From positions 62,001 to 126,000 of the forward strand of contig NZ_SUMC01000021.1 in NCBI RefSeq assembly GCF_005047355.1: a DNA stretch of 64,000 bases, written 5' to 3'. The DNA is from Actinacidiphila oryziradicis (GTDB lineage Bacteria; Actinomycetota; Actinomycetes; Streptomycetales; Streptomycetaceae). The translations under genes were made by a program, and so were the position numbers. Below the pieces are notes generated by a model. It had not been told where the DNA came from and did not search any database. It saw nothing but the letters and a program-made list of their open reading frames with translations. Shown here one piece after another: positions 1 through 64,000 of the stretch; the stretch's first letter is position 1, and the number at the start of each line of letters is the position of its first letter.

Positions 1-121
1 CGGTCGCCGGACCTCCTTGACGTGAGTGGGTTCGATCACTCTAGGGCCTGGCCACGTCCCCGATTGATCTCAGTTCGCACAAGGCTTACGTAGATCAACA
101 ACTCCGCGGTATGCTTTCGCC

Positions 122-1405
122 ATGGTTCACCATGGAGAGCTCCCCATCGAGGTCGGCGCCAGTGTCGAGCTGTTCACCGGCGGCGGCGGACTGGCAATGG
201 CACTGCACGAGGCGGGCTTCCGGCACCTTGTGGTCAACGAGTTCGCCAAGCGCGCCTGCGAGACCTTGCGCAGCAACGTCGCCGTGGACCGCAAGGGGGA
301 GGACCACGTGCCCCAAGGGATGAGCGACCCCTGGCCGCTCATCGAGGGCGACGTCCGCTCGGTGGAGTTCGCCTACCTCCGCGACAGGGTCGACGTGATC
401 GCCGGCGGTCCGCCCTGCCAGCCCTTCAGCCTCGGGGGCGCGCACAAGGGCGACGACGACGAGCGCAACATGTTCCCCGAGCTCTTCCGCGTCGTCCGGG
501 AGACCCGCCCCAAGGCAATCATTTGCGAGAACGTTCGCGGACTGCTCCGAGCGTCCTTCCGCCCCTACTTCGACTACATCTTGCGTGAGCTGGCGCTGCC
601 CTTCGAGGAACGAAGGCCCGGCGCCACCTGGACCGAGCACGACGAGTATCTGCGTGCCAGGGACGCACTCATCCCCCAGGACTCCCCCCAGCGGTACATC
701 GTGACGCCGATGCCGGTCAACGCCGCCGACTTCGGTGTCCCGCAGGTCCGCAACCGCGTCATCATCGTGGCCTTCCGCGCCGACCTTGGAATCAACCGGG
801 AGACCTGGCAACGGGACTTCATGCCCCAGCCCACCCACTCCGAAAACGCGCTCCACCTGTCCATGAGGGACAGCTCCTACTGGCGGCGTCACCGTGTCCC
901 GGCCGACGCCCGTAAGCGCGCCATGGACGCCTTGCCCCAACGCCCGGCCAAGGATGACGGCCTGAAGCCTTGGCGGACGCTGCGGGACGCCTTGTATGGG
1001 AATCCTGACCGCCCTTGGGAGCCCGCACTTCCCACTGACCTCCTGGAGAAGAAGGAGCACCGGGACCCTCGCTTCGTCCACCACCAGGGCTGGCCCGGCG
1101 CCCGCGTCTACGCCGGCCACACACCCAACGTCCTCGACCGGCCAGCCAAAACCGTCAAAGCAGGCGTGCACGGTGTCCCTGGCGGCGAGTCCGTCATGCT
1201 CCTGGACGACACCACACATCGCTACATGACAGTGCGCGAGACCGCCCGTGTCATGACCTTCCCCGACTGGTGGCGCCTGGAGGGACCCCGAGGAGAGCAG
1301 ATGCGCCAGCTCGGCAACGCCGTCCCCGTCCAATTGGGCAAGGTCTTCGCCGAGGCAGTCGTACAAGCCCTGCGCTCGGTCAACGCCCTGTCCGCCAGCG
1401 ACTGA
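122..1405 (+). CDS. C5-cytosine DNA methyltransferase (Dcm/M.HpaII type)
   Basis: Adds a methyl group from S-adenosylmethionine to C5 of cytosine in a specific duplex site. Ordered C5-MTase motifs are visible in the 427 residues: motif I ELFTGGGGLAMAL near residue 16, catalytic motif IV GGPPCQPFS near residue 98, motif VI CENVRG, motif VIII QVRNRVIIVAFR, and the C-terminal motif X RQLGNAVPVQLGKV. The stretch between motifs VIII and X should be the target-recognition domain. Nineteen bases downstream begins a Vsr gene, and no restriction endonuclease is visible, so it acts as a solitary methyltransferase in what is shown. The recognition sequence cannot be read from the protein. Confidence 0.95.
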   Translation: MVHHGELPIEVGASVELFTGGGGLAMALHEAGFRHLVVNEFAKRACETLRSNVAVDRKGEDHVPQGMSDPWPLIEGDVRSVEFAYLRDRVDVIAGGPPCQPFSLGGAHKGDDDERNMFPELFRVVRETRPKAIICENVRGLLRASFRPYFDYILRELALPFEERRPGATWTEHDEYLRARDALIPQDSPQRYIVTPMPVNAADFGVPQVRNRVIIVAFRADLGINRETWQRDFMPQPTHSENALHLSMRDSSYWRRHRVPADARKRAMDALPQRPAKDDGLKPWRTLRDALYGNPDRPWEPALPTDLLEKKEHRDPRFVHHQGWPGARVYAGHTPNVLDRPAKTVKAGVHGVPGGESVMLLDDTTHRYMTVRETARVMTFPDWWRLEGPRGEQMRQLGNAVPVQLGKVFAEAVVQALRSVNALSASD

Positions 1406-1424
1406 GCCGGACGAGGAACCGATC

Positions 1425-2201
1425 ATGGCGCGCACCTGGAACGACCGGCTCCCTCCGGAACAGTCGTGGAAACCCCGCAAAGGCATGACCGCCGCCCTCA
1501 GGACGGCCGAGCAGGACAAGGCCGCCAGTGGCCCCGAGTACCGCCGCGTTCCCCTCCCGAACGGCGGCGACGCCACGGGATCAGTCGCCCTGCGCCTGTA
1601 CCAGCGCACACGTCGGGTGCGCGCCTACCTGCGCTGGTCTGAGCACGGCCGTACTCGTGAGCGGTATATCGGGGAGGTCCGGCAGGCCACCCGGGCGGCC
1701 AACTTGGCCGACGCCTGGGCTCTCGCACGGCAACGCGGCCTGACACTCGTCCCCCGAGTCGGTGTCGAACCCCAGTCCTGGGCGTCCTCGCCAGCCGTCC
1801 GCGCGGTCATGCGCGCCAACCGCGGGCGGGACACGAAGCCCGAGATGCTGCTCCGATCTCAACTGCACCGCATGGGACTGCGCTACCGCGTGGCCGTGCG
1901 CCCGCTGTCACAGGTACGCCGCACGGCCGACGTGGTATTCACCAAGGCCAAAGTCGCGGTCTTCGTCGACGGCTGCTACTGGCATGGATGCCCAGAGCAC
2001 CACCGGCCAGCAACAAAGAACGCGGCCTTCTGGTCCGAGAAGATCGCTGGTAACAAGAGCCGCGACGCCGAAACGGACCAACTCCTCATCAATGCCGGAT
2101 GGACCGTCATCCGAATCTGGGAGCACGAATCCCCTGACGCCGCTGCCGCGACGGTGGCAGCCGCCGTCAAGAGCCGAGAAAGTGATACGACGGGTCCCTG
2201 A
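1425..2201 (+). CDS. vsr: Vsr-type mismatch endonuclease with N-terminal extension
   Basis: Very short patch repair nucleases nick beside T:G mismatches left when 5-methylcytosine deaminates. The C-terminal half (from about residue 115) carries the family signature: RANRGRDTKPEMLLRSQLH, then DVVFTKAKVAVFVDGCYWHG (catalytic Asp and the WHGC zinc/active-site region), then AGWTVIRIWEHE. Typical Vsr proteins are about 135-150 residues. This one has 258 and carries about 110 extra N-terminal residues with a basic patch around QRTRRVRAYLRW that I do not recognise. The gene follows the methyltransferase by 19 bases with an acgagga ribosome site, so the pair is probably one operon protecting methylated sites. 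Confidence 0.92.
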   Translation: MARTWNDRLPPEQSWKPRKGMTAALRTAEQDKAASGPEYRRVPLPNGGDATGSVALRLYQRTRRVRAYLRWSEHGRTRERYIGEVRQATRAANLADAWALARQRGLTLVPRVGVEPQSWASSPAVRAVMRANRGRDTKPEMLLRSQLHRMGLRYRVAVRPLSQVRRTADVVFTKAKVAVFVDGCYWHGCPEHHRPATKNAAFWSEKIAGNKSRDAETDQLLINAGWTVIRIWEHESPDAAAATVAAAVKSRESDTTGP

Positions 2202-2485
2202 CCTGGGCCGAAGCGACGGCATGATGCCCCATGCCCTCCCGCCCGATCGGCACGCCGCGTCGCCTCGATGCGGACAGCCAGCGGTGCCCACCCGTCCCCG
2301 GCGCGTCTCGCCTCATACTCTCGGGCCCACCCGGGCCGATCTGTCTGGATGAGCAAAGGAGCGGGCGGCCTGGAAGGTGAGCACTCCGTCACGCAACGCA
2401 AGGATTCAATCGGGCGAGGCGCGACCTCGCAGGTGCCGTTAGCCTGGTGCGTACCAGGTGAGCGAATCGGGAGTGTGCTCAGGGA
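2202..2485. promoter_or_regulatory. Intergenic control region of the GntR-Nudix gene
   Basis: This 284-bp gap holds no credible gene. Its main feature is a palindromic operator at 2443-2458, annotated separately, about 30 bp before the GntR-Nudix start. Scattered antisense and out-of-frame reading here lacks a ribosome site or family motif. Confidence 0.5.
2443..2458. promoter_or_regulatory. GntR-type operator, site 3 (autoregulatory)
   Basis: CCTGGTGCGTACCAGG is a near-perfect palindrome. It shares CTGGTGCG.ACCAG with the two operator copies ahead of the transfer operon at 4569-4609. It lies 28 bp before the GntR-Nudix ATG, the usual place for autorepression. Binding by that protein is an inference. 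Confidence 0.72.
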
Positions 2486-3292
2486 ATGGGACCGAAGACC
2501 GCGCGGGTTGACCGGACGATCCGGGAGTGGATCGCTACGGGGAAGCTGTCGCCGGGCGACAAGCTGCCGTCTGAGCGCACGTTGACCCAAGAGTTGGACA
2601 TCGGACGCACTGCCCTGCGCCAGGTTCTCGCACGGCTCGTGGCTGAGAGCGTGCTTGAGGTACGGGGGCGCAGTTCCTACCGGGTGCCCGATCGCGACGT
2701 GCCCGGCACGGCGGTGAGCGTTACCCCGCCGGCCAGGCTGGACCCGTGGCAGATCCATGGCGAGCGAACCCTGTACGACAACCGATGGGTAAAGCTAACG
2801 CTAGTTGACGTAGAGCCGCCCGGCGTTGAGCGGTTCGAGCATCACGTCGTACGGCTAGATCACGTCGCCATCGCGGCCGTGATGGATGAGCACGACCGCG
2901 TGCTCATGCTCTGGCGCTACCGCTTCGTACCTCAACAGTGGGGATGGGAGCTCCCGGGCGGCATCGTGGACCAGGGCGAGGACGCTATGGCGTGCGCGCT
3001 GCGCGAAGTCGAGGAGGAGACGGGCTGGCGACCTGACTCCCTTGAGCACGTCGTCACCTATCAGCCGGTGGTCGGCATGGTGGACTCGCCTCACGCCATC
3101 TTCGTTGGGCACGGTGCGCAGCACGTCGGGGAACCGACGGACGTGGAAGAGGCGGGGCGCGTGGCGTGGGTACCGTTGGCGGACATTCCCGGGCTCATGG
3201 CTCGTGGTGAACTGATGGGGTCGGGCACCCTGGTTGCCCTCCTGCACATCCTCGCGTCACGTCGGGGAACGGCGCCTACAGCCGCGCCGTGA
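2486..3292 (+). CDS. GntR repressor fused to Nudix hydrolase (KorSA-Pif-like)
   Basis: The 268-residue protein has two domains. Residues 1-70 form a GntR winged helix (IREWIATGKLSPGDKLPSER, then RTALRQVLARLVAE). Residues about 95-260 form a Nudix fold with an intact box, GGIVDQGED followed by REVEEETGW (GX5EX7REVXEEXG), near residue 158. In pSAM2, the GntR repressor KorSA silences transfer and the Nudix protein Pif blocks redundant transfer between donors; they are separate adjacent genes there. Here one chain appears to combine repressor and immunity roles. The gene runs convergently into the downstream HTH regulator and overlaps it by 17 bp. The function is assigned by domains and context, and the Nudix substrate is unknown. 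Confidence 0.88.
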   Translation: MGPKTARVDRTIREWIATGKLSPGDKLPSERTLTQELDIGRTALRQVLARLVAESVLEVRGRSSYRVPDRDVPGTAVSVTPPARLDPWQIHGERTLYDNRWVKLTLVDVEPPGVERFEHHVVRLDHVAIAAVMDEHDRVLMLWRYRFVPQQWGWELPGGIVDQGEDAMACALREVEEETGWRPDSLEHVVTYQPVVGMVDSPHAIFVGHGAQHVGEPTDVEEAGRVAWVPLADIPGLMARGELMGSGTLVALLHILASRRGTAPTAAP

Positions 3293-4409
3293 GCTGTTCG
3301 ATACGCCGGCGGTAGCGCACCGAGCCCGTGCGGTTGGCAACCAAACGGGCTGCGCGCAGGTGCTCTTGGGCCTGCGCATACTCCTCACGGGCGAGGTGCG
3401 CCGTGGCGAGGTCGAGGCGCAGGCCGGCGGAGGCCCTGACGAATGTGGGGTCCTGGGTGCCGAGGGCATCGTAGAGGCTGCTCACCGCGTCGTCGTCGCC
3501 GAGCAGGGCGAGCGCATGGCCGCGCCAACGGGCCAGGTGTCCGGTGTTGAGGAAGATGCTCAACATATCGGGGTCGCGTGCCTCCTCACCGTCAGGGAGG
3601 TGCGCGTCCGCCAGTTCGAGGGCCTGCCGGCACTCTTTCGGCTTTCCGGCCCTCGCGCACAGTTCGGCTTCGCCGGCGAATAGCCAGGCCCGGAGCCGTG
3701 GCGACATCTGCCCGCCGCCTACCCGCTGGGCACCCCGCATCAGCTCCAACGCCATCTCTGGCCGCCCTGCTTCGTCCAGAACGTAGGCCTGTTCCGCCAT
3801 GGCGTGCGCTAGGTACATGGGCTCTTCGGCCTCTTGGGCGGCCCGCTTGCCTAGTTCGTAGTGCCGCCACGCCCGCTCTACGGCGCCAACGTCCAGCGCT
3901 TGCCAGGCTGCCAAGGTTGCAGCCCCTGCGAGTGCGAGTGCGACAGGGCGGCGCGTGTCGGGAAGCACCGCGAACGTCAGTGCTTCTTCCAGCGTCGCCA
4001 GATGCCCGGTCATCTGGTCCACCAGGCTCACAGCGCCCATCTGACGGTCCATCGTACGTAGCAACTCGGTTTGATCCATGAACGTCTTGACCATGGTCAG
4101 GCTGACGTTCCGTGCCGAGTCGATGCAGCCCAGTAGCTCGTCATACCCGCCCGCGGTACTGGGCGCGTCCAGCTGGCCGCGCCGCCCCGAGAGTTCGGCG
4201 TGCGTCACACCGAGCAGGGCACGCAGGATGGACGCGTACCGCTCTGAGAGCGACCGCCGACCGTTCTCCCACTCCGAGAGGTAGACCCGCAGGCTCGCCG
4301 TAGAGGCGATGTCGAGCATGTGCTGACGAGCGTGGCGCTCAATCTCGCGCACAAGGCGTTCCTGGGACCACCCTCGCGCGGTCCGCGCTTCTCGCAATCC
4401 TGCGCTCAC
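3276..4409 (-). CDS. XRE-family HTH regulator with TPR-like C-terminal region
   Basis: A DNA-binding regulator. The N-terminal HTH (LREARTARGWSQERLVREIE, then YLSEWENGRRSLSERYASIL) spans about residues 5-70. The remaining 300 residues are Ala/Leu-rich helical hairpins such as AWRHYELGKRAAQEAEEPMY and QAQEHLRAARLVANR, resembling tetratricopeptide repeats of Streptomyces regulators. I chose the GTG at 4409 because AGGAGGAG lies 6-7 bases upstream; a longer frame to 4454 has no ribosome site. It faces away from the transfer operon, with a perfect inverted repeat at 4481-4503 in its upstream region as a candidate operator. The regulated genes are unknown, but conjugation control is likely from position. 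Confidence 0.85.
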   Translation of the reverse strand: MSAGLREARTARGWSQERLVREIERHARQHMLDIASTASLRVYLSEWENGRRSLSERYASILRALLGVTHAELSGRRGQLDAPSTAGGYDELLGCIDSARNVSLTMVKTFMDQTELLRTMDRQMGAVSLVDQMTGHLATLEEALTFAVLPDTRRPVALALAGAATLAAWQALDVGAVERAWRHYELGKRAAQEAEEPMYLAHAMAEQAYVLDEAGRPEMALELMRGAQRVGGGQMSPRLRAWLFAGEAELCARAGKPKECRQALELADAHLPDGEEARDPDMLSIFLNTGHLARWRGHALALLGDDDAVSSLYDALGTQDPTFVRASAGLRLDLATAHLAREEYAQAQEHLRAARLVANRTGSVRYRRRIEQLTARL

Positions 4410-4480
4410 GCGTGCTCCTCCTGCCGCTGCTGCGGTGACCACTACCAACAGCATGCCTCACGTTCTCGCAGGTCGTCAGA

Positions 4481-4503
4481 GGTTAACCCGCTTTGGGTTA
4501 ACC
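4481..4503. promoter_or_regulatory. Inverted repeat GGTTAACCC-N5-GGGTTAACC
   Basis: Two perfect 9-bp arms are separated by GCTTT, and each arm contains the symmetric GTTAAC. It lies about 72-94 bp upstream of the HTH regulator start and about 60 bp upstream of the transfer promoter on the other side. It differs from the GntR-type palindrome, so a second regulator, probably the HTH protein itself, is the likely ligand. Confidence 0.6.
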
Positions 4504-4563
4504 CCTGTTGGCTACCGGCCGGGTGCACGGGGGGCTTCTCTGGGAGGCGTCACAGGGAAGCCC

Positions 4564-4591
4564 TTGACATCTGGTGCGCACCAGATAGAGA
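4564..4591 (+). promoter_or_regulatory. Probable sigma-70-like promoter of the transfer operon
   Basis: A perfect -35 hexamer TTGACA (4564-4569) is followed after 16 bp by TAGAGA (4586-4591), a fair -10. The entire spacer is operator site 1, so repressor binding would block RNA polymerase directly. The start of transcription is not determined. Confidence 0.62.
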
Positions 4592-4609
4592 CTTCTGGTG
4601 CGCACCAGA
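4569..4609. promoter_or_regulatory. Tandem GntR-type operators, sites 1 and 2
   Basis: ATCTGGTGCGCACCAGAT (4569-4586) and TCTGGTGCGCACCAGA (4594-4609) are perfect palindromes sharing a 16-bp core, with centres 24 bp apart. Site 1 fills the -35/-10 spacer and site 2 covers the likely start point. A near-copy lies before the GntR-Nudix gene at 2443-2458. This fits repression of transfer genes by a KorSA-like protein. Confidence 0.8.
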
Positions 4610-4844
4610 TGGGGCGTCTTGGTCAACTGACCAGGGCCTCTCTGTCGGTGCTCAACAACAGGGGATGTCACCCACACGGTCACCCGGACCAGAACACGGG
4701 AGGTCACGCAGGCACCTAGCCGCCTGGACCTACGCAGATGGGGGTCACATCCCGGGCGCCGAAGAACCGCTTCGCAGGCGGATGACCAAAGAACTAGGAA
4801 CCCAAAACCCAAGCCATTACAGGGCCCACGTCGCCATCACGGGC

Positions 4845-4874
4845 GCGGCCCCGGTGCTGACACACCGGGGCCGC
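4845..4874 (+). promoter_or_regulatory. GC-rich leader hairpin before the transfer operon
   Basis: GCGGCCCCGGTG (4845-4856) and CACCGGGGCCGC (4863-4874) pair perfectly around a 6-nt loop, 34 nt before the DUF6284 ATG. There is no U-tract, so it may be a factor-independent terminator of Streptomyces type, an attenuator or an mRNA-stabilising element. Confidence 0.55.
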
Positions 4875-4908
4875 TGTTCGGGCCGTCCCTTCGAGAGGAC
4901 TACGACCC

Positions 4909-5181
4909 ATGAGCAACATCGTTCCTGATCAGGAGGCTGTTACCGCCTCCGATTTCGACCGCGAGCCGACCGAGGCCGAGCTTGCCGACATCGACCTTGA
5001 GATGCCCGTCATCCTCGCCGAAGTCGAGCTGCTGGATGTACAGATCAGCCTGTTGGACCGTCCGCTGCACCCGATCAACTGGCGTCGGCTGCGGCGGGCG
5101 GAACACCGCCTGCTCGCCGCACGCTCCTGGCTCGCCGCCGCCGAGACCGAGCTTGCTCAGTTCCTGGGGGCCAGGGCATGA
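4909..5181 (+). CDS. DUF6284 family protein, first gene of transfer operon
   Basis: A 90-residue acidic, mostly helical protein (EPTEAELADIDLEMPVILAE, then LHPINWRRLRRAEHRLLAAR). It matches the DUF6284 small proteins that commonly head AICE transfer operons in Streptomyces. No membrane segment or catalytic motif is visible, and the role is unknown. It has an aggactacgaccc leader before the ATG, and its stop overlaps the next start as ATGA, implying translational coupling. Confidence 0.8.
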   Translation: MSNIVPDQEAVTASDFDREPTEAELADIDLEMPVILAEVELLDVQISLLDRPLHPINWRRLRRAEHRLLAARSWLAAAETELAQFLGARA

Positions 5182-5366
5182 ACATCTCTTCCCCACGCGG
5201 ACTGGCGCTGGTGCTGGTCATGCTCGGCAGTGTCATCGCCGTCACGGGTTCCGTGAGCGCCCTGGTGACCGGCGACCGGCACCTGATGGGCATCGCCGCT
5301 GTCGGGTTCGCCGTGCAGTTCGCCGGATGGGTCCTGCACGGCCGCCGGAACGGCGGTGCGCGATGA
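5178..5366 (+). CDS. Small two-helix membrane protein
   Basis: Sixty-two residues with two hydrophobic stretches (GLALVLVMLGSVIAVTGSVS and MGIAAVGFAVQFAGWVLH) separated by a short charged loop and ending in basic residues, so it should sit in the membrane as a hairpin. Start and stop both overlap neighbours by 4 bp. Position suggests an Spd-like accessory of plasmid spread, but no family is certain. Confidence 0.72.
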   Translation: MNISSPRGLALVLVMLGSVIAVTGSVSALVTGDRHLMGIAAVGFAVQFAGWVLHGRRNGGAR

Positions 5367-6007
5367 GCACCCTGATATCCGCCGCCACGATGGCCGGCCC
5401 GCTCGCCGCCGGCTGGTCCGTCCACACGCTGTGGATGCGCCGCCGGATCGAAGCGGCGCGGCGCGACCCGCTCACTGGCCTGCTGACCCGCGACGGCTTC
5501 ACCAAACGTGCCGAGTGGCTGATGAACCGCACCCCGGTGGCGGTCCTGGTCATCGACCTCGACGGCTTCAAGGCCATCAACGACACCCACGGCCACCACG
5601 CCGGCGACGCGATCCTGACCCAGGCCGCCCGCCGCATCTCCACCACGACCATCGGCGGTGTCCGGGGACGCCTGGGAGGTGACGAGTTCGCCGCCGTCGT
5701 CCCGCTGCCCGACCCCGCCCGCCTGCCAGCGCGGTTGCGGCAGACCCACGAATACCTGACCGCGCCGGTGGACTTCGAGGGTGACGAGCTGCTGATAGGC
5801 GCCTCCATCGGCGGTATCTGGAGCGGCACCTACCCCGTGGACCTCTCGCGGGCACTGCGGCGGGCGGATGAGGCGATGTACGCCGTCAAGCGCACCGGCG
5901 GCGGATGGATGGCCGCCACCAACCCCGAGCCCACCCAGCCCAGCGTCAACGGCCGCCGCGACGGCCGCCCCGGCACCGGCAACGCCCCGGAAGGAGCCAC
6001 ACCATGA
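5363..6007 (+). CDS. GGDEF-domain protein (putative diguanylate cyclase)
   Basis: The 214-residue protein starts with a short hydrophobic segment (LISAATMAGPLAAGWSVHTL), then carries a GGDEF domain: DPLTGLLTRDGF, VLVIDLDGFKAINDTHGHHAGD, and an intact GGDEF motif (GRLGGDEFAAV). The residues that bind metal and GTP are present, so c-di-GMP synthesis is plausible. The inhibitory RxxD site five residues before GGDEF is absent. In Streptomyces, c-di-GMP controls BldD and the developmental switch, so an AICE-borne cyclase could tie transfer to growth stage; this is inference. It overlaps both neighbours by 4 bp in the operon. Confidence 0.9.
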   Translation: MSTLISAATMAGPLAAGWSVHTLWMRRRIEAARRDPLTGLLTRDGFTKRAEWLMNRTPVAVLVIDLDGFKAINDTHGHHAGDAILTQAARRISTTTIGGVRGRLGGDEFAAVVPLPDPARLPARLRQTHEYLTAPVDFEGDELLIGASIGGIWSGTYPVDLSRALRRADEAMYAVKRTGGGWMAATNPEPTQPSVNGRRDGRPGTGNAPEGATP

Positions 6008-7116
6008 CCCCCACACCGGATGCCGCCGTGCGGGCGGCGGTGCCGCCGCTGAGCAGGGCGGAGAAGTTCTTGCTCGGCTTCGCCGCCGTCTTCGGCGTCG
6101 GGGTCGGCGGGATCGGCCTGGTCGCCTCCTTCGCCACTGTCACCGCCGCCGGCGCCCGCTGGGGCTTCGCCACCCCCCAGACGCTCCCGATCGGCATCGA
6201 CACCGCCATCCCCGTCTTCACCGTCGTCAACCTCCTTCTCATCCGAATGGACATGCCCCTGGCATGGGTCCGCTGGGTGCCCTGGGCGCTCACCGGCGTG
6301 ACGTGCTGGCTCAACATCGCCGCCGGACAATCGATGGTGGCCAAGCTCGCGCACGGCACCATGCCTCTGCTGTGGGTGGTCCTCTCCGAGGTCGCCGCCC
6401 ACGTCTACGCCTCCCGCATCGGCGCGGTCACCGGACGCCGGATGGACAAGATCCGCCGCTCCCGCTGGATCCTCGCACCGCTGTCGACCTTCACCCTGTG
6501 GCGCCGCATGACGCTGTGGGAGATCACCTCCTACGACACCGCCCTGACCCGCGAACGCGACCGCCAGTTGGCCCGCGCGGACCTGCGCGAGACCTACGGC
6601 CGCAGGTGGCGGCGATCGACCCCGCGCCGCACCCGCGTCCTGCTCAAGCTAGGCGAACTCGCACCCGCCGCACCGCCCGCGATCGACCAGACCGCAAACC
6701 AGGATCAAACGGCGGCAACGTCCGTAAATCAGTCGGGGTATGACCTGCCCGAATCGACCCCCACACCCGCCGCCCCGGTGGTCGATGCATCGGCCGGCAG
6801 CGTGCCGACCGCCGCCCCGACCGAAGTGGAGGCCGTGGCCGATCGATCGGGCCTTCCCGTCGTCGCGCTCGCGACGACTACGGCGGCGCCGCGTCGGGCG
6901 ACCGGTCGGGTACCGGCCGCCGCCCGCACCCCCCGACCGCGCCGCACCGCCGACCAGCTTCTGCTGGAGGCGCGGGAGGTGACGGCCGGGTGGGAGGACG
7001 ACGCGTTGACCGGTGAGGCGATCCGCAGGGCCCTGCGTACCGCGCCGGACAAGGCCCGTGTGCTGCGCGAGACGCTGAAGGCTGAGCGCGCCGCCGTGGG
7101 CGCTCCGGCGTCGTGA
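6004..7116 (+). CDS. DUF2637 membrane protein
   Basis: The N-terminal half (about residues 18-130) contains four hydrophobic segments (for example FLLGFAAVFGVGVGGIGLVA, IPVFTVVNLLLI, PWALTGVTCWLNIAAG, TMPLLWVVLSEVAAHVYA), the DUF2637 pattern seen next to TraB-like pumps in AICEs. A basic stretch (RDRQLARADLRETYGRRWRR) and a disordered Ala/Pro/Thr linker follow, ending in a helical tail that may bind DNA or partners. The ATG at 6004 overlaps the GGDEF stop. A role as a membrane anchor or pore partner of the DNA pump is inferred from context. Confidence 0.82.
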   Translation: MTPTPDAAVRAAVPPLSRAEKFLLGFAAVFGVGVGGIGLVASFATVTAAGARWGFATPQTLPIGIDTAIPVFTVVNLLLIRMDMPLAWVRWVPWALTGVTCWLNIAAGQSMVAKLAHGTMPLLWVVLSEVAAHVYASRIGAVTGRRMDKIRRSRWILAPLSTFTLWRRMTLWEITSYDTALTRERDRQLARADLRETYGRRWRRSTPRRTRVLLKLGELAPAAPPAIDQTANQDQTAATSVNQSGYDLPESTPTPAAPVVDASAGSVPTAAPTEVEAVADRSGLPVVALATTTAAPRRATGRVPAAARTPRPRRTADQLLLEAREVTAGWEDDALTGEAIRRALRTAPDKARVLRETLKAERAAVGAPAS

Positions 7117-7484
7117 GGTTCTACGACCCGACCGGCGCGAAGTACGGGTTGCCCACTTACCCGTTCCGTCTCGCGCCGGACGAGTACGCCACCCGCCGCC
7201 AGCTGAGGGCGGCCGGCCTGCGGCCGGGCGGGCAGGACGTCGCCGCTCAGCTCATGTGGCGCTCGCGCCGCTACGGCCGCCGCGTCCGCATCGCCTACCT
7301 GTACCGCACCGACCGCGCCAAGCCGGTGCGGCCGATGACGCCCGCGAAGTGGGCCGCCCTGGCCCTGGCGAACGCCGCCCGCCGCGTCTGCCCGCAATGC
7401 CGCACGGATGCCGGATACATCATCTCCACCTCGCTCGGCATGTGCGTGACCTGCGCATTCCCCGAAGAACAGCGCGCCGCATAA
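7113..7484 (+). CDS. RRQRL-motif zinc-binding protein
   Basis: A 123-residue protein with the conserved TRRQLRAAGLRPGG segment near residue 28 that names this AICE family, and a C-terminal four-Cys ribbon (CPQC then CVTC, 15 residues between the pairs) likely to bind zinc. The GTG start overlaps the DUF2637 stop as GTGA. It lies immediately before the DNA pump gene, so an adaptor role in DNA transfer is possible, but no function is known to me. Confidence 0.8.
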   Translation: MRFYDPTGAKYGLPTYPFRLAPDEYATRRQLRAAGLRPGGQDVAAQLMWRSRRYGRRVRIAYLYRTDRAKPVRPMTPAKWAALALANAARRVCPQCRTDAGYIISTSLGMCVTCAFPEEQRAA

Positions 7485-7522
7485 CCCCCTCCCGCCTACT
7501 CGACCTGAGGAGCAGACCAACC

Positions 7523-9712
7523 GTGTCTGAGAGCAACGACTTTGACCACAAGCCGGAGCCGGAGAGCTCCGGGGCCGCGGTCTACGACATCACCACCAAG
7601 CGTCCCGCGTCCCTGCCGGCCGATGCCCCGATAACCGAGCAGGCCGCGGCGCCCGTCGCCGCGCCCGACACGGAAGACGACGGGGAGCAGGTGGAGCCGC
7701 ACGCGGTGCGGCTGGTGGACTCCCCGGACCTGCCCTCCCCGGGGATCCGGGTGGACAAGCGCAAGCCGATCGTGCCGACCTGGCTGCGCTCGAAGCCGGG
7801 GTTCGTCTCCACGGTGCAGCGGGCGGCCGGCAACGCCTTCTACGCCACCGTCTTCCACGGCATCCGCACCCCCTGGTACGCCCTCCAACTGGGGGTGCTC
7901 GCCCCGCGCGGCGTGGCGCGGATGGTCGGTGACACCCGGCGTTGGGTGTGGGACGCCGAGGGCGCGCCGTTGCGCGCCTATGAGGTGGCCCACGAGCGCA
8001 CCGCCGAGTACCTGAAGCTGTCCCGGCAGCGCGATGACCGGGTGCGGCTGCGGGTGCTGGTCACCACCGTCGCGGCCGTGTTCGGGACGGTGTTCGCGCT
8101 GGCCCTGTACGTGATGGCGCCCTTCTGGCTCGCGGTGCTGGCCTCTGCCGCGGTGCTGGTCGCGGGCTTCTGGGGCTCGCCGAAGGACCACCCCGTCATC
8201 GGGCCCGCGGTGCTGAAGACCGAGGTGCAAAAGCTCACCGGATCGATCGTGATGCGGGGTCTGGACAACATCGGAAACGCGAAGATCTCCGCCGCCATCA
8301 AGAAGGGCGGTGACATGAACGGCATGCGGTTCACCTCCGAGATCACCCGGGACGGGCCCGGCTACCGCGCCGACCTGGACCTTCCCTGGGGTGTCACCCC
8401 GGAGGACATCATGGAGTCCCGCAAGGCGCTGGCCTCGGGTCTTCGCCGCAAGGTCGGGTGCGTGTGGCCGGCCGCAGACCCCACCGAGCACGACGGACGG
8501 CTCATCTTGTGGGTGGGCGACAAGCCCATGAACGAGACGAAGAAACCCGCATGGCCCCTGCTCAAATCCGGGACGGTGGACCTGTTCCGGCCGGTGGTGT
8601 TCGGCAACGACCAGCGGATGAGCGACGTGTCGGTGACGCTCATGTTCGCCTCCGTCGTCGTCGGCTCCATCCCCCGCATGGGCAAGACGTTCCTGATGCG
8701 CCTGTTCCTGCTCATCGCAGCCCTGGACCCGCGCGCGGAGGTCTACGCGTTCGACTTCAAGGGCACCGGCGACTTCGGCGCCCTGGAACCGGTCTGCCAC
8801 CGCTACCGCGCCGGCGACGAAGACGAAGACATCCTCTACGTCCTGAACTCCCTGCGGGAGCTGCGGGAGGAGCTGCGGCGCCGGGCGAAGGTGATTAAGT
8901 CCCTGCCGCGCTCGCGCTGCCCGGAGTCCAAGGTCACCCCCGAACTGGCGAACGACAAGGCGCTCGGACTGCACCCGATCGTGGCCGGGTTCGATGAGTG
9001 CCAAGTGCCGTTCGAGCACGAGAAGTACGGCGCGGAGATCGAGGACATCGCCACCGACCTGGGTAAGCGCGGTCCCGCGCTGGGCATCGTGACGCTGTTC
9101 GGCACGCAGCGCCCGGACGCGAAGTCCCTGCCCACCGGCATCTCCGCAAACGCGGTGCTGCGGTTCTGCCTGAAGGTGATGGGCCAGCCGGCCAACGACA
9201 TGGTGCTCGGCACCTCGATGTACAAGGCGGGCTACCGGGCCACCATGTTCTCCCGCACCGACCGGGGCATTTGCTGGATGGCCGGTGAAGGCGACGACCC
9301 CCGCATCGTGGCGTCCGCGTTCGTGGACGCGGTGGGAGCCGAGCAGGTCGTCACCCGCGCCCGGAAGATGCGCGAGGCCTACGGCAACGTCACCGGCCAC
9401 GCCATCGGGCAGCAGCCCGCCGCCAGTGGAGCAGGGTTCGACCTGCTCGCCGACGTGCTGCGGGTCGTGCCGGCCGATGAGGACAAGGTGTGGAACGAGA
9501 AGGTCGCCGCCCGCCTGGCAGACCTTCGCCCGGAGGTCTACGGCGGATGGAAGGCCGCGACCGTGGCGACGAACCTGCGCACCCACGGCATCGCCGCCCT
9601 GGACGTGTGGGGCACCACCGAGGCCGGCAAGGGCACCACCCGCCGCGGCATCGCCCGCGCCGACCTCACCACCGCAATCACCCAGCGTGACAAGGATCAG
9701 TCGCGGAGCTGA
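7523..9712 (+). CDS. FtsK/SpoIIIE-type conjugative DNA translocase (TraB-like)
   Basis: This is the motor expected to pump double-stranded DNA from mycelium to mycelium. GTG at 7523 is preceded by gaggagcag, giving 729 residues. Order: acidic disordered N-terminus, a hydrophobic double segment (about residues 172-216: VRVLVTTVAAVFGTVFALAL onward), and an ATPase domain with Walker A GSIPRMGKT near residue 380 and Walker B IVAGFDECQ near residue 490. The C-terminal about 80 residues (VWNEKVAARLADLRPEVYGGW onward) look like the winged-helix gamma-like domain that reads clt repeats in TraB proteins. An array of 8-bp words begins 9 bp after the stop. Confidence 0.93.
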   Translation: MSESNDFDHKPEPESSGAAVYDITTKRPASLPADAPITEQAAAPVAAPDTEDDGEQVEPHAVRLVDSPDLPSPGIRVDKRKPIVPTWLRSKPGFVSTVQRAAGNAFYATVFHGIRTPWYALQLGVLAPRGVARMVGDTRRWVWDAEGAPLRAYEVAHERTAEYLKLSRQRDDRVRLRVLVTTVAAVFGTVFALALYVMAPFWLAVLASAAVLVAGFWGSPKDHPVIGPAVLKTEVQKLTGSIVMRGLDNIGNAKISAAIKKGGDMNGMRFTSEITRDGPGYRADLDLPWGVTPEDIMESRKALASGLRRKVGCVWPAADPTEHDGRLILWVGDKPMNETKKPAWPLLKSGTVDLFRPVVFGNDQRMSDVSVTLMFASVVVGSIPRMGKTFLMRLFLLIAALDPRAEVYAFDFKGTGDFGALEPVCHRYRAGDEDEDILYVLNSLRELREELRRRAKVIKSLPRSRCPESKVTPELANDKALGLHPIVAGFDECQVPFEHEKYGAEIEDIATDLGKRGPALGIVTLFGTQRPDAKSLPTGISANAVLRFCLKVMGQPANDMVLGTSMYKAGYRATMFSRTDRGICWMAGEGDDPRIVASAFVDAVGAEQVVTRARKMREAYGNVTGHAIGQQPAASGAGFDLLADVLRVVPADEDKVWNEKVAARLADLRPEVYGGWKAATVATNLRTHGIAALDVWGTTEAGKGTTRRGIARADLTTAITQRDKDQSRS

Positions 9713-9853
9713 CCCCGGTCCGGTGCTAGGTCTAGCACCCCCGGGTGCTAGACCTAGCACCTCTACTAGCACCCCATCCTGTGCCTGAGCTGTGATCTCG
9801 TACCTAGCAGCCGACCTGCGCAAACACCCGAAACCTTAGCCGGAAGGCACCCC
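9713..9853. promoter_or_regulatory. Intergenic region after the pump gene with candidate clt array
   Basis: A 141-bp gap with a dense array of short repeats (annotated at 9722-9773) followed by partial matches (acctagcag near 9811). No gene is visible. The AT-content of the CTAG-rich array is higher than that of its surroundings. Confidence 0.6.
9722..9773. repeat. Array of five GGTGCTAG/CTAGCACC words, candidate clt locus
   Basis: Exact copies lie at 9722-9729 (+), 9732-9739 (-), 9744-9751 (+), 9754-9761 (-) and 9766-9773 (-). The first four build a perfect inverted repeat of two 19-bp arms (9722-9740 and 9743-9761). TraB pumps of Streptomyces plasmids bind clusters of 8-bp words at the clt locus, often at the 3' end of traB. 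Position, word length and copy number fit this. An operator for the downstream small genes is the alternative. Confidence 0.68.
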
Positions 9854-10105
9854 GTGACCCCCTTCCTCCTTGCTAGTGCCTGCCTCCTCGCCGTCACGCT
9901 CTGTTACGCGGGTCTGTGTGCGGTGCAGCCGTTCGCGGACTGCCGCCGCTGCCACGGCATGGGCCACGCGACCAAGACCACCCGCCGCGGCACCCTCAAG
10001 CGCGGCAAGGACTGCCGCCACTGCAAAGCCACCGGCAAGCGCATACGCACCGGCCGCCACCTGTACAACCTGTGGCGCCGCACCCACCGCGACGGCACCC
10101 GGTAA
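9854..10105 (+). CDS. Small membrane-anchored double zinc-knuckle protein
   Basis: Eighty-three residues with an N-terminal hydrophobic helix (FLLASACLLAVTLCYAGLC) followed by two DnaJ-like knuckles, CRRCHGMGH and CRHCKATGK, each a CxxCxGxG-type loop, then a basic tail. Together the two CxxC pairs could bind one zinc ion. The GTG start follows a ccggaagg ribosome site. The arrangement suggests a membrane-tethered protein that contacts nucleic acid or protein in the transfer machinery; I know no established function. Confidence 0.72.
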   Translation: MTPFLLASACLLAVTLCYAGLCAVQPFADCRRCHGMGHATKTTRRGTLKRGKDCRHCKATGKRIRTGRHLYNLWRRTHRDGTR

Positions 10106-10110
10106 CCAAC

Positions 10111-10593
10111 GTGTCCGGTCTCATCCCCACCGCCGACCTCCCCGGCCTGTGGGTCAGCGCACCACCGGACCTACGCAACTGGCAGACCCTCGCCACCACC
10201 CCGCGCGCGGTGTTCGTCTGCCGCTGCGGACTCACCCGCCGCGCCACCGGCACCGCCGCGGTCGCCGCCCTGGTCGCCGAATGGAACAGCCACCGCGGCG
10301 ACTGCCCGGCCGTGCCGCTGCGGCCGTGCCAGCACTGCGGCACCCCCACCACGGGCCGCTCCCACCGCACGCAGAGCTGGCCCGCCTGCCCCGACTGCCA
10401 CGCCGCATGGCAGCTGCGCCCCGAAGAGCAGCGCCGCCGCGAGCAGGCGGCCAAGTCCGTCGGGCGGCGGGAGCGGCAGCGCCGACAGACCCGCCGCACC
10501 CGCCGCTATCTCGAATCGACCGGCGTCAGTGCGCAGGTGGCCGCCGCCATCGTCAGCGGCGCACTGGCCGAGCCCGACGAACCCACCCCCTGA
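10111..10593 (+). CDS. Cys-rich zinc-finger-like hypothetical protein
   Basis: A 160-residue protein with a CRCG pair, then CQHCGTPTTGRSH and CPDCHAAW, typical zinc-ribbon spacing, followed by a strongly basic helix (residues about 108-140, RREQAAKSVGRRERQRRQTR). The GTG at 10111, 5 bp after the previous stop, is preferred over upstream in-frame starts inside the preceding gene. DNA or RNA binding is likely from the basic helix, but no family is recognised. Confidence 0.65.
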   Translation: MSGLIPTADLPGLWVSAPPDLRNWQTLATTPRAVFVCRCGLTRRATGTAAVAALVAEWNSHRGDCPAVPLRPCQHCGTPTTGRSHRTQSWPACPDCHAAWQLRPEEQRRREQAAKSVGRRERQRRQTRRTRRYLESTGVSAQVAAAIVSGALAEPDEPTP

Positions 10594-10626
10594 CGCCGCC
10601 CCACACGCCCGGAAGGAAGCACGCCC

Positions 10627-10818
10627 GTGCTGGTCTCCATCTCCCTCGCCCTGCTCTTCGGCGGCATCCTCGCCGTCCTGCTCAAGACCGGATCGCTCAA
10701 GGGCGGGAGCGCCTTCATCGCCACGATGTTCGGCTTCTACCTCGCCTCCACCGGCCTGAACGGCCCCATCACCGAGCTGACCATCTCCACCGTCCACACC
10801 CTCAACGGCCTGCTCTAG
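10627..10818 (+). CDS. SpdD-like small membrane protein
   Basis: Sixty-three residues with two hydrophobic segments (SISLALLFGGILAVLLK and FIATMFGFYLASTGLNG). The GTG start sits 7 bases after ggaaggaag. Small membrane proteins at this place in Streptomyces plasmids and AICEs (Spd proteins) help spread transferred DNA between hyphal compartments. The name rests on position and topology rather than sequence proof. Confidence 0.6.
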   Translation: MLVSISLALLFGGILAVLLKTGSLKGGSAFIATMFGFYLASTGLNGPITELTISTVHTLNGLL

Positions 10819-10841
10819 GACCAGATACGGGAGCCCCCGCC

Positions 10842-11486
10842 ATGACCGAGCACTTCACCCCAGCCGGGTCGGCCGGCCGCCACTGGCTCGCCGACGCCGT
10901 CCCCAAAGCCGCACCCGCCCTCGCCACCTCCACCGTGCTCGCCCTCGCCCGGATCTGGAACGCAGGCGGCGCCGAGCACTCCACCGGTGACGCCTGGCTC
11001 ATGGGCACCCTCGCCACCGGCACCGCCGTCGCCGGCGGCCTACTGTCCACCGGCCAGCATGGCGACAGCACCGCCGCCGCGATCGTCTACGCCGGATCCG
11101 GGGCCCTCGCCTTCGGCGGCATCGCCGCCTACACCGACGGCCTGCCCCTGCCCCTGCTGCTGTGGGCCATCGCCACCGTCCTCGGCTACACCCTCGCCGC
11201 CCGCTACTGGCGCACCGACCGCCGCGAAACCATCGCCTACCAGCGCCGGACCGAAGAGCGTCGCGAGACCCACCGGCACGTCGAAACCGTCGAAGCCATC
11301 CGCGCACGCGCCCAGGTCGATATCGCCCGGGTGCAGATCGACGTCGCCAACGCCGGCGTCGCCCAAGCCACCGCCCTGGTAGAGGCCATCACCGCCCGCA
11401 ACGCCCTGCCCGGCTTCAACCCCGCCGCCCTCATCGGCAACCACCTGCCCGAACTCCCCGCCACCATCACCACCAAGGAGCACTGA
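10842..11486 (+). CDS. Spd-like membrane protein with C-terminal coiled coil
   Basis: The 214-residue protein begins with a soluble stretch, then two or three membrane helices (about residues 25-115, e.g. LATGTAVAGGLLSTG, IVYAGSGALAFGGIAAYT, PLPLLLWAIATVLGYTLAA). A long charged helix follows (TDRRETIAYQRRTEERRETH, then VEAIRARAQVDIARVQIDVA) that should form a cytoplasmic coiled coil. Such membrane-plus-coil proteins occur among Spd accessory factors that interact with TraB. It ends 4 bp before the next gene. Confidence 0.68.
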   Translation: MTEHFTPAGSAGRHWLADAVPKAAPALATSTVLALARIWNAGGAEHSTGDAWLMGTLATGTAVAGGLLSTGQHGDSTAAAIVYAGSGALAFGGIAAYTDGLPLPLLLWAIATVLGYTLAARYWRTDRRETIAYQRRTEERRETHRHVETVEAIRARAQVDIARVQIDVANAGVAQATALVEAITARNALPGFNPAALIGNHLPELPATITTKEH

Positions 11487-11490
11487 CCCC

Positions 11491-11892
11491 GTGACCGACC
11501 CGCACACCGGCGCCGGATTCGACGCCCCCACACCCGCCGCCGCCTACGCCGACGCACCACCCCTCATCCGCGAGATCAGCACCGTGCTCACCCTGACCGT
11601 CAGGCTCGTCAGGCCCGGGGAGCGCACCGGTCAGGCCGTCCGTGAGCAGCGGCTGCGTAAGGCAGCGGTGTTGGACCGGATCGCGCTGCAGGAAGCCGAC
11701 ACGTACGCGCCCGCGGTTGCTGCCGACGCCGTCACCACCGCGGCGGCCGCAGCCCACGCCCTCGCCGACTACGACCGCGAGCACGGCACGAGCGCCGGGC
11801 CCATCGGCCCCGGCTCGCCGGAGTGGGACCCCTCGCACCGGCCCTACGTCCGCCAGGAATACGCAGCCTGGCACAACGCCACCCGCACCTAG
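11491..11892 (+). CDS. Hypothetical protein, last gene of transfer operon
   Basis: A 133-residue soluble protein without membrane segments. The middle part (PPLIREISTVLTLTVRLVRP, then AVREQRLRKAAVLDRIALQE) is predicted helical, and the C-terminus (SPEWDPSHRPYVRQEYAAWH) is aromatic. GTG start 4 bp after the previous stop with ggagcactgacccc as leader. I do not recognise a family. Its spacing says it is cotranscribed with the Spd-like genes. Confidence 0.6.
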   Translation: MTDPHTGAGFDAPTPAAAYADAPPLIREISTVLTLTVRLVRPGERTGQAVREQRLRKAAVLDRIALQEADTYAPAVAADAVTTAAAAAHALADYDREHGTSAGPIGPGSPEWDPSHRPYVRQEYAAWHNATRT

Positions 11893-11983
11893 AGCCGCCC
11901 GGGGCGGTCGCCCGATCTCGCCAAAGACACGCGACCGCCCCGGCTCTCACCCCTGCTGCACAGAACACAGGAGGAACCCCAGC

Positions 11984-12652
11984 ATGACCCAACTCCCCCC
12001 CTTCCGGCGATCCCGCCGCCCCCGCGTCCTTGACGCTTTCTGCTGCCAGGGCGGCGCCGGCAAGGGCTACCACGACGCCGGATTCGACGTCACCGGCATC
12101 GACATCGCCCCGCAGCCCCGCTACCCCTTCACCTTCGTCCAGGGCGACGCGGTGGAGTTCATCCGCGAGCACGGGCACGAATTCGACCTCGGCCACGCCT
12201 CCCCGCCCTGCCAGGCCCACACCCGGTGCCAGCAGATCCAGGGCCGCCACCACCCCGACCTCATCGACCCCGTACGCGACGCCTTCGAAGCCGCGGACAT
12301 CCCCTACATCATCGAGAACGTCCCCGGCGCACCCCTGCACGACCCGGTGACCCTGTGCGGCGCGATGTTCGGCCTGCGCACCTACCGCCACCGCCTGTTC
12401 GAGACCACATTCCCCATGGCAGCGCCGCGCCACCCGCAGCACACCGCGCGCACGGCCAAGATGGGCCGCCCGGCCCGCGAGGGGGAGTTCCTGCACATCG
12501 TCGGCAACTTCTCCGGCGTCGCCCTCGCACGCGACGTCATGGGAATGCCCTGGGCCAACCGCGACGGCCTGCGCGAGGCCATCCCGCCCGCCTACACCCG
12601 CCACATCGGCCGCGCCTTCCTCACCTCCCGCGCGCAGGAGGTGGCCGCGTGA
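11984..12652 (+). CDS. Small C5-cytosine methyltransferase of phage/ICE type
   Basis: At 222 residues it is much shorter than standard C5 methyltransferases, but the core motifs are clear: RVLDAFCCQGGAGKGYHDAG (SAM binding), GHASPPCQAHTRCQ (motif IV with PPCQ, near residue 72), YIIENVPGAP (motif VI), and a RHRLFE-type motif VIII. The C-terminal MGMPWANRDGLREAIPPAYT segment replaces motif X. Such minimal enzymes are common in actinophages and AICEs, perhaps masking the DNA from host restriction. The ATG follows aggaggaacccc; its stop overlaps the prim-pol start by 4 bp. This is the second cytosine methyltransferase in the element. Confidence 0.9.
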   Translation: MTQLPPFRRSRRPRVLDAFCCQGGAGKGYHDAGFDVTGIDIAPQPRYPFTFVQGDAVEFIREHGHEFDLGHASPPCQAHTRCQQIQGRHHPDLIDPVRDAFEAADIPYIIENVPGAPLHDPVTLCGAMFGLRTYRHRLFETTFPMAAPRHPQHTARTAKMGRPAREGEFLHIVGNFSGVALARDVMGMPWANRDGLREAIPPAYTRHIGRAFLTSRAQEVAA

Positions 12653-13518
12653 ACGGCCACCTGCGAACCGCCCTGGAACTGGCAGCAGCGGGCGTGCCGG
12701 TGCTGCCTCTGCGGGAAGGGAAGCTGCCGTTCGGGAACTGCCGTGCGTGCGCGGGCTGCGCATGTGGCGGGCGTCCCCACATGAAGAGCACGGGAGAGTG
12801 CCGTTGCCCCGCCGTGTGCCACGGCTGGGCAGCTGCGACGACCGACACCGCAGTGATCACTTCCCCCGCGTGGACTGCGCCGTGGCGTGAGGCCCAAGCC
12901 GTCGCCTACCACCCCGCAGGAGCCGGGCTGACCGTCGTGGACCTCGACGACCTACAAGCCGTCGCGTGGGCGCGAGAGACCCTGCCGCCCACCAGGACCG
13001 TGCACACAACACGCGGGGAGCACTGGATCTACCGGGGCGTCACGCGGTCGGCTAACTCCGTCCGGCACGGTGTGGACATCAAGTCGCGCATGGCCTACGC
13101 CCGCTGGCTCGGACCCGGCTCCGGCACCATGGCGCACCTGCCGTCTGCCGTCCGTGACCTCCTCGCAGGGCAAGAGACCACCCCAGCCCCGGGGAGGGTG
13201 GTCTCTTCGGTCCCCGAACGCGCCGAGTGGGACCCGGCCGTGGCCACCGGATGCCGACACACCCGCCGGTACGTGCGCACCGGCCTGGAACGCGGTGTGG
13301 CCATGGTGCGAGCCCGCACCGAATCCGGCGCCGGATCACAGGCGTTCGGAGTGGCCCAGTTCCTGGGCGCTCTGCACGCACAATGCCCCGGACCATGCGA
13401 CCTGGAGACCATAGGGCGGCAGATCATCGCCGCGGCCGTCTCCGTCGGCGTCCCCCAAGCGTACGCGGAACGCGCCGTCACCAACGGCCTCAGCACCGGC
13501 ACGGGGAGGGCGGCATGA
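12649..13518 (+). CDS. Bifunctional primase-polymerase (prim-pol) replication protein
   Basis: A 289-residue AICE replication protein. The prim-pol domain shows TALELAAAGVPVLPLREGKL at the start, a Cys-rich insert (residues about 28-60 with CRACAGCACGG and CRCPAVCHGW), the catalytic acidic motif LTVVDLDD near residue 92, and the HWIYRG and GVDIKS segments. A C-terminal helical domain (TRRYVRTGLERGVAMVRART) follows. RepPP-type elements pair this domain with a helicase-like protein, here the DUF3987 gene two positions downstream. GTG start overlaps the methyltransferase stop; its own stop overlaps the next ATG. Confidence 0.87.
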   Translation: MNGHLRTALELAAAGVPVLPLREGKLPFGNCRACAGCACGGRPHMKSTGECRCPAVCHGWAAATTDTAVITSPAWTAPWREAQAVAYHPAGAGLTVVDLDDLQAVAWARETLPPTRTVHTTRGEHWIYRGVTRSANSVRHGVDIKSRMAYARWLGPGSGTMAHLPSAVRDLLAGQETTPAPGRVVSSVPERAEWDPAVATGCRHTRRYVRTGLERGVAMVRARTESGAGSQAFGVAQFLGALHAQCPGPCDLETIGRQIIAAAVSVGVPQAYAERAVTNGLSTGTGRAA

Positions 13519-13775
13519 CCACCCCCTCCCCCCACCGGCTGGCACACGCCCCCGCCGCCGACACCCCGCACGGCGGTGGCGGCCGTTCCTGGAAAGCCGT
13601 CGGCCGTCAGGCCGTCCTTCTCCGCCTCTCCGCCCCGCACGTCCCGACCGCCGAAGCCGTCAGCGGCGCCCTGGCGCCCTCAGGGCTCACCGGCACCCCA
13701 AGGGAACTGGAGTTCGATGCCACGGGCCGTAGCGGGCCCTACCGGGGCGCCACGGGGCAAGGGAGCACGACATGA
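13515..13775 (+). CDS. Small hypothetical protein in replication module
   Basis: Eighty-six residues joined by 4-bp overlaps to the prim-pol gene and the DUF3987 gene, so translation is probably coupled. The central segment (WKAVGRQAVLLRLSAPHVPT) may be helical; the rest is Ala/Gly/Pro-rich. No motif is recognised, and the overlaps are the main evidence that it is a gene. Confidence 0.5.
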   Translation: MTTPSPHRLAHAPAADTPHGGGGRSWKAVGRQAVLLRLSAPHVPTAEAVSGALAPSGLTGTPRELEFDATGRSGPYRGATGQGSTT

Positions 13776-15328
13776 CCACCCAACACGACCTACCCGCCGG
13801 CGGCCTGTGGGACGGCTTCGCCCTCGACACCGCCCCGGACGCGCCGGAAGTGTGGGAGGAGCCCATCCCCCTGACCGGCAAGCGGGAACTTCCGGCGTTC
13901 CCCTCGCACGTTCTGCCCGGGTGGCTGCGGGAGTTCACCGAAGCCGTGGCGCAGGAGACACAGACCCCCATCGACCTGCCCGGCTGCATCGCCCTGGCGG
14001 TGCTCGCCACCGCCGCCGGGGGCCGCTCGGTCGTGCACGTGCGGGGCAACTGGAGCGAGCCCACCAACCTGTTCGTCGTGGTCGCCCTCCCGCCCGCCAA
14101 CCGCAAATCCGCCGTCTTCGCCCTACTCACCGACCCCCTCTACGACGCCGAAAAGCAGCTCAAGGCCCGGTTGCAGCCGGCCATCATCGAAGCGGAGATG
14201 ACGGCCCGGATCGCCAAGGACGCCGCCGACAAAGCAGCGGCCAAGGCAGCGTCCGCCGCCGCCGACAAGCGCGACGAACTCATCCTCGAAGCCATCGGCA
14301 TGGCCCAGACGGCCGAGACCGTCACCATTCCCGCCGAACCCCAGCTCTTGGCGGACGACGCCACCGCCGAGACCGTCACCTCCCGCATGGCAGAGCAGGG
14401 CGGCCGGATCTCGGTCATGTCCGCCGAAGGCGAGATCTTCGACATCATCGCCGGCCGCTACTCCGGCGCCCCCAACATGGGGGTCTTCCTCAAAGGCCAC
14501 GCAGGCGACCGCCTGCGGGTGGACCGCCAGACCAGGAAGGAGTACATCGACCACCCCGCCCTGACTATGGGCCTGTCCGTCCAACCGCAGGTGCTGCACG
14601 ACATCGCGAAGGTGAAGGGCTTCAAGGGGCGCGGCCTGCTCGGCAGGTTCCTGTACTCCATGCCCACCTCCCTCGTGGGCCACCGGGACATCATCACCGA
14701 CCCCGTCCCCGCGGATGTCGCCGCCGCCTACGCCGCCAACATCACCGACCTGACACTGTCCCTCGCAGAGTGGACCGACCCCGCTGTCGTCCAGCTCACG
14801 CCCGCCGCCGACGCGGCCCTGATCGCCTACCAACAGCGCATTGAACCCAAGCTCGCCGCACGCGGCGGCACGCTGGGGCACATCAGCGACTGGGCCGGGA
14901 AACTCGCCGGCGCCACCGCCCGCATAGCCGGCCTGCTCCACCTCGCCGACCACCCCCACGACGGCCACGCCCACCCCGTCCCCGAAGCCACCATGCACGC
15001 CGCCATCACCCTCGGGGACTACTTCACCGCCCACGCCCTCGCCGTCTTCGACGCCATGGGCGCCGACCCCACCATCAACCGCGCCCGCACCCTCCTCGAC
15101 GTCCTACGCGCCAACCAATGGGACGACGTCAGCCGCCGCGACCTCTTCGCCAAACTCAGCCGCACCGAATTCCCCACCGTCACCGACCTCGAACCCGCCG
15201 CCACCCTCCTCGAAGAACACGGCTACCTGCGCACCTACACCCCCGAACGCACCGGCGGACGCGGACGCCCACCCGCACCCCGCTACCAAATCAACCCCGC
15301 CACCCACACCGAACAACCCCCCGCATGA
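13772..15328 (+). CDS. DUF3987 replication-associated protein (helicase-like)
   Basis: A 518-residue DUF3987/YfjI-type protein, usually found with prim-pol proteins in mobile elements and thought to act like a replicative helicase. It starts with the LPAFPSHVLPGWLREF segment, has a P-loop position LPPANRKSAVF near residue 108 (degenerate: Ala-Asn replaces the usual Gly-rich loop, but Lys-Ser remains), and a Walker-B-like ISVMSAEGEIF near residue 212. A long Ala/Lys helix (about 130-175) is inserted between them. The C-terminal part (DVLRANQWDDVSRRDLFAKL) resembles a winged helix. It ends where the AT-rich repeat array begins. Confidence 0.85.
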   Translation: MTTQHDLPAGGLWDGFALDTAPDAPEVWEEPIPLTGKRELPAFPSHVLPGWLREFTEAVAQETQTPIDLPGCIALAVLATAAGGRSVVHVRGNWSEPTNLFVVVALPPANRKSAVFALLTDPLYDAEKQLKARLQPAIIEAEMTARIAKDAADKAAAKAASAAADKRDELILEAIGMAQTAETVTIPAEPQLLADDATAETVTSRMAEQGGRISVMSAEGEIFDIIAGRYSGAPNMGVFLKGHAGDRLRVDRQTRKEYIDHPALTMGLSVQPQVLHDIAKVKGFKGRGLLGRFLYSMPTSLVGHRDIITDPVPADVAAAYAANITDLTLSLAEWTDPAVVQLTPAADAALIAYQQRIEPKLAARGGTLGHISDWAGKLAGATARIAGLLHLADHPHDGHAHPVPEATMHAAITLGDYFTAHALAVFDAMGADPTINRARTLLDVLRANQWDDVSRRDLFAKLSRTEFPTVTDLEPAATLLEEHGYLRTYTPERTGGRGRPPAPRYQINPATHTEQPPA

Positions 15329-15674
15329 CCCGCCCCCACCCCCCGACCCCGCCCGCACAAACCGCAAAATCGCAAAAATACCCGGACACCGGCACTGACC
15401 TGCGGCGACGCCCCGCCCCTGCACCCGCAGGGCGGCTGCCGCACAAGTCGCAGAAACCGCAAAAATCCCCGGCACCCGGCGCCGCCGAACGGCCGACCCA
15501 TGTTTTTGCGGATTCTGCGGATTCTGCGGCAGACCCGCCCCCACACCCGGGCCCACCGCATCCCCGCAGGTCAGCAGCATCCCACCGGGTTTCTGCGGAT
15601 ATTGCGATTTCTGCGGCGGGGGTGCGGGGCCTCTTCCTCTCCCCCAAGCCCGCCATAGCGAGGAGGCACCACCG
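15329..15674. repeat. AT-rich iteron-like array, candidate AICE origin
   Basis: This 346-bp gap lies between the replication genes and xis. Words of the type TTCTGCGGA and TTTTTGCGG recur at 15503-15529 and 15590-15616, and their reverse complements (CCGCAAAATCGCAAAAATAC and GTCGCAGAAACCGCAAAAAT) at 15362-15381 and 15448-15467. The two halves therefore face each other. The runs of A and T stand out in this GC-rich DNA. Iterons next to Rep genes commonly form a replication origin; excisionase binding sites or a regulator array are alternatives. Confidence 0.6.
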
Positions 15675-15875
15675 GTGAGCACCGCTACAGCGCCCGTCGC
15701 GCCGCTCCTCTACACGCCAGAGGAAGCCGCCGAGGCACTACGGATAGGACGTTCCACGGTCTACGAACTGATGGCAGACGGGACGTTGAAGTTCGTCAAG
15801 CGCGGTCGGTCGCGCCGCATCCGCGTGACCGACCTCGAAACATACGTGGCCGGGCTAGCCACGGAATCCAACTGA
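15675..15875 (+). CDS. xis: Excisionase (Xis), MerR-like HTH
   Basis: Sixty-six residues with a single winged helix-turn-helix: LYTPEEAAEALRIGRSTVYE, then LKFVKRGRSRRIRVTDLETY. This is the usual AICE recombination directionality factor; it bends DNA at the attachment site so that the integrase excises the element. The GTG start follows a gcgaggaggcaccacc ribosome site. It lies 58 bp before int with a terminator-like hairpin between. Confidence 0.88.
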   Translation: MSTATAPVAPLLYTPEEAAEALRIGRSTVYELMADGTLKFVKRGRSRRIRVTDLETYVAGLATESN

Positions 15876-15888
15876 ACACAGAGCAACC

Positions 15889-15917
15889 GAGGCGGGCCGG
15901 TCACACCGGCCCGCCTC
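15889..15917 (+). terminator. Hairpin between xis and int
   Basis: GAGGCGGGCCGGT (15889-15901) and ACCGGCCCGCCTC (15905-15917) pair perfectly over 13 bp with a 3-nt loop. It could attenuate int expression relative to xis. The GGAGGA ribosome site of int begins 8 bases after it. Confidence 0.7.
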
Positions 15918-15933
15918 TCGCATTGGAGGAAGC

Positions 15934-17316
15934 GTGAGCTCCCGCAAACCCAACATGGAATCGTCCGTCTACCTGGGGAATGACGGGTGGTGGCACGGTC
16001 GCGTCACGATGGGGATGAAGAGCGACGGGACACCCGACCGCCGCCACCGTCGCGCGAAGACCGAGGCGGAAGTCCGCCGCAAGGTCAAGGAGCTGGAGAA
16101 GCAGCGCGACGCCGGCCGCGCGCCCAAGGCGGGCCGCATCCCGACCGTGGCGAAGTGGATGGACACCTACCTCGGCACCATCGCGGTGCACAAGCTCAAG
16201 CCCCGGTCGCTCGATGACTACTGGTCAAAGACCCGCAACGACATCATCCCCAATATCGGCGCGCACCGCCTCGACCGCCTGCGGCCGGAGCACCTGGACG
16301 AGATGTACGCCGCCCTGCTCAAGAAGGGCCGCGCGCCGTCCCACGTGCTGAAGGTGCACCGCATCCTCTCCCGCGCGCTGAAGATCGCGCACCGTCGCGA
16401 ACTGGTCGGCCGGAACATCGCGACCCTGGTGGACCCGCCGAGCGTGGACGAGGAAGAGGTGAACCCGTTCACCCAGGAGGAGGCGCGCGCCTTCCTCCAT
16501 GCCGCCACCAAGCGGCCTACCGCACTCCGGTGGGCCCTCGGGGTGGGTCTCGGCATCCGGCAAGGAGAATCGCTGGGCCTGCGATGGACGTACGTCGATC
16601 TGGACGCCGGGCACCTGAAGACGCTGTGGCAGCTTCAGCGCCTCACCTGGCGCCATGGGTGCGAGGACCCGCATGCCTGCGGCGCCCGGCTGCACCGGTT
16701 CGAGCCGTGCCCGTCCGGCTGCACCACGCATAAGGACTACAAGCGAGGGTGCCCGAAGCCATGCCCGCCGAAGTGCGCGAAGCACGCGAGCACCTGCCCG
16801 GACCGGCAGGGCGGCGGTCTGGTCTTCACCCGGCCGAAGACCAAGAAGAGCCGCCGCATCATCCCCATCCCGCCGCCGCTCATCCCATTCCTGCGCGAGC
16901 ACCGCGCCCGCCAGGAAGAACAGCGGGCGGCGGCCGGTGAGGCGTGGGAGGAACACGACGTGGTGTTCGCGCGGCCGGACGGTAGGCCGCTTGACCCGCG
17001 CCAGGACTGGCAGGAGTTCAAGGACCTGCTTGAGGAGTCGGGCATCTCGGACCGGCGCCTCCATGACAGCCGCCACACCGCAGGCACGATCCTGAATGAG
17101 CTGGGAGTGGACATCCGGACCATCATGGAAATCTTCGGCCACTCCGGGCTCAACATGACCCGCCGGTACGTGCACGCCACGACACCCCTCACGGAGGAGG
17201 CGGTCCGCCGGATGGGAGACGCGCTCTGGCCGGAGCCTGAAGCCAAAACTGAGACCAAGACTGAGCCCACGCCATCACGCGACGCTCGCGCACGCCGCCG
17301 CAGGCGCATCCAGTAA
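15934..17316 (+). CDS. int: Tyrosine site-specific integrase
   Basis: A 460-residue recombinase that integrates the element into tRNA-Thr. Order: N-terminal arm-binding part (SVYLGNDGWWHGRVTMG), SAM-like core-binding domain (residues about 65-150), and the catalytic domain with Arg in LGIRQGESLGLRW, HDSRHTAGT (H-x-x-R) near residue 373, GHSGLN and the nucleophile in MTRRYVHAT. An unusual Cys-rich insert (about residues 240-290, with 11 cysteines including CEDPHACG, CPSGCTTH, CPKPCPPKC) splits the catalytic domain. GTG at 15934 has GGAGGA upstream. A terminator separates it from the tRNA. Confidence 0.95.
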   Translation: MSSRKPNMESSVYLGNDGWWHGRVTMGMKSDGTPDRRHRRAKTEAEVRRKVKELEKQRDAGRAPKAGRIPTVAKWMDTYLGTIAVHKLKPRSLDDYWSKTRNDIIPNIGAHRLDRLRPEHLDEMYAALLKKGRAPSHVLKVHRILSRALKIAHRRELVGRNIATLVDPPSVDEEEVNPFTQEEARAFLHAATKRPTALRWALGVGLGIRQGESLGLRWTYVDLDAGHLKTLWQLQRLTWRHGCEDPHACGARLHRFEPCPSGCTTHKDYKRGCPKPCPPKCAKHASTCPDRQGGGLVFTRPKTKKSRRIIPIPPPLIPFLREHRARQEEQRAAAGEAWEEHDVVFARPDGRPLDPRQDWQEFKDLLEESGISDRRLHDSRHTAGTILNELGVDIRTIMEIFGHSGLNMTRRYVHATTPLTEEAVRRMGDALWPEPEAKTETKTEPTPSRDARARRRRRIQ

Positions 17317-17321
17317 TGCCA

Positions 17322-17356
17322 AAAGCCCAGCTCAGATACCCTCTGAGCTGGGCTTT
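17322..17356 (+). terminator. Rho-independent-like terminator after int
   Basis: AAAGCCCAGCTCAG (17322-17335) and CTGAGCTGGGCTTT (17343-17356) form a 14-bp stem with a 7-nt loop and a short T-run. It can terminate int transcription on one strand and the tRNA transcript on the other. Confidence 0.85.
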
Positions 17357-17361
17357 ATGTG

Positions 17362-17435
17362 AGCCGCCTTCGGGATTCGAACCCGAGACCTACGCATTAC
17401 GAGTGCGTTGCTCTGGCCAACTGAGCTAAGGCGGC
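17362..17435 (-). tRNA. tRNA-Thr(CGU), AICE attachment target
   Basis: The minus strand reads a complete cloverleaf: acceptor GCCGCCT pairing with AGGCGGC, D arm GCTCAGTTGGCCAGAGC, anticodon stem ACGCA/TGCGT around loop CTCGTAA (anticodon CGT), and T arm with GGTTCGAATCC. The 3' end faces int, so integration occurred at the tRNA 3' half and left an intact gene here. CCA is not encoded. Confidence 0.95.
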
Positions 17436-17512
17436 GCGCTGCCGGGCCACGGTGGGCGTGACATCAGCAGCGGCGCCAAGTCTACACAGTCCGGAAGGGT
17501 GCTCCTCACCGC

Positions 17513-19093
17513 TCAGCTGCAGGTCTTGCCGTTGGCGGGGGTGGCGCCGTCGAGGAGGTAGTGGTTGACGGCGGTGTCGATGCAGGCGCTGCCGCGGTTG
17601 TAGGCGGTGTGGCCGTCGCCGTTGTAGGTGAGGAGGACGCCGGAGGTGAGCTGGGAGGCGAGGGACTTGGCCCAGGCGTAGGGGGTGGCCGGGTCGCGGG
17701 TGGTGCCGACGACGAGGATGGGGGCGGCGCCGGGGGCGGTGATGCGGTGGGGGCGGCCGGTGGCGGGGACGGGCCAGTAGGCGCAGGGGAGGCTGGCCCA
17801 GGCGAGGTTGCGGCCGAAGTGGGAGGAGGCGCGCTCGAAGGAGGGGAGGGCTGCTTCGACGGCGGCGGGGCCGGTGAAGGCAGGGGGGAAGTCGAGGCAG
17901 TTGACGGCGGCGTTGGCGTACATGAGGTTGGGGTATTTGCCGGAGCTGGTGCGCTCGTAGTACGCGTCGGAGAGCTGGAGGAGGCCGCTGCCGTCGCCCT
18001 TTTCGGCCTTAGTGAGGGCAGTGCGGAGGGAGGGCCAGAAGGCGTTGGTGTACATGGCTTCGACGACGCCGGTGGTGCCGAGTGCCTCGGTGAGCTTGCG
18101 GGTGGTGCCGGTGGGGAGCGGGTTGGCGTCGAGCTTGGTGAAGAGCTGGTCGAGGCGGTGGCCGGCGTCGGTGGCGCTCTTGGTGCCGAGGGGGCAGGCA
18201 GCGAGCTTGACGCAGTCCGCGGCGAAGGAGTTGAAGGCGGTTTGGAAGCCGCCGGCCTGGGCGCGGCTGGAATCGAGGGCGGATACGGAGGGGTCCACGG
18301 CGCCGTCGAGGACGAGCCGGCCTACGCGCTTGGGGAAGAGCCCTGCGTAGGTGGCGCCGAGGAAGGATCCGTAGGACTCGCCGACGTAGGTGAGCTTGTT
18401 GTCGCCGAGGAGTGCGCGCAGGACGTCCAGGTCGCGGGCGGAATCGACGGTGGAGACATGGCCGAGGAGCTTGCCGGAGCGCTTCTCGCAGCCCTGGTCG
18501 AAGCTCTTGTCGGCGGCGACGAGCTTGTTGATCTCGGACTGGTCGTCGGGGGTGACGTCGGTCGCGGTGTAGGCGTCCATCTGCTGGTCGGTGAGGCAGA
18601 TGACCGGCTCGCTGCGGGCGACCCCGCGCGGGTCGACGGCGGCCATGTCGTAGCGGGCCCTGACCGCGGCCGGGAAGCCGGAGGCGGTCGCGGCGTAGCG
18701 CAGGTAGTCGATGGCGGAGCCACCGGGGCCGCCCGGGTTGACCAGGAGGGAGCCGAGTCGCCCGCCGGGGCCGGAGGCCTTCTTACGGGCCACGGCGAGC
18801 TTCAGGTCGGTTGCGGAGTCTGGGTGGGCGTAGTCGAGCGGCACCTTCATGGTGGCGCACTGGAAGCCGGTGTCGAGGCAGGAGCGCCAGGTCAGCTTCT
18901 GGCTGTAGTACGACGTCAGGTCGGCGGCCGGGGAAGCGGCGGCGGACGCTGCGGCGGGCTGCGTCCCCGAGACGTTCGGTGGGGAGGAGGCGACGGCGCT
19001 GTGGCCGGTGCCGTTGGCGGAGCAGGCGGAGAGCAGCGCCCCGGCGACCGCCAGGACAGTGCCGCAGGTGCGGAGCAGGCGAAGGGTATCCAT
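17513..19093 (-). CDS. Secreted S33-family peptidase/hydrolase lipoprotein
   Basis: An alpha/beta-hydrolase of the tripeptidyl aminopeptidase (SlpD/SlpE-like) group. The ATG at 19093 gives a lipoprotein signal with lipobox LLSAC near residue 23, so it should be anchored outside the membrane. The catalytic triad is visible: Ser in YVGESYGSFLGA, Asp in VVGTTRDPATPYAWA and His in YNGDGHTAYNRG. A TAP-like C-terminal domain closes the protein (526 residues). These enzymes cleave N-terminal peptides from secreted proteins. A longer frame to 19171 exists but adds no signal or ribosome site. Confidence 0.9.
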   Translation of the reverse strand: MDTLRLLRTCGTVLAVAGALLSACSANGTGHSAVASSPPNVSGTQPAAASAAASPAADLTSYYSQKLTWRSCLDTGFQCATMKVPLDYAHPDSATDLKLAVARKKASGPGGRLGSLLVNPGGPGGSAIDYLRYAATASGFPAAVRARYDMAAVDPRGVARSEPVICLTDQQMDAYTATDVTPDDQSEINKLVAADKSFDQGCEKRSGKLLGHVSTVDSARDLDVLRALLGDNKLTYVGESYGSFLGATYAGLFPKRVGRLVLDGAVDPSVSALDSSRAQAGGFQTAFNSFAADCVKLAACPLGTKSATDAGHRLDQLFTKLDANPLPTGTTRKLTEALGTTGVVEAMYTNAFWPSLRTALTKAEKGDGSGLLQLSDAYYERTSSGKYPNLMYANAAVNCLDFPPAFTGPAAVEAALPSFERASSHFGRNLAWASLPCAYWPVPATGRPHRITAPGAAPILVVGTTRDPATPYAWAKSLASQLTSGVLLTYNGDGHTAYNRGSACIDTAVNHYLLDGATPANGKTCS

Positions 19094-19171
19094 CGGTTGC
19101 TTCTGGTTCCTCCCGTCGGGTGGTTGGGAGCGTATCCGTCCGATGTGGGAGGACCGTCCTCTGCCACCCAC

Positions 19172-20188
19172 TTACGAGTGAATACGATCAGGTCCGGTCA
19201 ACTTCTCGGTCAAATATCCCGCTACGGCGCCGAAGACGCGACTTCGCTGCCCGGCCCCGTCCGTGACGCGGATCTCGGTCCGGCCGTGCCGGCCGCGCAG
19301 CGCCTCCCTGAAGCGGCGGGCGGAGAGCCGGGCGGCCTCGTCGCCGGAGGCTGTCGCCAGCAGCAGATCGGTGCCGGAGCCGGGTGGCAGCCGCGCCGGG
19401 TAGGTGCCGGAGACCCCGACGGCGGCGCGGTAGCGGTCCGGGTGGGCCCAGGCGTCGCGTACGGCGCAGGCCGCGCCGTCGCCGACGCCGAGCACGCCGC
19501 GTGCGGCCTGGCCGGGGACGACGCGGTAGCGATAGCGGCGGGCGACGACCGACGGGGCCCGGGCGTCCCGGGCCGTTGCCTCGCAGCGGGCCGGCAGGAC
19601 CAGCACGAACGGGTCCGCGAGGCCTTGTGCGACGTGCGCCGCGAAGCCCTCGAAGAGATTCCGGTCGTCGGCGCCGGACGCGGATGCGTACGCCACGACG
19701 ACGGGAAAGGCCACGTGGGCGGCCTTGCGGTAGGCGTATTGCGGCGGCAGCCAGACCCGGGTGCCGTCCGCCAGCCGTTGCAGGGTGCCGTGGGCGGGGT
19801 GGCCGATGGTGCGGGGCGGCGCCGCGGGCGGCTCAGGGGCGGGCGGCGCGGGCCGGGACCGCGCAGGTGCGTGGACGGGGGCGGCGGCGAAGCGGGCGAC
19901 CGCCGGGGGCGCCGCATCCGGTGCGGCCGGCAGTGCCGCCGCCACCGCCAGGGCCGTCGCCGCCGCTGTTGCCGCTCCCGCGGTGCGCAGAGCCGTGCCG
20001 AAGTGCCGTACCGGCAGCTCGTACGGCAGCCCGGCGCGCTGGGCCCACCGGTAGCGGAGCGCCGACCGCGCCAGCGCGGCGGCGGTGATGCTTGCCAGCG
20101 CCAGGAGGGCGATCAGGACGACATGGGCCACGTTTGCAGCGTGCGCCATGCGCTGGTGTGCGGGGGGCGGCGACGCGGCGGGGGCCAA
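19172..20188 (-). CDS. Membrane-anchored esterase-like protein, active site degenerate
   Basis: Up to 338 residues (TTG at 20188); an ATG at 20149 would give 325 and is equally possible because neither has a clear ribosome site. An N-terminal membrane helix (AHVVLIALLALASITAAALA) and a Pro/Ala-rich linker precede a C-terminal domain resembling putative esterases of the alpha/beta fold. The expected nucleophile elbow GxSxG reads GVGDGAACAV, so the catalytic Ser is missing. It is probably a non-enzymatic relative. It lies 78 bp upstream of the S33 peptidase on the same strand. Confidence 0.62.
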   Translation of the reverse strand: MAPAASPPPAHQRMAHAANVAHVVLIALLALASITAAALARSALRYRWAQRAGLPYELPVRHFGTALRTAGAATAAATALAVAAALPAAPDAAPPAVARFAAAPVHAPARSRPAPPAPEPPAAPPRTIGHPAHGTLQRLADGTRVWLPPQYAYRKAAHVAFPVVVAYASASGADDRNLFEGFAAHVAQGLADPFVLVLPARCEATARDARAPSVVARRYRYRVVPGQAARGVLGVGDGAACAVRDAWAHPDRYRAAVGVSGTYPARLPPGSGTDLLLATASGDEAARLSARRFREALRGRHGRTEIRVTDGAGQRSRVFGAVAGYLTEKLTGPDRIHS

Positions 20189-20292
20189 ATGATCACCCGC
20201 TTGCAGCAGCCTCCGCCTGCCGCTCCCGGACTACGGGCGGGGCTGGGCCGCTCGGCGGGAAGCACCTCGCGGCGTAGGCGCGGCACCTGCCG

Positions 20293-21495
20293 TCAGCCGG
20301 CGCGCAGCGCCAGGGTCATGGCCTCGACGGCGAGCAGCGGGGCCACGTTGCGGTCCAGGGCCTGGCGGCAGGCCAGCACCGCTTCTATGCGGCGGAGGGT
20401 GTTCTCGGGCCGGGAGCCGGAGGCGATGCGCTCGATGGCGTGGCGGGTATCGATGTTGGCGAGGGCGACCCGGGTGCCGATCTGGAGGGCGAGGACGTCG
20501 CGGTAGAAGCCGGCCAGGTCGGTGAGGGCGAGGTCGAGGGTGTCGCGCTGGGTGCGGGTGGAGCGGCGCTTCTGGCGGTCGGCGAGGTCCTTCATGACAC
20601 CGGCGGTGCCACGGGGCATGCGGCTGCCCGCGCCGGCACCGGCGCCGAGGGCGGCGCGAAGCTCTTCGGTCTCTTTCGTGTCGACCTCGTCGGCGACCTG
20701 TTTGGCGTCCTCGGAGGCGGAGTCGACCAGCTCCTGGGCGGCCTTCAGGCAGCCCCCGACGTCGCCGACGCGCAGCGGCACCTTCAGGACGGCAGCCCGG
20801 CGCGATCGGGCCCCCTCGTCGGTGGCGAGGCGGCGGGCCCGGTCGATGTGGCCCTGGGTGGCGTGGGCGGCGGCTTCGGCGACCGCGGGCTCGATGCCGT
20901 CCCGCCGTACGAGGAGGTCGGCGACGGCCTCGACGGGAGGGGTACGGAGGGTGAGGTGCCGGCAACGGGAGCGGATGGTCGGCAGCACGTCCTCCAGGGA
21001 GGGGGCGCAGAGCAGCCACACGGTGCGGGGCGCGGGCTCCTCGACTGCCTTGAGCAGCACATTTCCGGCGCCCTCGGTGAGGCGGTCGGCGTCCTCCAGG
21101 ACGATCACCTGCCAGCGGCCGTTCGCGGGGGAGAGATTCGCCCTGCGTACGAGGTTACGGGTGTCTTTCACGCCGATGGAGAGCTGGTCGGTGCGGACGA
21201 TCTCCACATCGGCGTGTGTCCCGATCAGCGCCGTATGGCACCCGTCGCAGAAGCCGCAGCCGGGCGCACCGCCCAGCGCCCGGTCGGGGCTGACGCACTG
21301 CAGCGAGGCGGCGAACGCCCGCGCCGCGCCGGCCCGCCCGGAGCCGGGCGGGCCGGTGAACAGCCAGGCGTGGGTCATCTTCGACGCGGACGAGGCGGCG
21401 ACCGCGTGCGACACCACGGCGTCGGCGTCCCGCGCGGCAGCGGTGAGCTGCGCGGTGACCCGTTCCTGGCCGACCAGGTCGTCCCACACTGCCAT
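20293..21495 (-). CDS. holB: DNA polymerase III subunit delta'
   Basis: A clamp-loader subunit of the replicative polymerase. MAVWDDLVGQERVTAQL is the conserved start. The P-loop position reads GPPGSGRAGAARAF, with Arg-Ala for the ATP-binding Lys-Ser, typical of delta'. The zinc module has Cys at GCGFCDGC, and EDADRLTEGAGNVLLKAVEEP plus IRSRCRHL are the sensor and SRC segments. 400 residues from the ATG at 21495, which is preferred over a longer frame reaching into the repeat upstream. In Streptomyces this gene normally lies by tmk; here an asparagine-synthase-like gene precedes it. Confidence 0.95.
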   Translation of the reverse strand: MAVWDDLVGQERVTAQLTAAARDADAVVSHAVAASSASKMTHAWLFTGPPGSGRAGAARAFAASLQCVSPDRALGGAPGCGFCDGCHTALIGTHADVEIVRTDQLSIGVKDTRNLVRRANLSPANGRWQVIVLEDADRLTEGAGNVLLKAVEEPAPRTVWLLCAPSLEDVLPTIRSRCRHLTLRTPPVEAVADLLVRRDGIEPAVAEAAAHATQGHIDRARRLATDEGARSRRAAVLKVPLRVGDVGGCLKAAQELVDSASEDAKQVADEVDTKETEELRAALGAGAGAGSRMPRGTAGVMKDLADRQKRRSTRTQRDTLDLALTDLAGFYRDVLALQIGTRVALANIDTRHAIERIASGSRPENTLRRIEAVLACRQALDRNVAPLLAVEAMTLALRAG

Positions 21496-21540
21496 TGCCG
21501 TCCCCTGGTTCCTTCGGTGTCCTGGGTTCCCATTGTGGGG

Positions 21541-21575
21541 GACAGCACTGACAGTGACAGTGACAGTGACGGTCC
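21541..21575. repeat. CAGTGA hexamer tandem repeat upstream of holB
   Basis: The sequence CAGTGA is repeated three times in a row within 21548-21571 with flanking near-copies (CACTGA, CGGTCA). It lies in the 83-bp gap between the asparagine-synthase-like gene and holB. The unit contains no obvious promoter element; copy number may vary between strains. Confidence 0.7.
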
Positions 21576-21578
21576 CGG

Positions 21579-23789
21579 TCACAGCGAAAGCCGCTGCACG
21601 CCCCCCGCTACCGCACGCTGCCCCGGCGCGTCCGTTCCGGTCCAGCACGACCCGCGCCGGGCGAGCAGCCGCCGTAGCCACACCTCGGTGCCCACCAACT
21701 CGGCGAGCCCGTCCAGCGGAAGCGGTTCACCGGCGGCGGCAGCCCGGAGCGCGCCCTGTACGACGCGGGCCTCTATGAGCCCGGCGTCGGCGAGGAGCGG
21801 GGCCTCGAAGAGCTGGACCAGGTCCTCGACGGAGGTCCGCAGCCCGGCCCGGGCCGCGGCAGCGGTCGAGGCGTGCGAGTTGGCGCCCCAGCCGGGCGGG
21901 AGGTCGCGGATCCCGGAGGCGGCGAGGACTGCCCGGAGGACGGCGGAGCGGGCGCCGGGCTGGACGCGCAGGGCCTCCGGCAGGGCGCGGCAGGCGCGGA
22001 CGACCTGGTTGTCGAGGAAGGGGGCATGGATCCGCTGGTCCGGCACGGCGACGGCCTGCTCGAATACGCGGTGGTCGGCGGCGTACCGGGCGAGCGCGGC
22101 GCGGGCGCGCCGTTCGCCGGGGCGCTCGGTGGGGGCGGGACGGGCCGCCGCGTCCTGGAGGCGAACCGATACTTCGGCGAGTGCCTCGCCGGTGAGCCAG
22201 CGGGCGGCGGGCCCGGGCCGGCACCAGGCCATGGCTGCCAGCGAGGCGAAGAGCGCGCTGCCGGCCCCGGAGCCGGCGGCCAGCCCCATGGAGCCGGCCG
22301 ACCCGCCGCTGACGTCGTCGTCGAAGCGCCCCTGAAGGAGCCGCGCCGCGACGTCCTCCACACCCTGTTGATAACCGGTGCGGGCCAGCCGCCGCGCCGC
22401 GCGGTACACGGAGAGCGGCGCGAGCGCCCCGTCCGCCTTGGCCAGGGCGGTGACCGGCCGCAGCAGATGGCGCCGGCGGCGGTCCATGAGCAGGTCCGCC
22501 AGCCGAGCCGGGTGGGCGTCCAGCACCTGCCGGGCGCCGTGTCCCACGAGATGATCGGCGCCACCCGCGAGCAACCGCGCCCGGTGCCGTTCGGCTATGA
22601 CGAGTGCGGGGCCGGGCTCGTCCGTGAGGGGGCCGCTGCCGAGGTCGGCGTAGGGCAGCGCGTCCGCGCCGCCCTGCACCACTACGTGGTGCAGCCGGGG
22701 GTCGGCGGCCATGGCGTGGGCCCGCTCCAGCTCGGCGGCCCGGCCCGGGTCCCTGCCGCCCGCGAGGTCGTTGAAGGTGACGGCCAGCAGCCGCTGCCCG
22801 GCCTGGCCGCCGAAGCCGAGCGGCATGCCGGGTTGCCCGGGCAGCCCGGCGGCGAGCAGTGCGAGGGTCCCGGAGGCGCTGCCGCCGGACAGGTCGGCGC
22901 CGATCCCGGGCGCGGGCGCCTCCTCCCCGGACCCGGGATCGGGTACGAAGCGGGGCTGCGCGAGCCGGGTCCGTACGGCCTCCACGAGGGCGTCGCGCAC
23001 CCCCGCGACCGCCACGTCGGGATCGGCGACGGCGGCGCTGACGACGAGGGACACCGCGGGTTCGTAGTCGGCGACCTGCGGCACACCGTCCCGCAGGATC
23101 AGGGCGTGGCCCGGAGGCACGCGGCGGACGCCCGCATATGGGGTGCCGTCGCCGAGTGCCTCGGGCGAGTCGGGGCAGGCGAGGGTGGCCGCGAGATGGG
23201 TGACGTCGAGCGCGGCCTCGGTCAGGTCGGCGAGCGGGAGTGCGGCGGTCGCATATGCGGTGCGCCCCTCCCAGGGGGTGTGGAAAACCGGCCGCGCGCC
23301 GGCGAGGTCGCCAAGCACCGTGATACGGCGCCCGATCTGGAGAACCACCGTATAACTGCCGGGCCAGGCCGTCAGATGCCGCAGCGCTCCGCCGCGTGCC
23401 GCGAAGAGGCCGACGCGCAACTGGGCGTCGCTGGCGCGGCACTGGCCGAGGACGGCGAGCCGGGTGATCCCGGAGTAGGCGTCACCGGTGCCGTTCCGCC
23501 GCCCGTTGGCGCCGCCTCTGCCGCTGCCGCTCCCGTCGCGATATCCGGCCCCGTACTCATATCCGTACCCGCCGCCCTGACCGTCGCCGCCACCTGGTTC
23601 GGCATGCACGACGCGCACTTCGTCCGGGCGCCAGTCGCCTACGGCCCACAGGGGATCGGGATCGCCCCACAACACCTGTGCGCCTACCGGCAGTACCGTG
23701 CGGGCCCTTGTACTCCGGGCCCCCGGAACACCCCCGGATCCCGGAACTGGGCCCGCGGCGGCGCTGCTCCACCCCACCAACCACCGCAT
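21579..23789 (-). CDS. Asparagine-synthase-like protein lacking glutaminase Cys
   Basis: 736 residues from the ATG at 23789 (GGAGG 5 bases upstream). The N-terminal half resembles a class II amidotransferase fold ([31 protein letters not shown]), but begins MRWLVGW without Cys2, so it cannot hydrolyse glutamine. The synthase domain has [15 protein letters not shown] near residue 315 in place of the ATP-binding SGGxDS, and a C-terminal INSHA-like segment ([20 protein letters not shown]). A Gly/Tyr-rich low-complexity insert lies about residues 65-110. This resembles lasso-peptide cyclases in design, but no precursor or protease gene is near. Its substrate is unknown. Confidence 0.78.
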
Positions 23790-24423
23790 CGCCGCCTCCA
23801 GCTGCTGTGGACAACTTGTAGACATGCTGCCACGGAGCGGGGCGCAAGAGGGCGCGTGGAGGCATGCAAGAGCGCCGGGCCGCGCTTTTCGCGCGGTCCG
23901 GTGGGGCCTCGGCCGGTCGACCCCAGCCGTTTCGAACGCTCTTACAGGCTTGAAACGTCGTAATCACGCCAAAATGCGCGTGGGCCATGGACACGCGTTT
24001 GTGCCACAGTCCGGGAGGTGCCGATACACCTCCCGGACCGGTCCGCCGCCCGCGGGGATTGTGGCGGCGGAGCCCCCTGGCCCGCCGCCGCCCCCCATAG
24101 CCGCTAGTGGGAGCTGCGGGCCGACCCACATCACCATGGAAGCCCGGCCCACCATCCGGGCACAGAGCGCGCGGCCGGGCGCACAGCCGCATACGCCGGT
24201 AGCACACGCCAGGTGCAGGGCAGTAATCCCGCCATCGTCACGACAGCCCTTAACGGTAGGGATGCGGCGAACTACTCTGGGTGTACCCGATAAGCGAACG
24301 TCCCGGTCAGTCCTCCACAAGGGGCCACCGGGGCGGCCGTTGTTGCGTCGAGGGGGTGTAGTAGGGCGTGAGCGTGGTAGCAACAGACGTACGCAGCCCT
24401 CTCGCGTCCGGCGAGGAGTGCCC
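23790..24423. other. Gene-free 634-bp region
   Basis: No reading frame here has a ribosome site or family motif. A hairpin CCGCGC-TTTTC-GCGCGG lies at 23880-23896. The right part should carry the promoter of the HTH regulator; a GAGGAG ribosome site is at 24413-24418. I see no RNA gene. Confidence 0.5.
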
Positions 24424-25848
24424 ATGACCGTCATGAACAAGGAACACCGGGGGCCGAACGAGAAACTCGGCAGCCTTCTCGCCCTGGCCGGCATCAGTAA
24501 CGCCGGCCTCGCCCGGCGCGTCAACGATCTCGGAGCCCAGAGAGGTCTGACGCTCCGCTACGACAAGACCTCGGTCGCCCGCTGGGTCACCAAGGGCATG
24601 GTGCCCCAGGGCGCCGCCCCCCATCTGATCGCGGCCGCCATAGGCAGCAAGCTCGGCCGGCCCGTGCCGCTGCACGAAATCGGCCTGGCCGACGCCGATC
24701 CGGCGCCTGAGGTGGGCCTCGCCTTCCCGCGCGATGTCAGCGAGGCGGTGAAGTCCGCCACCGACCTGTGGCGGCTCGACCTCGCCGGGCGGCGCGGGCC
24801 GGGCGGCGGCGGGATCTGGCAGAGCCTCGCCGGGTCCTTCGCCGTCAGCGCCTATGTGACCCCCGCCTCGCGCTGGCTCATCACCCCGGCCGACGCCAGA
24901 GTTGCGCGGGACGCGCCCGCACCGGGGACCGCCCATGTGGGGCACTCCGATGTCTCCAAGCTCCGCGAGGCCGCCGAGGACGCCCGCCGCTGGGACTCCA
25001 AGTACGGCGGCGGTGACTGGCGTTCCGGCATGGTGCCCGAATGCCTGCGCGTCGAGGCGGCCCCGCTCCTCCTCGGCTCGTACACCGACGAGGTCGGCCG
25101 CTCCCTCTTCGGGGCCACCGCCGAACTGACCCGGCTCGCCGGCTGGATGGCCTTCGACACCGGGCAGCAGGAGGCCGCCCAGCGCTATTACATCCAGGCG
25201 CTGCGGCTCGCCCGCGCCGCCGCCGACGTCCCGCTGGGCGGCTATGTCCTGGCATCGATGTCACTGCAGGCCACGTACCGCGGCTTCGCCGACGAGGGTG
25301 TCGATCTGGCCCAGGCCGCCCTGGAGCGCAACCGCGGGCTCGCCACCGCCCGCACCATGAGCTTCTTCCACCTAGTCGAGGCCCGCGCCCACGCCAAGGC
25401 GGACGACTCCGCCGCGTGCGCCACCGCCATCACCGCCGCCGAGGGCTGGCTGGAGCGTTCGCGCGACGGCGACGGCGATCCGGCATGGCTCGGCTTCTAC
25501 TCCTACGACCGGCTCGCCGCCGACGCCGCCGAGTGCTACCGCGATCTCCGCGTCCCCCGACAGGTCCGGCGCTTCACCGAGACGGCGCTCGCCCGCCCCA
25601 CGGAGGAGTTCGTCCGCTCGCACGGCCTCCGCCTGGTCGTCTCCGCCGTCGCCGAACTGGAGTCCGGCAATCTCGATGCCGCGTGCGCCGCCGGCACCAA
25701 GGCTGTGGAAGTCGCCGGCCGCATATCGTCCGCCCGCACCACCGAGTACGTCCGCGATCTCCTCCACCGCCTCGAACCGTACGGGAACGAGCCCCGGGTC
25801 GCCGAGCTCCGCGAACGGGCCCGCCCGCTCTTGGCGGCCCCGGCGTAG
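24424..25848 (+). CDS. Putative HTH/TPR developmental regulator (NsdA-like)
   Basis: A 474-residue protein. The first 90 residues look like an atypical [23 protein letters not shown], then [20 protein letters not shown]. The C-terminal about 250 residues are TPR-like helices ([40 protein letters not shown]). The layout matches the Streptomyces NsdA/sporulation-associated regulator group that affects development and antibiotic production. The ATG follows gaggagtgccc; the gene is monocistronic with long gaps on both sides. The exact orthologue cannot be named from sequence alone. Confidence 0.75.
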
Positions 25849-26668
25849 CGTAGCCCTCGCCGGGCTGGCCGATGCGGTGCCGGGGCGCCCCGGTGCGGGG
25901 TTGCCGTTTTGTCCTCAAGCGCCGGACGGGCTGGGTTAGCCCTGCTGGGCCAGCACGGTCCCGCCCCCTCTGCCGGGCGTACCAGTTCCTCCCCCAGCTA
26001 CCTCCCCCAGCCTTCGGCCGGGAGGCGCCGCCAGGAGGTGCCCCCACAAACGCCGGACGGGCTGGGTGGTCGTGCGTGCCGGCGCGCGATGTGGTGGTGG
26101 GGGTCGGGGCCGCTGTGGGGTGATCTCCTCGGGGCTCGCACGTGCGGGTCCGCAAGACACGCACCCGGGGTGCATGTGCTCGTCCCCTGCGGGGACACCC
26201 CGGCGCGTCCGCTCCCGGCCGGACAGGCGCGTGACGGCCTCGCCGTGGCGGAGACCGTAAAACCAACGCACCCCAAGCCGGTGGTCTGCACCGCAGGACA
26301 CCACGCACCGCAAGGCGCTGTGACGGCCGGAGGGGGCGGTGCAGGGGTGTCTCTGCAGACTGTGTCGCCCAAGTGCCGCCGGCGATGGCGCAAAGCACGC
26401 CGGGTCCTGGCACACAGTCGTGGGGGCACCTCCCGGCCGAAGGTTGGGGGAGAGTCACCCCGGAGGCGACCCCGACCCCAACAACCGAGCAAGCGCACCC
26501 CGGCGCGGAGGCCGTATCGCCCATTTTGGCCGGTGATGCCGCATGCTATGACCCAGAGTCCGGTCAAGGGAGGTTTGCGGCCACTGTCAGTGGGCCAAGG
26601 CATCATCGTGGTGAAGGGTCCGACAACGGGCCCGGCGCAGAACCCGACAACCCCCGGGGAGGTGCACC
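25849..26668. repeat. 820-bp intergenic region with Streptomyces repeat elements
   Basis: CGCCGGACGGGCTGGGT occurs at 25920-25936 and again at 26051-26067. A hairpin unit CTCCCCCAGCCTTCGGCCGG (from about 26003) recurs as its reverse complement, CCTCCCGGCCGAAGGTTGGG, at about 26430-26449. Related copies lie at 35774-35833 and 39157-39183. Such modules are scattered between genes in Streptomyces genomes. I find no believable gene in the stretch; the last 80 bp should hold the lhgO promoter. Confidence 0.65.
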
Positions 26669-27874
26669 GTGGACACGACGGACGTCGTCATCATCGGCGC
26701 GGGCATCGTCGGCCTCTCCACGGCCTACGCGATCACCCAGGCCGCGCCCGGCACCCGCGTCACCGTCCTGGAGAAGGAGCGCGGCCCGGCCCGCCATCAG
26801 ACCGGTCACAACAGCGGCGTGATCCACAGCGGGATCTACTACAAGCCGGACTCGCTCAAGGCCCGCTTCGCGGTGCAGGGCGCCGCCGAGATGGTGAAGT
26901 TCTGCACCGAGCACGACATCCCGCACGAAGTCACCGGCAAGCTGATCGTCGCGACGGAGCGGGACGAGCTGCCCCGCCTCCATGCCCTCGTCCAGCGCGG
27001 CCGTGAGAACGGCATTCCCGTCCGCGAGCTCGGCCCCGCCCAGATCGCGGAGTACGAACCCCGGGTGTGGGGACTGGCCGCCATCCATGTCGGCACCACC
27101 GGCATCTGTGACTTCGGCGCCGTCGCCACCACCCTCGCCCGGCTCGCCACCGACGCCGGCGCGGATATCCGCTACGGCGCCGAGGTCACCGCGATCATCC
27201 GCCGTGGCCCTGACGTCCTCGTCGGCAGCACCGCCGGGTCCCTCCGCTCCCGGTCGCTGGTCAACTGCGCCGGTCTGCACTCCGACCGCGTCGCCCGCCT
27301 CGCCGGCGATCACCCGCCCGTCCGGATAGTCCCTTTCCGAGGCGAGTACTACGCGCTGACCCCGCCCCGCAACGGCCTCGTGCGGGGCCTGGTCTACCCG
27401 GTCCCGGACCCCGCCTTCCCCTTCCTCGGCGTGCATCTCACCCGCGATGTCCACGGCGGCGTCCACCTCGGGCCCAACGCCGTCCCCGCCCTGGCCCGCG
27501 AGGGATACCACCGCCGCACCATCCGCGCGCGTGATGTAGCCGACACCGTCCGCTTCCCCGGCACATGGCGGGTGGCCCGCCGCCACTGGCGTTACGAGAC
27601 CTCCGAGATCGCCCGTTCCCTCTCCAAACGCGCCTTCACCGCCTCCGTCCGCCGTCTGCTCCCCGAAGTCCGTCCCGAGGACCTCATACCCGCCGCCTCC
27701 GGGGTCCGCGCCCAAGCGGTCCACCGCGACGGCACGCTCGTCGATGATTTCCTCTTCTCCGGCAGCGCCCCCTTCACCCACGTGCTCAACGCGCCTTCGC
27801 CCGCGGCCACGGCTTCGCTCCCGATCGGCCGCGAAATCGCCGACCGCGCGCTGGCCGCCCTGCAGACCGCCTAG
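26669..27874 (+). CDS. lhgO: L-2-hydroxyglutarate oxidase
   Basis: An FAD-dependent oxidase that converts L-2-hydroxyglutarate to 2-oxoglutarate. The DAO-fold signature VVIIGAGIVGLSTAYAI lies at residues 6-22, followed by the LhgO hallmarks RHQTGHNSGVIHSGIYYKPD and FRGEYYAL, and C-terminal GVRAQAVHRDGTLVDDF with the usual FAD contacts. Length 401 is normal. The GTG start has ggggaggtg 4 bases upstream. Its TAG stop is part of the palindrome 27871-27896. Confidence 0.93.
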   Translation: MDTTDVVIIGAGIVGLSTAYAITQAAPGTRVTVLEKERGPARHQTGHNSGVIHSGIYYKPDSLKARFAVQGAAEMVKFCTEHDIPHEVTGKLIVATERDELPRLHALVQRGRENGIPVRELGPAQIAEYEPRVWGLAAIHVGTTGICDFGAVATTLARLATDAGADIRYGAEVTAIIRRGPDVLVGSTAGSLRSRSLVNCAGLHSDRVARLAGDHPPVRIVPFRGEYYALTPPRNGLVRGLVYPVPDPAFPFLGVHLTRDVHGGVHLGPNAVPALAREGYHRRTIRARDVADTVRFPGTWRVARRHWRYETSEIARSLSKRAFTASVRRLLPEVRPEDLIPAASGVRAQAVHRDGTLVDDFLFSGSAPFTHVLNAPSPAATASLPIGREIADRALAALQTA

Positions 27875-27912
27875 GGCCTGTCCGGACAGGCCCTAGGACC
27901 TGTCCGGACAGG
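27871..27912. terminator. Double palindrome after lhgO, related to the MITE ends
   Basis: A perfect 26-bp palindrome (27871-27896) starts and ends with CTAG and contains GGCCTGTCCGGACAGGCC; a second CCTGTCCGGACAGG follows at 27899-27912. The first supplies the TAG stop of lhgO. The sequence resembles two head-to-head ends of the MITE at 39039-39230 (CTAGGCCCTGTCCGG type). It probably terminates lhgO transcription before trmB. Confidence 0.72.
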
Positions 27913-27921
27913 CCCGCGCCG

Positions 27922-27927
27922 TAGAAT
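27922..27927 (+). promoter_or_regulatory. -10 element of a probable leaderless trmB transcript
   Basis: TAGAAT lies 9 bases before the GTG start, so transcription should begin at or next to the start codon. No Shine-Dalgarno sequence is present, supporting leaderless translation. Confidence 0.55.
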
Positions 27928-27936
27928 CAACGCATT

Positions 27937-28686
27937 GTGAGCACCTCCCCAAAATTCCCCACCGGCCCGGCATCGGACCCCGCCACCTCGCACCATGAGC
28001 GCCGTATCCGCACGTTCCACGCCCGCCGGGGGCGTCTGACGCGAGGCCAGGCCGCAGCGCTGGAGCGCCACTGGGCGGAGTGGGGTGTGGAGATCGACGG
28101 CACTTCCCTCGACCTCGGCAAGCTCTTCGCCGGAGCGGGGCTCGCCCCGGACAACCCCGTGATCCTGGAAATCGGCTTCGGCATGGGCGACGCCACCGCC
28201 CGGATGGCCGCCGATGCCGCCGCCGAAGGCATCGGCATCCTCGCCGCGGACGTCCACACCCCCGGCCAGGGCAATCTGCTCAACCTCGCGGATCAGGCGA
28301 ACCTCACCAACATACGGATCGCCAACGGCGACGCGATCATCCTGCTCCGCGAAATGCTGGCGCCCGCGTCCCTGGCCGGCCTGCGCATCTACTTCCCGGA
28401 CCCCTGGCCGAAGGCACGGCACCACAAGCGCCGCATGATCCAGCCGGAATTCGTCGCGCTCGCCGCCTCCCGGCTCCGCGCCGGGGCGGCCTTCCACTGC
28501 GCGACCGACTGGGAGCCGTACGCCGAGCAGATGCTCGAGGTCCTCTCGGTCAGCCCGGACCTGATCAACCAGTACGGCGACGGCTACGCCCCCCGCCCGG
28601 CGTTCCGTCCGATGACCAAATTCGAGCGCCAGGGCCTTGAGAAGGGCCATGTCGTTCATGACCTGCTCTTCACCCGCACACCGTAA
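27937..28686 (+). CDS. trmB: tRNA (guanine-N7)-methyltransferase
   Basis: Methylates N7 of G46 in tRNA using SAM. Signature segments: RRGRLTRGQAAALERHWAEW, the SAM-binding LEIGFGMGDATARMA near residue 70, IYFPDPWPKARHHKRRM near residue 150, and TKFERQGLEKGHVVHDL at the C-terminus. 249 residues is a usual length. The GTG start has no ribosome site but a -10 box directly upstream. The PrsW gene follows after 28 bp. Confidence 0.95.
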   Translation: MSTSPKFPTGPASDPATSHHERRIRTFHARRGRLTRGQAAALERHWAEWGVEIDGTSLDLGKLFAGAGLAPDNPVILEIGFGMGDATARMAADAAAEGIGILAADVHTPGQGNLLNLADQANLTNIRIANGDAIILLREMLAPASLAGLRIYFPDPWPKARHHKRRMIQPEFVALAASRLRAGAAFHCATDWEPYAEQMLEVLSVSPDLINQYGDGYAPRPAFRPMTKFERQGLEKGHVVHDLLFTRTP

Positions 28687-28714
28687 TCCCGCTCGCCCGA
28701 CCGGCTATGGTCGA

Positions 28715-30199
28715 GTGGTGCCGCTCCCTCCCTCGTACTCACATTCGCCCGGCCCCGAGCCAGGGCCGGGCCTGGCCGTCCCGGAGTACCCCGGACAGCA
28801 GCAGCACCAGTTCGCTCTTCCTGAGCAGTACCGCTGGCAGTACAGGCCGCGCCGCGCGTTCTGGGAGAGCCGGAAGCTCCGCATGGCCGCCATTTTCGCG
28901 CTGCTCGCGCTCTGCGGAGTGATCATTCTCGCCCTGGTGCGCCAGCAGACCGGGACCGAGGGCTTCCTGGTCGGCCTGACGCTGGCGATCCTGCCGGTGC
29001 CGCTGCTGCTCTTCGCGTTCCTGTGGCTGGACCGGGTGGAACCGACCCCGTGGCGGAACGCGGTCTTCGCCTTCGCGTGGGGCGCCTGCGCGGCGACGCT
29101 CGTCGCGATCCTCGCCAATTCGTACGCGACCCATCTGCTGGCGACGACCTTCACCGCCACCCCCAGCCAGACCGACAGCTGGGGTGCCACCTTCGTGGCG
29201 CCTCTGGTCGAGGAGTCGGCGAAAGGCTCCGCCGTCCTGCTCCTCTTCCTCTTCCGCCGCCGGGACTTCACCGGCGTCGTGGACGGCGTCGTCATAGCCG
29301 GCCTGACCGCCACCGGCTTCGCCTTCACCGAGAACATCCTGTATCTCGGCTCGGCGTTCAGCGAGGACCAGGCCTACAGTGCGGCCGGGCTGTCCAGCTC
29401 GACGACCGCGGCGACCTTCTTCGTGCGCGTCGTCATGACCCCCTTCGCGCACCCCCTCTTCACCTCGCTCACCGGCATAGGCTTCGCGATCGCCGCGACC
29501 AGCCGCCCCGGTCAGGCCCGCCGCTGGCTCGCCCCGCTCGGCGGCTGGCTGCTCGCGATGACGCTGCACGGCACCTGGAACGGCTCCGCCTCGCTGAGCC
29601 CCGTCGGCTTTCTGGCGATCTACGCGACGCTCATGATCCCCGCCTTCGGGCTGCTGGTCTGGCTTGCCGTCTGGTCCCGCGCCAACGAGCTGCGGACCAT
29701 CCGCACTCAGCTCCCCGTCTACGCCATGGCCGGCTGGCTCACCGCCCCCGAGCCGTTCGCCCTCGGCTCGATGAAGGCCCGCAGCCTCGCCCGTACGACC
29801 GCCCGCCGCGTGGGCGGGGAGGCCGCGGCCCGTACCGTCCGCGAGTACCAGTCGTTCGCCACGTCCCTCGCGTTCCTCCGCGCCCGCGCCGCCCGCGGCA
29901 CCGCCGGCCCCGACTTCGCCGCCCGCGAGCAGGAGCTCCTGCATCACCTGTGGCAGCGCAAGGCCGTCGCCCAGCCCGCTCTCGCCCACGCAGCCTTCAC
30001 GCTCCGGCCCCCGTACCCCCCGCCGGGCTGGGGCCGCCCGTGGCCCGGCACGGCGCCCGTCGGGCAGGCATGGCAGCCCTGGCAGCCGCACGGCCGGCAT
30101 GTGCCGCCCCAGTACCAGTTCCCGTACGTGCAGCCACAGCCGTACGTGAATCAGCCGTACGTGAATCCGTACCCTGATTCGAATCCCTACAGCTACTAA
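28715..30199 (+). CDS. PrsW-family intramembrane metalloprotease
   Basis: A multi-pass membrane protease of the PrsW type that releases sigma factors or other substrates within the membrane. Family motifs are all present: PLVEESAKGS (EExxK), TGFAFTENILYLGSAF, MTPFAHPLFTSLTGIGFAIA, and MTLHGTWNGSASL, giving the Glu and His metal ligands. About eight hydrophobic helices cover residues 55-335. A soluble C-terminus ends in a Pro/Tyr/Gln-rich repeat (QPYVNQPYVNPYPDSNPY). GTG at 28715 or 28718 is the likely start, since the upstream frame runs inside trmB. The target is not identifiable. Confidence 0.9.
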   Translation: MVPLPPSYSHSPGPEPGPGLAVPEYPGQQQHQFALPEQYRWQYRPRRAFWESRKLRMAAIFALLALCGVIILALVRQQTGTEGFLVGLTLAILPVPLLLFAFLWLDRVEPTPWRNAVFAFAWGACAATLVAILANSYATHLLATTFTATPSQTDSWGATFVAPLVEESAKGSAVLLLFLFRRRDFTGVVDGVVIAGLTATGFAFTENILYLGSAFSEDQAYSAAGLSSSTTAATFFVRVVMTPFAHPLFTSLTGIGFAIAATSRPGQARRWLAPLGGWLLAMTLHGTWNGSASLSPVGFLAIYATLMIPAFGLLVWLAVWSRANELRTIRTQLPVYAMAGWLTAPEPFALGSMKARSLARTTARRVGGEAAARTVREYQSFATSLAFLRARAARGTAGPDFAAREQELLHHLWQRKAVAQPALAHAAFTLRPPYPPPGWGRPWPGTAPVGQAWQPWQPHGRHVPPQYQFPYVQPQPYVNQPYVNPYPDSNPYSY

Positions 30200-30243
30200 G
30201 TCCTCCGGTTGCCGCGCCTCTGCCCCGGGGTTGCAATGGCGGA

Positions 30244-30873
30244 ATGAGCACTCCCCGCGCCCGCCGTCCGTCCGGCCGCACCAGCTGGATACGGCTCGCC
30301 ATCGTGATGGTGCCTACCCTGATCGTCTCCGGCGCCGTGCTGGCCACCGTGGCCGCCGGTCTGCTGCCGGTGTCACTCGCGGTGTCCGCACAGCCCGGCG
30401 CGATCTCCGGGCAGAGCTTCCAGGTCGCCGCCGACCGGCTGGAAGGCACTGGCTTCACCCAGTACGTGGCCGTGGACAAGACGACCAAGGGCGACTTCCC
30501 GGAGGCGGTGTCCGGCATCAAGTCGGCCGACCTCCACAACCTCTGCCAGTCGGTGGTCACCAAGATGCCGGTGATGGGCTCGGTCACCCTGGTGATCAAG
30601 GCAGGCGGCGGCAGCAAGCCCGTACACGCCGACCGCCTCGTCGTGAACACCGACGATCTCGCCGGCGACGCCGAGTTCCACAACATCATCTTCGGCCAGG
30701 ACGCCTCCACCCTCAGCGGAGTGAGCGACGGCCCGGCGGGCACCCTCGGCCAGCAGGCCGACACCGTCCGCATCGACCACCTGCGCCAGACGGCCCGTTC
30801 CGTCAGCGCGGCGACCTTCCGGCTCACCGACCTGCACCTCACCGTGCGGAAGGGCTCAAAGCCCTGCTTCTGA
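30244..30873 (+). CDS. DUF6230 family secreted/membrane protein, copy 1
   Basis: 209 residues with a basic N-terminus and one hydrophobic segment (IRLAIVMVPTLIVSGAVLAT), then an extracellular domain with VSGQSFQV-like AISGQSFQVAADRLEGTGFT, the conserved GIKSADLHNLCQSVV, and C-terminal SVSAATFRLTDLHLTV. This is the DUF6230 pattern. It shares order and most motifs with the second copy at 31827-32465. The family is usually paired with DUF6114 in Streptomyces; the role is unknown. Two conserved Cys residues (in NLCQS and near the C-terminus, PCF) may form a disulfide. Confidence 0.85.
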   Translation: MSTPRARRPSGRTSWIRLAIVMVPTLIVSGAVLATVAAGLLPVSLAVSAQPGAISGQSFQVAADRLEGTGFTQYVAVDKTTKGDFPEAVSGIKSADLHNLCQSVVTKMPVMGSVTLVIKAGGGSKPVHADRLVVNTDDLAGDAEFHNIIFGQDASTLSGVSDGPAGTLGQQADTVRIDHLRQTARSVSAATFRLTDLHLTVRKGSKPCF

Positions 30874-30878
30874 GCCGG

Positions 30879-31238
30879 TCAGCACCACCTTCCGCTCTGA
30901 CGCCGGCGCACCACCATCACCGCCAGCACCGCTACGACGACACCGGCGGCGACCAATACGGGCCCCCGATTGCTGCGGCTGGTCCGCGCGACCTCCGCCC
31001 CCGCCGTCTGTACGTGCTCCGCCGTCCTGCCCCCGTGTACCAGGTGGAGGACCTGGGCCGCCCTGTGCTGCACCTCGTCCTTCGCATGCGCGGCTTTCTC
31101 CTCCGCCCTGCCCTTCAGATCGACCTTGGCGGCCAGCGCTTCGACCGTCTCGCCCAGTTGCTCGCGGGTCCGCCTCACCTGTTCGCGCAGCTCTCCCGGG
31201 TCGTTGCCTGCGGGACCCGCGCCAGGGCTGTTCGTCAT
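30879..31238 (-). CDS. DUF3618 family protein
   Basis: 119 residues: an amphipathic helix with the DUF3618 signature ELREQVRRTREQLGETVEAL (also AAKVDLKGRAEEKAAHAKDE), then one C-terminal membrane helix (GPVLVAAGVVVAVLAVMVV). DUF3618 proteins usually follow holin-like DUF1469 genes, as here, with a 4-bp ATGA overlap. Function is unknown; a membrane-associated stress role is commonly proposed. Confidence 0.88.
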   Translation of the reverse strand: MTNSPGAGPAGNDPGELREQVRRTREQLGETVEALAAKVDLKGRAEEKAAHAKDEVQHRAAQVLHLVHGGRTAEHVQTAGAEVARTSRSNRGPVLVAAGVVVAVLAVMVVRRRQSGRWC

Positions 31239-31663
31239 CGGTGTGCCCTTTCCTTGATCTCATGGACGTCGGCCTTCACACTGCCGATCGCCTGCTCAGG
31301 GGTGGGGGGCATGGCGCGCCCCATCTCCTTCTTGCCGGCCAGCGCCAGGATCCCCGCCGCGGCGAGCAGCCCACCCGCGACGATCAGCGCGGCGGCCCAG
31401 ACAGGCAGCACGAGGGAGAGAGCCGCGATCGCCGCCGCTGCCAGCGCCCCCAGCGCGATGAGCCCGAACACCGCGGCGACGCCGAACATCCCGCCACCGA
31501 TGCGCGCGCGCTTGCCCTTCGCCGCCAGTTCCGCCTGGGCCAGCCGCAGCTCGTCGCGGACCAGCTCCGACAGCTGCTCCGACGCTTGTTTCACCAGCTC
31601 TCCCACCGATTGCCCGGCCGTCCCGACCGGCTCGACCGTTCGGTGGTGTGCAGACCCGATCAT
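31235..31663 (-). CDS. Holin-superfamily (DUF1469/Phage_holin_3_6) protein
   Basis: 142 residues from the ATG at 31663, which has GGGAGGT 6 bases upstream; a frame to 31717 has no ribosome site. The N-terminal helix SVGELVKQASEQLSELVRDE precedes two membrane helices (MFGVAAVFGLIALGALAAAA, WAAALIVAGGLLAAAGILAL). This is the usual chromosomal holin-like protein, not a lysis gene. With DUF3618 it forms a two-gene unit inserted, on the opposite strand, between the two DUF6230 copies. Confidence 0.87.
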   Translation of the reverse strand: MIGSAHHRTVEPVGTAGQSVGELVKQASEQLSELVRDELRLAQAELAAKGKRARIGGGMFGVAAVFGLIALGALAAAAIAALSLVLPVWAAALIVAGGLLAAAGILALAGKKEMGRAMPPTPEQAIGSVKADVHEIKERAHR

Positions 31664-31826
31664 GGGTGCACCTCCCTTTTGGGGGCTATTGACCGTTCTG
31701 TTGATCGCCTCACCCACTCCTGCCGTCGTAAACCGGCCTGGTCCATCCGGGCTACAGCCACGTACCGATGGAGTGATCAGCAGCTATTAGGGGCCACCGA
31801 TCGCGGTCCCGCACGTTTGCCACCAT

Positions 31827-32465
31827 GTGACGAGTACCGCCCGCATCCGCTCTACGGGCCGCACCCGCTGGAAGCGGCTGGCCCTCGTGATGGTGCCGAC
31901 CGTGACCGCCTCCGGCGCCCTGCTCGCGGCGATGGCCAGCGGCGCGCTGGCCTCGTCCTTCGGAGTCTCGGCCAATTCGTTCACCGTCTCCGGACAGAGC
32001 TTCCAGATCTCCGCCGACATTCTCGACGGCCATGACTTCATCCAGTACGGCGTGGTGGACCGAGGCACCGACAAGTCCTATGCCGAGGCGTTGTCAGGTA
32101 TCCGCTCGGCGGACCTCTACAACCTCTGCCAATCGGTCGTCCAGGACTTCCCCTTCCTCGGAGAGGTGACGATGCGGCTGAACTCCGGCGGCGACGGACA
32201 CCCGCCCGCCCACGCGGACCGCCTCGTCGTCGACGCCCACGACCTGCATGGCGAGACCGTCTTCCACAACATCAACATCGGCCAGGACGCCTCCACCGTC
32301 GAAGGCGTCCCAGGTGTCCAGGGCTCCCCGGGCGGCTTCGGCGAGCAGGCCGACTCCATCCGCATCGAGGACCTCCGCCAGCTCACCCGTTCCGTCAGCG
32401 CGGCGACCTTCCGGCTCCCGGGGCTCCATCTCCGTGTGGAACGCGGCGACGACTCATGTTTCTGA
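31827..32465 (+). CDS. DUF6230 family protein, copy 2
   Basis: 212 residues aligned throughout with copy 1: hydrophobic segment LALVMVPTVTASGALLAAMA, FTVSGQSFQISADILDGHDF, GIRSADLYNLCQSVVQDFPF, SVSAATFRLPGLHLRVERG and a C-terminal DSCF. GTG at 31827. The 3' end overlaps the DUF6114 start by 10 bp, so this copy, not copy 1, is the operon partner of DUF6114. Confidence 0.87.
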   Translation: MTSTARIRSTGRTRWKRLALVMVPTVTASGALLAAMASGALASSFGVSANSFTVSGQSFQISADILDGHDFIQYGVVDRGTDKSYAEALSGIRSADLYNLCQSVVQDFPFLGEVTMRLNSGGDGHPPAHADRLVVDAHDLHGETVFHNINIGQDASTVEGVPGVQGSPGGFGEQADSIRIEDLRQLTRSVSAATFRLPGLHLRVERGDDSCF

Positions 32466-34405
32466 GCGACTTCCGGGATCATTTCCGCGCCTGGCGCCGC
32501 AGCAGACCCTTCTGGGCCGGGGTGTGGACGCTGCTCTCCGGGCTGGAGATCCTCTCCATTCCGCTGGCCCCGGTCGACCTGATGATCCACGAGGGCATCG
32601 CCGGCGTCTCCGGGCTGCTGATGGGCATCTTCCTGGTCATCCTCGGCCTGACGATGTGGCTCGCCCCCGACCACCGAGTCTTCGCCGGTATCGCGAGCCT
32701 GATCTTCGCCGTCGCCTCGCTCGTCCTCTCCAACTTCGGCGGCTTCCTCATCGGCTTCCTCCTTGGGATCCTCGGCGGCGCCATGGCGGTCAGCTGGGTG
32801 CAGGACCACCCAGACGATCGCTACGGCAAGCCCCCCGTCGCCCCCGACTGGGGCGGCGGCTCCCCCACCCTTACGAGTCCCCCCGGAGGACCGGATGACC
32901 GGGGCGGTCCGGACGCCGGCGACAAGGCAGCGCCCGCCCGGCGGACGGGGAGTGCCCCGTGCAGGCCGGCGCCGTCCGGCCGCCGTGGAAGCCCGTCGGT
33001 GGCCTTACGGGGCAACCGACTGCGGGCCCTCGGGGCCCTGCCGGTCGGCGGAGCCCTCATCGCAGGCGGACTGCAGCCCATGTCACCCCCGGCGCCCCCG
33101 GCGCACCCCGGCCGGCCGCCCGCACCGGCTGACCGTCCCAGCGACCCGCAGCTCAGCGTCTGCTCGCTCCTCGACGGCCTGCTCGGAGCCGGAACCGGGG
33201 CCCAGACCGGCTCCGGCACCGGCACCGGCCACACCGCACAGCAGCCGCACCCCCGCAACGACGGCAACGGCCTGCACGTAGGCGTGAGCGTGCCGCCCCT
33301 GCACGGCTCCCTCAACCTCGGCAAGGGCGGCGCAGCCGACCCCCACCCCACCACCGTCCCCGGCCAGCGCGCCGCCGAGCCGCGGTCCGCCGCCCCGGGC
33401 GGCCTGCTCGGCACCGTAACCGGACTCCTCGGCCTCAATGGATCCCCGACCCCGCAAGCCGCACCATCGCCGCCGCGGTCCTCCCCGTCATCGTCAGCGC
33501 CTTCCGTCCCCCGCGCCACCAAGCCCCATCCCGGAGCGCGCCAACCCGCCCGCAACCAGCCCACCCGCAACCAGCCCGCCCCGGACCAACCCGAGCCACC
33601 CCAGGACGGCCTCACCGGACTCATCTCCGACCTCCGCCTCACCCTCCCGCCGCTCCCCCGGGACGGCGGCATGGACGAGCCGATGTCATTGCTCCCCCTT
33701 GGCCTCCCCCTCCACCTCGACACACATACCAGCGAGGCCAATTCCCCCTGGTGCCTCCCCCAGATCTCCCTTGACCTCTCCCTGGGCGCCGTCAACTACG
33801 CCGACATGGCCACCGCCGCCGCCCAGCCCTTCCGGGTGCGCACCCCGCTCCTCGTACTCACCGGCCTGACCTATCACGGCATCGCCGCCACCCCCACCCG
33901 CTACGGCCGCCAACGCCTCCTGGTCTTCACCGCCTTGCGCGTCGACATCGCCTCCCTGCGCCAGACCGCCCCGCTCCTCGCCCCCTCCTGCGCAGCGAGC
34001 CACCACCCCGAAACCAACCGGGAGCCCCCTTTCCACGGCCTCCCCGGCATCGGTATCCCGGGCACCGGAATCGGTCTGCCCGGCATCGGTCGGGTCGCCC
34101 CCACGCCCACCCCCTGGTTTCCCTGCCAGCGCCGTCTGGAGAGCGACGCAGCCCCCTGGAGCACGACGACCGCCACCGGCCGCCCCGTCGTCCTGCTCAC
34201 CAGAGTGCTCAGCGGCAACCTCCTCGGCCTGCTCCCCGTCACCTTCACCCCCGGCATGCCCCCGCCCCTGCCCCCTGGCCTCACGGTGCCCATTCCGCTC
34301 TTCTTCACCGGAGTCACCACCTACAACCAGCTCCTCCGCGCCGACCGGCTCTCCGTCCCTGGCCTGCACCAGCACCCCTACGACCCCCCGAGCGACAACG
34401 ACTGA
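32456..34405 (+). CDS. DUF6114 protein with long unusual C-terminal half
   Basis: 649 residues. Residues 1-115 form the DUF6114 membrane unit with four helices (FWAGVWTLLSGLEILSIPLA, IHEGIAGVSGLLMGIFLVIL, GIASLIFAVASLVLS, GGFLIGFLLGILGGAMAVSW). Then comes about 300 residues of Pro/Arg/Ala-rich linker and a second globular domain (about 430-640) with SPWCLPQISLDLSLGAVNYA, RQRLLVFTALRVDIASL and TVPIPLFFTGVTTYNQLLRA. The late domain has several paired Cys and Trp residues and looks extracellular. Known DUF6114 proteins are usually much shorter. Function is unknown. Confidence 0.8.
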   Translation: MFLSDFRDHFRAWRRSRPFWAGVWTLLSGLEILSIPLAPVDLMIHEGIAGVSGLLMGIFLVILGLTMWLAPDHRVFAGIASLIFAVASLVLSNFGGFLIGFLLGILGGAMAVSWVQDHPDDRYGKPPVAPDWGGGSPTLTSPPGGPDDRGGPDAGDKAAPARRTGSAPCRPAPSGRRGSPSVALRGNRLRALGALPVGGALIAGGLQPMSPPAPPAHPGRPPAPADRPSDPQLSVCSLLDGLLGAGTGAQTGSGTGTGHTAQQPHPRNDGNGLHVGVSVPPLHGSLNLGKGGAADPHPTTVPGQRAAEPRSAAPGGLLGTVTGLLGLNGSPTPQAAPSPPRSSPSSSAPSVPRATKPHPGARQPARNQPTRNQPAPDQPEPPQDGLTGLISDLRLTLPPLPRDGGMDEPMSLLPLGLPLHLDTHTSEANSPWCLPQISLDLSLGAVNYADMATAAAQPFRVRTPLLVLTGLTYHGIAATPTRYGRQRLLVFTALRVDIASLRQTAPLLAPSCAASHHPETNREPPFHGLPGIGIPGTGIGLPGIGRVAPTPTPWFPCQRRLESDAAPWSTTTATGRPVVLLTRVLSGNLLGLLPVTFTPGMPPPLPPGLTVPIPLFFTGVTTYNQLLRADRLSVPGLHQHPYDPPSDND

Positions 34406-34502
34406 GGCCGCTTGGACGACCTAATTACCCCTAGTAGTCACTCGCATCCTCTAAGTTAACGGCCATCGATCCACCACAGTTCCCGACTCGAAAGGTGAGT
34501 TC

Positions 34503-34673
34503 ATGCCCCTCCTCAAGAAGACCCTCTTCGTCGCCGTCCTCACTGCCGCCCTGCTCGCGAGTGCCATCACCATCGCCTCCGCCGCCCCCCGACCCCTCGG
34601 CCCCGGCAGCCCCGGCAGCCCCGGCCGCCCGGGCAACCCCGCCGGCCTGGGCTTCCTTTCCGGAAACGCCTGA
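34503..34673 (+). CDS. Small secreted collagen-like peptide
   Basis: ATG at 34503 with a gaaaggtgag ribosome site encodes 56 residues. MPLLKKTLFVAVLTAALLAS begins a clear signal peptide that should be cleaved after ASA near residue 27. The mature part of about 29 residues is a Gly-Pro-rich run (PRPLGPGSPGSPGRPGNPAG) with collagen-like G-x-x spacing and ends FLSGNA. No cysteine is present, so it is not a lantibiotic-type core. It follows the DUF6230/DUF6114 operon by 97 bp and precedes a methyltransferase. Confidence 0.7.
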   Translation: MPLLKKTLFVAVLTAALLASAITIASAAPRPLGPGSPGSPGRPGNPAGLGFLSGNA

Positions 34674-34887
34674 CGATTTCCGTCACTGCCGCGCCCCCGC
34701 CGCGCCGGCCACGGCGGTCGCTGTACCGGCCGCCGTGGCATCACCGCCGCTACCCCGCAGCGGAACGCCTCGCACCCCGTCAGCCCGCGCATCACCCACC
34801 TGAACTCCCGTGCGAAAATGCTTTCCTGAGCGCTACTCAGGAGCTACGGACGCAGCTACGAGGCAGGCGCAGCGAGCGGAGGGCACC

Positions 34888-35706
34888 ATGACGACCACGA
34901 GCAGCGGCAACAACGGCACACCATCCGAGGACATCGACACCAGCCGGCCGCACCCGGCCCGGATGTACGACTACTTTCTCGGTGGCAAGGACAACTACGA
35001 AGTCGACCGTGCCGCCGCCGAACGCGTCGCGGCAGCGGCCCCGGAGGTCCGTGCCAGCGTCCGCGCCAACCGTGCCTTCCTGCACCGCGCCGTCCGTCAC
35101 CTTGTCGCCGACTGCGGCATCCGCCAGATCCTCGACATCGGCACCGGCCTCCCCACCGCGCCCAACGTGCACCAGGTCGCGCAGGCGATCGCCCCGGACA
35201 CCCACGTCGTCTACGTCGACAACGACCCCATCGTCAACGCGCACGCCAACGCGCTCCTCACGGACACCGGCAACACCTCGGTCCTCCTCGCCGATCTCCG
35301 CGATCCGGGTGCCATCCTCGCCCACCCCGACGTCCGCAAGCTCATCGACTTCGACGAGCCCGTCGCCCTCACGCTCCTCGCGATTCTCCACTTCATAACC
35401 GACGCCGAGGACCCCGCCGCCATCCTCGCCACCTTCCGCGATGCCCTACCCGAGGGCTCCTACCTCGTCCTCTCCCACGTGACCGGCGACATCCACGACG
35501 ACCGCACCGAGGCCGCCGCTGTCTACAACTCCTCCACCGCCCCTCTGACCCTCCGCACCCGGGCCCAGATCGTCGACCTTTTCACCGGCTTCACCCTCCT
35601 CGACCCCGGCATCGTCCAGGTGCCCAGCTGGCGTCCCGACGGTCCCCTCCCCGCCGACTCCCACACGGTCGGTTTCTACGGCGGCGTAGCGCGCAAGGAC
35701 CGGTGA
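34888..35706 (+). CDS. SAM-dependent methyltransferase, DUF574 (Methyltransf_19)
   Basis: 272 residues with the Methyltransf_19 hallmarks of actinomycetes: RPHPARMYDYFLGGKDNYEV at residue 15, ANRAFLHRAVRHL, the SAM-binding ILDIGTGLPTAPNVHQ near residue 88, and VYVDNDPIVNAHANALL. ATG at 34888 with ggaggg 5 bases upstream. The family is abundant in Streptomyces, and substrates are mostly unknown. It is separated from the collagen-like peptide by 214 bp, in which I see only a weak hairpin near 34827. Confidence 0.92.
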   Translation: MTTTSSGNNGTPSEDIDTSRPHPARMYDYFLGGKDNYEVDRAAAERVAAAAPEVRASVRANRAFLHRAVRHLVADCGIRQILDIGTGLPTAPNVHQVAQAIAPDTHVVYVDNDPIVNAHANALLTDTGNTSVLLADLRDPGAILAHPDVRKLIDFDEPVALTLLAILHFITDAEDPAAILATFRDALPEGSYLVLSHVTGDIHDDRTEAAAVYNSSTAPLTLRTRAQIVDLFTGFTLLDPGIVQVPSWRPDGPLPADSHTVGFYGGVARKDR

Positions 35707-36088
35707 GGTCCGGACGGCGGCGGGTGTGAACTCCTGTCAGGGACCGGTGGGCCGCGCGGCCTGCGGCCGCTTGTCCTCAATCGCCGGACGGGCTCATTTT
35801 GGGAGCGCCCCCAGCTGCCTCCCGGAGATAGCTGAGGGAACCGGCACCGGACGGACCCGGTGAACCAATGCGGCGGCTCAGCACCACCCGTGTGTCACGT
35901 GCCGCGCGGACGGCCGACGCGGACATGCCCCCAGCGATCTCTTCCATGCCCCCACGCAAAAACCTTCAGTCTAAACTGTCCAGTCCAGCCTGCTCAGTCT
36001 GTGCTGAAAACCATTCGGCGCAGCAGCGTGCCCGCGGCCCGCCGAGCGGGTCGCGGGCAGCGGCGTGCGTGTGTGAGTGAGTGCCTGC
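35707..36088. repeat. 382-bp intergenic region with Streptomyces repeat module
   Basis: TTGTCCTCAATCGCCGGACG (35772-35791) repeats the module seen at 25908-25927, followed by a CCCCCAGCTGCCTCCCGGAG segment near 35811-35830 related to the copies at 26003 and 39157. The right part holds CAGTCTAAACTGTCCAGTCC (35968 on), a small dyad-rich stretch. No gene is credible. Confidence 0.55.
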
Positions 36089-37234
36089 TCAGGCCGCGAG
36101 TGCCGGGTGCAGCACCACCTTCGTGTAGCCCTCGATCCGCTTGTCGAACTTCTCGTACGCGACTGGCGCCTCGTCGAGCGGAATCTCGTGCGAGACAACG
36201 AAGCTCGGCTTGGCCCTGCCGGCGATGATCAGGTCGCGCAGCTGGCGGTTGTACCGCTTGACGTTGGTCTGCCCGGTGCCGATGCGCTGGCCCTTTTCGA
36301 ACATTCGGCCAATGGAGACCAGCAGCTGGCCGTGCTTGGCGGCTTCGTCGGGTGCACCCGGGTCGGACGGGACGTAGAGGCCGGGCACGCCGAGCTTGCC
36401 GGTGGCCCGTACCGTCTCGACGAGCGAGTTGAGCACAACCGCCGGCTCCTCGTGGCTGGCGTCGTGGGCCTGGGCCTGGTAGCCGACCGCGTCCACGCCC
36501 TTGTCGGTCCCTTCGCCGTCGGTCTGGTCCTTGATCTGCTCCGCGGGGTCGCCCTTGGTGAAGTCGATGGGAATGGCCCCGATCTCCTTCGCCTTGTCGA
36601 GCCGCTCGGGCACCCGGTCGACGCAGAACACCTTCGCTGCTCCGCGCAGCAGCGCGCTGTAGGCAGCCATCAAGCCCACCGGACCGGCGCCGTAGACGGC
36701 CACGCTCTCGCCGGGGGACACTTCCGCGAGCTCACAGCCGTGGTAGCCGGTCGGGAAGATGTCCGCGAGCAGGACGAAGTCGGTCTCGAACTCCTCGCCC
36801 GGCGGCAGCTTCAGACAGTTGAAGTCGGCGTAGGGAACGCGCAGTTTCTCGGCCTGGCCACCGGGGTAGGGGCCCATCGCCACATAGCCGTAGGCGCCAC
36901 CGGCGAAGCCCGGGTTCACGGTCAGGCAGAACCCGGTGTAGCCGGCGAGGCAGTTCTTGCAGAATCCGCACGCGACGTTGAACGGCATGACGACACGGTC
37001 GCCCGGGGCGAGCGAGGTCACGCCCGAGCCGATCTCCTCGATGATGCCAAGGTTCTCGTGACCGAACACGATGCCCGGCTGGGCTGCGGTACGGCCCTCG
37101 TACATGTGCAGGTCGGACCCACAGATCGCACTCGACGTGACGCGTACTATCACGTCGTTCGGGTGCTGGATCTGCGGATCCTCGACTTCCTTCACCTCTA
37201 CGGCAAAGGGGTGTTCATAGACAACAGCCTTCAT
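36089..37234 (-). CDS. fdhA: Glutathione-independent formaldehyde dehydrogenase-like
   Basis: A zinc-dependent medium-chain dehydrogenase of 381 residues. The catalytic zinc site is AICGSDLHMYEGR (Cys near residue 37) with GHENLG; the structural zinc Cys cluster is CGFCKNCLAGYTGFC; the Rossmann motif is VYGAGPVGLMAAYSAL. The extended GGAYGYVAMGPYPGGQAEKL segment is typical of glutathione-independent FDH that carries bound NAD. The ATG at 37234 follows GGAGGTGGTGGAG. Formaldehyde or a related aldehyde is the likely substrate; it is not clearly linked to the glycerol genes upstream. Confidence 0.9.
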   Translation of the reverse strand: MKAVVYEHPFAVEVKEVEDPQIQHPNDVIVRVTSSAICGSDLHMYEGRTAAQPGIVFGHENLGIIEEIGSGVTSLAPGDRVVMPFNVACGFCKNCLAGYTGFCLTVNPGFAGGAYGYVAMGPYPGGQAEKLRVPYADFNCLKLPPGEEFETDFVLLADIFPTGYHGCELAEVSPGESVAVYGAGPVGLMAAYSALLRGAAKVFCVDRVPERLDKAKEIGAIPIDFTKGDPAEQIKDQTDGEGTDKGVDAVGYQAQAHDASHEEPAVVLNSLVETVRATGKLGVPGLYVPSDPGAPDEAAKHGQLLVSIGRMFEKGQRIGTGQTNVKRYNRQLRDLIIAGRAKPSFVVSHEIPLDEAPVAYEKFDKRIEGYTKVVLHPALAA

Positions 37235-37482
37235 CTCCACCACCTCCGGGTCGGCCGGACCGGCGGGTGAGAGCAGGCAGCGCCAGAAGGCGCGGCGGGA
37301 GCGGCCGGCTTTGTCGTCATCGGTCTGTACCGCGTCCCTGGTACGACCTCGCTCCACTGCCGGATACTTCCAGGTAACCGCCGTTCGGCGGCCGGCGCAA
37401 GTGCGGCCGGTGGTACCCGAAGGGCCAGGGATACGGCCGGGACTACGGCCGGGAGTACGAGCCGGGAGTACGAGCTGGGCGC

Positions 37483-39000
37483 CTACTCGACCTGCACCCA
37501 GTCGAGGGTGCGCTCGACCGCCTTCTTCCAGCCCGCATAGCCCTCCTCGCGCCGATCCTCGCTCCACTGCGGTTCCCAGCGCTTCGACTCCTGCCAGTGG
37601 GAGCGCAGTTCATCGGTATCGCGCCAGAAGCCGGTGGCGAGGCCGGCGGCGTAGGCGGCACCGAGGGCGGTGGTCTCGGCGACGACCGGGCGGCTGACCG
37701 GCACACCTAGGACGTCGGCCTGGATCTGCATGCACAGGTCGTTGGCGGTGACACCGCCGTCGACCTTGAGTACGTCGAGGTGGACCCCGGAGTCGCGCTC
37801 CATGGCCTCCACCACGTCGCGGCTCTGGTAGCAGATGGCCTCCAGGGTGGCGCGCGCCAGGTGGCCGTTGTTGTTGAAGCGCGCGAGGCCGACGATCGCG
37901 CCGCGGGCGTCGGAACGCCAGTACGGGGCGAACAGCCCGGAGAACGCCGGGACGAAGTACATTCCGCCGTTGTCCTCGACCGTACGGGCGAGCCACTCGC
38001 TCTCGGCCGCGTCGCTGATGATCTTCAGCTGGTCGCGCAGCCACTGCACGGCCGAGCCGGTGACGGCGATCGAGCCCTCCAGGGCGTAGACCGCGGGGCT
38101 GTCGCCGAACTGGTAAGCCACCGTCGTGAGCAGGCCGTGTTGCGAGCGGACCAGCTCGGTGCCGGTGTTGAGCACCAGGAAGTTGCCGGTGCCGTAAGTG
38201 TTCTTCGCCTCGCCGACCGCGTAGCAGACCTGCCCGACAGTGGCGGCATGCTGGTCGCCGAGCACGCCGGTGATGGGGACGGCGGTGCGCAGCGGCCGGG
38301 TGGTGCGGGTGCGGCCGAACGCCTCGGCGTGGGAGGAAGGGTTGATCTTCGGCAGCATCGCGCGCGGGATGTTGAAGATCTCCAGCAGCTCGTCATCCCA
38401 GTCGAGGGTCTCCAGATCCATCAGCATCGTGCGGCTGGCGTTGGTGACGTCGGTGGCGTGGATTCCGCCCCGGGGGCCGCCGGTGAGGTTCCACAGCACC
38501 CAGCAATCCGTGTTGCCGAAGACCGCGTGGCCCTGCTCGGCCGCCTGGCGTACGCCGTCGACGTTCTCCAGGATCCACTTGATCTTGCCGCCGGAGAAGT
38601 ACGTGGCCGGCGGCAGGCCCGCCTTGCGGCGGATGGTGTCGCCGTGGCCGTCGCGTTCTAGGGCGGCCGCGATGGAGTCGGTCCGGGTGTCCTGCCAGAC
38701 GATCGCGTTGTAGTAGGGACGGCCGGTGCGGGGGTCCCAGATGACGGTGGTCTCGCGCTGGTTCGTGATGCCGATCGCGGCCAGATCGGAGGCGTCCAGA
38801 GACCCCTGCCGTATCGCGTTCTGCATCACGGAGTTGGTGCGCTCCCAGATCTCCACCGGATCGTGCTCGACCCATCCCCCGCGCGGCAGGATCTGGGTGT
38901 GCTCCAGCTGGTACTTCGCCACTTCGCCACCGTCGTGGTCGAAGATCATGAATCGGGTGCTGGTGGTCCCCTGGTCCACCGCTCCAACGAAGTCGGCCAT
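37483..39000 (-). CDS. glpK: Glycerol kinase
   Basis: Phosphorylates glycerol to glycerol 3-phosphate. FGGY-family start [20 protein letters not shown], the [13 protein letters not shown] and [11 protein letters not shown] segments, and the later [19 protein letters not shown] make the call secure. 505 residues. ATG at 39000, preferred over the longer frame, has gaggcaccact in front. It lies downstream of glpF, with a MITE in the 226-bp gap, so cotranscription depends on read-through of that hairpin. Confidence 0.97.
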
Positions 39001-39038
39001 GAGTGGTGCCTCTCTGGGTGTGTGCGGGCGGACAGGGC

Positions 39039-39230
39039 CTAGGCCCTGTCCGGGCGATCTCCGTGGGAGAAGGAGCGGGGTCTGGTGCCTGCGATCGCAA
39101 GGCGGAGGAAGGAAGCGACGCGGAGCGTCGTTGACTGACGACAACGCCGCGAGCTCCCCCAGCTACCGCTGGGAGGTGCCCCCAGTGCCAGACCCCGCGA
39201 CGCCGCGGAGATCGCCCGGACAGGGCCTAG
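39039..39230. mobile_element. 192-bp MITE between glpF and glpK
   Basis: The ends 39039-39063 and 39206-39230 are perfect 25-bp inverted repeats starting CTAGGCCCTGTCCGGGCGAT. The homology continues inside (GGGGTCTGG at about 39079 against its complement near 39190), so the whole unit can fold into a long hairpin. There is no open reading frame, as for a non-autonomous transposon. Its right end supplies the TAG stop of glpF. A related end pair occurs at 27871-27896. Confidence 0.85.
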
Positions 39231-40039
39231 TCGCGCGCGGGGGTCCGGCCGGGCTCCTGCTGACCCGGGACGGGGAGGTACCGGCTGACGAGGAACTTGT
39301 ACAGCGCGGCGCCGACCAGACCGCCGACCAGTGGCCCGACGATGGGCACCCAGAAGTAGTAATTGCCGTACTGGTCCCGCCACGCACCGCGATAGCCCGT
39401 GATGAACTCCGCCAGCCTCGGGCCGAAGTCACGCGCCGGGTTGATCGCGTAGCCCGCGTCCGTACCCCAGGCCATACCGATCGCCACCACGATCAGACCG
39501 GTGATGAACGGTCCCATGTTCCCCCCCGGCGGCGTGTTCAGCAGGTCGGTGATCGCGAAGATCAGCAGCACGAGGATCGCCGTACCCATCACCTGGTCCC
39601 GCAGCGCGCCCAGCTCACTGACCGGCAGGACGCCGTTGCCCGGAAGGGTGGAGAACACGAACTGGGTCTTGAGCGTGTGCCCCGGGTCGGCCTTGGCCAG
39701 TACCTCCGTATAGTTCCAGCGCACCAGCAGCGCCGCGACAAACGCCCCGGCGGTCTGCGCCACGGCGTAAGGCACGACCTTCGGCCACGGGAAGCCCTTG
39801 AAAGCGGCGAGCGAGAGGGTCACCGCCGGGTTGAGGTGGGCGCCGCTGATGCGTGCGGCCACATACACACCGAACGTCACGCCCAGACCCCAGGCCCAGG
39901 AGATGCTGTCGTGATTGCCCAGCCCGCCCGCCACCACCTGGGCCACCACGCCGGTGCCGAACAGGATGAGGATCATCGTGCCCGTGAATTCGGCGGAGAG
40001 CTCTCCGACCATTCCCGACGTGCGTATACCTTCAGCCAC
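39227..40039 (-). CDS. glpF: Glycerol facilitator (aquaglyceroporin)
   Basis: A six-helix MIP channel that lets glycerol into the cell. Both NPA boxes are visible, SGAHLNPAVTLSLAAFKGF and GYAINPARDFGPRL; the Asp after the second NPAR is typical of glycerol-selective members. 270 residues from the GTG at 40039 (VAEGIRTSGMVGELSAEF). Its last codons and TAG stop run into the right end of the MITE, suggesting the insertion set the present C-terminus (QQEPGRTPARD). No gylR-type regulator is adjacent. Confidence 0.93.
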   Translation of the reverse strand: MAEGIRTSGMVGELSAEFTGTMILILFGTGVVAQVVAGGLGNHDSISWAWGLGVTFGVYVAARISGAHLNPAVTLSLAAFKGFPWPKVVPYAVAQTAGAFVAALLVRWNYTEVLAKADPGHTLKTQFVFSTLPGNGVLPVSELGALRDQVMGTAILVLLIFAITDLLNTPPGGNMGPFITGLIVVAIGMAWGTDAGYAINPARDFGPRLAEFITGYRGAWRDQYGNYYFWVPIVGPLVGGLVGAALYKFLVSRYLPVPGQQEPGRTPARD

Positions 40040-40283
40040 GGGTGCCCCACTTTCCCAACGGTTCCAGGGACGGCCACGGGGGGGCGGCCACATCCAGATC
40101 CACCCCATCGTGCGCACGCCCCCACCTGGGTGGCTCGCGATACTCCGCCGTTCGGGTGACACAGAAACGGTTTTGGCGCCCACTCACAATGCCGCCCGCC
40201 GCCCGGCCGTGGCACTCTGACGACATGCGCCAGCAGCCACCCGCATCGTCCCGCGCCGCCCGGTCCGTCTACCGGTACCCCTC

Positions 40284-41936
40284 ATGAACCTCGTCGGACA
40301 GATCGTCGACCGCATCCTCGGCCTGCCGCCGGCCCGGGTACGCGAGGCCGCGATCGAGGTCGAGCGAAACCTCGCGATCCCGATGCCCGACGGGGCGGTG
40401 CTGCTCGCCGACCGGTACCGGCCGTCCGGCCGCGCGGCCATGCCGGCGGTCCTGGTGCGCACCCCTTACGGCCGGCGTGGCCTCGGCGGCGCCGTTTTCG
40501 GCGCCGCGTACGCGCGCCAGGGCCTGCAGGTGGTGGTGCAGAGCGTACGGGGGACCTTCGGCTCCGGCGGCGAATTCCGCCCGCTGCACCAGGAGAAGGA
40601 GGACGGCCTGGCCACCGCGGCGTGGCTGCGCGCCCAGCCGTGGTGCGACGGCCGGCTGGCCACCGCGGGCCTCAGCTACTTCGGCTACACGCAGTGGGCT
40701 CTGGGCCCCTACCTCGACCCCCCACTCGAGGCGGTGTGCCTGGGCGTGACCACCTCGGAGTTCAACAGCCATCACTACCCCGGCGGCTCTTTCGCCCTGC
40801 ACGGCGCCTTGTCCTGGTCCGCGCTGACGAGCCTGCAGGAAGCGGCGCCGCTGGGCGGCATCCTGCTGGGCCGGCGCCAGGCCCGGCGTACCGCACAGGC
40901 CATGGCCCACCTCCCGCTGCGCGAGGCCGACACCGTCGCGATCGGACGGCCGTCGGCCTTCTGGCAGGACGTGGTGGGACACAGCGAGCCGGGAGACGGA
41001 TTCTGGGCCGCGGCGGATCACAGCGCGGCGGTCGCCGGTCTTACCTCGCCCGCGACCATGGTCACCGGCTGGCACGACCTGTTCCTCCCCTGGCAGCTCC
41101 GCGACTTCCGGACCCTGTCCGACGCCGGACGAACAGCGCGCATCACCATCGGTCCGTGGGCACACGCCGACCTGCCGGCGCTGAAGGCCCAGATCCTCGA
41201 CCAGGCATCCTGGCTCCGTGCCCACCTGCTCGGTGACGCCGTGCCCGAGCGTGCCCCGGTGCGGGTCCACCTCCAGCACGCGCGTTCCTGGCGGGAGTTC
41301 ACGCAGTGGCCGCCGCCGCAGTCCACCCCCACGCCGCTGTATCTGCGCCAGGACGGCGCCCTGGACTGGCGTTCGCCGCCAAGCGCCGGATCCGACCGGT
41401 TCACCTACGACCCGGCGGACCCGACCCCCACGGTCGGCGGCCCGCTCATTGACGGAAAGAACAAGCAGCAGGACAACCGGGCCATCGAGGCCCGTCCCGA
41501 CGTCCTCGTCTACAGCACTTCCCCGTTGCAGCGTGACCTGGATGTGCTCGGGGAAGTACGCGCGCGCGTCCATGTCCGCACCGACCCCGGACACGCCGAC
41601 GTCTTCGTCCGGCTGTGCGACGTCGACGAACGCGGCGTGTCCCGCAACGTCTGCGACGGGATCCTGCGGCTGCGACCGGGCAGCCCGCCTCCGGGCGAGG
41701 ACGGTGCCGTGGCCGCGGACATCGAGATGTGGCCCACCGGGTACCGGTTCCTGCGCGGCCACCGCATCCGGGTCCTGGTGGCCGGCGGCGCCTTCCCCCG
41801 CTTCCCCCGCAACCACGGCACCGGCGAGCCGGTCGCCGACGCCGTGACCATGCGGCCCTGCCTGCACGAGGTGCTGCACGACCCCGCGCACCCGTCCCAC
41901 GTACTGGTCCCGGTCCTGGCCGACGGGGACCGCTGA
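40284..41936 (+). CDS. CocE/NonD family hydrolase
   Basis: An alpha/beta hydrolase of the X-Pro dipeptidyl-peptidase/cocaine esterase type, 550 residues. The start VERNLAIPMPDGAVLLADRY, the nucleophile elbow TAGLSYFGYTQWAL near residue 130, GWHDLFLPWQL (Asp region) and GPWAHADLPAL (His) form the triad. The C-terminal jelly-roll domain is typical (LDVLGEVRARVHVRTDPGHA, NHGTGEP). Divergent from glpF with a 244-bp shared upstream region. Ester or amide substrate is unknown. Confidence 0.9.
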   Translation: MNLVGQIVDRILGLPPARVREAAIEVERNLAIPMPDGAVLLADRYRPSGRAAMPAVLVRTPYGRRGLGGAVFGAAYARQGLQVVVQSVRGTFGSGGEFRPLHQEKEDGLATAAWLRAQPWCDGRLATAGLSYFGYTQWALGPYLDPPLEAVCLGVTTSEFNSHHYPGGSFALHGALSWSALTSLQEAAPLGGILLGRRQARRTAQAMAHLPLREADTVAIGRPSAFWQDVVGHSEPGDGFWAAADHSAAVAGLTSPATMVTGWHDLFLPWQLRDFRTLSDAGRTARITIGPWAHADLPALKAQILDQASWLRAHLLGDAVPERAPVRVHLQHARSWREFTQWPPPQSTPTPLYLRQDGALDWRSPPSAGSDRFTYDPADPTPTVGGPLIDGKNKQQDNRAIEARPDVLVYSTSPLQRDLDVLGEVRARVHVRTDPGHADVFVRLCDVDERGVSRNVCDGILRLRPGSPPPGEDGAVAADIEMWPTGYRFLRGHRIRVLVAGGAFPRFPRNHGTGEPVADAVTMRPCLHEVLHDPAHPSHVLVPVLADGDR

Positions 41937-41959
41937 GCTCGCACCCGGTGCCGGCGTCC

Positions 41960-42466
41960 TCAGGCCCCGACGGTCCCGTCGATGCCCTCGCGCAGGAAGT
42001 CGGCGTGTCCGTTGTGCCGGGCGTAGTCGTGGATCAGGTGCAGCATCACCAGCCGGAGCGACACGTCCTCGCCCCACCTGGACTGGTGGCCGGTGACATC
42101 GAGCGACTCCGCCGCCGCCTCGATCCGGCGGGAGTGCTCGACCTCCCGCTGCCACGCTTCGAATGCCTCCGACCGGGTGGCCGCGCTCGCGTCGTACGCC
42201 ACCTGGTAGTCGTCCTCTTCCGACCACACCAGCGGGATGTCCTCCCCGTTGATCACCCGGCGGAACCAGGTGCGCTCCACCTCGGCCATGTGCCGCACCA
42301 GGCCGAGGAGCGAAAGCGTCGAGGGCGGCATCGACTGACGGCGCAGGTCCTCGTCGGAGAGGCCGTCGCACTTCAGGGCGAGCGTCGCCCGGTGGTAGTC
42401 GAGGAAGGCGCGCAGCATCTCGCGCTCACCTCCGGTGAGGGGCGGGCCGATTCGTTCGGTGGTCAC
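41960..42466 (-). CDS. DinB-family protein (DUF664)
   Basis: 168 residues with the DinB helical-bundle pattern: LRAFLDYHRATLALKCDGLS, LLGLVRHMAEVERTWFRRV (first His of the metal triad), and LHLIHDYARHNGHADFLREG carrying the two later His residues. Such proteins bind a divalent metal and often act as thiol-dependent transferases or isomerases. Convergent with the CocE gene at 23 bp. Confidence 0.88.
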   Translation of the reverse strand: MTTERIGPPLTGGEREMLRAFLDYHRATLALKCDGLSDEDLRRQSMPPSTLSLLGLVRHMAEVERTWFRRVINGEDIPLVWSEEDDYQVAYDASAATRSEAFEAWQREVEHSRRIEAAAESLDVTGHQSRWGEDVSLRLVMLHLIHDYARHNGHADFLREGIDGTVGA

Positions 42467-42757
42467 TGCTGAGTCCTTTTCGTACGGCGTCCGGGCACCA
42501 AGATCGCTTCATTGTGACGCCCGGCTCACCGAGCCGGCACCCTGATTACCGCCGTGCAGCGGAGCGTTGCTGGGCGGGCAGCAGCCGGCTTTCTGTGCAA
42601 GGCCGGCCGACGGACATTCCCAAAAGCCTCACAAGGCACACTCAATACCTTCGACAGGCGCAGATAGCGTTGTAGGCCGTGTGACCCCCTGGCATCCGGC
42701 AACCCCGCGAACCCGCGACCCCGCCATCCCGTCATCCGGAGTACAGAAAGATCGCAG

Positions 42758-43597
42758 ATGGACTACTGCTCTTCGTGCCTTCGGCACACCAACGGTGCAC
42801 TGGTGTGTCCGGGATGCGGCGCGTACGCCGCAGACATTGCCACCCCGCCTGCCCACGGCCTCCGCACCACGGCGGTGATACCCGCGGCGACGAGTGACGG
42901 GTACCGCACGGAGGAGCCCTCCTCCCCGGCGCCGTACCCCGACGGGGACTGGCCGGCGGCCGGATCGCGCGCGGCCGGATCGCGCGCGGACACCTCCGGC
43001 GAAGCCGAATACACCGCCCGCCCCTCGCAGGGACGGGCGGCACGGCGCCGGCAAGTGGCGCGTTGGAAGAAGAACCGGCGCCGGGCGGCGGCCGCCACCG
43101 CCGTCGCGCTCATAGGCGGCGGCCTGACCATCACTGCGATGCGGAGCGCGTCTTCCACCGGCTCCGAAAAGCAGTTCTCGATGCCCGAGCCGGTGGCTCC
43201 GGCCGCGGATGCCACATCGACAAGCACGGGACCTTCATCGGCGACGCCGACCACGCCCATTGCCTGGCACTCCAGCACTCGCGCGGCCGCAACGACGAGT
43301 TCGCGGCCGATCACCTCCGTGGCACCGCGCTCCATCGCGACGACGAACCCGCAGTCGGCCACAACAGCGGCCGGGACGCGATCCGCCAGGGTGTCCAGCC
43401 CGTCACCGAGCGCCTCCCCTACGGCGACCTACGGGGCAAGCTCCACCTCCGCCGCCGCGTCCGGCACCACGGCCTCGCAGACCACCACCCCCTCGTCCGC
43501 AGCCTCATCCACCGCCGCGACTCCGACCCCGAGCGCCACCACACCGGCAACTTCGTCGCCGACGCGCCTGTGCCTCCTCGTGGTGTGCCTCGACTGA
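42758..43597 (+). CDS. SCO2400-family zinc-ribbon membrane protein
   Basis: 279 residues. The start YCSSCLRHTNGALVCPGCGAYA forms a CxxC...CxxC zinc ribbon typical of the SCO2400 family. A basic stretch (RRRQVARWKKNRRRAA) then leads into one membrane helix (AVALIGGGLTITAM, about residue 120). The rest is a Ser/Thr/Ala-rich extracellular tail ending in RLCLLVVCLD. The ribbon would be cytoplasmic. The family is Streptomyces-specific with no assigned role. About 290 bp of upstream DNA carries no gene. Confidence 0.85.
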   Translation: MDYCSSCLRHTNGALVCPGCGAYAADIATPPAHGLRTTAVIPAATSDGYRTEEPSSPAPYPDGDWPAAGSRAAGSRADTSGEAEYTARPSQGRAARRRQVARWKKNRRRAAAATAVALIGGGLTITAMRSASSTGSEKQFSMPEPVAPAADATSTSTGPSSATPTTPIAWHSSTRAAATTSSRPITSVAPRSIATTNPQSATTAAGTRSARVSSPSPSASPTATYGASSTSAAASGTTASQTTTPSSAASSTAATPTPSATTPATSSPTRLCLLVVCLD

Positions 43598-43636
43598 CCC
43601 CGCTGTGGGCAACCGGCCGCGCCGATGGTGCCGGGC

Positions 43637-44416
43637 TCAGTGAACGGAGAACCCGCCGTCCACGAAGATCGCCTGCCCGGTGACGTAGGCGGAGGCGCGG
43701 CTCGCCAGGAACACCGCCGCGCCCGCGAAGTCCTCGGCCAGACCGTTGCGCCCGACCATCGTGCGCGCGGCCAGCGCCGCCACTTTCCCGGGGTCGGAGG
43801 AGAGCCGCGCGTTGAGCGGCGTCATCACGAATCCCGGCACCAGCGTGTTGGCGGTGACGCCGTAGGGCGACCACGCCTCGGCCTGTGAACGGGCCAGCGA
43901 CTCCAACGCCCCCTTGGAGACGCCGTAGGCGCCGCTCTGGACGAACGCCCGGTGCGCCTGTTGGGAGGTGATGTGGATGATCCGCCCGAAGCCCCGTTCG
44001 GCCATGCCGGGGCCGAACCGCTGTCCCAGCAGGTAGGGCGCTTCCAGGTTCACCGCCATCGTGGTGTCCCACACGTCCTCGCCCAGCTCGCCCATCGGCG
44101 GCCGCAGGTTGACCCCCGCGCAGTTGACGAGAATGTCGGGCTCCCCGAACGCCCCGGCTGCCTCCTCGGCCGCCGCGCGCACGCCGTCGCGAGTGCCCAG
44201 GTCGGCGCTCACCCACGCCGCCCGGCAGCCGTCGGCCGCCAGCTCGCCGACCGTAGCAGCCAGCTCCGCCTCCTTGCGCGCCACGATCACGACGCTCGCC
44301 CCCGCCTTCGCGAGGGCCCCGGCGACAGCCCGGCCGATGCCGGAACTCCCCCCGGTCACGACGGCGACCCGGCCGTCCAGCGAGAACAATTCGGAGAGGT
44401 AATCCTGCGACGTCAT
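43637..44416 (-). CDS. Short-chain dehydrogenase/reductase (SDR)
   Basis: 259 residues with the classical SDR pattern: VVTGGSSGIGRAVAGALAKA (NAD(P) site), NCAG at about residue 94, catalytic ITSQQ...SGAYGVSKG (Ser-Tyr-Lys) and the VDGGFSVH end. VIVARKEAELAAT after beta-2 suggests NADP use. Resembles gluconate 5-dehydrogenase-type SDRs, but the substrate cannot be set. It ends 40 bp after the SCO2400-type gene, convergent. Confidence 0.9.
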   Translation of the reverse strand: MTSQDYLSELFSLDGRVAVVTGGSSGIGRAVAGALAKAGASVVIVARKEAELAATVGELAADGCRAAWVSADLGTRDGVRAAAEEAAGAFGEPDILVNCAGVNLRPPMGELGEDVWDTTMAVNLEAPYLLGQRFGPGMAERGFGRIIHITSQQAHRAFVQSGAYGVSKGALESLARSQAEAWSPYGVTANTLVPGFVMTPLNARLSSDPGKVAALAARTMVGRNGLAEDFAGAAVFLASRASAYVTGQAIFVDGGFSVH

Positions 44417-44503
44417 GCCTGCACGCTAAGAGCTTCCCGGTGGCGGTGATACGGCGGGGTCCGGCCGGGGGGCTGTGGCGGTGCTGGTGGTGGTGGTCTT
44501 GGA

Positions 44504-44700
44504 TCAGAGCTGGGCAAAGGCCGCCTGGAGAAGGCCGGCGAGGAGGGCTGCGCAGGAGCCGTCCGGGTCGAGATCGGGGTCGTAGATGGTGAGGTTGAAG
44601 CCGACGCAGCGCTCCGACCGCACCAAGGCCCGCAGCAGCGGGGCGAGTTCTTCGGGCAGGAGGCCGCCGGGGTCGGGGCTGTCGACGGCCGCGTCCTGCA
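44504..44700 (-). pseudogene. Arginase-family C-terminal remnant
   Basis: The minus strand reads SPDPGGLLPEELAPLLRALV and then GFNLTIYDPDLDPDGSCAAL, matching the C-terminus of arginase/formiminoglutamase proteins of Streptomyces, ending at a stop at 44504. The metal-binding body of the enzyme is missing upstream, where an MFS remnant on the other strand begins. It is a broken gene. Confidence 0.7.
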
Positions 44701-44704
44701 GGGC

Positions 44705-44890
44705 CTGGGCCACCTCGGCTGGTGGATCCTGACGGGCTGCGGCGCCCTGATCGCAACCCTGGGCATCCTGACCACCACCACCCGGGCCACCGCCAGCGCC
44801 GCAGGGATCTCCGCCCGCTTCCCGACCGAGCCCCCACCCCAGCCCGCACCCCCACCCCACCCCGTCGAAAGCCGCACACCGGCACGGTGA
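44705..44890 (+). pseudogene. MFS transporter C-terminal remnant
   Basis: From 44705 the plus strand reads LGHLGWWILTGCGALIATLG and an ILTTTTRATASAAG tail, then a Pro-rich end at 44890. This looks like the last membrane helix and tail of a DHA2-type MFS exporter. No start or other helices are present; the sequence upstream is the antisense of the arginase remnant, so the two were joined by a deletion or rearrangement. Confidence 0.65.
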
Positions 44891-44924
44891 ACCCACACCC
44901 ATTCGAAACATATATATTAGAGGT

Positions 44925-45383
44925 ATGGAAACTTCGGCGACGCCGGACGTGCAACGGATCGATCAGGCCACAAGAGGCCTGCTCAGCGGTATCGGACGCC
45001 TTTCCCGCGTCCTGTTCCGCGCAGGCGAATACGGGGTGCCGCGCAGCTACGCCAGCGCCCTGGACGCCCTGGACGAGGGACCGCGCCGGGTCACCGACCT
45101 CACCGGCTACACCGGGCTCACCCAGCCGCGGGTCACCGTCGTGCTTCAGGAGCTGGAGGAGCGCGGGCTGGTCCAGCGCCAGCGCTGCGCCGAGGACCGG
45201 CGAGTGATCAGGGCCTCCATCACCCCCCTCGGCCGGGAACTGCTGGAGCAGGCGCGCCAGCGAATGGCCGCGACCCTCCTCGAAGCGCTGCACGCGAATC
45301 TCGATGACCCGGAAGCAACCGTGACAGCCGCCAACAAGGCTGTCTGCGCCCTCGTGAAAGCATTGGAACCGGGAGTCTCTTGA
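44925..45383 (+). CDS. MarR-family transcriptional regulator
   Basis: 152 residues with a winged helix: VPRSYASALDALDEGPRRVT, then TGLTQPRVTVVLQELEERGL (recognition helix) and the wing RQRCAEDRRVIRASITPLGR. It is cotranscribed with the FUSC exporter gene (4-bp overlap) and likely controls it in response to an aromatic ligand. The upstream AT-rich segment CATATATATTAGAGG (44911-44923) offers a -10 (TATATT) and an imperfect dyad as a possible operator. Confidence 0.92.
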   Translation: METSATPDVQRIDQATRGLLSGIGRLSRVLFRAGEYGVPRSYASALDALDEGPRRVTDLTGYTGLTQPRVTVVLQELEERGLVQRQRCAEDRRVIRASITPLGRELLEQARQRMAATLLEALHANLDDPEATVTAANKAVCALVKALEPGVS

Positions 45384-48091
45384 GTACCCCTGCCACCACA
45401 TCTGCCATCGACTCACCCGCCCCGCCGCCTCCTACGACGTCGGCTGCTCCGGGCCCGCACACCCCCCACCGGGTCGGCGGGCCGAGGCACTGGTGGGATT
45501 GGGTGCTCGCCACCGATCCCGGACTCGGCCACCTGCAGGCCGGCTGGCGCTCCCTGGTGTCCATGGTCGTCGCCCTCGCCGTGGGCTACGGGATGGCGCA
45601 CGCCCTGGACATCCCGTCCATTCTGGGCATGATGGTCGGCGGCATGATGGGCCTGATGGGCGCGTTCGCCATCGCGGAGAACACTCCACTGCGGCTGGCG
45701 CGTGCCAGCCTGTGGATGCCGATCCCGTTCTCCGCCGCACTACCGCTCGGCGCCTGGCTCCAGCCGCACCGGGTGCTGGACCTCTGCCTGATGGTGGTGA
45801 TGCTCACCCTGGCGTTCTTCCTGGTCAGGTTTGGGCCGCTGGGCATGCTGACCGGCATGATGATGTTCAACGCCTTCTTGATCGGACCGATAGCGGTCAT
45901 CCCGCTGGACGACTGCGGCCGGCTGTTCATCGTCGCCCTGGTGACCGCGGCGGCCGTGCTCGTCGCCCGGCTGGTGCTCTGCTATCCCATGCCGCGCGAG
46001 GACCTGCTGCGTACCCAGCGCGCCTTCGTCGTCGAGGCGCGCCGGGTCGCGGACGCGGCCGCGACCGCGCTGGACCCGAACGCCGACCAGGACGTCGCGA
46101 TCAAGCGGATGCGCCGCGCGCTGCGTCAGCTGAACGTCACCACTCTGACCATCGACGGGCGGCTGGCCCAGCCCGAGGTGGCCGCCGAGCCCGACACGGC
46201 CGAGCTGCTGCACCAGTACCTCTTCGACGCCGAACTCGCACTCCAGGGCATCGGGCATGCCGTGCGGGAGATGACCCGTCGTCCCGTCCCCTCCGCGCTG
46301 CGCGAGGCGATGGTGGTCGGGCTGGTCATCGCCCGGGACACGCCCCTGGGCCGGGCCGACGCGCTACGCCCGGCCGCCGAGCTGATCCGTCAGGAGGCCG
46401 CGAACGCCCCCGAGGGGACAGGCTCGGACGAGGCCGAGCTGCGCGCGCTGGCCCGACGGGTCGGTGACCTGCTGGACGCACTCGCCGACTCGCTGGCGTG
46501 CTGGCTCCAGCTCGGCTGGAACACGCCCACCGCCAGGGCCAAGGTGCCTTTCCAGCCCAGCGTCGCGCTGGAAAGGGGGCTTCCGCCCGGGACAGGACCG
46601 GCTGCCCGGCGACTGGCAGCCGCACAGGGCGGCCGGGGCTGGCGCCGCGCCGTCCCCTATCTGCGCGCCCCGCTGCAGGTCGGGATCGCCGCCGCGATCA
46701 CCCTGCCGATCGCGGACGCCATCAACGGGCGGCATTTCTACTGGGGACTCATCGGTGTGATGATCACCATGTTCGGGACCAACACCACCCACGAGCGCCT
46801 GCGCAAGCTGGGGCACCGTGCGGTGGGTACGGTCATCGGCGCGGTAATCGGTATCGCTCTGGTCCACCTCATCGGCCCCGGCCACATCTACTGGACGCTG
46901 CTGGTCATCGTGGCCGGGATAAGCATCGGCTCCTGGGGCATCCAGCGCCAGTACGCCTACTGGGTCATCGGCCTGGTCACAGCGCTGGTGCAGCTCTACG
47001 GGCTGACCACGCAGTACAGCAAGATGGACTGGATGCTGACGCAGCGTCTGATGGAGAATGTGCTGGGCATTGTGGTGGCCACCATCTGCGCCGCGCTGAT
47101 CTTCCCGGTGTCCACCCGGAAGGTCGCGCGTGAGGCCGAGCGCGGCTACCTGTCCGCGCTGGAGCAGCTGATCACCCAGGTCGCCGAGCGGTGGAAGAGC
47201 CCCGAGGCGCCGGTGCGGCTGCGCGGCGCGGCGCGTGGCGTGGACGCCGCGCTGTACCAGATGCAGAGCGTGGTCCGGCCTCTGGTCCGGATGCCGCTCG
47301 GGACACGGGGCCGGGGCGGCGACAATCTGCTCGCACTGCTCGGAACGGCCACCCGGCATGCGCGCGCGCTGGCCTCGTCGGCGGACATCGACATCGACCT
47401 CGCCCCGCAGCTGCGCGGCCGGGTCGAGCGGATCACCGAGATCTTCACCAGCTCGCTGCACGCGCTGGACCAGCAGGTCGCCACGGGCGAGCGCGGCGGT
47501 ACGTGGATCCGGGTCAGCCCGTTGATCCGCGAACTGGAGTCCGTGCTGCGCGCCCCGGCCGGACCGCGGGCCGACCGGCTGCGCATTGCGCTGTGTGAGC
47601 TGGCCGCGCTGGACGAGGTGCTGGCCAGCCTGGCCGACAACCGAGGACTGACGATCAGGACCACCGCCGCTGCCCCGTCCCCGGTCGCGGCGGGAGTCAC
47701 CTCGCCCGACTCGCCCGACCCCCGCATGGCCCTGACCGGCACGCCGGGCGCGCCCCCGGCACTGCGGAAGGCCGCGGAGGCGACCTCCAACGGCAGCGGT
47801 ACCGGCGGCACAAGCGTCCGGACGGAGAGCGGCACGGTGACCGTGCGCGGTGCGGTTCGCTGCGCGGAGCACAACAGGTGCGAGGTGTGGATCACCATCG
47901 TGACCGACCGGGGCAAGCGCCAGGCGATGGTGAAGGCCGGCAATGGCAGCTACGCCGTCAACGGGCTGACGCCCGGCGGGTACACACTGATCGTCTCCAG
48001 TTCGGCACATCCGCCGCACGCGGAGTTCCTGCTGGTGGACCGGCCGGGCCGGGATCTTCAGCACGACATCACGCTGGGCCCGGCGTCCTGA
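45380..48091 (+). CDS. FUSC-family exporter with C-terminal Ig-like domain
   Basis: 903 residues. Two membrane bundles of the fusaric acid resistance/aromatic acid exporter type lie at about residues 50-200 (SLVSMVVALAVGYGMAHALD, MVGGMMGLMGAFAIA) and 425-580 (LQVGIAAAITLPIADAINGR, LLVIVAGISIGSWGIQRQYA), each followed by a cytoplasmic helical region. The last about 85 residues (GTVTVRGAVRCAEHNRCEVW, NGLTPGGYTLIVSS) form a carboxypeptidase-regulatory-like beta domain not usual in FUSC proteins. TTG start overlaps the marR stop. It likely exports a toxic or aromatic compound sensed by the MarR protein. Confidence 0.9.
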   Translation: MSTPATTSAIDSPAPPPPTTSAAPGPHTPHRVGGPRHWWDWVLATDPGLGHLQAGWRSLVSMVVALAVGYGMAHALDIPSILGMMVGGMMGLMGAFAIAENTPLRLARASLWMPIPFSAALPLGAWLQPHRVLDLCLMVVMLTLAFFLVRFGPLGMLTGMMMFNAFLIGPIAVIPLDDCGRLFIVALVTAAAVLVARLVLCYPMPREDLLRTQRAFVVEARRVADAAATALDPNADQDVAIKRMRRALRQLNVTTLTIDGRLAQPEVAAEPDTAELLHQYLFDAELALQGIGHAVREMTRRPVPSALREAMVVGLVIARDTPLGRADALRPAAELIRQEAANAPEGTGSDEAELRALARRVGDLLDALADSLACWLQLGWNTPTARAKVPFQPSVALERGLPPGTGPAARRLAAAQGGRGWRRAVPYLRAPLQVGIAAAITLPIADAINGRHFYWGLIGVMITMFGTNTTHERLRKLGHRAVGTVIGAVIGIALVHLIGPGHIYWTLLVIVAGISIGSWGIQRQYAYWVIGLVTALVQLYGLTTQYSKMDWMLTQRLMENVLGIVVATICAALIFPVSTRKVAREAERGYLSALEQLITQVAERWKSPEAPVRLRGAARGVDAALYQMQSVVRPLVRMPLGTRGRGGDNLLALLGTATRHARALASSADIDIDLAPQLRGRVERITEIFTSSLHALDQQVATGERGGTWIRVSPLIRELESVLRAPAGPRADRLRIALCELAALDEVLASLADNRGLTIRTTAAAPSPVAAGVTSPDSPDPRMALTGTPGAPPALRKAAEATSNGSGTGGTSVRTESGTVTVRGAVRCAEHNRCEVWITIVTDRGKRQAMVKAGNGSYAVNGLTPGGYTLIVSSSAHPPHAEFLLVDRPGRDLQHDITLGPAS

Positions 48092-48122
48092 CCGACGCAG
48101 GGCCGGGACGAGGTGGCCCCCG

Positions 48123-48155
48123 CTCAGCACAGAGCTGTCAGCACAGAGCTGTCAG
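48123..48155. repeat. Short tandem repeat AGCACAGAGCTGTC
   Basis: Two head-to-tail copies of a 15-bp unit (CAGCACAGAGCTGT) lie between the FUSC and amidase genes, which converge here. Each unit contains the palindrome-like ACAGAGCTGT, so it may act as a bidirectional terminator. Confidence 0.5.
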
Positions 48156-48227
48156 CCTCAGCAAAGCGCGCAGGGGCCACCCGTCAGTGCCCGACGTCGC
48201 CGGACAGGCAGGTTGCAGGACTCGCTG

Positions 48228-49862
48228 TCAGAGAGCCGGCGTGCTGACCGGGAGTTTCCGGGCCTTGGTGGCCTGCTCGTAAGCGTAGGCAAGCGAGAGC
48301 AGCAGCGGCTCGCTGAATTCACGCCCGAGCAACTCGGCGCCCACCGGCACGCCGAGCGGAGCTGACGCAGTGGGAGTGGAGAACCCGCCGGGGAAGCAGA
48401 CGGCCGGGAACCCCGTGCCGTTGGACAGGGTGCCATTGCGTTCGGCCTGCGGTACGCCGACCAGGGAGACGAGCACCTTCTGCAGCGGATACAGGATCGC
48501 CTCAATGTTCAGCTCGGCCATCTTGGCCGAGACTGCCAGCCGAAGCTTTTCACGGTTGACGAAGTGGTCCTTGTAGGTCGCGTTGTTCAGGCCGTCCACG
48601 ATCGCGATTTCCGCCTCGAGCGCCGCCTGCGCCTCCGGCGTCGCCGTCTTGGAGGCGACCAGTTGGTCGAAGGTGTGCACGGGAGCGTCCGGGCCGAGTG
48701 AAGCGAAGTACGCGTCCATGGCCGTATGCGCTTCCCACGTGGAGGTGACCACGATGGACTGCAGGGTGTCGTACGCGGGCAGGGTGAAGCGGACGATGGT
48801 CGCGCCCTGCGCCTGCATGCTGGAGATGACCTCCTCCATCACACGATTGACCTCCTGGTGGCGTGCCTCGGTGCCGAACAGGTTGGTCATCACGCCGATG
48901 CGGGCGCCCTTGAGCGCGTCGGCTCGCAGGTGGTCCGCATAGCTGCGAGGAGGGACGCCGACGCCGTATCCCGTGACGGGGTCGGCCGGGTCGAAGCCCA
49001 CCATGACGTCGAGCATCTTGGCCGCGTCCTCCACCGTGCGGGTGATGGGTCCGAGCTCGTCCTGCGTGATGCTGGCCGGTATGACGCCGCTGCGGCTGAT
49101 CAGGCCCCTGGTGGAACGTACACCGACGAGGCTGCAGGCGGAGGCGGGCGAGCGGACCGACTGACCGGTGTCACTTCCTGTGCCCAGGACGGCGAAGTTC
49201 GACGCGATCGACGCGCCGGTGCCGCCGCTGGATCCGCCCGGTGTCCGGGTGAGGTCGTAGGGGTTGAGGACCTGCCCGCCCAGCGAACTGAGCGAGTTGC
49301 CGCCCCGGGCGAATTCCTGCAGGTTGGCCTTGGCGAGGATGAGTGCCCCCGCCTTGCGCATCTTGTCGACTGTGAACGCGTCGGTCGGCGGCACGGAGGT
49401 ACGCATCGCGGTGTTGCCGCCGGTGGTCGGCAAGTCGAAGGTGTCGTAGTTGTCCTTCAGAATGACCGGGATGCCGTGCAGCGGGCCGGTCAGGCCGGAA
49501 CGCCTGTACTGGCGATCCAGTTCGTCGGCGACCTCAAGCGCGCGCGGGTTGACGGTGATGAGCGCCGTCAGGGACGGCCCTTGCTTGTCGTAGGCAGCGA
49601 TCCGGTCGAGGTATTGCTGCACCAACTCCCGGCAGGTGAGCCGACCGTGGCGATAGGCATCGTGAATGTCGGCAATGGTCGCTTCCATCAGCTCGAAGCT
49701 ACCCTTGCTGGACCGCGGCCCGGACGTACCGTTCGCCGCCTTTGGAGTGGCCGTCCCCTGCGCGGAAGCCGAGACTCCCGTGCCACCCACGATGCCCAGC
49801 GCGCCGGCCGCGCCTGCGGCGCCGATGAAGCTACGCCTGTTCAGATTTCTCAACTTGCTCAA
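48228..49862 (-). CDS. Tat-exported amidase (amidase signature family)
   Basis: 544 residues. The N-terminus NRRSFIGAAGAAGALGIVGG is a twin-arginine signal (RRxFxG), so it is folded before export. The Ser-cisSer-Lys triad is visible: Lys in IPVILKDNYDTFDLPTTGG, Ser in GSDTGQSVRSPAS and the GGSSGGTGASIA loop. Amide substrate is unknown; related secreted enzymes act on fatty or peptide amides. Convergent with the FUSC gene. GTG/ATG region has no competing starts before the signal. Confidence 0.92.
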   Translation of the reverse strand: MSKLRNLNRRSFIGAAGAAGALGIVGGTGVSASAQGTATPKAANGTSGPRSSKGSFELMEATIADIHDAYRHGRLTCRELVQQYLDRIAAYDKQGPSLTALITVNPRALEVADELDRQYRRSGLTGPLHGIPVILKDNYDTFDLPTTGGNTAMRTSVPPTDAFTVDKMRKAGALILAKANLQEFARGGNSLSSLGGQVLNPYDLTRTPGGSSGGTGASIASNFAVLGTGSDTGQSVRSPASACSLVGVRSTRGLISRSGVIPASITQDELGPITRTVEDAAKMLDVMVGFDPADPVTGYGVGVPPRSYADHLRADALKGARIGVMTNLFGTEARHQEVNRVMEEVISSMQAQGATIVRFTLPAYDTLQSIVVTSTWEAHTAMDAYFASLGPDAPVHTFDQLVASKTATPEAQAALEAEIAIVDGLNNATYKDHFVNREKLRLAVSAKMAELNIEAILYPLQKVLVSLVGVPQAERNGTLSNGTGFPAVCFPGGFSTPTASAPLGVPVGAELLGREFSEPLLLSLAYAYEQATKARKLPVSTPAL

Positions 49863-50151
49863 CGCGTCTCACTGATCCTCGGTCATGCGAAACCACAGAT
49901 CGGACAGCGGCACGTTATTTGCTGTATGTTACAAGCGGATATCGTCGTGTGCTCTGGGCATCACGAGGTTGCGCGGATCTCCCAACTGCACTGTCTGGCC
50001 ACTCAGTTGGTTTCTCAAAAATTCTCGTACTCCGTCCCGGCGCTGGGGCCGACGCGACGTCCGGCAGGACGGGCCCAGGCCGAGCCCCTACCGCAGGACG
50101 GCGATCTCCTGGCCCCGGCGTCGCGGGGCATCGCCGAGATACCAGGTGCCC

Positions 50152-50316
50152 TCACCACCAGCACCGCCACTTGTCGCAGTGGTCCCAGCCGTGACGGTAC
50201 CAACCATCACGGTTCCAACCATCGCGGCTCCAACCGTCACGGCCGCGTATGCGACGGTCCCTTTCCCTGTCCCTGTTCCTGCCATCTGCGGGAAGCAGAT
50301 GCTTAAAGATTTCCAT
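50152..50316 (-). CDS. Candidate 54-residue Trp-rich RDGW-repeat peptide
   Basis: ATG at 50316 follows GAGGAAGG at a 10-base distance. The peptide starts MEIFKHLLPADGRNRDRERD, then repeats RDGW-S, RDGW-N, RDGW-Y, RHGW and ends DHCDKWRCWW. Six or more Trp and two Cys in the last 30 residues are striking. The codons (CTT, GCA, AGG, ATA) are atypical for Streptomyces, which either means foreign origin or chance. No modifying enzyme is adjacent; the amidase lies 290 bp downstream on the same strand. Whether it is expressed is unknown. Confidence 0.42.
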   Translation of the reverse strand: MEIFKHLLPADGRNRDRERDRRIRGRDGWSRDGWNRDGWYRHGWDHCDKWRCWW

Positions 50317-50793
50317 GATCTTTTGCCTTCCTCGGGTACGGCTCAGTAAAGATACGTACGAAAGAAGGCAATAGATGGGTATTTCTTGCGGAATCTCCCA
50401 GTTTGTTGTGCACCAGCGGGGCACATGGGTTTGTGTCACTGCGCGAGGGTGCGGGTGAGGGTGGTGGCGGTGCGTACGGCGCTGGAGATGGCGTCTTCGG
50501 GGTCCAGTCGGCACAGGTCGGTGAGGGTGAAGAGGGCCGTAGCAGGTGCTCGGTCGGCCTGGAGACCACAGGGTTGCGGAACCGGCGAGCACGCACGCTT
50601 CCTCTCGGAGCGGGGCTGCTCGCCCTGGCGCTGCTGCGCCTGGGGCTCGCGGCCGGCCCGGAACCGGCGCCTGACGCGACCCCGAAGAGACCTCCATCGG
50701 GAGCACGTCCCGTTACACTCTGCCGTGAAACAGTTACACTGGGTGGGCAGGCCGGTGTCACTCAGCGAGGACTCAGCAGAGAGGGACGCTACG
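50317..50793. other. Gap with possible gene remnant and DUF1918 promoter
   Basis: On the minus strand the frame ending at 50436 reads ALFTLTDLCRLDPEDAISSA and ends TLTRTLAQ, which looks like a coding C-terminus but lacks a body, so it may be a remnant. On the plus strand GTTACACT occurs at 50712-50719 and 50733-50740, a 21-bp spaced direct repeat containing -10-like TACACT, just before the DUF1918 gene. Confidence 0.4.
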
Positions 50794-50994
50794 ATGCACG
50801 CCTCAAAAGGGGACCGTCTCGTGATGCACGGTCGAGTCGTAGGCAAGCAGGATCGAGTCGTTGAGATCATCGAGGTTCTCGGTCCGAATGGAACCCCGCC
50901 CTTCCGGGTGAGGGCCGAAGACGGCCGCGAAACGATCATGTCTCCGGGGCCGGACACCATGATCGACCACCGCCGATCGCCTGAGCCGGCCTGA
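50794..50994 (+). CDS. DUF1918 domain protein
   Basis: Sixty-six residues covering one DUF1918 domain, a small SH3-like barrel: MHASKGDRLVMHGRVVGKQD, then GTPPFRVRAEDGRETIMSPG. ATG at 50794 follows agagaggg. Such proteins are frequent single-domain genes in Streptomyces with no defined function. Confidence 0.88.
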   Translation: MHASKGDRLVMHGRVVGKQDRVVEIIEVLGPNGTPPFRVRAEDGRETIMSPGPDTMIDHRRSPEPA

Positions 50995-51120
50995 CAGGCG
51001 AGCACTGCCCGGGACGTTGGTAGCGGGTCGGCGTCCCGGGCTGCGGGTGTCAGCCGGCCGTTCTTCCAGGTCCGTCCCTAGTGCCGGCGGCCCGGTCACG
51101 CATGATGGAACCGGGGGATG

Positions 51121-51219
51121 TCAGCTCCGAAGTCGGCCCATCTCCCGTTCCGCAAAGGCGCGGAAGCTGCGCGGCGGGCGGCCGGTGAGGCGCTGGACAG
51201 TGTCGGTGGTGCGGTCCTC
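51121..51219 (-). pseudogene. NmrA-type NAD(P)-binding protein C-terminal remnant
   Basis: The minus strand ends with DTVQRLTGRPPRSFRAFAER and EMGRLRS before the stop at 51121. This matches the C-terminal tail of NmrA/SDR-like NAD(P)-binding proteins (DTVxRxTGRPPRxFxxFA). The nucleotide-binding body is missing; the sequence upstream is unrelated. Confidence 0.7.
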
Positions 51220-51380
51220 GGTTGTGGAATCTCCTTCACAAGAGTTGACTCGCATGACCATAAAGGGCTCTCGCCAGATTGTGCAAGTCTACTTTCATCA
51301 CGAGTGGTAGCTCGCACATTCGCCCACCAACTCCCACGCCGTGGCGGCACGCGATCTGCCGCCGCAGCCCGTCCGCCCGC

Positions 51381-52586
51381 TCACCGCCGCCAGTTGTGGT
51401 CCGCCAACGCCTCAGCGGGACCGTCGAAGCCTGGTTCCTCTTCCTCCACGTGCGGCCTGCGCAAGGACACGGTGTCGAAGGCCCCCGCACCGTGATAAGT
51501 GAGCCTGACCGTTGGACTGTCGTCCCTGGTGTAGCTTGCCCAGTCCAATCTGGGGTCCCGTTTGGCACCGTGCCAAAACGGTAGGCGTTCTGGTGCGGGC
51601 GGCAGTTGGGGTGTGTACGGGGCATAGGCCGGGTACGGCGGTATTTCTTTACGGTGTCTGCCTTGCTGTGCTGCGGCTTGTTCCCCGCTGCCGCTCGTCA
51701 CCACGACCGTGACGCCGATGATGATCAGCAGGAGCCCGGGCATGGTCGCGGCCTTGATGTGTTGCCCCAGCAGCCACCATGCGGTGAGCGCGGCCACGGG
51801 GGTCTCCAGCAGGAGGAGGACACTCATCGTCGTCGCCGATGTCCTACCGAGGGCGAAGTTCAGTGAGCCGAGCCCCAGAATCTGGGGGAGGATCAGCAGC
51901 CCGAGCAGCGACAGTTGGGTGGTCCTGTCGAAACCTGTGAGCGGGATGTGGGCCAGCCAGCAGACGGCGAGGAGTTCCAGACCGCAGACCAGCGAAGTGA
52001 CCGTCGAATACAGCGGTGTGCTCACATCCGCGCGCGACCGTTCGCTCAGGGCGGTGTACCCGGCCTGAGCGATGGCCCCGACGACGGCGAGCAGGTCACC
52101 CAGCAGCGCCGTACCGCCGGACTTTATGTCGAGACCGCCGGCCGCGGCCGCTCCCACTACGGAGAGCGCGAGACCCGTCCATGTCCTGCGAGATGTACTG
52201 ACGCCCTGCCCCGCGGCGATGAGGGCCTGCCAGACGGGCTGGGTGGCGACGAGTGCCGTGGACATGGCGACCGAGGTCAGCCGGGTGCTCGTCATGAAGG
52301 CCGCGAAGTGGAGAGCGAGCGACGTGGCCGCGAGGAAGCCGAAGACCAAGGGCCGCCACTGCTCCCGGCGCAGGATGCCGCGCTCGCCGCGCGCGACGCG
52401 CACCACCTCGCGGCGGCGCAGTATCAGGAGGAACGGCCCGAGTACGGCGAAGCCCAGGCAGTTGCGCCAGAAGGCCATGGCGAGCGGCGAAGCGGAGGCG
52501 GCGGCGGTGAGAGGGGCGGTGGCCGAGATGGAGAGTACGGTGACCGCCATCGCCGCTATGGACAGCGGATCGGGTCTGGATTTCAC
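51381..52586 (-). CDS. EamA/DMT-family transporter
   Basis: 401 residues with ten membrane helices in two EamA repeats (AMAVTVLSISATAPLTAAAS, FLAATSLALHFAAFMTSTRL, ... LLETPVAALTAWWLLGQHIK, GLLLIIIGVTVVV). An unusually long soluble C-terminus (about 95 residues, Pro- then charge-rich, ending ADHNWRR) follows. GTG start. Exports small metabolites or amino acids by family, substrate unknown. The upstream 186 bp to the DUF418 gene carry no gene. Confidence 0.9.
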   Translation of the reverse strand: MKSRPDPLSIAAMAVTVLSISATAPLTAAASASPLAMAFWRNCLGFAVLGPFLLILRRREVVRVARGERGILRREQWRPLVFGFLAATSLALHFAAFMTSTRLTSVAMSTALVATQPVWQALIAAGQGVSTSRRTWTGLALSVVGAAAAGGLDIKSGGTALLGDLLAVVGAIAQAGYTALSERSRADVSTPLYSTVTSLVCGLELLAVCWLAHIPLTGFDRTTQLSLLGLLILPQILGLGSLNFALGRTSATTMSVLLLLETPVAALTAWWLLGQHIKAATMPGLLLIIIGVTVVVTSGSGEQAAAQQGRHRKEIPPYPAYAPYTPQLPPAPERLPFWHGAKRDPRLDWASYTRDDSPTVRLTYHGAGAFDTVSLRRPHVEEEEPGFDGPAEALADHNWRR

Positions 52587-52772
52587 GTGTCCGTACCGCC
52601 GTCTGCGGTCGGACCGTTTTTGCCTAACGCGGCGATTAGGTCGTCAACTGTCTGTCCAACATTGATCATTGAGTACGCGGTTTCTGTGCCGTGGGGGGAA
52701 CTGGGGAGCGGCTGAGGGCTTCGAGAGCGGAGGTGGGACCGGCCGACGCCGACGTGTCCTCGTCGGTCGGTG

Positions 52773-53801
52773 TCACGGACGCGAGCGGCGCAGCTGCACC
52801 ACGTTCCACCACGTCACGCAACGCAGGACCCACTCCATCGGCCCGTACTGGAACCGGGCCAGCCACCAGCGGCTGCAGACGGTCTGCACGGCGAGGACGA
52901 CGACCGCCAGGGCCATGGCGGTTCCCCAGCGGGAGGACTCCCGCAGGCCGAGCGGGCCGGCTGCGGCGACCACCAGGAGCGTGGCGGTGAGGTAGTTGGT
53001 CAGCGCCATCCTGCCGAGGGGCTCGAGGACCGCCGACAGCGGGCGGCCCAGCCGGGTGCGCAGCACGAGCAGCAGCGCGGTGGCGTACGCGAGGGCGCCG
53101 ACGAGACCGGCCATCGCCGCGATCCGCGTGGCCAGGGGCCCGGCGGCAGGGTAGGTGTGCTGCCACCATGCGGCGGCGGCCGCCGCCGGGACGGCGAGGG
53201 CGAGCGTGACGGCGAGCTGTCCGGTACGGCGGTCCAGCGTCCGGGCGATACCGAGGCGGGCGACGGCGAGACCCAGCAGGAACAGCCCCGGGATGCTCAG
53301 GATGCCGCCCGAGGCGATGGTGAACGAGGCGACGAGACCCAGCAGCCCCGCGGGTAGGACCAACCACGTCGGCAGCCACGAGGCGGGCAGCAGGATCAGC
53401 AGCCCGATGATCGCGTACGGCAGCAGCGCCTCTCCGGGGTGCAACTGCTGGTGGGCGAGGCCGAGCAGACCGAGGGCCACCAGCCGGCGGGCCAGCAGCA
53501 GCCGGGGGTGCGACGACCGCCGCCCGGCGCTCTCCAGGAAGATCGCGAAGCTCAGCCCGAAGAGGAACGAGAAGATCGGGAAGAACCGCTGATGGACGAA
53601 CAGCTCCAGGAACGCGGGTATCGGGTAAGTGTGGTGGGCGCCGTCGTAGCTGACCATCCGCGTGATCTGATCCGGGATGTTGACCAGGAGGATGCCGCAC
53701 AGTGCGAAGCCGCGCAGCGCGTCGAGCGCGGTGATCCGGCGTGGCGCCTGCGGGCTGAGCTCCGAGGCGGTGGCGTTGGGGGCCTGGGTCGTTGTGTTCA
53801 T
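52773..53801 (-). CDS. DUF418 family membrane protein
   Basis: 342 residues from the ATG at 53801: RRITALDALRGFALCGILLV (the DALRGFA signature shared with acyltransferase-like membrane proteins), FPIFSFLFGLSFAIFL, and the C-terminal DUF418 motif region MALTNYLTATLL and WLARFQYGPMEWVLR. Eight or more helices. Probably an envelope acyl-transfer-related protein; no direct evidence for the substrate. Longer frames upstream lack a ribosome site. Confidence 0.85.
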   Translation of the reverse strand: MNTTTQAPNATASELSPQAPRRITALDALRGFALCGILLVNIPDQITRMVSYDGAHHTYPIPAFLELFVHQRFFPIFSFLFGLSFAIFLESAGRRSSHPRLLLARRLVALGLLGLAHQQLHPGEALLPYAIIGLLILLPASWLPTWLVLPAGLLGLVASFTIASGGILSIPGLFLLGLAVARLGIARTLDRRTGQLAVTLALAVPAAAAAAWWQHTYPAAGPLATRIAAMAGLVGALAYATALLLVLRTRLGRPLSAVLEPLGRMALTNYLTATLLVVAAAGPLGLRESSRWGTAMALAVVVLAVQTVCSRWWLARFQYGPMEWVLRCVTWWNVVQLRRSRP

Positions 53802-53933
53802 GGCATTTATGGTGCGGCGGCGGCATACTCCGGCGCTTCGGCCGGACGGCCGGACCGCATCGGTCGAACGGCCGATGCCCGCCGTCGGCCCCGGGCCGCC
53901 CAATCCGGCGGACCGCACACCCCGGCGGACCGC

Positions 53934-54659
53934 TCACTCCTGGAAGCCGGGCCCCTGGGAGACGGTGCCCGTTGCCCACGCCCAGGCGGCGATCTCCACC
54001 CGGTTGCGCACGCCCAACTTGGACTGGATGTTCGTCAGATGCGTTTTGACGGTCCCGAGCGACAGGAACAGATCGGCGCAGATCTCCTGGTTGGTGTGGC
54101 CCATCGCCACCAGCCGCGCCACGTCCAGCTCACGCTCCGTCAGGGCCGTCCTCGGCGGGCGCCCGGCGGCGGAGGAGGCCTTGCGTCCGTCCTCCAGTTG
54201 GCGCAGCAGCCGCACCGTCACCGCCGGCGAGATCAGCGCGTCTCCGCGCTGCGCGGCCCGCACCGCCTCTATGAGCAGGGCCGGGCTGGCGTCCTTCAGT
54301 AGGAACCCGCAGGCGCCGTTGTGCAGCGCCCGGTGGACGTAATCGTCCTGGTCGAAGGTGGTCACCACGACGACGCGCATTCGGTCGGCCGACTCGGGCC
54401 CGGCCAGGATGCGGGTGACCTCCAGGCCGTCGAGTGCGGGCATCCTGATGTCGATGAGGCACACGTCGGGACGCAGCCGCCTGGCCATCTCCACACACTC
54501 GGCGCCGTCGGCCGCCTCGCCCACCACCTCGATGCCCGGCTGGGCGTCCAGTATCAGGCGGAATCCGGCACGCACCAGGTGCTGGTCGTCGGCGACGAGC
54601 ACCCTCGTCGTCGAGGACGCCGCGGAACCCGTTGTCGTCGCAGCCGTCGCGTAGCTCAC
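53934..54659 (-). CDS. NarL/LuxR-family response regulator
   Basis: 241 residues. Receiver domain: VLVADDQHLVRAGFRLIL, phospho-acceptor Asp in DVCLIDIRMPALDGLEV, Thr in VVVTTFDQDDYV and Lys in GFLLKDASP. Output domain: LTERELDVARLVAMGHTNQE, then LFLSLGTVKTHLTNIQSKLG (LuxR HTH). The GTG at 54659 overlaps the kinase stop by 4 bp, so the two are coupled. It lies upstream of the DUF418 gene on the same strand, a possible target. Confidence 0.94.
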   Translation of the reverse strand: MSYATAATTTGSAASSTTRVLVADDQHLVRAGFRLILDAQPGIEVVGEAADGAECVEMARRLRPDVCLIDIRMPALDGLEVTRILAGPESADRMRVVVVTTFDQDDYVHRALHNGACGFLLKDASPALLIEAVRAAQRGDALISPAVTVRLLRQLEDGRKASSAAGRPPRTALTERELDVARLVAMGHTNQEICADLFLSLGTVKTHLTNIQSKLGVRNRVEIAAWAWATGTVSQGPGFQE

Positions 54660-55891
54660 CCGGCCGATCCTGCCACAGCCAGCACAGGAAAGGTGCCGGC
54701 TACCCGCCATCCGCCGTCAGGCGTCCCGCCTGCCTCCAGCGTCCCGTCCACCGCTGCCACCCGCTCCCGCAGGCCCACCATCCCGAAGCCCCCGCGGCCT
54801 CCGACCGGGGCGGCGGACCGCGTCGCGGCAGGCGGCGCGGCGGGCGGCGCGGCGGGTGGCGTGTTGCGGACCTCCACCTGCAGCCGTCCGTCGTCCATGC
54901 CCATCCGCACTGCCACCAGCGCACCGGGGGCGTGCCGCCGCGCGTTGGTCAGCGACTCCTGTACCACCCGGTGCACCGAGGTCTCCACCTCGGGCGCGAG
55001 CCGCGCCGCGCGGGCCGGGGCCGCCACCGACAGGGTGGCGTCCTGGGCCTCGCCACCGCAGAAGTCGGAGACCATCGCGGCCAGTTCGGTGAACAGCTCC
55101 CCGGGCCGCCGGGGCCTGCCGTCCACCTCCCGCAGCACCCGCACCAGGCGGCGCATGGAGTCCAGCGTCTCCATGCCGGCCTTCTGAATGTTCTCCAGGA
55201 TCGGGTCGATCTGGTCCGGCGCCGTCTCGCGGATGGCCCGTCCAGCGTTCGCCTGCACGACGATGCCGGTGACGTGGTGGGCTACGAAGTCGTGAAGGTC
55301 CCGCGCCAGTTCCAGCCGCTCTCCCTGCCGGACGGCGTCCACCGCGCGGGCCCTGTGCCCGTCCTGCGCCCGCAGATAGCAGCCGAGCCCCACCGCCACG
55401 CCGACGGCGAAGGTGAGCGCGAAGGCGAACGACAGCGAGTCCGGGTTGTCCACCATCCGCGCCGGGGCGGCGATCACCGCGGCCCCGAGTGCGACGGCGG
55501 CGAGCGGCCGCCTGACCCACCGGCAGGTCCGCGCCAGCATGATCAGCAGGCAAACCGTCTCCAGCAGGCCCCAGCTGCCGCCGCCGCGCTGTCCGGCGAG
55601 CAGCATCCCGCCCGTCACCGCCAGCGAACCACACGCCGCAGCCCAGGCGCGCCGCTCAAGGGACAGCCACCGGTCGGGCACGAGCAGCAGCACTGCGGCC
55701 GCCGGCCCGGTCAGCAGGGGAGGCAGCCAGTCGTTCTGCGGGGTGCGCAACCCGTCGCTGGGCACCAGGTCGAGCAGCCACACCAGGGCGAGCACCGCGT
55801 ACAGCGCGAAGGCGAGGAGCCTTTGTACGGGCCGGGGAAGCGGGTTGGTCTCCGCGGGGTCCGCGGTCAGCCGGTCGTGCGCATTGTCCAC
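54656..55891 (-). CDS. NarL-type sensor histidine kinase
   Basis: 411 residues. Five to six membrane helices (residues about 25-165) form the sensor with little extracellular loop. HisKA_3 dimer domain: ELARDLHDFVAHHVTGIVVQ with the phospho-His near residue 198. HATPase: ETSVHRVVQESLTNARRHAP (N box) and GFGMVGLRERVAAV (G box), interrupted by an Ala/Pro-rich loop. Cognate regulator follows directly. The signal is unknown; the membrane-rich sensor suggests a lipid or envelope cue. Confidence 0.94.
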   Translation of the reverse strand: MDNAHDRLTADPAETNPLPRPVQRLLAFALYAVLALVWLLDLVPSDGLRTPQNDWLPPLLTGPAAAVLLLVPDRWLSLERRAWAAACGSLAVTGGMLLAGQRGGGSWGLLETVCLLIMLARTCRWVRRPLAAVALGAAVIAAPARMVDNPDSLSFAFALTFAVGVAVGLGCYLRAQDGHRARAVDAVRQGERLELARDLHDFVAHHVTGIVVQANAGRAIRETAPDQIDPILENIQKAGMETLDSMRRLVRVLREVDGRPRRPGELFTELAAMVSDFCGGEAQDATLSVAAPARAARLAPEVETSVHRVVQESLTNARRHAPGALVAVRMGMDDGRLQVEVRNTPPAAPPAAPPAATRSAAPVGGRGGFGMVGLRERVAAVDGTLEAGGTPDGGWRVAGTFPVLAVAGSAG

Positions 55892-55980
55892 GCGGCGAGG
55901 CTATGCGATGCAAGCCGTCCGGCGGGTCGGCCGAATGGCCGATCTGGTGCGCCCAAGCGCTCGGTACCCAACAAGCACAA

Positions 55981-56008
55981 GGGGACGGCCGGGGGCCCGG
56001 CCGTCCCC
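55981..56008 (-). terminator. Strong hairpin terminator after the GNAT gene
   Basis: GGGGACGGCCGGG and CCCGGCCGTCCCC pair perfectly over 13 bp around a GG loop, 33 bp after the GNAT stop on the minus strand. It isolates that gene from the two-component operon. Confidence 0.75.
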
Positions 56009-56040
56009 ACTTCGCCACCGGCGGGCCTCGGCTTCGCCAC

Positions 56041-56631
56041 CTACGGTGAGTTCGCTGCCCTGCGCCACTCACTTGCCAAGAGACCGTAGATCACGACATC
56101 ACGTCGTTCGTCGGTGAAGGCCGCTGCTTCACGCAATACGCCCTCCTGCGTGAACCCCAAGCGCTGGGCCACGCTCCGACTGCGTTTGTTGTCGGTGGTG
56201 GTCCGCAACTCGACACGATGCAGACCGAGCGGGCCGAACGCGTGATCGAGCACGGCCGTGACAGCCCTGGCGACCAATCCACGTCCCTCGAAGCCGACGC
56301 CGAGCCAATAGCCCACCTCGGCCGACCGCGCCGGACCGTTGATCAACAGGTTGACCCAACCAGCCAGGCGCCAGCCGTCCTCAGCCTTCACCGTGATGGC
56401 CAGCGGCAACTGCGATCCCTCGAACCAGGCCTGGCCGCCCCGCTCCAGGTCCGCACGAGTCCCGTCCAGCGTCGGCGGCTTGTCGAATGCACGTGGGAAC
56501 CAGCGGGCGAGACGCTCGTAGTTGACCTCCAACAGCGCCTGATAGGCCTCCGCGATCGTGACCGTGCGCGGTATCAGGGCGGCATCGTCCCCCAGCGGGC
56601 AGGTGAACAACGCAGCGGTGACGGTAGACAC
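56041..56631 (-). CDS. GNAT acetyltransferase (RimJ/RimL-like)
   Basis: 196 residues with a GNAT fold: LAITVKAEDGWRLAGWVNLL, EVGYWLGVGFEGRGLVARAV (acetyl-CoA loop), VLDHAFGPLGLHRVELRTTT and NKRSRSVAQRLGFTQEGVLR. The pattern fits ribosomal-protein or small-molecule N-acetyltransferases. I chose GTG at 56631 (GGGAG 6 bases upstream) over an ATG at 56724, whose extra residues do not match the family. Confidence 0.9.
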   Translation of the reverse strand: MSTVTAALFTCPLGDDAALIPRTVTIAEAYQALLEVNYERLARWFPRAFDKPPTLDGTRADLERGGQAWFEGSQLPLAITVKAEDGWRLAGWVNLLINGPARSAEVGYWLGVGFEGRGLVARAVTAVLDHAFGPLGLHRVELRTTTDNKRSRSVAQRLGFTQEGVLREAAAFTDERRDVVIYGLLASEWRRAANSP

Positions 56632-56797
56632 ATCTGCTCCCAAGTCGGTGGCCGTGACCGACACCCTAGAGCGACTGCCGCCCGGACAGGTCTGCCCGGC
56701 GGCGATCTGAGTACGGATGCTCATGTGCGGTCCCGCACGCGGCGCCATGCTGCGTACTGGACGCCGTGTCCGACACGGCGATGAGAGCCGGGAGGCG

Positions 56798-57037
56798 TCA
56801 TGCCCGACCATCTGCCGCCGGCGGGGAGCTACGACTCCCGGCCGGTGCGGGGTTACTACAGCGATCCGGGGAAGCCGGCGCGGTCCGGGTGGTCACACTG
56901 TCCGCCACCACCGTAAAACTCGTGGCGTTCGCGGCACCGAACTTCACGGCGGTCGCACCGCTGAAACCGCTGCCGACAATCGTGACCTGCGTGCCGGCCG
57001 TTGCCGTGGATGGTTGGACGACGAGGATGGTTGGCAT
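56798..57037 (-). pseudogene. Truncated IPT/TIG-domain protein
   Basis: ATG at 57037 after gaaggaagagcc encodes TILVVQPSTATAGTQVTIVG and then SGFSGATAVKFGAANATSFT, the first half of an IPT/TIG immunoglobulin-like domain. After about residue 50 the sequence loses the domain pattern (RTAPASPDRCSNPAPAG) and stops at residue 79. Complete proteins of this type carry several TIG repeats. It is probably a frameshifted or truncated surface-protein gene. Confidence 0.65.
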
Positions 57038-57081
57038 TGTGCAGGCTCTTCCTTCTGGATGTCGATTCCAGGCGGAGGCCC

Positions 57082-57342
57082 ACTGCTCCTGTGCGAGTGA
57101 CTGGTCAACTCCGTGCGTTTACCAGGCAACACGGCAACAGATCGAGGCACGCGAAAGGATTCGGCGAAAAGCAGACCGCCGCGTGGCTCGATTGAACCGA
57201 GTAGAGGACACGCACCGGAAGGTGTGAAACCATACCTAAAGATGCAAAGGTAGCGAATAGGACAATCCGATGAAGAGTCGGAGTGAGTCGTTTCTGCGCC
57301 GGAGTGCGCCGGCACCACCTGGCGGATGATCGCAGCAGATGA
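57082..57342. other. Gap without recognisable gene
   Basis: No frame in this stretch carries a ribosome site plus a family motif. AT-rich bits such as CCTAAAGATGCAAAGGTAGCG (57236 region) could be promoter DNA for the truncated IPT/TIG gene. Confidence 0.4.
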
Positions 57343-57439
57343 TCACGCCCCGCAGCGGTTGCGCTCGTGCCCCCGCTTCTCGTGCTGGGCGCAGTAGGTG
57401 TCGAAGTCGCCGTTGCTACGGCTGCAACGCCGGGCGGGT
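57343..57439 (-). pseudogene. C-terminal coding remnant cut at the G/C tract
   Basis: The minus strand reads RRCSRSNGDFDTYCAQHEKR and ends GHERNRCGA before a stop at 57343. Its composition looks coding, with Cys and His residues, but the frame enters the homopolymer tract upstream (57440-57472). No family recognised. Confidence 0.35.
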
Positions 57440-57472
57440 GGGGGGGGGGGGGGGCCCCCCCCCCCCCCCCCC
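57440..57472. repeat. G15-C18 homopolymer tract
   Basis: A run of 15 G (57440-57454) is followed at once by 18 C (57455-57472). Such a perfect palindromic homopolymer is not expected in replicating DNA, and both sides carry broken gene ends. It is either an assembly or sequencing artefact or an extreme hairpin. Confidence 0.85.
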
Positions 57473-57488
57473 GGCTCCCGTCCCGCTC

Positions 57489-57722
57489 TCAGCTGTTGCG
57501 GAGCACCGGCAGCAGGACATCGTCGACCAACCGGGTCATGTACAGGGAGAACCCCGGTCCGTCGCCGAACAGCCCCATTTCGATTTCCCGTGTTGCCTTC
57601 ATCGCGTTCAGCCCGGCGTCACCGCGAATTCCCTTGAGCCGCCTGAATGCCCACCAGGCCAAGTGGTAGGCGCCCGTGCCCTGTGCCGGGAACTGGTGGC
57701 GGTCAGGCCAAGACGGTGGTCA
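57489..57722 (-). pseudogene. Unidentified gene, C-terminal part only
   Basis: The minus strand is open for about 77 codons and reads WPDRHQFPAQGTGAYHLAWW, AFRRLKGIRGDAGLNAMKAT and FGDGPGFSLYMTRLVDDVLL before the stop at 57489. The composition and codon use are clearly coding. No start is available because a stop lies just upstream in frame (TGA), while another frame continues the likely 5' part (GRLREPEGAAWSEWARNQ), which suggests a frameshift. I do not recognise the family. Confidence 0.5.
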
Positions 57723-57961
57723 CCGTTTTGATTCCTGGCCCACTCGCTCCAGGCGGCTCCTTCCGGCTCTCGGAGCCGACCTGGCGCTTCGAGGTTTAAC
57801 GGTGAGCCAACCATCGTCACCGAGTGGAGTCATCTTTCCGCCGTTCGGCCCAGCACAGCAGGCCCCCTCAGAACCACTCCCATAGCGTTCAGGCGCAGGG
57901 GGATTTAACCGGTTCAGCGGGGGATTCAACCAGGCTCCCCCACGGTCATAAGGAGTCTTCC

Positions 57962-59116
57962 GTGCAATTCGCACCTAAAGCGGGCGGCGCACTCGCCGCC
58001 ATCGTGCTGGCCCTCGGGTTTGCCGCCCTCCCCACCCCGGCCTCCGCCGCACCGGTCACCTGCGACAAGGCGGCCCTCGTGGCCGCCATCAGCGCCGCCA
58101 ATCTGGCGGGCGGCGGCACCATCGACCTGGCCGCGAACTGCGTCTACTCCCTCGACACGGTCCAGCCTCCCGTCGGCGGCAGCGGACCGAACGGGCTGCC
58201 GGTGATCACCGAGCCCATCACCATCAACGGCTTCAACTCCATCATCGAACGCGCCGCCGCCCCCCTCACCCCGAACTTCCGCATATTCGAGGTCGGCGGC
58301 ACGAACGGCAAGCTCACCCTCAACAGAGTCACCCTGCACAACGGCAACCCCATAGTCCTCGATACCGAGTACGGCGGCGCCATCCTCGTCAACAGCGGCC
58401 GCGTCCTGGCCGTCAGCAACAGCATCCTGACCAGCAACACCGCCCATGAGGGCGGCGCCATCGCTTCCTTCAGCGGCAGCAGCACCACGATCTCCAGCAG
58501 CACCGTCAACGGCAATACCGTCGACTGGGGCGGCGGCGGCCTCTACACCCTCGGCGGCAGCATCACGATCCGCTCCACCACTGTGTCGGGCAACAAAGCC
58601 CACCACGGCGGCGGCATTCACAGTCTCGGCACCCTGCTCGTGCAGTCCAGCATCGTGCGGGACAACTCCGCCCAGGCTGCTCAGGGGGGCGGTATCTCTA
58701 GCACCGACACCGGGACGATCGACAGCAGCAGCGTACAGAACAACACCGCCGGCACCGGCGGCGGCGTCTACAACTTCCCCGGCGCCACTCTGACCGTCAA
58801 ATCCAGCACCATCAGCGGGAACACCGCGGCCGACCAGGGCGGCGGGATCGGCAACGTCGGCACACTCAACATCAGCTCCTCCCAGCTCTCGGCCAACAAG
58901 GTCACCGCTGCCGGTTCCCAGGGCGGGGGGCTCTACAACGGCTTGGGCACGGCGACCCTCACCAACAGCTCCGTGGCGGGCAACAGCGCGGTGCTCGAAG
59001 CCGGCGGCATCTTCAAGAACCCCGGCAGCACGGTCAACCTGGTGACCAGCTCCGTCTCCGGCAACACACCCAACAACTGCCGGCCCCCCGGCGCCGTCCC
59101 CGGCTGCACCAACTAG
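57962..59116 (+). CDS. Secreted right-handed beta-helix (CSLREA/PMP-like) protein
   Basis: 384 residues. GTG at 57962 has AAGGAG 6 bases upstream. Signal peptide AGGALAAIVLALGFAALPTP ends at about ASAAP (residue 30). The mature protein is a series of coils of about 22 residues with SxSxVSGNxA...GGGIxN patterns (SSTTISSSTVNGNTVDWGGG, STTVSGNKAHHGGGIHSLGT, NVGTLNISSSQLSANKVTAA), typical of parallel beta-helix proteins such as pectate-lyase-like or polymorphic membrane-like folds. One disulfide is possible (CDKAA/CVYSL). It could bind or cut a polysaccharide, but no catalytic set is visible. Confidence 0.88.
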   Translation: MQFAPKAGGALAAIVLALGFAALPTPASAAPVTCDKAALVAAISAANLAGGGTIDLAANCVYSLDTVQPPVGGSGPNGLPVITEPITINGFNSIIERAAAPLTPNFRIFEVGGTNGKLTLNRVTLHNGNPIVLDTEYGGAILVNSGRVLAVSNSILTSNTAHEGGAIASFSGSSTTISSSTVNGNTVDWGGGGLYTLGGSITIRSTTVSGNKAHHGGGIHSLGTLLVQSSIVRDNSAQAAQGGGISSTDTGTIDSSSVQNNTAGTGGGVYNFPGATLTVKSSTISGNTAADQGGGIGNVGTLNISSSQLSANKVTAAGSQGGGLYNGLGTATLTNSSVAGNSAVLEAGGIFKNPGSTVNLVTSSVSGNTPNNCRPPGAVPGCTN

Positions 59117-59285
59117 CCCCACCCGCTGCGCAAGACGAAACCCCGGCGACCGGACTCGAGTTCCAGCCGCCGGGGAACCTACCTCCATGTGAGTGGCTGG
59201 ATCAAGACACTCATCAAACTACAGACTGGGATCCAGGCACGCTCCGGGGCTCATAATGTCGGGAATCCCGATCATGGAGGACCTC

Positions 59286-59921
59286 ATGAGTGCCATAGAC
59301 GCGTACCTGGGCGCCGCAGGTCAGGCAGTAGCCCTGCTGCGGAAGCCGGAAGTTGCCGCAGCGTGGGAACAGCCCAGCGCGTTGGCAGAGATGACGGTCG
59401 GCGGCCTGGCCGGCCACCTTGCCTATCAGATCTTCAGCGTCGGCTCCGCGATGCAAGAGCCCACGTCCGAAGCGGCGCCGATTCCGCTGCTGGAACACTA
59501 TGCGCGTGCCGTGTGGATCGACGCGCCGCTCGACGGGGAGATCAACGTCGGTATTCGGGCGAAGGGCGAGGGCATCGCGTCCGAGGGAGCACAGTCGTTG
59601 TGGAAGCGCGCCCAGGCTTCGTTCGCTGAGCAGCAGACGAATCTTGCGGGGCATTCAGGCGACCAGGCTGTGTTCATGCCGCAGACGGGTTGGGCGCTGA
59701 GTCTCAACGATTTCCTCGCCACGCGGATGATGGAGCTCGCCGTGCACATGGACGATCTCGCTGTCAGCGTGGGGCTCGCCGCACAAGAGCTCCCGGACGC
59801 CGCCTTCGACCCCGTGCTCGTGCTGTTGGCCCGGCTCGCCGTCCGACGGCATGGCCAAGCGGCGTTGCTGCGAGCGTTGAGCCGGGCGGAGCGAGCGCCA
59901 GCGGTGATCAACGCGATCTGA
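59286..59921 (+). CDS. Maleylpyruvate isomerase-like (mycothiol-dependent, DinB-like) protein
   Basis: 211 residues with the mycothiol-dependent DinB-like pattern: SALAEMTVGGLAGHLAYQIF (first His), and ATRMMELAVHMDDLAVSVGL with later metal ligand His residues. This group includes maleylpyruvate isomerase N-terminal domains and other mycothiol S-transferases. ATG at 59286 with GGAGG 5 bases before. Substrate unknown. Confidence 0.87.
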   Translation: MSAIDAYLGAAGQAVALLRKPEVAAAWEQPSALAEMTVGGLAGHLAYQIFSVGSAMQEPTSEAAPIPLLEHYARAVWIDAPLDGEINVGIRAKGEGIASEGAQSLWKRAQASFAEQQTNLAGHSGDQAVFMPQTGWALSLNDFLATRMMELAVHMDDLAVSVGLAAQELPDAAFDPVLVLLARLAVRRHGQAALLRALSRAERAPAVINAI

Positions 59922-60030
59922 CCTCATCGCGGCGCACCTAAAGGTTGTCCGTGACTCTCTGGGCGCTTGCGCGTTGGTCAGGTCGTGGGTGTATCGGTGA
60001 CCTCGTGGATCCGCGCTGTCGAGCACGAGC

Positions 60031-60579
60031 TCAACCGGACGGCGTGACCGAGGACCACACGCCGAACCACTGCTCGGCGCCCCACTCCTCGAACCGTTGC
60101 ACCTCCGTGAACCCCAGCTTCGCCGCGAGGCGCATCGAGCGGTCGTTGGCGGTCTGGGTGCAGAGCACCACCGGCTCGCCGGGAAGCGCGTCGGCGAACC
60201 AGCCGAGCGCCGCCGCGCACGCCTCGGCGGCGTACCCGCGTCCCCACGCCTCTGGCAGGAGCAGGTAGCCGAGTTCGGCCTCCCCGGCATCCGGACGGAC
60301 ATGACTCCGATGCTCCGCGTCGCGCCGGTTGAGCTCGATGGTGCCGATCACCGCTCCGTCGAGCTCGATCACGAAAAGGCCAGGGCGCCGCCCGGGCACC
60401 TCAGGCACCGCGCGCTCGAGCTCATCACGCGGTCGAGGGCCACCGAGGTAGGTGCCCACCTCTGGCGAGGCGAACAGCTCGATGAACGCCGCACGGTCCC
60501 GGGCCTCGGGCTCGCGGAGCACCAGCCGCTCGGTCCTGATCGGGGCAGGTGGCCAGGCGACGGGTCCGAGCTCAGTCAT
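60031..60579 (-). CDS. GNAT acetyltransferase
   Basis: 182 residues. GNAT_3-type features: IRTERLVLREPEARDRAAFI, GTIELNRRDAEHRSHV, AELGYLLLPEAWGRGYAAEA (acetyl-CoA loop) and NDRSMRLAAKLGFTEVQRFE. Probably an N-terminal or small-molecule acetyltransferase. The ATG at 60579 is the best start; a TTG at 60588 is possible. It is convergent with the maleylpyruvate isomerase-like gene. Confidence 0.9.
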   Translation of the reverse strand: MTELGPVAWPPAPIRTERLVLREPEARDRAAFIELFASPEVGTYLGGPRPRDELERAVPEVPGRRPGLFVIELDGAVIGTIELNRRDAEHRSHVRPDAGEAELGYLLLPEAWGRGYAAEACAAALGWFADALPGEPVVLCTQTANDRSMRLAAKLGFTEVQRFEEWGAEQWFGVWSSVTPSG

Positions 60580-60642
60580 GGCGGGCAACCTATCGCACGC
60601 CCGCCGGGCAGGAGCCTCAGACGACCCACAGCGGCAGCAGCT

Positions 60643-60942
60643 TCAGTCGGACAGATCGGTGCGGCGTCCGGAGGCATCGACCACGAGGTCCGCGGTCCAG
60701 GTACGGCCGTCGGCGGTATGCACGCCGATGACGCGGCACGGGTCGTCCGGGGCGGTGATCAGCCCGACCACGCGCGCTCCCCTGACGGTGCGGACGCCGG
60801 CCCGCGCCTCGGTCCGCTCGCGCAGGACGAACTCGAACGTCGACCGGCGGGCGAGCACCATGCCCCTGAGACAGGGGATGGGCCGACCGTGCTGTATCTG
60901 GGATGGAGCCGTCACCTGTCTGTGAGTTCCCGTCAGGATCAT
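60643..60942 (-). pseudogene. FAD-dependent oxidoreductase fragment
   Basis: The minus strand reads ARRSTFEFVLRERTEARAGV and ADGRTWTADLVVDASGRRTD before the stop at 60643, an interior piece of a FAD-dependent monooxygenase/oxidoreductase (the VVDASGRR motif binds FAD). Neither the N-terminal GxGxxG nor the substrate domain is present. The 384-bp gap before the DUF4232 gene therefore holds a dead fragment. Confidence 0.72.
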
Positions 60943-60972
60943 CGCGGGAGTCAGAACTTGAGCGTCAGCCTT

Positions 60973-61632
60973 ATGTGGAAGGCACCTGCCTTGCGTACCA
61001 ACCGACCGGCCCCCGTCCTTCTCATCGCCTCCGCCGCGCTGGCCCTGGCCCTGACCCCGACCCTGACCGCCTGCGGCGGCTCCGGTTCCGGCTCCGGCTC
61101 GGTGTCCGTGGCGGAGTCAGGGGCGGCCCCGACGAGCGCGGCACCGAGCCCGAGCGCGAGCGCGAGTTCCTCCCCCTCCGCCGGGAAGAACGCGGGCCGG
61201 GCGGTGGACTGCACGGTCGCTCGCCTGACCCTGGTGGTCAAGAAGGTGTCGAGCCCGGTCAACCACATCGTCATCGAGGCGGTCAACAAGGGCTCGCGGG
61301 CCTGCCGCCTCTACGAGTTCCCGTACATGAGGTTCACCGCCGACCGGGAGGAGCCGGTGGAGCCGGTCGAGGAGAGCAACCCGCACACCATCGTGACGAT
61401 CGCCCCGGGCGCCACGGCGTACGCGGGCGTGACGATCGCGTCCGCCGACGGCAGCGCCGCCGGCAGCGGCCACAAGGCCGCCACCCTCGGCCTGGTCCTG
61501 ACGGGCGCGGGGGGCGGCGCGGTAACGGATGAGTTGCACCTCCCCCTGCCCGGCGGTTCGCTCTACGTCGAGGACAACGCGGCGCGGGTCACCTACTGGG
61601 AGAACTCCCTGGCGGAGGCCCTGACGTGGTGA
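60973..61632 (+). CDS. DUF4232 lipoprotein
   Basis: 219 residues. A lipoprotein signal (LLIASAALALALTPTLTACG, lipobox LTAC at about residue 34) precedes a Ser/Ala/Pro-rich linker and a DUF4232 domain (DCTVARLTLVVKKVSSPVNH, GSRACRLYEFPYMRF, VTIAPGATAYAGVTIASADG). The two Cys are positioned for the usual disulfide. Envelope protein of unknown function; convergent with the kinase gene. Confidence 0.9.
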   Translation: MWKAPALRTNRPAPVLLIASAALALALTPTLTACGGSGSGSGSVSVAESGAAPTSAAPSPSASASSSPSAGKNAGRAVDCTVARLTLVVKKVSSPVNHIVIEAVNKGSRACRLYEFPYMRFTADREEPVEPVEESNPHTIVTIAPGATAYAGVTIASADGSAAGSGHKAATLGLVLTGAGGGAVTDELHLPLPGGSLYVEDNAARVTYWENSLAEALTW

Positions 61633-61643
61633 CCGGCCGGTCC

Positions 61644-61693
61644 GGGCTCACCGACCCGGGCTCACCGACCCGGGCTCACCGACCCGGGCTCAC
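61644..61693. repeat. 14-bp tandem repeat GGGCTCACCGACCC x3.6
   Basis: Three full units (61644-61685) and an 8-bp partial copy follow the DUF4232 gene and run into the last codons of the kinase gene on the other strand. The last copy overlaps the kinase stop codon, so unit number could change the kinase C-terminus. Confidence 0.85.
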
Positions 61694-63789
61694 TGGTCGG
61701 GGTTCACTGAGAGGGCGGTGAACCCGGCCATCGCCACGATCGCGTCCTTGACCAGGAGCACGCCGGCCGCCCCGTCCATGCCGTCCCCGGCCTGGACCCC
61801 GGTGCTGTCCAGCGCCGTCGTACGCCACAACTCCGCGCCGCTGCCCCGGTCCAGGGCCAGCACGCTGCCGATCCGGGTGGCGAGATACACCCGCCCGTAC
61901 GCCGCCGACAGCACCGGCGCCGACAGGTTCTCCAGGCCCGTCGCGCGCTGCCACAGCCGCTTGCCGTCGGCGGCGGACACGGCCGTGACGGTGCCGTTGG
62001 TCCCGGTGAAGTACACGGTGCCGTCCAGCAGTGTCGGCGTCCCGCCCGCGACGTTCACCGGGTGGGCCAGCGTCTGGCGGCGTACCGCGCCGGTGTCCGG
62101 GTCGACGCGGAGCAGGGCCGTGAACCGCTGACCGCTGGTGCCGGGGGCCACGTAGAGCAGTTGACCGCCGGACGCGCCGAGGCCGGTCGCGCCGGCCGGC
62201 AGGGTCGCGAGCTTGCGCGCCGTGCCGTCGGCCGGGTCGAGGCGCTGCAGGGTGACCGGGCCCCTGACCACGTCGTTGCCGGTCGCGCATTCGGCGTACG
62301 GGACGCCCCCGGCCACCGTCGGCAGGCAGTACGAGGGGACCCCGGACCGCCACAGCTCCTTGCCGGCGGTGTCGTACGCGACGAAGCCCCGGGCGTCGCC
62401 GGTGGCCGTCAGCAGCCCGCCGCCGAACAGCAGTGCCGGGTGGTCCTGTGGGTTGTCCGCGAGCCACCGCCGCTTGCCGTCCGCGGTGTCCAGGGCCGCC
62501 ACCTTCCAGCCGCCCCCCACCCACACGGGCACGTAGACCAGCCCGTCCCGCACCCCGTAGGGCGTCACGTACTGCGAGGTGTCGCCGGCCCGCCACTTCA
62601 CCCGCCCGGTGGCCGGGTCGATCTTGGCGAGCGTGAAGCCCTCCCCGCCGCAGTACAGGTCGCCGCCCCCGGTGACGCAGCCCGGTGTGCCCCAAATGGC
62701 GGGTGCCGCCTCGGCCGACACCTCGTGCCGCAGCGTCGTCCGCCAGGCCCGCCACCCCGCGGGCAGGGAAGCGGTGTGCGCGGCGGTCGGGCCGTACGAG
62801 CCGCCCAGCGCGAAGACGCCCGCGACGGTCAGCCCGGTGACGGCGACCGCCGCGCCCAGGACGGTGAGCACCCTGCGCCCGCGCTGCCGGGGTTCGGTCT
62901 GAGCGTGGGTCCGGGGCTCGACGGCAGCCATGGTCGCGGGCTTCCGGCCGCCCGTGACCACGTCGGCCGGCAGCGGCTGGAGCTCGTCCGGCAGCGCGCG
63001 GAACAGCTCGCGGAGCTCCGGCAGCGCCGGGCGCGCGGCCGGGTCCTTGTCCAGGCAGCGCGCCACGATGCCGCGCAGCGGCTCCGCGACGAGGTCCAGC
63101 CGGGGCGGCTCGTACATCACCTGATACCCCGCCATGTACGGGGTGTCCGCGTCGAACGGCCCGTGCCCGGTGGCCGCGTACGCCAGCAGCGACCCGAGGG
63201 AGAAGATGTCGGAGGCGGGGGTCACCTCGCGCGGCGACCGCAGTTGCTCCGGTGACATGAACGGGGGCGTGCCGATCACGCTGCCCGTGACGGTCAGCGG
63301 CTCGTTGCCGGCGGCCCGCGAGATGCCGAAGTCGATGACGCGCGGCCCGTCCTCGGCCATCAGCACGTTCGCCGGTTTCAGGTCCCGGTGCACCACCCCG
63401 GCCCGGTGGATGTCCCGCAGCGCCTCCGCGAGCCCGAGCGCCAGCGCCCGCAACCGCGCCCCGCCCAGCGGACCGTCGCGGTCCACCAGCCCGGCCAGGT
63501 TGCTGCCCGGCACGTACAGCGTGGCCATCCACGGCCGGTCGGCGTCCGGGTCCGCGTCCACCACCGACGCCGTGAACGCCCCGCTCACCCGCCGTGCCGC
63601 CTCGATCTCCTGCCGGAACCGGGTACGGAACTGCGGGTCGTCGGCGTACTGCGCGTGCACGACCTTGACCGCGACCTGCCGCCCCGACTCCGACCGCCCC
63701 AGGAACACCGCCCCCATGCCGCCGGTGCCGAGCCGGTCGACGAGAACGTACTCACCTATCGCACCAGGATCCCCGGTGTTCAACGGCAT
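61690..63789 (-). CDS. Hanks-type Ser/Thr protein kinase with PQQ beta-propeller
   Basis: 699 residues. The kinase domain (residues about 14-265) has GTGGMGAVFLG (Gly loop), VAVKVVH (Lys), HRDLKPANVL (catalytic loop), DFGIS and SPEQL. One membrane helix (RRVLTVLGAAVAVTGLTVAG, about residue 310) precedes an external PQQ-like eight-bladed repeat region (blades such as YCGGEGFTLAKIDPATGRVK, VYFTGTNGTVTAVSAADGKR). PknD-like layout: an outside sensor propeller and an inside kinase. Ligand unknown. Confidence 0.94.
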   Translation of the reverse strand: MPLNTGDPGAIGEYVLVDRLGTGGMGAVFLGRSESGRQVAVKVVHAQYADDPQFRTRFRQEIEAARRVSGAFTASVVDADPDADRPWMATLYVPGSNLAGLVDRDGPLGGARLRALALGLAEALRDIHRAGVVHRDLKPANVLMAEDGPRVIDFGISRAAGNEPLTVTGSVIGTPPFMSPEQLRSPREVTPASDIFSLGSLLAYAATGHGPFDADTPYMAGYQVMYEPPRLDLVAEPLRGIVARCLDKDPAARPALPELRELFRALPDELQPLPADVVTGGRKPATMAAVEPRTHAQTEPRQRGRRVLTVLGAAVAVTGLTVAGVFALGGSYGPTAAHTASLPAGWRAWRTTLRHEVSAEAAPAIWGTPGCVTGGGDLYCGGEGFTLAKIDPATGRVKWRAGDTSQYVTPYGVRDGLVYVPVWVGGGWKVAALDTADGKRRWLADNPQDHPALLFGGGLLTATGDARGFVAYDTAGKELWRSGVPSYCLPTVAGGVPYAECATGNDVVRGPVTLQRLDPADGTARKLATLPAGATGLGASGGQLLYVAPGTSGQRFTALLRVDPDTGAVRRQTLAHPVNVAGGTPTLLDGTVYFTGTNGTVTAVSAADGKRLWQRATGLENLSAPVLSAAYGRVYLATRIGSVLALDRGSGAELWRTTALDSTGVQAGDGMDGAAGVLLVKDAIVAMAGFTALSVNPDQ

Positions 63790-63909
63790 GGACGATCAGA
63801 CCTTCCCCGCACGCCTGCTTTGGGCAGCCCAGCCTAGCCCGCGCGGGCCGGGCCGCCGGTCCGGGTCCCATTCCCTGTCAGATCATGGGAGACCGTGAAA
63901 CGAGGACCC

Positions 63910-64000
63910 ATGGATCCGGTCGTCGTCACCTCTGCCGGGACGGTCAAAGGGGTGTCCCAGGACGGGGAGAGGTGTTTTCGTCAGGTCCTGCCTGCGGCAG
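63910..64000 (+). CDS. Probable carboxylesterase, N-terminus only (partial)
   Basis: ATG at 63910 after acgagg opens a frame that runs off the window: MDPVVVTSAGTVKGVSQDGE, then CFRQVLPAA. The TSAGTVKG-like start resembles type B carboxylesterases (TxxGxVRG...FRGIPYA). Only 30 residues are visible, so the call is weak. It is divergent from the kinase with a 120-bp gap. Confidence 0.45.
   Translation, partial: MDPVVVTSAGTVKGVSQDGERCFRQVLPAA

Follow-up and report, generated by a model that had tools for sequence, protein, structure and literature searches.

The window, the whole 64-kb stretch of Actinacidiphila oryziradicis DNA analysed here, contains a gene for a protein in which a GntR helix-turn-helix (HTH) domain is fused to a Nudix domain (GntR-Nudix). 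The host of this gene is an integrative conjugative element (AICE) of about 25 kb in tRNA-Thr. A tyrosine integrase and an excisionase are encoded beside the tRNA-Thr gene, an exact 44-bp repeat is present, and the transfer and replication functions of an AICE are represented by an FtsK/SpoIIIE-like protein, a Prim-Pol and a DUF3987 protein. An Rfam search over positions 1-18000 gave the tRNA and nothing else. The integration features and the fusion gene lie as follows.

15675-15875, + strand: excisionase (profile searches)
15934-17316, + strand: tyrosine integrase (profile searches)
17361-17404, no strand assigned: att repeat, 44 bp of the tRNA-Thr gene, with the exact repeat ~25.1 kb to the left at a coordinate of about -7787, outside the window
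2486-3292, + strand: GntR HTH-Nudix fusion protein, 268 aa (ORF, translation, Pfam GntR and NUDIX, AlphaFold2 model of mean pLDDT 89.6)
2501-2686, + strand: GntR winged-helix domain, residues 6-67 (Pfam; R31, R41, T42 and R45 invariant in 81/81 fusions)
2861-3187, + strand: Nudix domain, residues 126-234, with an intact Nudix box and an ADP-ribose pyrophosphatase-like fold

The first-pass annotation had read a GntR HTH and an intact Nudix box in one protein, and both are borne out. Pfam places the N-terminal GntR winged HTH (PF00392) at 4.5e-17, with 61.9 bits against a cut-off of 27, and NUDIX at 4.8e-19, and the Nudix box, of consensus GX5EX7REUXEEXGU, reads as complete in the translation. 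Its catalytic positions show no variation among the 81 fusions. Structure comparison gives the Nudix domain a fold of the ADP-ribose pyrophosphatase type, the VIA structure listing covering mainly residues 81-263 of the protein, with the HTH fold outside its reach. C-terminal to the HTH, Pfam finds NUDIX alone and no FCD, UTRA, aminotransferase, YtrA or AraR domain. The HTH matches PHROG 19898 (function unknown) at 1.3e-23 and, at an E of 0.005, the 1v4r entry 'Transcriptional Repressor', which we take to be TraR of the Streptomyces plasmid pSN22. TraR of pSN22 is a GntR-type repressor of plasmid transfer genes, and we know of no Nudix domain in it. For the Nudix half, an active pyrophosphatase of the ADP-ribose/NDP-sugar type is the most likely reading, and it is probably also the dimerisation unit of GntR-Nudix.

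Downstream of the fusion gene lie a convergent regulatory gene and the presumed transfer operon, and three palindromes are distributed over the two promoter regions.

3276-4409, - strand: NsdA-family XRE-TPR regulator, convergent with the fusion gene (GTG at 4409 taken as start by eye; longest ORF from 4454)
4481-4503, no strand assigned: perfect inverted repeat GGTTAACCC-N5-GGGTTAACC upstream of the XRE gene (read from sequence)
4564-4593, + strand: putative transfer promoter, -35 TTGACA at 4564-4569, -10-like GAGACT at 4588-4593, 18-bp spacer (placed by eye; relatives' consensus)
4909-9712, + strand: presumed transfer operon of DUF6284, small ORF, GGDEF, DUF2637, small ORF and FtsK/SpoIIIE-like protein (ORFs, profile searches)
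4909-5181, + strand: DUF6284
5363-6007, + strand: GGDEF
6004-7116, + strand: DUF2637
7523-9712, + strand: FtsK/SpoIIIE-like protein (phrog_1358, 7.5e-22; no Pfam or NCBIfam match)
2443-2458, no strand assigned: predicted operator before the fusion's own gene, CCTGGTGCGTACCAGG, its 14-bp core starting 42 bp before the ATG
4569-4586, no strand assigned: predicted operator 1 of the transfer promoter, ATCTGGTGCGCACCAGAT, in the -35/-10 spacer (sequence and relatives)
4594-4609, no strand assigned: predicted operator 2 of the transfer promoter, TCTGGTGCGCACCAGA, over the expected transcription start (sequence and relatives)

The genes at 4909-9712 are taken as a single operon because they are closely spaced. 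A strict promoter scan of 4400-5000 returned no promoter, since the -10 of the window is weak; TTGAC precedes operator 1 in most of 76 relatives, and the relatives' consensus supports the layout of -35, operator 1 and -10. The XRE gene is divergent from the transfer promoter and its product is likely a second regulator of the element. The inverted repeat before it is probably the operator of the XRE protein, and paired GTTAAC-like sites precede the XRE gene in 67 of 76 relatives.

The sequence CTGGTGCGNACCAG has one copy before the GntR-Nudix gene and two on the transfer promoter, and the shared palindrome had been placed correctly to the base in the first-pass annotation. The two sites on the transfer promoter are perfectly symmetric, and the site at 2443-2458, an exact copy that overlaps the presumed start region, has one asymmetric pair near its centre. 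Sites with up to two mismatches give 17 strand-hits in the window against a shuffle mean of 3.69, a number reached in 0 of 100 shuffles. No such site with 0-1 mismatch occurs in the 64 kb outside the three sites, nor is there one at rep, xis or int, and the five exact copies in the whole 11.5-Mb genome are all at its two GntR-Nudix loci. The form of the predicted site, TGGTGCG[C/T]ACCA, agrees with the TGGT-Nx-ACCA or GT-Nx-AC signature described for operators of the GntR family (PMC7797058).

The possibility that the palindromes are absent from fusion-bearing relatives, raised at the outset as a check, did not materialise. Of 79 relatives from named genomes, 76 carry the twin sites (L060, of the 80 loci, is too short for the twin test), and in a second genome draw the twin is exact and in cis at 48 of 58 loci, these being hits typed at at least 62% identity, with hits below 60% left untyped. 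A search of 293 genomes of the order gave 49 twin sites; 48 of them are about 2 kb away from a GntR-Nudix locus, and the contig of the remaining one apparently holds the other part of such a locus. Every twin-bearing genome has one of the 58 loci, so no twin is owed to the hits below 60% alone. The two genome draws overlap, since L075 and G219, judged by a shared length of 217,351, seem to be one contig. The 58 loci leave out G133 (a partial Nudix hit of 63% over residues 110-243 with one stop, no GntR by profile and no twin) and include G226, where the twin is present and GntR and Nudix lie in two overlapping frames, as two genes or a broken fusion, as well as G096, which has the Nudix part only, no GntR domain by profile and no twin.

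Ten of the 58 loci are without an exact twin in cis, among them G163, whose locus is divided between contigs. In G069 and in G278 one site is exact and the other has one mismatch, one G073 locus has a single exact site, and G019 has diverged single sites. No such site was found on the transfer side in G049, the other G073 locus, G171:C127 and G219; an XRE gene is close by in G219 and absent in the other three. Among the named genomes, L075, L076 and L077 keep the fusion and have no twin at the transfer promoter.

None of the 17 loci whose related Nudix is unfused has the twin, and an XRE gene is present in 15 of them. L151, counted as unfused, may have arisen by breakage of a fusion or pair, as a GntR-domain fragment precedes its Nudix in another frame. 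In L161 the GntR protein adjacent to the Nudix keeps R31, R41, T42 and R45, and no TGGT-ACCA palindrome was found on its 7.1-kb contig, where the transfer side is cut off; the contigs of L151 (4.7 kb) and L161 are short, so the absence of a site there carries little weight. The separate GntR gene of the unfused loci L152-L156 has a different HTH, that of L154, the only one scanned, being a GntR-UTRA protein. Because the twins track the fused loci and are absent at these unfused ones, we infer binding and repression by the GntR domain, which very probably binds the twin palindromes and represses transfer, as the first-pass annotation had proposed. The comparison shows that the predicted operator tracks the GntR domain and that its place on the promoter is conserved.

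An XRE match lies near the twins in 79 of 80 fused loci, the gene is divergent from the transfer promoter, and three twin-less fused loci (G049, one G073 and G171:C127) are also without a close XRE gene, so that the palindromes might be bound by the XRE-TPR regulator, with GntR-Nudix not a repressor. This is very improbable. The signature of TGGT-N4-ACCA fits GntR proteins (PMC7797058), and the third site precedes the GntR-Nudix gene. The 15 unfused loci with an XRE gene have no twin, although their XRE proteins are just 35-44% identical, and G219 combines a 74% identical XRE protein and the fusion with no twin. Moreover, a conserved GTTAAC pair belongs to the XRE gene itself, and a form of this pair also precedes XRE in the unfused and twin-less L158 and L163. 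It is scarcely credible that the twins are instead a cis transfer locus (clt) for the FtsK/TraB-like translocase, even though they stand at the start of the transfer region and Streptomyces clt sites are short repeats. In a Streptomyces formicae element the fusion is 78% identical and the core TGGTGCGCACCA is the same, while the FtsK-like protein is not significantly similar to the one in the window; in the second element of the window's own genome the translocase is just 46% identical and the operator cores are identical. The sites are also locked to the -35 and -10, with a copy before the repressor gene.

Self-repression, also claimed in the first-pass annotation, stands in part. It is likely in the window's element, where an exact site lies at the presumed start region. 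As a family rule it was rejected: a site with up to three mismatches lies 20-60 bp before the gene in 49 of 80 relatives, and 25 of 80 have no recognisable site (<5 mismatches).

That GntR-Nudix is the transfer repressor of the AICE, acting through the predicted operators, is as a whole the best explanation, and we hold it with high confidence. The GntR domain, as a dimer, would read TGGT-N4-ACCA, with R31 and R41 each binding one of the two G of TGGT. In NagR and FadR, which share the GntR HTH, two arginines likewise read two consecutive G per half-site (PMC4333415), with a UTRA or FCD effector domain where the fusion has Nudix. With one dimer on 4569-4586 and another on 4594-4609, the -35/-10 spacer would be occupied and the start covered, so that the transfer operon would be blocked; a third dimer, on 2443-2458, would keep the GntR-Nudix gene down. 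When the element enters a repressor-free cell, or repression is lifted, the transfer operon would be expressed. An incoming copy would be kept silent in a cell where the element, or a relative sharing its operator, is already resident. The same switch stands at the same place in dozens of related elements, so one element could restrain its relatives. Given the near-invariant operator, mutual repression is predicted for different elements that share a cell, as they do in this genome, with a bearing on the number of AICEs per Streptomyces and on their spread.

By sequence comparison, the arrangement appears to be a well-supported variant, not known before, of kor-type control in Streptomyces conjugative elements. 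In work by Sezonov from 2000, KorSA of pSAM2 is said to bind sites before its own gene and its key target. Unlike in pSAM2, where KorSA and Pif are separate proteins, the HTH of the window is joined to Nudix, and the predicted operators are placed on the transfer-gene promoter itself. KorSA is a GntR-family repressor of an AICE that represses pra and hence pSAM2 replication and transfer, and Pif is a Nudix-domain protein of the same AICE (PMC3218068); the description as pSAM2 korSA fused to pif is by analogy. An HTH-nudix gene is listed for Streptomyces ICE01 (PMC9513070), apparently without analysis and with neither HTH type nor operators given. GntR-Nudix fusions are common in databases, and literature searches for studies of them found none. 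A second fusion type, double-GntR-Nudix, has another palindrome and apparently arose independently of the window type, the tree test speaking against a single GntR-Nudix clade (p-AU 0.0004). The CTACTCACGTGAGTAG palindrome is carried by 11 loci.

For the contribution of the Nudix half there are competing readings. With somewhat less than an even chance, regulation is as proposed above and the Nudix half is a separate Pif-like immunity or nucleotide-clearing enzyme that merely shares the polypeptide. In unfused loci a Nudix of this kind stands next to XRE, with no GntR domain and the same invariant catalytic residues, so the job of the enzyme probably predates the fusion, and Pif is described as preventing redundant exchange between carriers (PMC3218068). 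However, GntR and Nudix were apparently joined at least twice and are adjacent genes in L161, which suggests that coupling them pays.

A rather doubtful reading makes the Nudix half a ligand sensor, as in NrtR, in which an ADP-ribose-like nucleotide, bound or cleaved, would change DNA affinity. The fold and the apparently repeated fusion agree with it, and MsNrtR, an autorepressor made up of a Nudix domain and an HTH, leaves DNA on ADP-ribose (PMC6800001). Its Nudix box is altered and inactive according to the same source, whereas the box is intact in 81/81 fusions, and a full enzyme would destroy its own signal. The fusion further differs from NrtR, whose Nudix domain is N-terminal and whose HTH is C-terminal, in its reverse domain order, its GntR HTH and its targets, the sites lying at its own gene and the transfer promoter and not at NAD genes; the NCBIfam NtrR model gives 26.6 bits against a cut-off of 400.

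An unlikely but more comprehensive proposal is that the fusion is a one-molecule device for immunity and switching. The Nudix half would remove or read an ADP-ribose-like nucleotide whose level goes up during mating or NAD stress, and would thereby set the grip of the repressor; the near-invariant operator would place most elements in one cross-immunity group, with a resident silencing incoming relatives, and Nudix would have been joined to GntR at least twice for that purpose. The mechanism and element range of Pif-type immunity were unknown as of 2011 (PMC3218068). With Nudix joined to an operator-reading domain and the operator predicted, the link between Nudix chemistry and transfer control becomes directly testable.

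The promoter of the presumed transfer operon carries two palindromic predicted operators (the twin), and a third palindrome precedes the gene of the GntR-Nudix fusion; all three positions listed in the first-pass annotation are exact in the window sequence. The features concerned, with those of related loci (L numbers), are:

122-2201: C5-cytosine methylase gene, then Vsr-like nuclease gene, inside the 25-kb att-bounded element
2443-2458: own-gene site
2486-3292 (+): GntR-Nudix fusion gene
3276-4409 (-): XRE-TPR regulator gene, convergent
4481-4503: perfect inverted repeat GGTTAACCC-N5-GGGTTAACC of the XRE-TPR gene
4569-4586: operator 1
4594-4609: operator 2
5363-6007: GGDEF (diguanylate cyclase) gene within the presumed transfer operon
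73-85 bp before the fusion gene in L002, L007, L009, L012, L013, L014, L018, L019, L021, L023 and L024: 16-bp palindrome CTACTCACGTGAGTAG, two of them with CGTCAG
L172:1700-2562 (genome G226, contig C10), close relative: GntR and Nudix domains in overlapping frames, intact twin and own-gene site alongside
L170:9295-10422: single-frame protein of two tandem GntR HTH domains plus a Nudix domain

Operator 1 occupies the spacer that follows TTGACA (4564-4569) and precedes GAGACT (4588-4593), a weak -10-like hexamer, and operator 2 overlaps the expected transcription start; a strict promoter scan did not detect the transfer promoter. TTGAC lies 5' of operator 1 in most of 76 relatives, in which the operators start 24 bp (48 loci), 25 bp (25), 22 bp (two) or 21 bp (one) apart, with a short stretch such as GCAATCT between them.

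The twin accompanies the fusion in most related elements. The host genome has only five exact sites: three in the window, the others on contig C388 beside a further GntR-Nudix gene, 80% identical to the first, which also has one site with a single mismatch close to its start. The named-genome set comprises the 80 best of 137 related loci; 79 extend far enough for the twin test, and 76 of these carry a pair of sites, each with no more than one mismatch, the closest approach in shuffled stretches of the 79 loci (five per locus) being two mismatches; in L075, L076 and L077 the fusion is present and the twin was not found. The exact twin occurs in 48 of 293 genomes of the order, at 49 places. With 58 matches of at least 62% identity as reference, 48 of the 49 places are 1852-2115 bp away from a match start, and every genome with the twin has one of the matches. 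The remaining place is on a 7.7-kb contig of genome G163 that also encodes XRE residues 1-344, while contig 1 has the fusion gene at its end and the code for XRE residues 334-377 after it; because the XRE residues are divided in this way, the two contigs seem to be one split locus. In one twin-bearing genome (G226, locus L172) the GntR domain and the Nudix domain are encoded in separate, overlapping frames, either as two genes or as a broken fusion. A scan of 297 genomes of the family for TTGAC-NN-operator gave one place in each of 10, all 2.0-2.1 kb from a match by coordinate comparison (in G098 with TTGAC on the opposite strand).

The exact twin is absent from 7 of 55 genomes with a match, and 10 of the matches, the split G163 among them, have no exact twin in cis. 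An exact site is paired with a one-mismatch site in G069 and in G278, one locus of G073 has only one exact site, the sites of G019 are single and diverged, and G096 has no GntR domain by profile. No such site was found on the transfer side of G049, the other G073 locus, G171 (contig C127) or G219, the first three of which are also without a close XRE gene. Such twin-less loci may be elements whose transfer side has been exchanged.

Seventeen control stretches of 4.7-20 kb (L151-L167), each with an unfused relative of the Nudix domain, bear on which protein binds. The XRE-TPR and Nudix genes occur together in 79 of 80 fused and 15 of 17 unfused loci, and the twin was found in none of the 17. 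The XRE-TPR protein belongs to the NCBIfam NsdA family (155 bits, cut-off 75), and its gene has paired GTTAAC-like half-sites of its own, conserved in 67 of 76 loci and also present 5' of the XRE gene in unfused L158 and L163. Past the XRE match, five controls (L152-L156) have a stand-alone GntR gene, with HTH residues R31 and R45 replaced; the one of the five scanned (L154) is a GntR-UTRA protein. In L161 an adjoining GntR gene has R31, R41, T42 and R45, and no TGGT-ACCA palindrome was found on its 7.1-kb contig, from which the transfer side is missing. The fusions of L168 and L169 (64% and 62% identity) keep all four residues and TGGTGCG[CT]ACCA sites. NagR and FadR contact two consecutive guanines with two arginines (PMC4333415). 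On our reading, aided by alignments, R31 and R41 would occupy the places of these arginines. The predicted operator does not follow the translocase, because the Streptomyces formicae element has a fusion 78% identical and the core TGGTGCGCACCA, whereas its FtsK-like protein has no significant similarity to that of the window. Most of an S. formicae 'plasmid' record (L171, NZ_CP071873.1, 27,773 bp) consists of head-to-tail copies of a ~10.4-kb fusion-gene element, which could reflect a concatemer formed from the excised circle or an artefact of assembly.

The core of the own-gene site lies 29-42 bp 5' of the fusion ATG. The self-repression suggested in the first-pass annotation is borne out in part: a candidate site with 2-3 mismatches lies within 100 bp upstream of the fusion gene in 50 of 80 relatives (0.7 expected), but none with fewer than five mismatches was found in 25 of the 80, 11 of which have the other palindrome at -73 to -85. 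Predicted autoregulation is thus common yet replaceable, and the predicted control at the transfer promoter hardly varies. Own-gene sites fall at -60 to -20 in 49 of the 80 relatives, and the commonest form, CTGGTACGCACCAC, overlaps TACGCT, a candidate -10 by reading.

Seven residues of the Nudix box (G159, E165, R173, E174, E177, E178 and G180) do not vary in any of the 81 fusions or across 52 aligned proteins, both fused and unfused, whereas the motif of MsNrtR is altered and inactive (PMC6800001). The structure model (52 sequences; mean pLDDT 89.6, pTM 0.67; low certainty at residues 72-74 and the six C-terminal residues) resembles NDP-sugar and ADP-ribose pyrophosphatases, and the nearest PDB sequence is ADP-ribose pyrophosphatase 1mk1 (1.4e-13). 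Since unfused loci keep the same enzyme, the Nudix job probably predates the fusion.

The GntR-Nudix architecture is common, since the protein search gave 1837 related proteins, with both Pfam domains in all 120 among the matches listed, under names such as 'NUDIX domain-containing protein' and 'GntR family transcriptional regulator'. KorSA (GntR) and Pif (Nudix) are separate proteins in an AICE survey (PMC3218068), and another source lists GntR and XRE regulators and a NUDIX hydrolase as AICE genes (PMC11706625). The literature search, outside which most subscription papers lie, found no study of the fusion or its operator. L170 is apparently an independent fusion: its Nudix domain clusters with those of L164 and L165, both unfused, and a topology that puts every fusion in one clade is rejected (p-AU 0.0004) in a test whose group was chosen after the tree was seen and in which the L170 branch is long. 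The tree places L151 among the palindrome-bearing fusions, and the test does not reject a topology that separates them from it (p 0.096). In L170 another palindrome, CTAGACGTCTAG, directly follows the presumed -10 of the transfer-side promoter, and L157 and L166 have yet another at the same place by eye, so the predicted operator place seems conserved while repressor and sequence change.

The largest share of the integrative conjugative element lies inside the window (host genome 11.5 Mb, 389 contigs). A tRNA-Thr(CGT) gene adjoins its integrase and excisionase, and 44 bp of this gene (17361-17404) have an exact second copy ~25.1 kb leftward, at window coordinate ~-7787, beyond the window. From left to right, the C5-methylase, Vsr-like nuclease, GntR-Nudix and convergent XRE-TPR genes are followed by the transfer run (DUF6284, GGDEF, DUF2637, FtsK/SpoIIIE-like protein) and the replication genes Prim-Pol and DUF3987. 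The GGDEF gene has a 40% identical counterpart in a second element of the same genome. Twin palindromes GTGCTAGGTCTAGCAC and GTGCTAGACCTAGCAC (9723-9760) lie directly 3' of the FtsK-like gene, possibly as a second operator pair or a transfer site. By reading, the ~310-base leader that separates the transfer promoter from the first gene contains a strong hairpin, GGCCCCGGTG..CACCGGGGCC (4847-4872).
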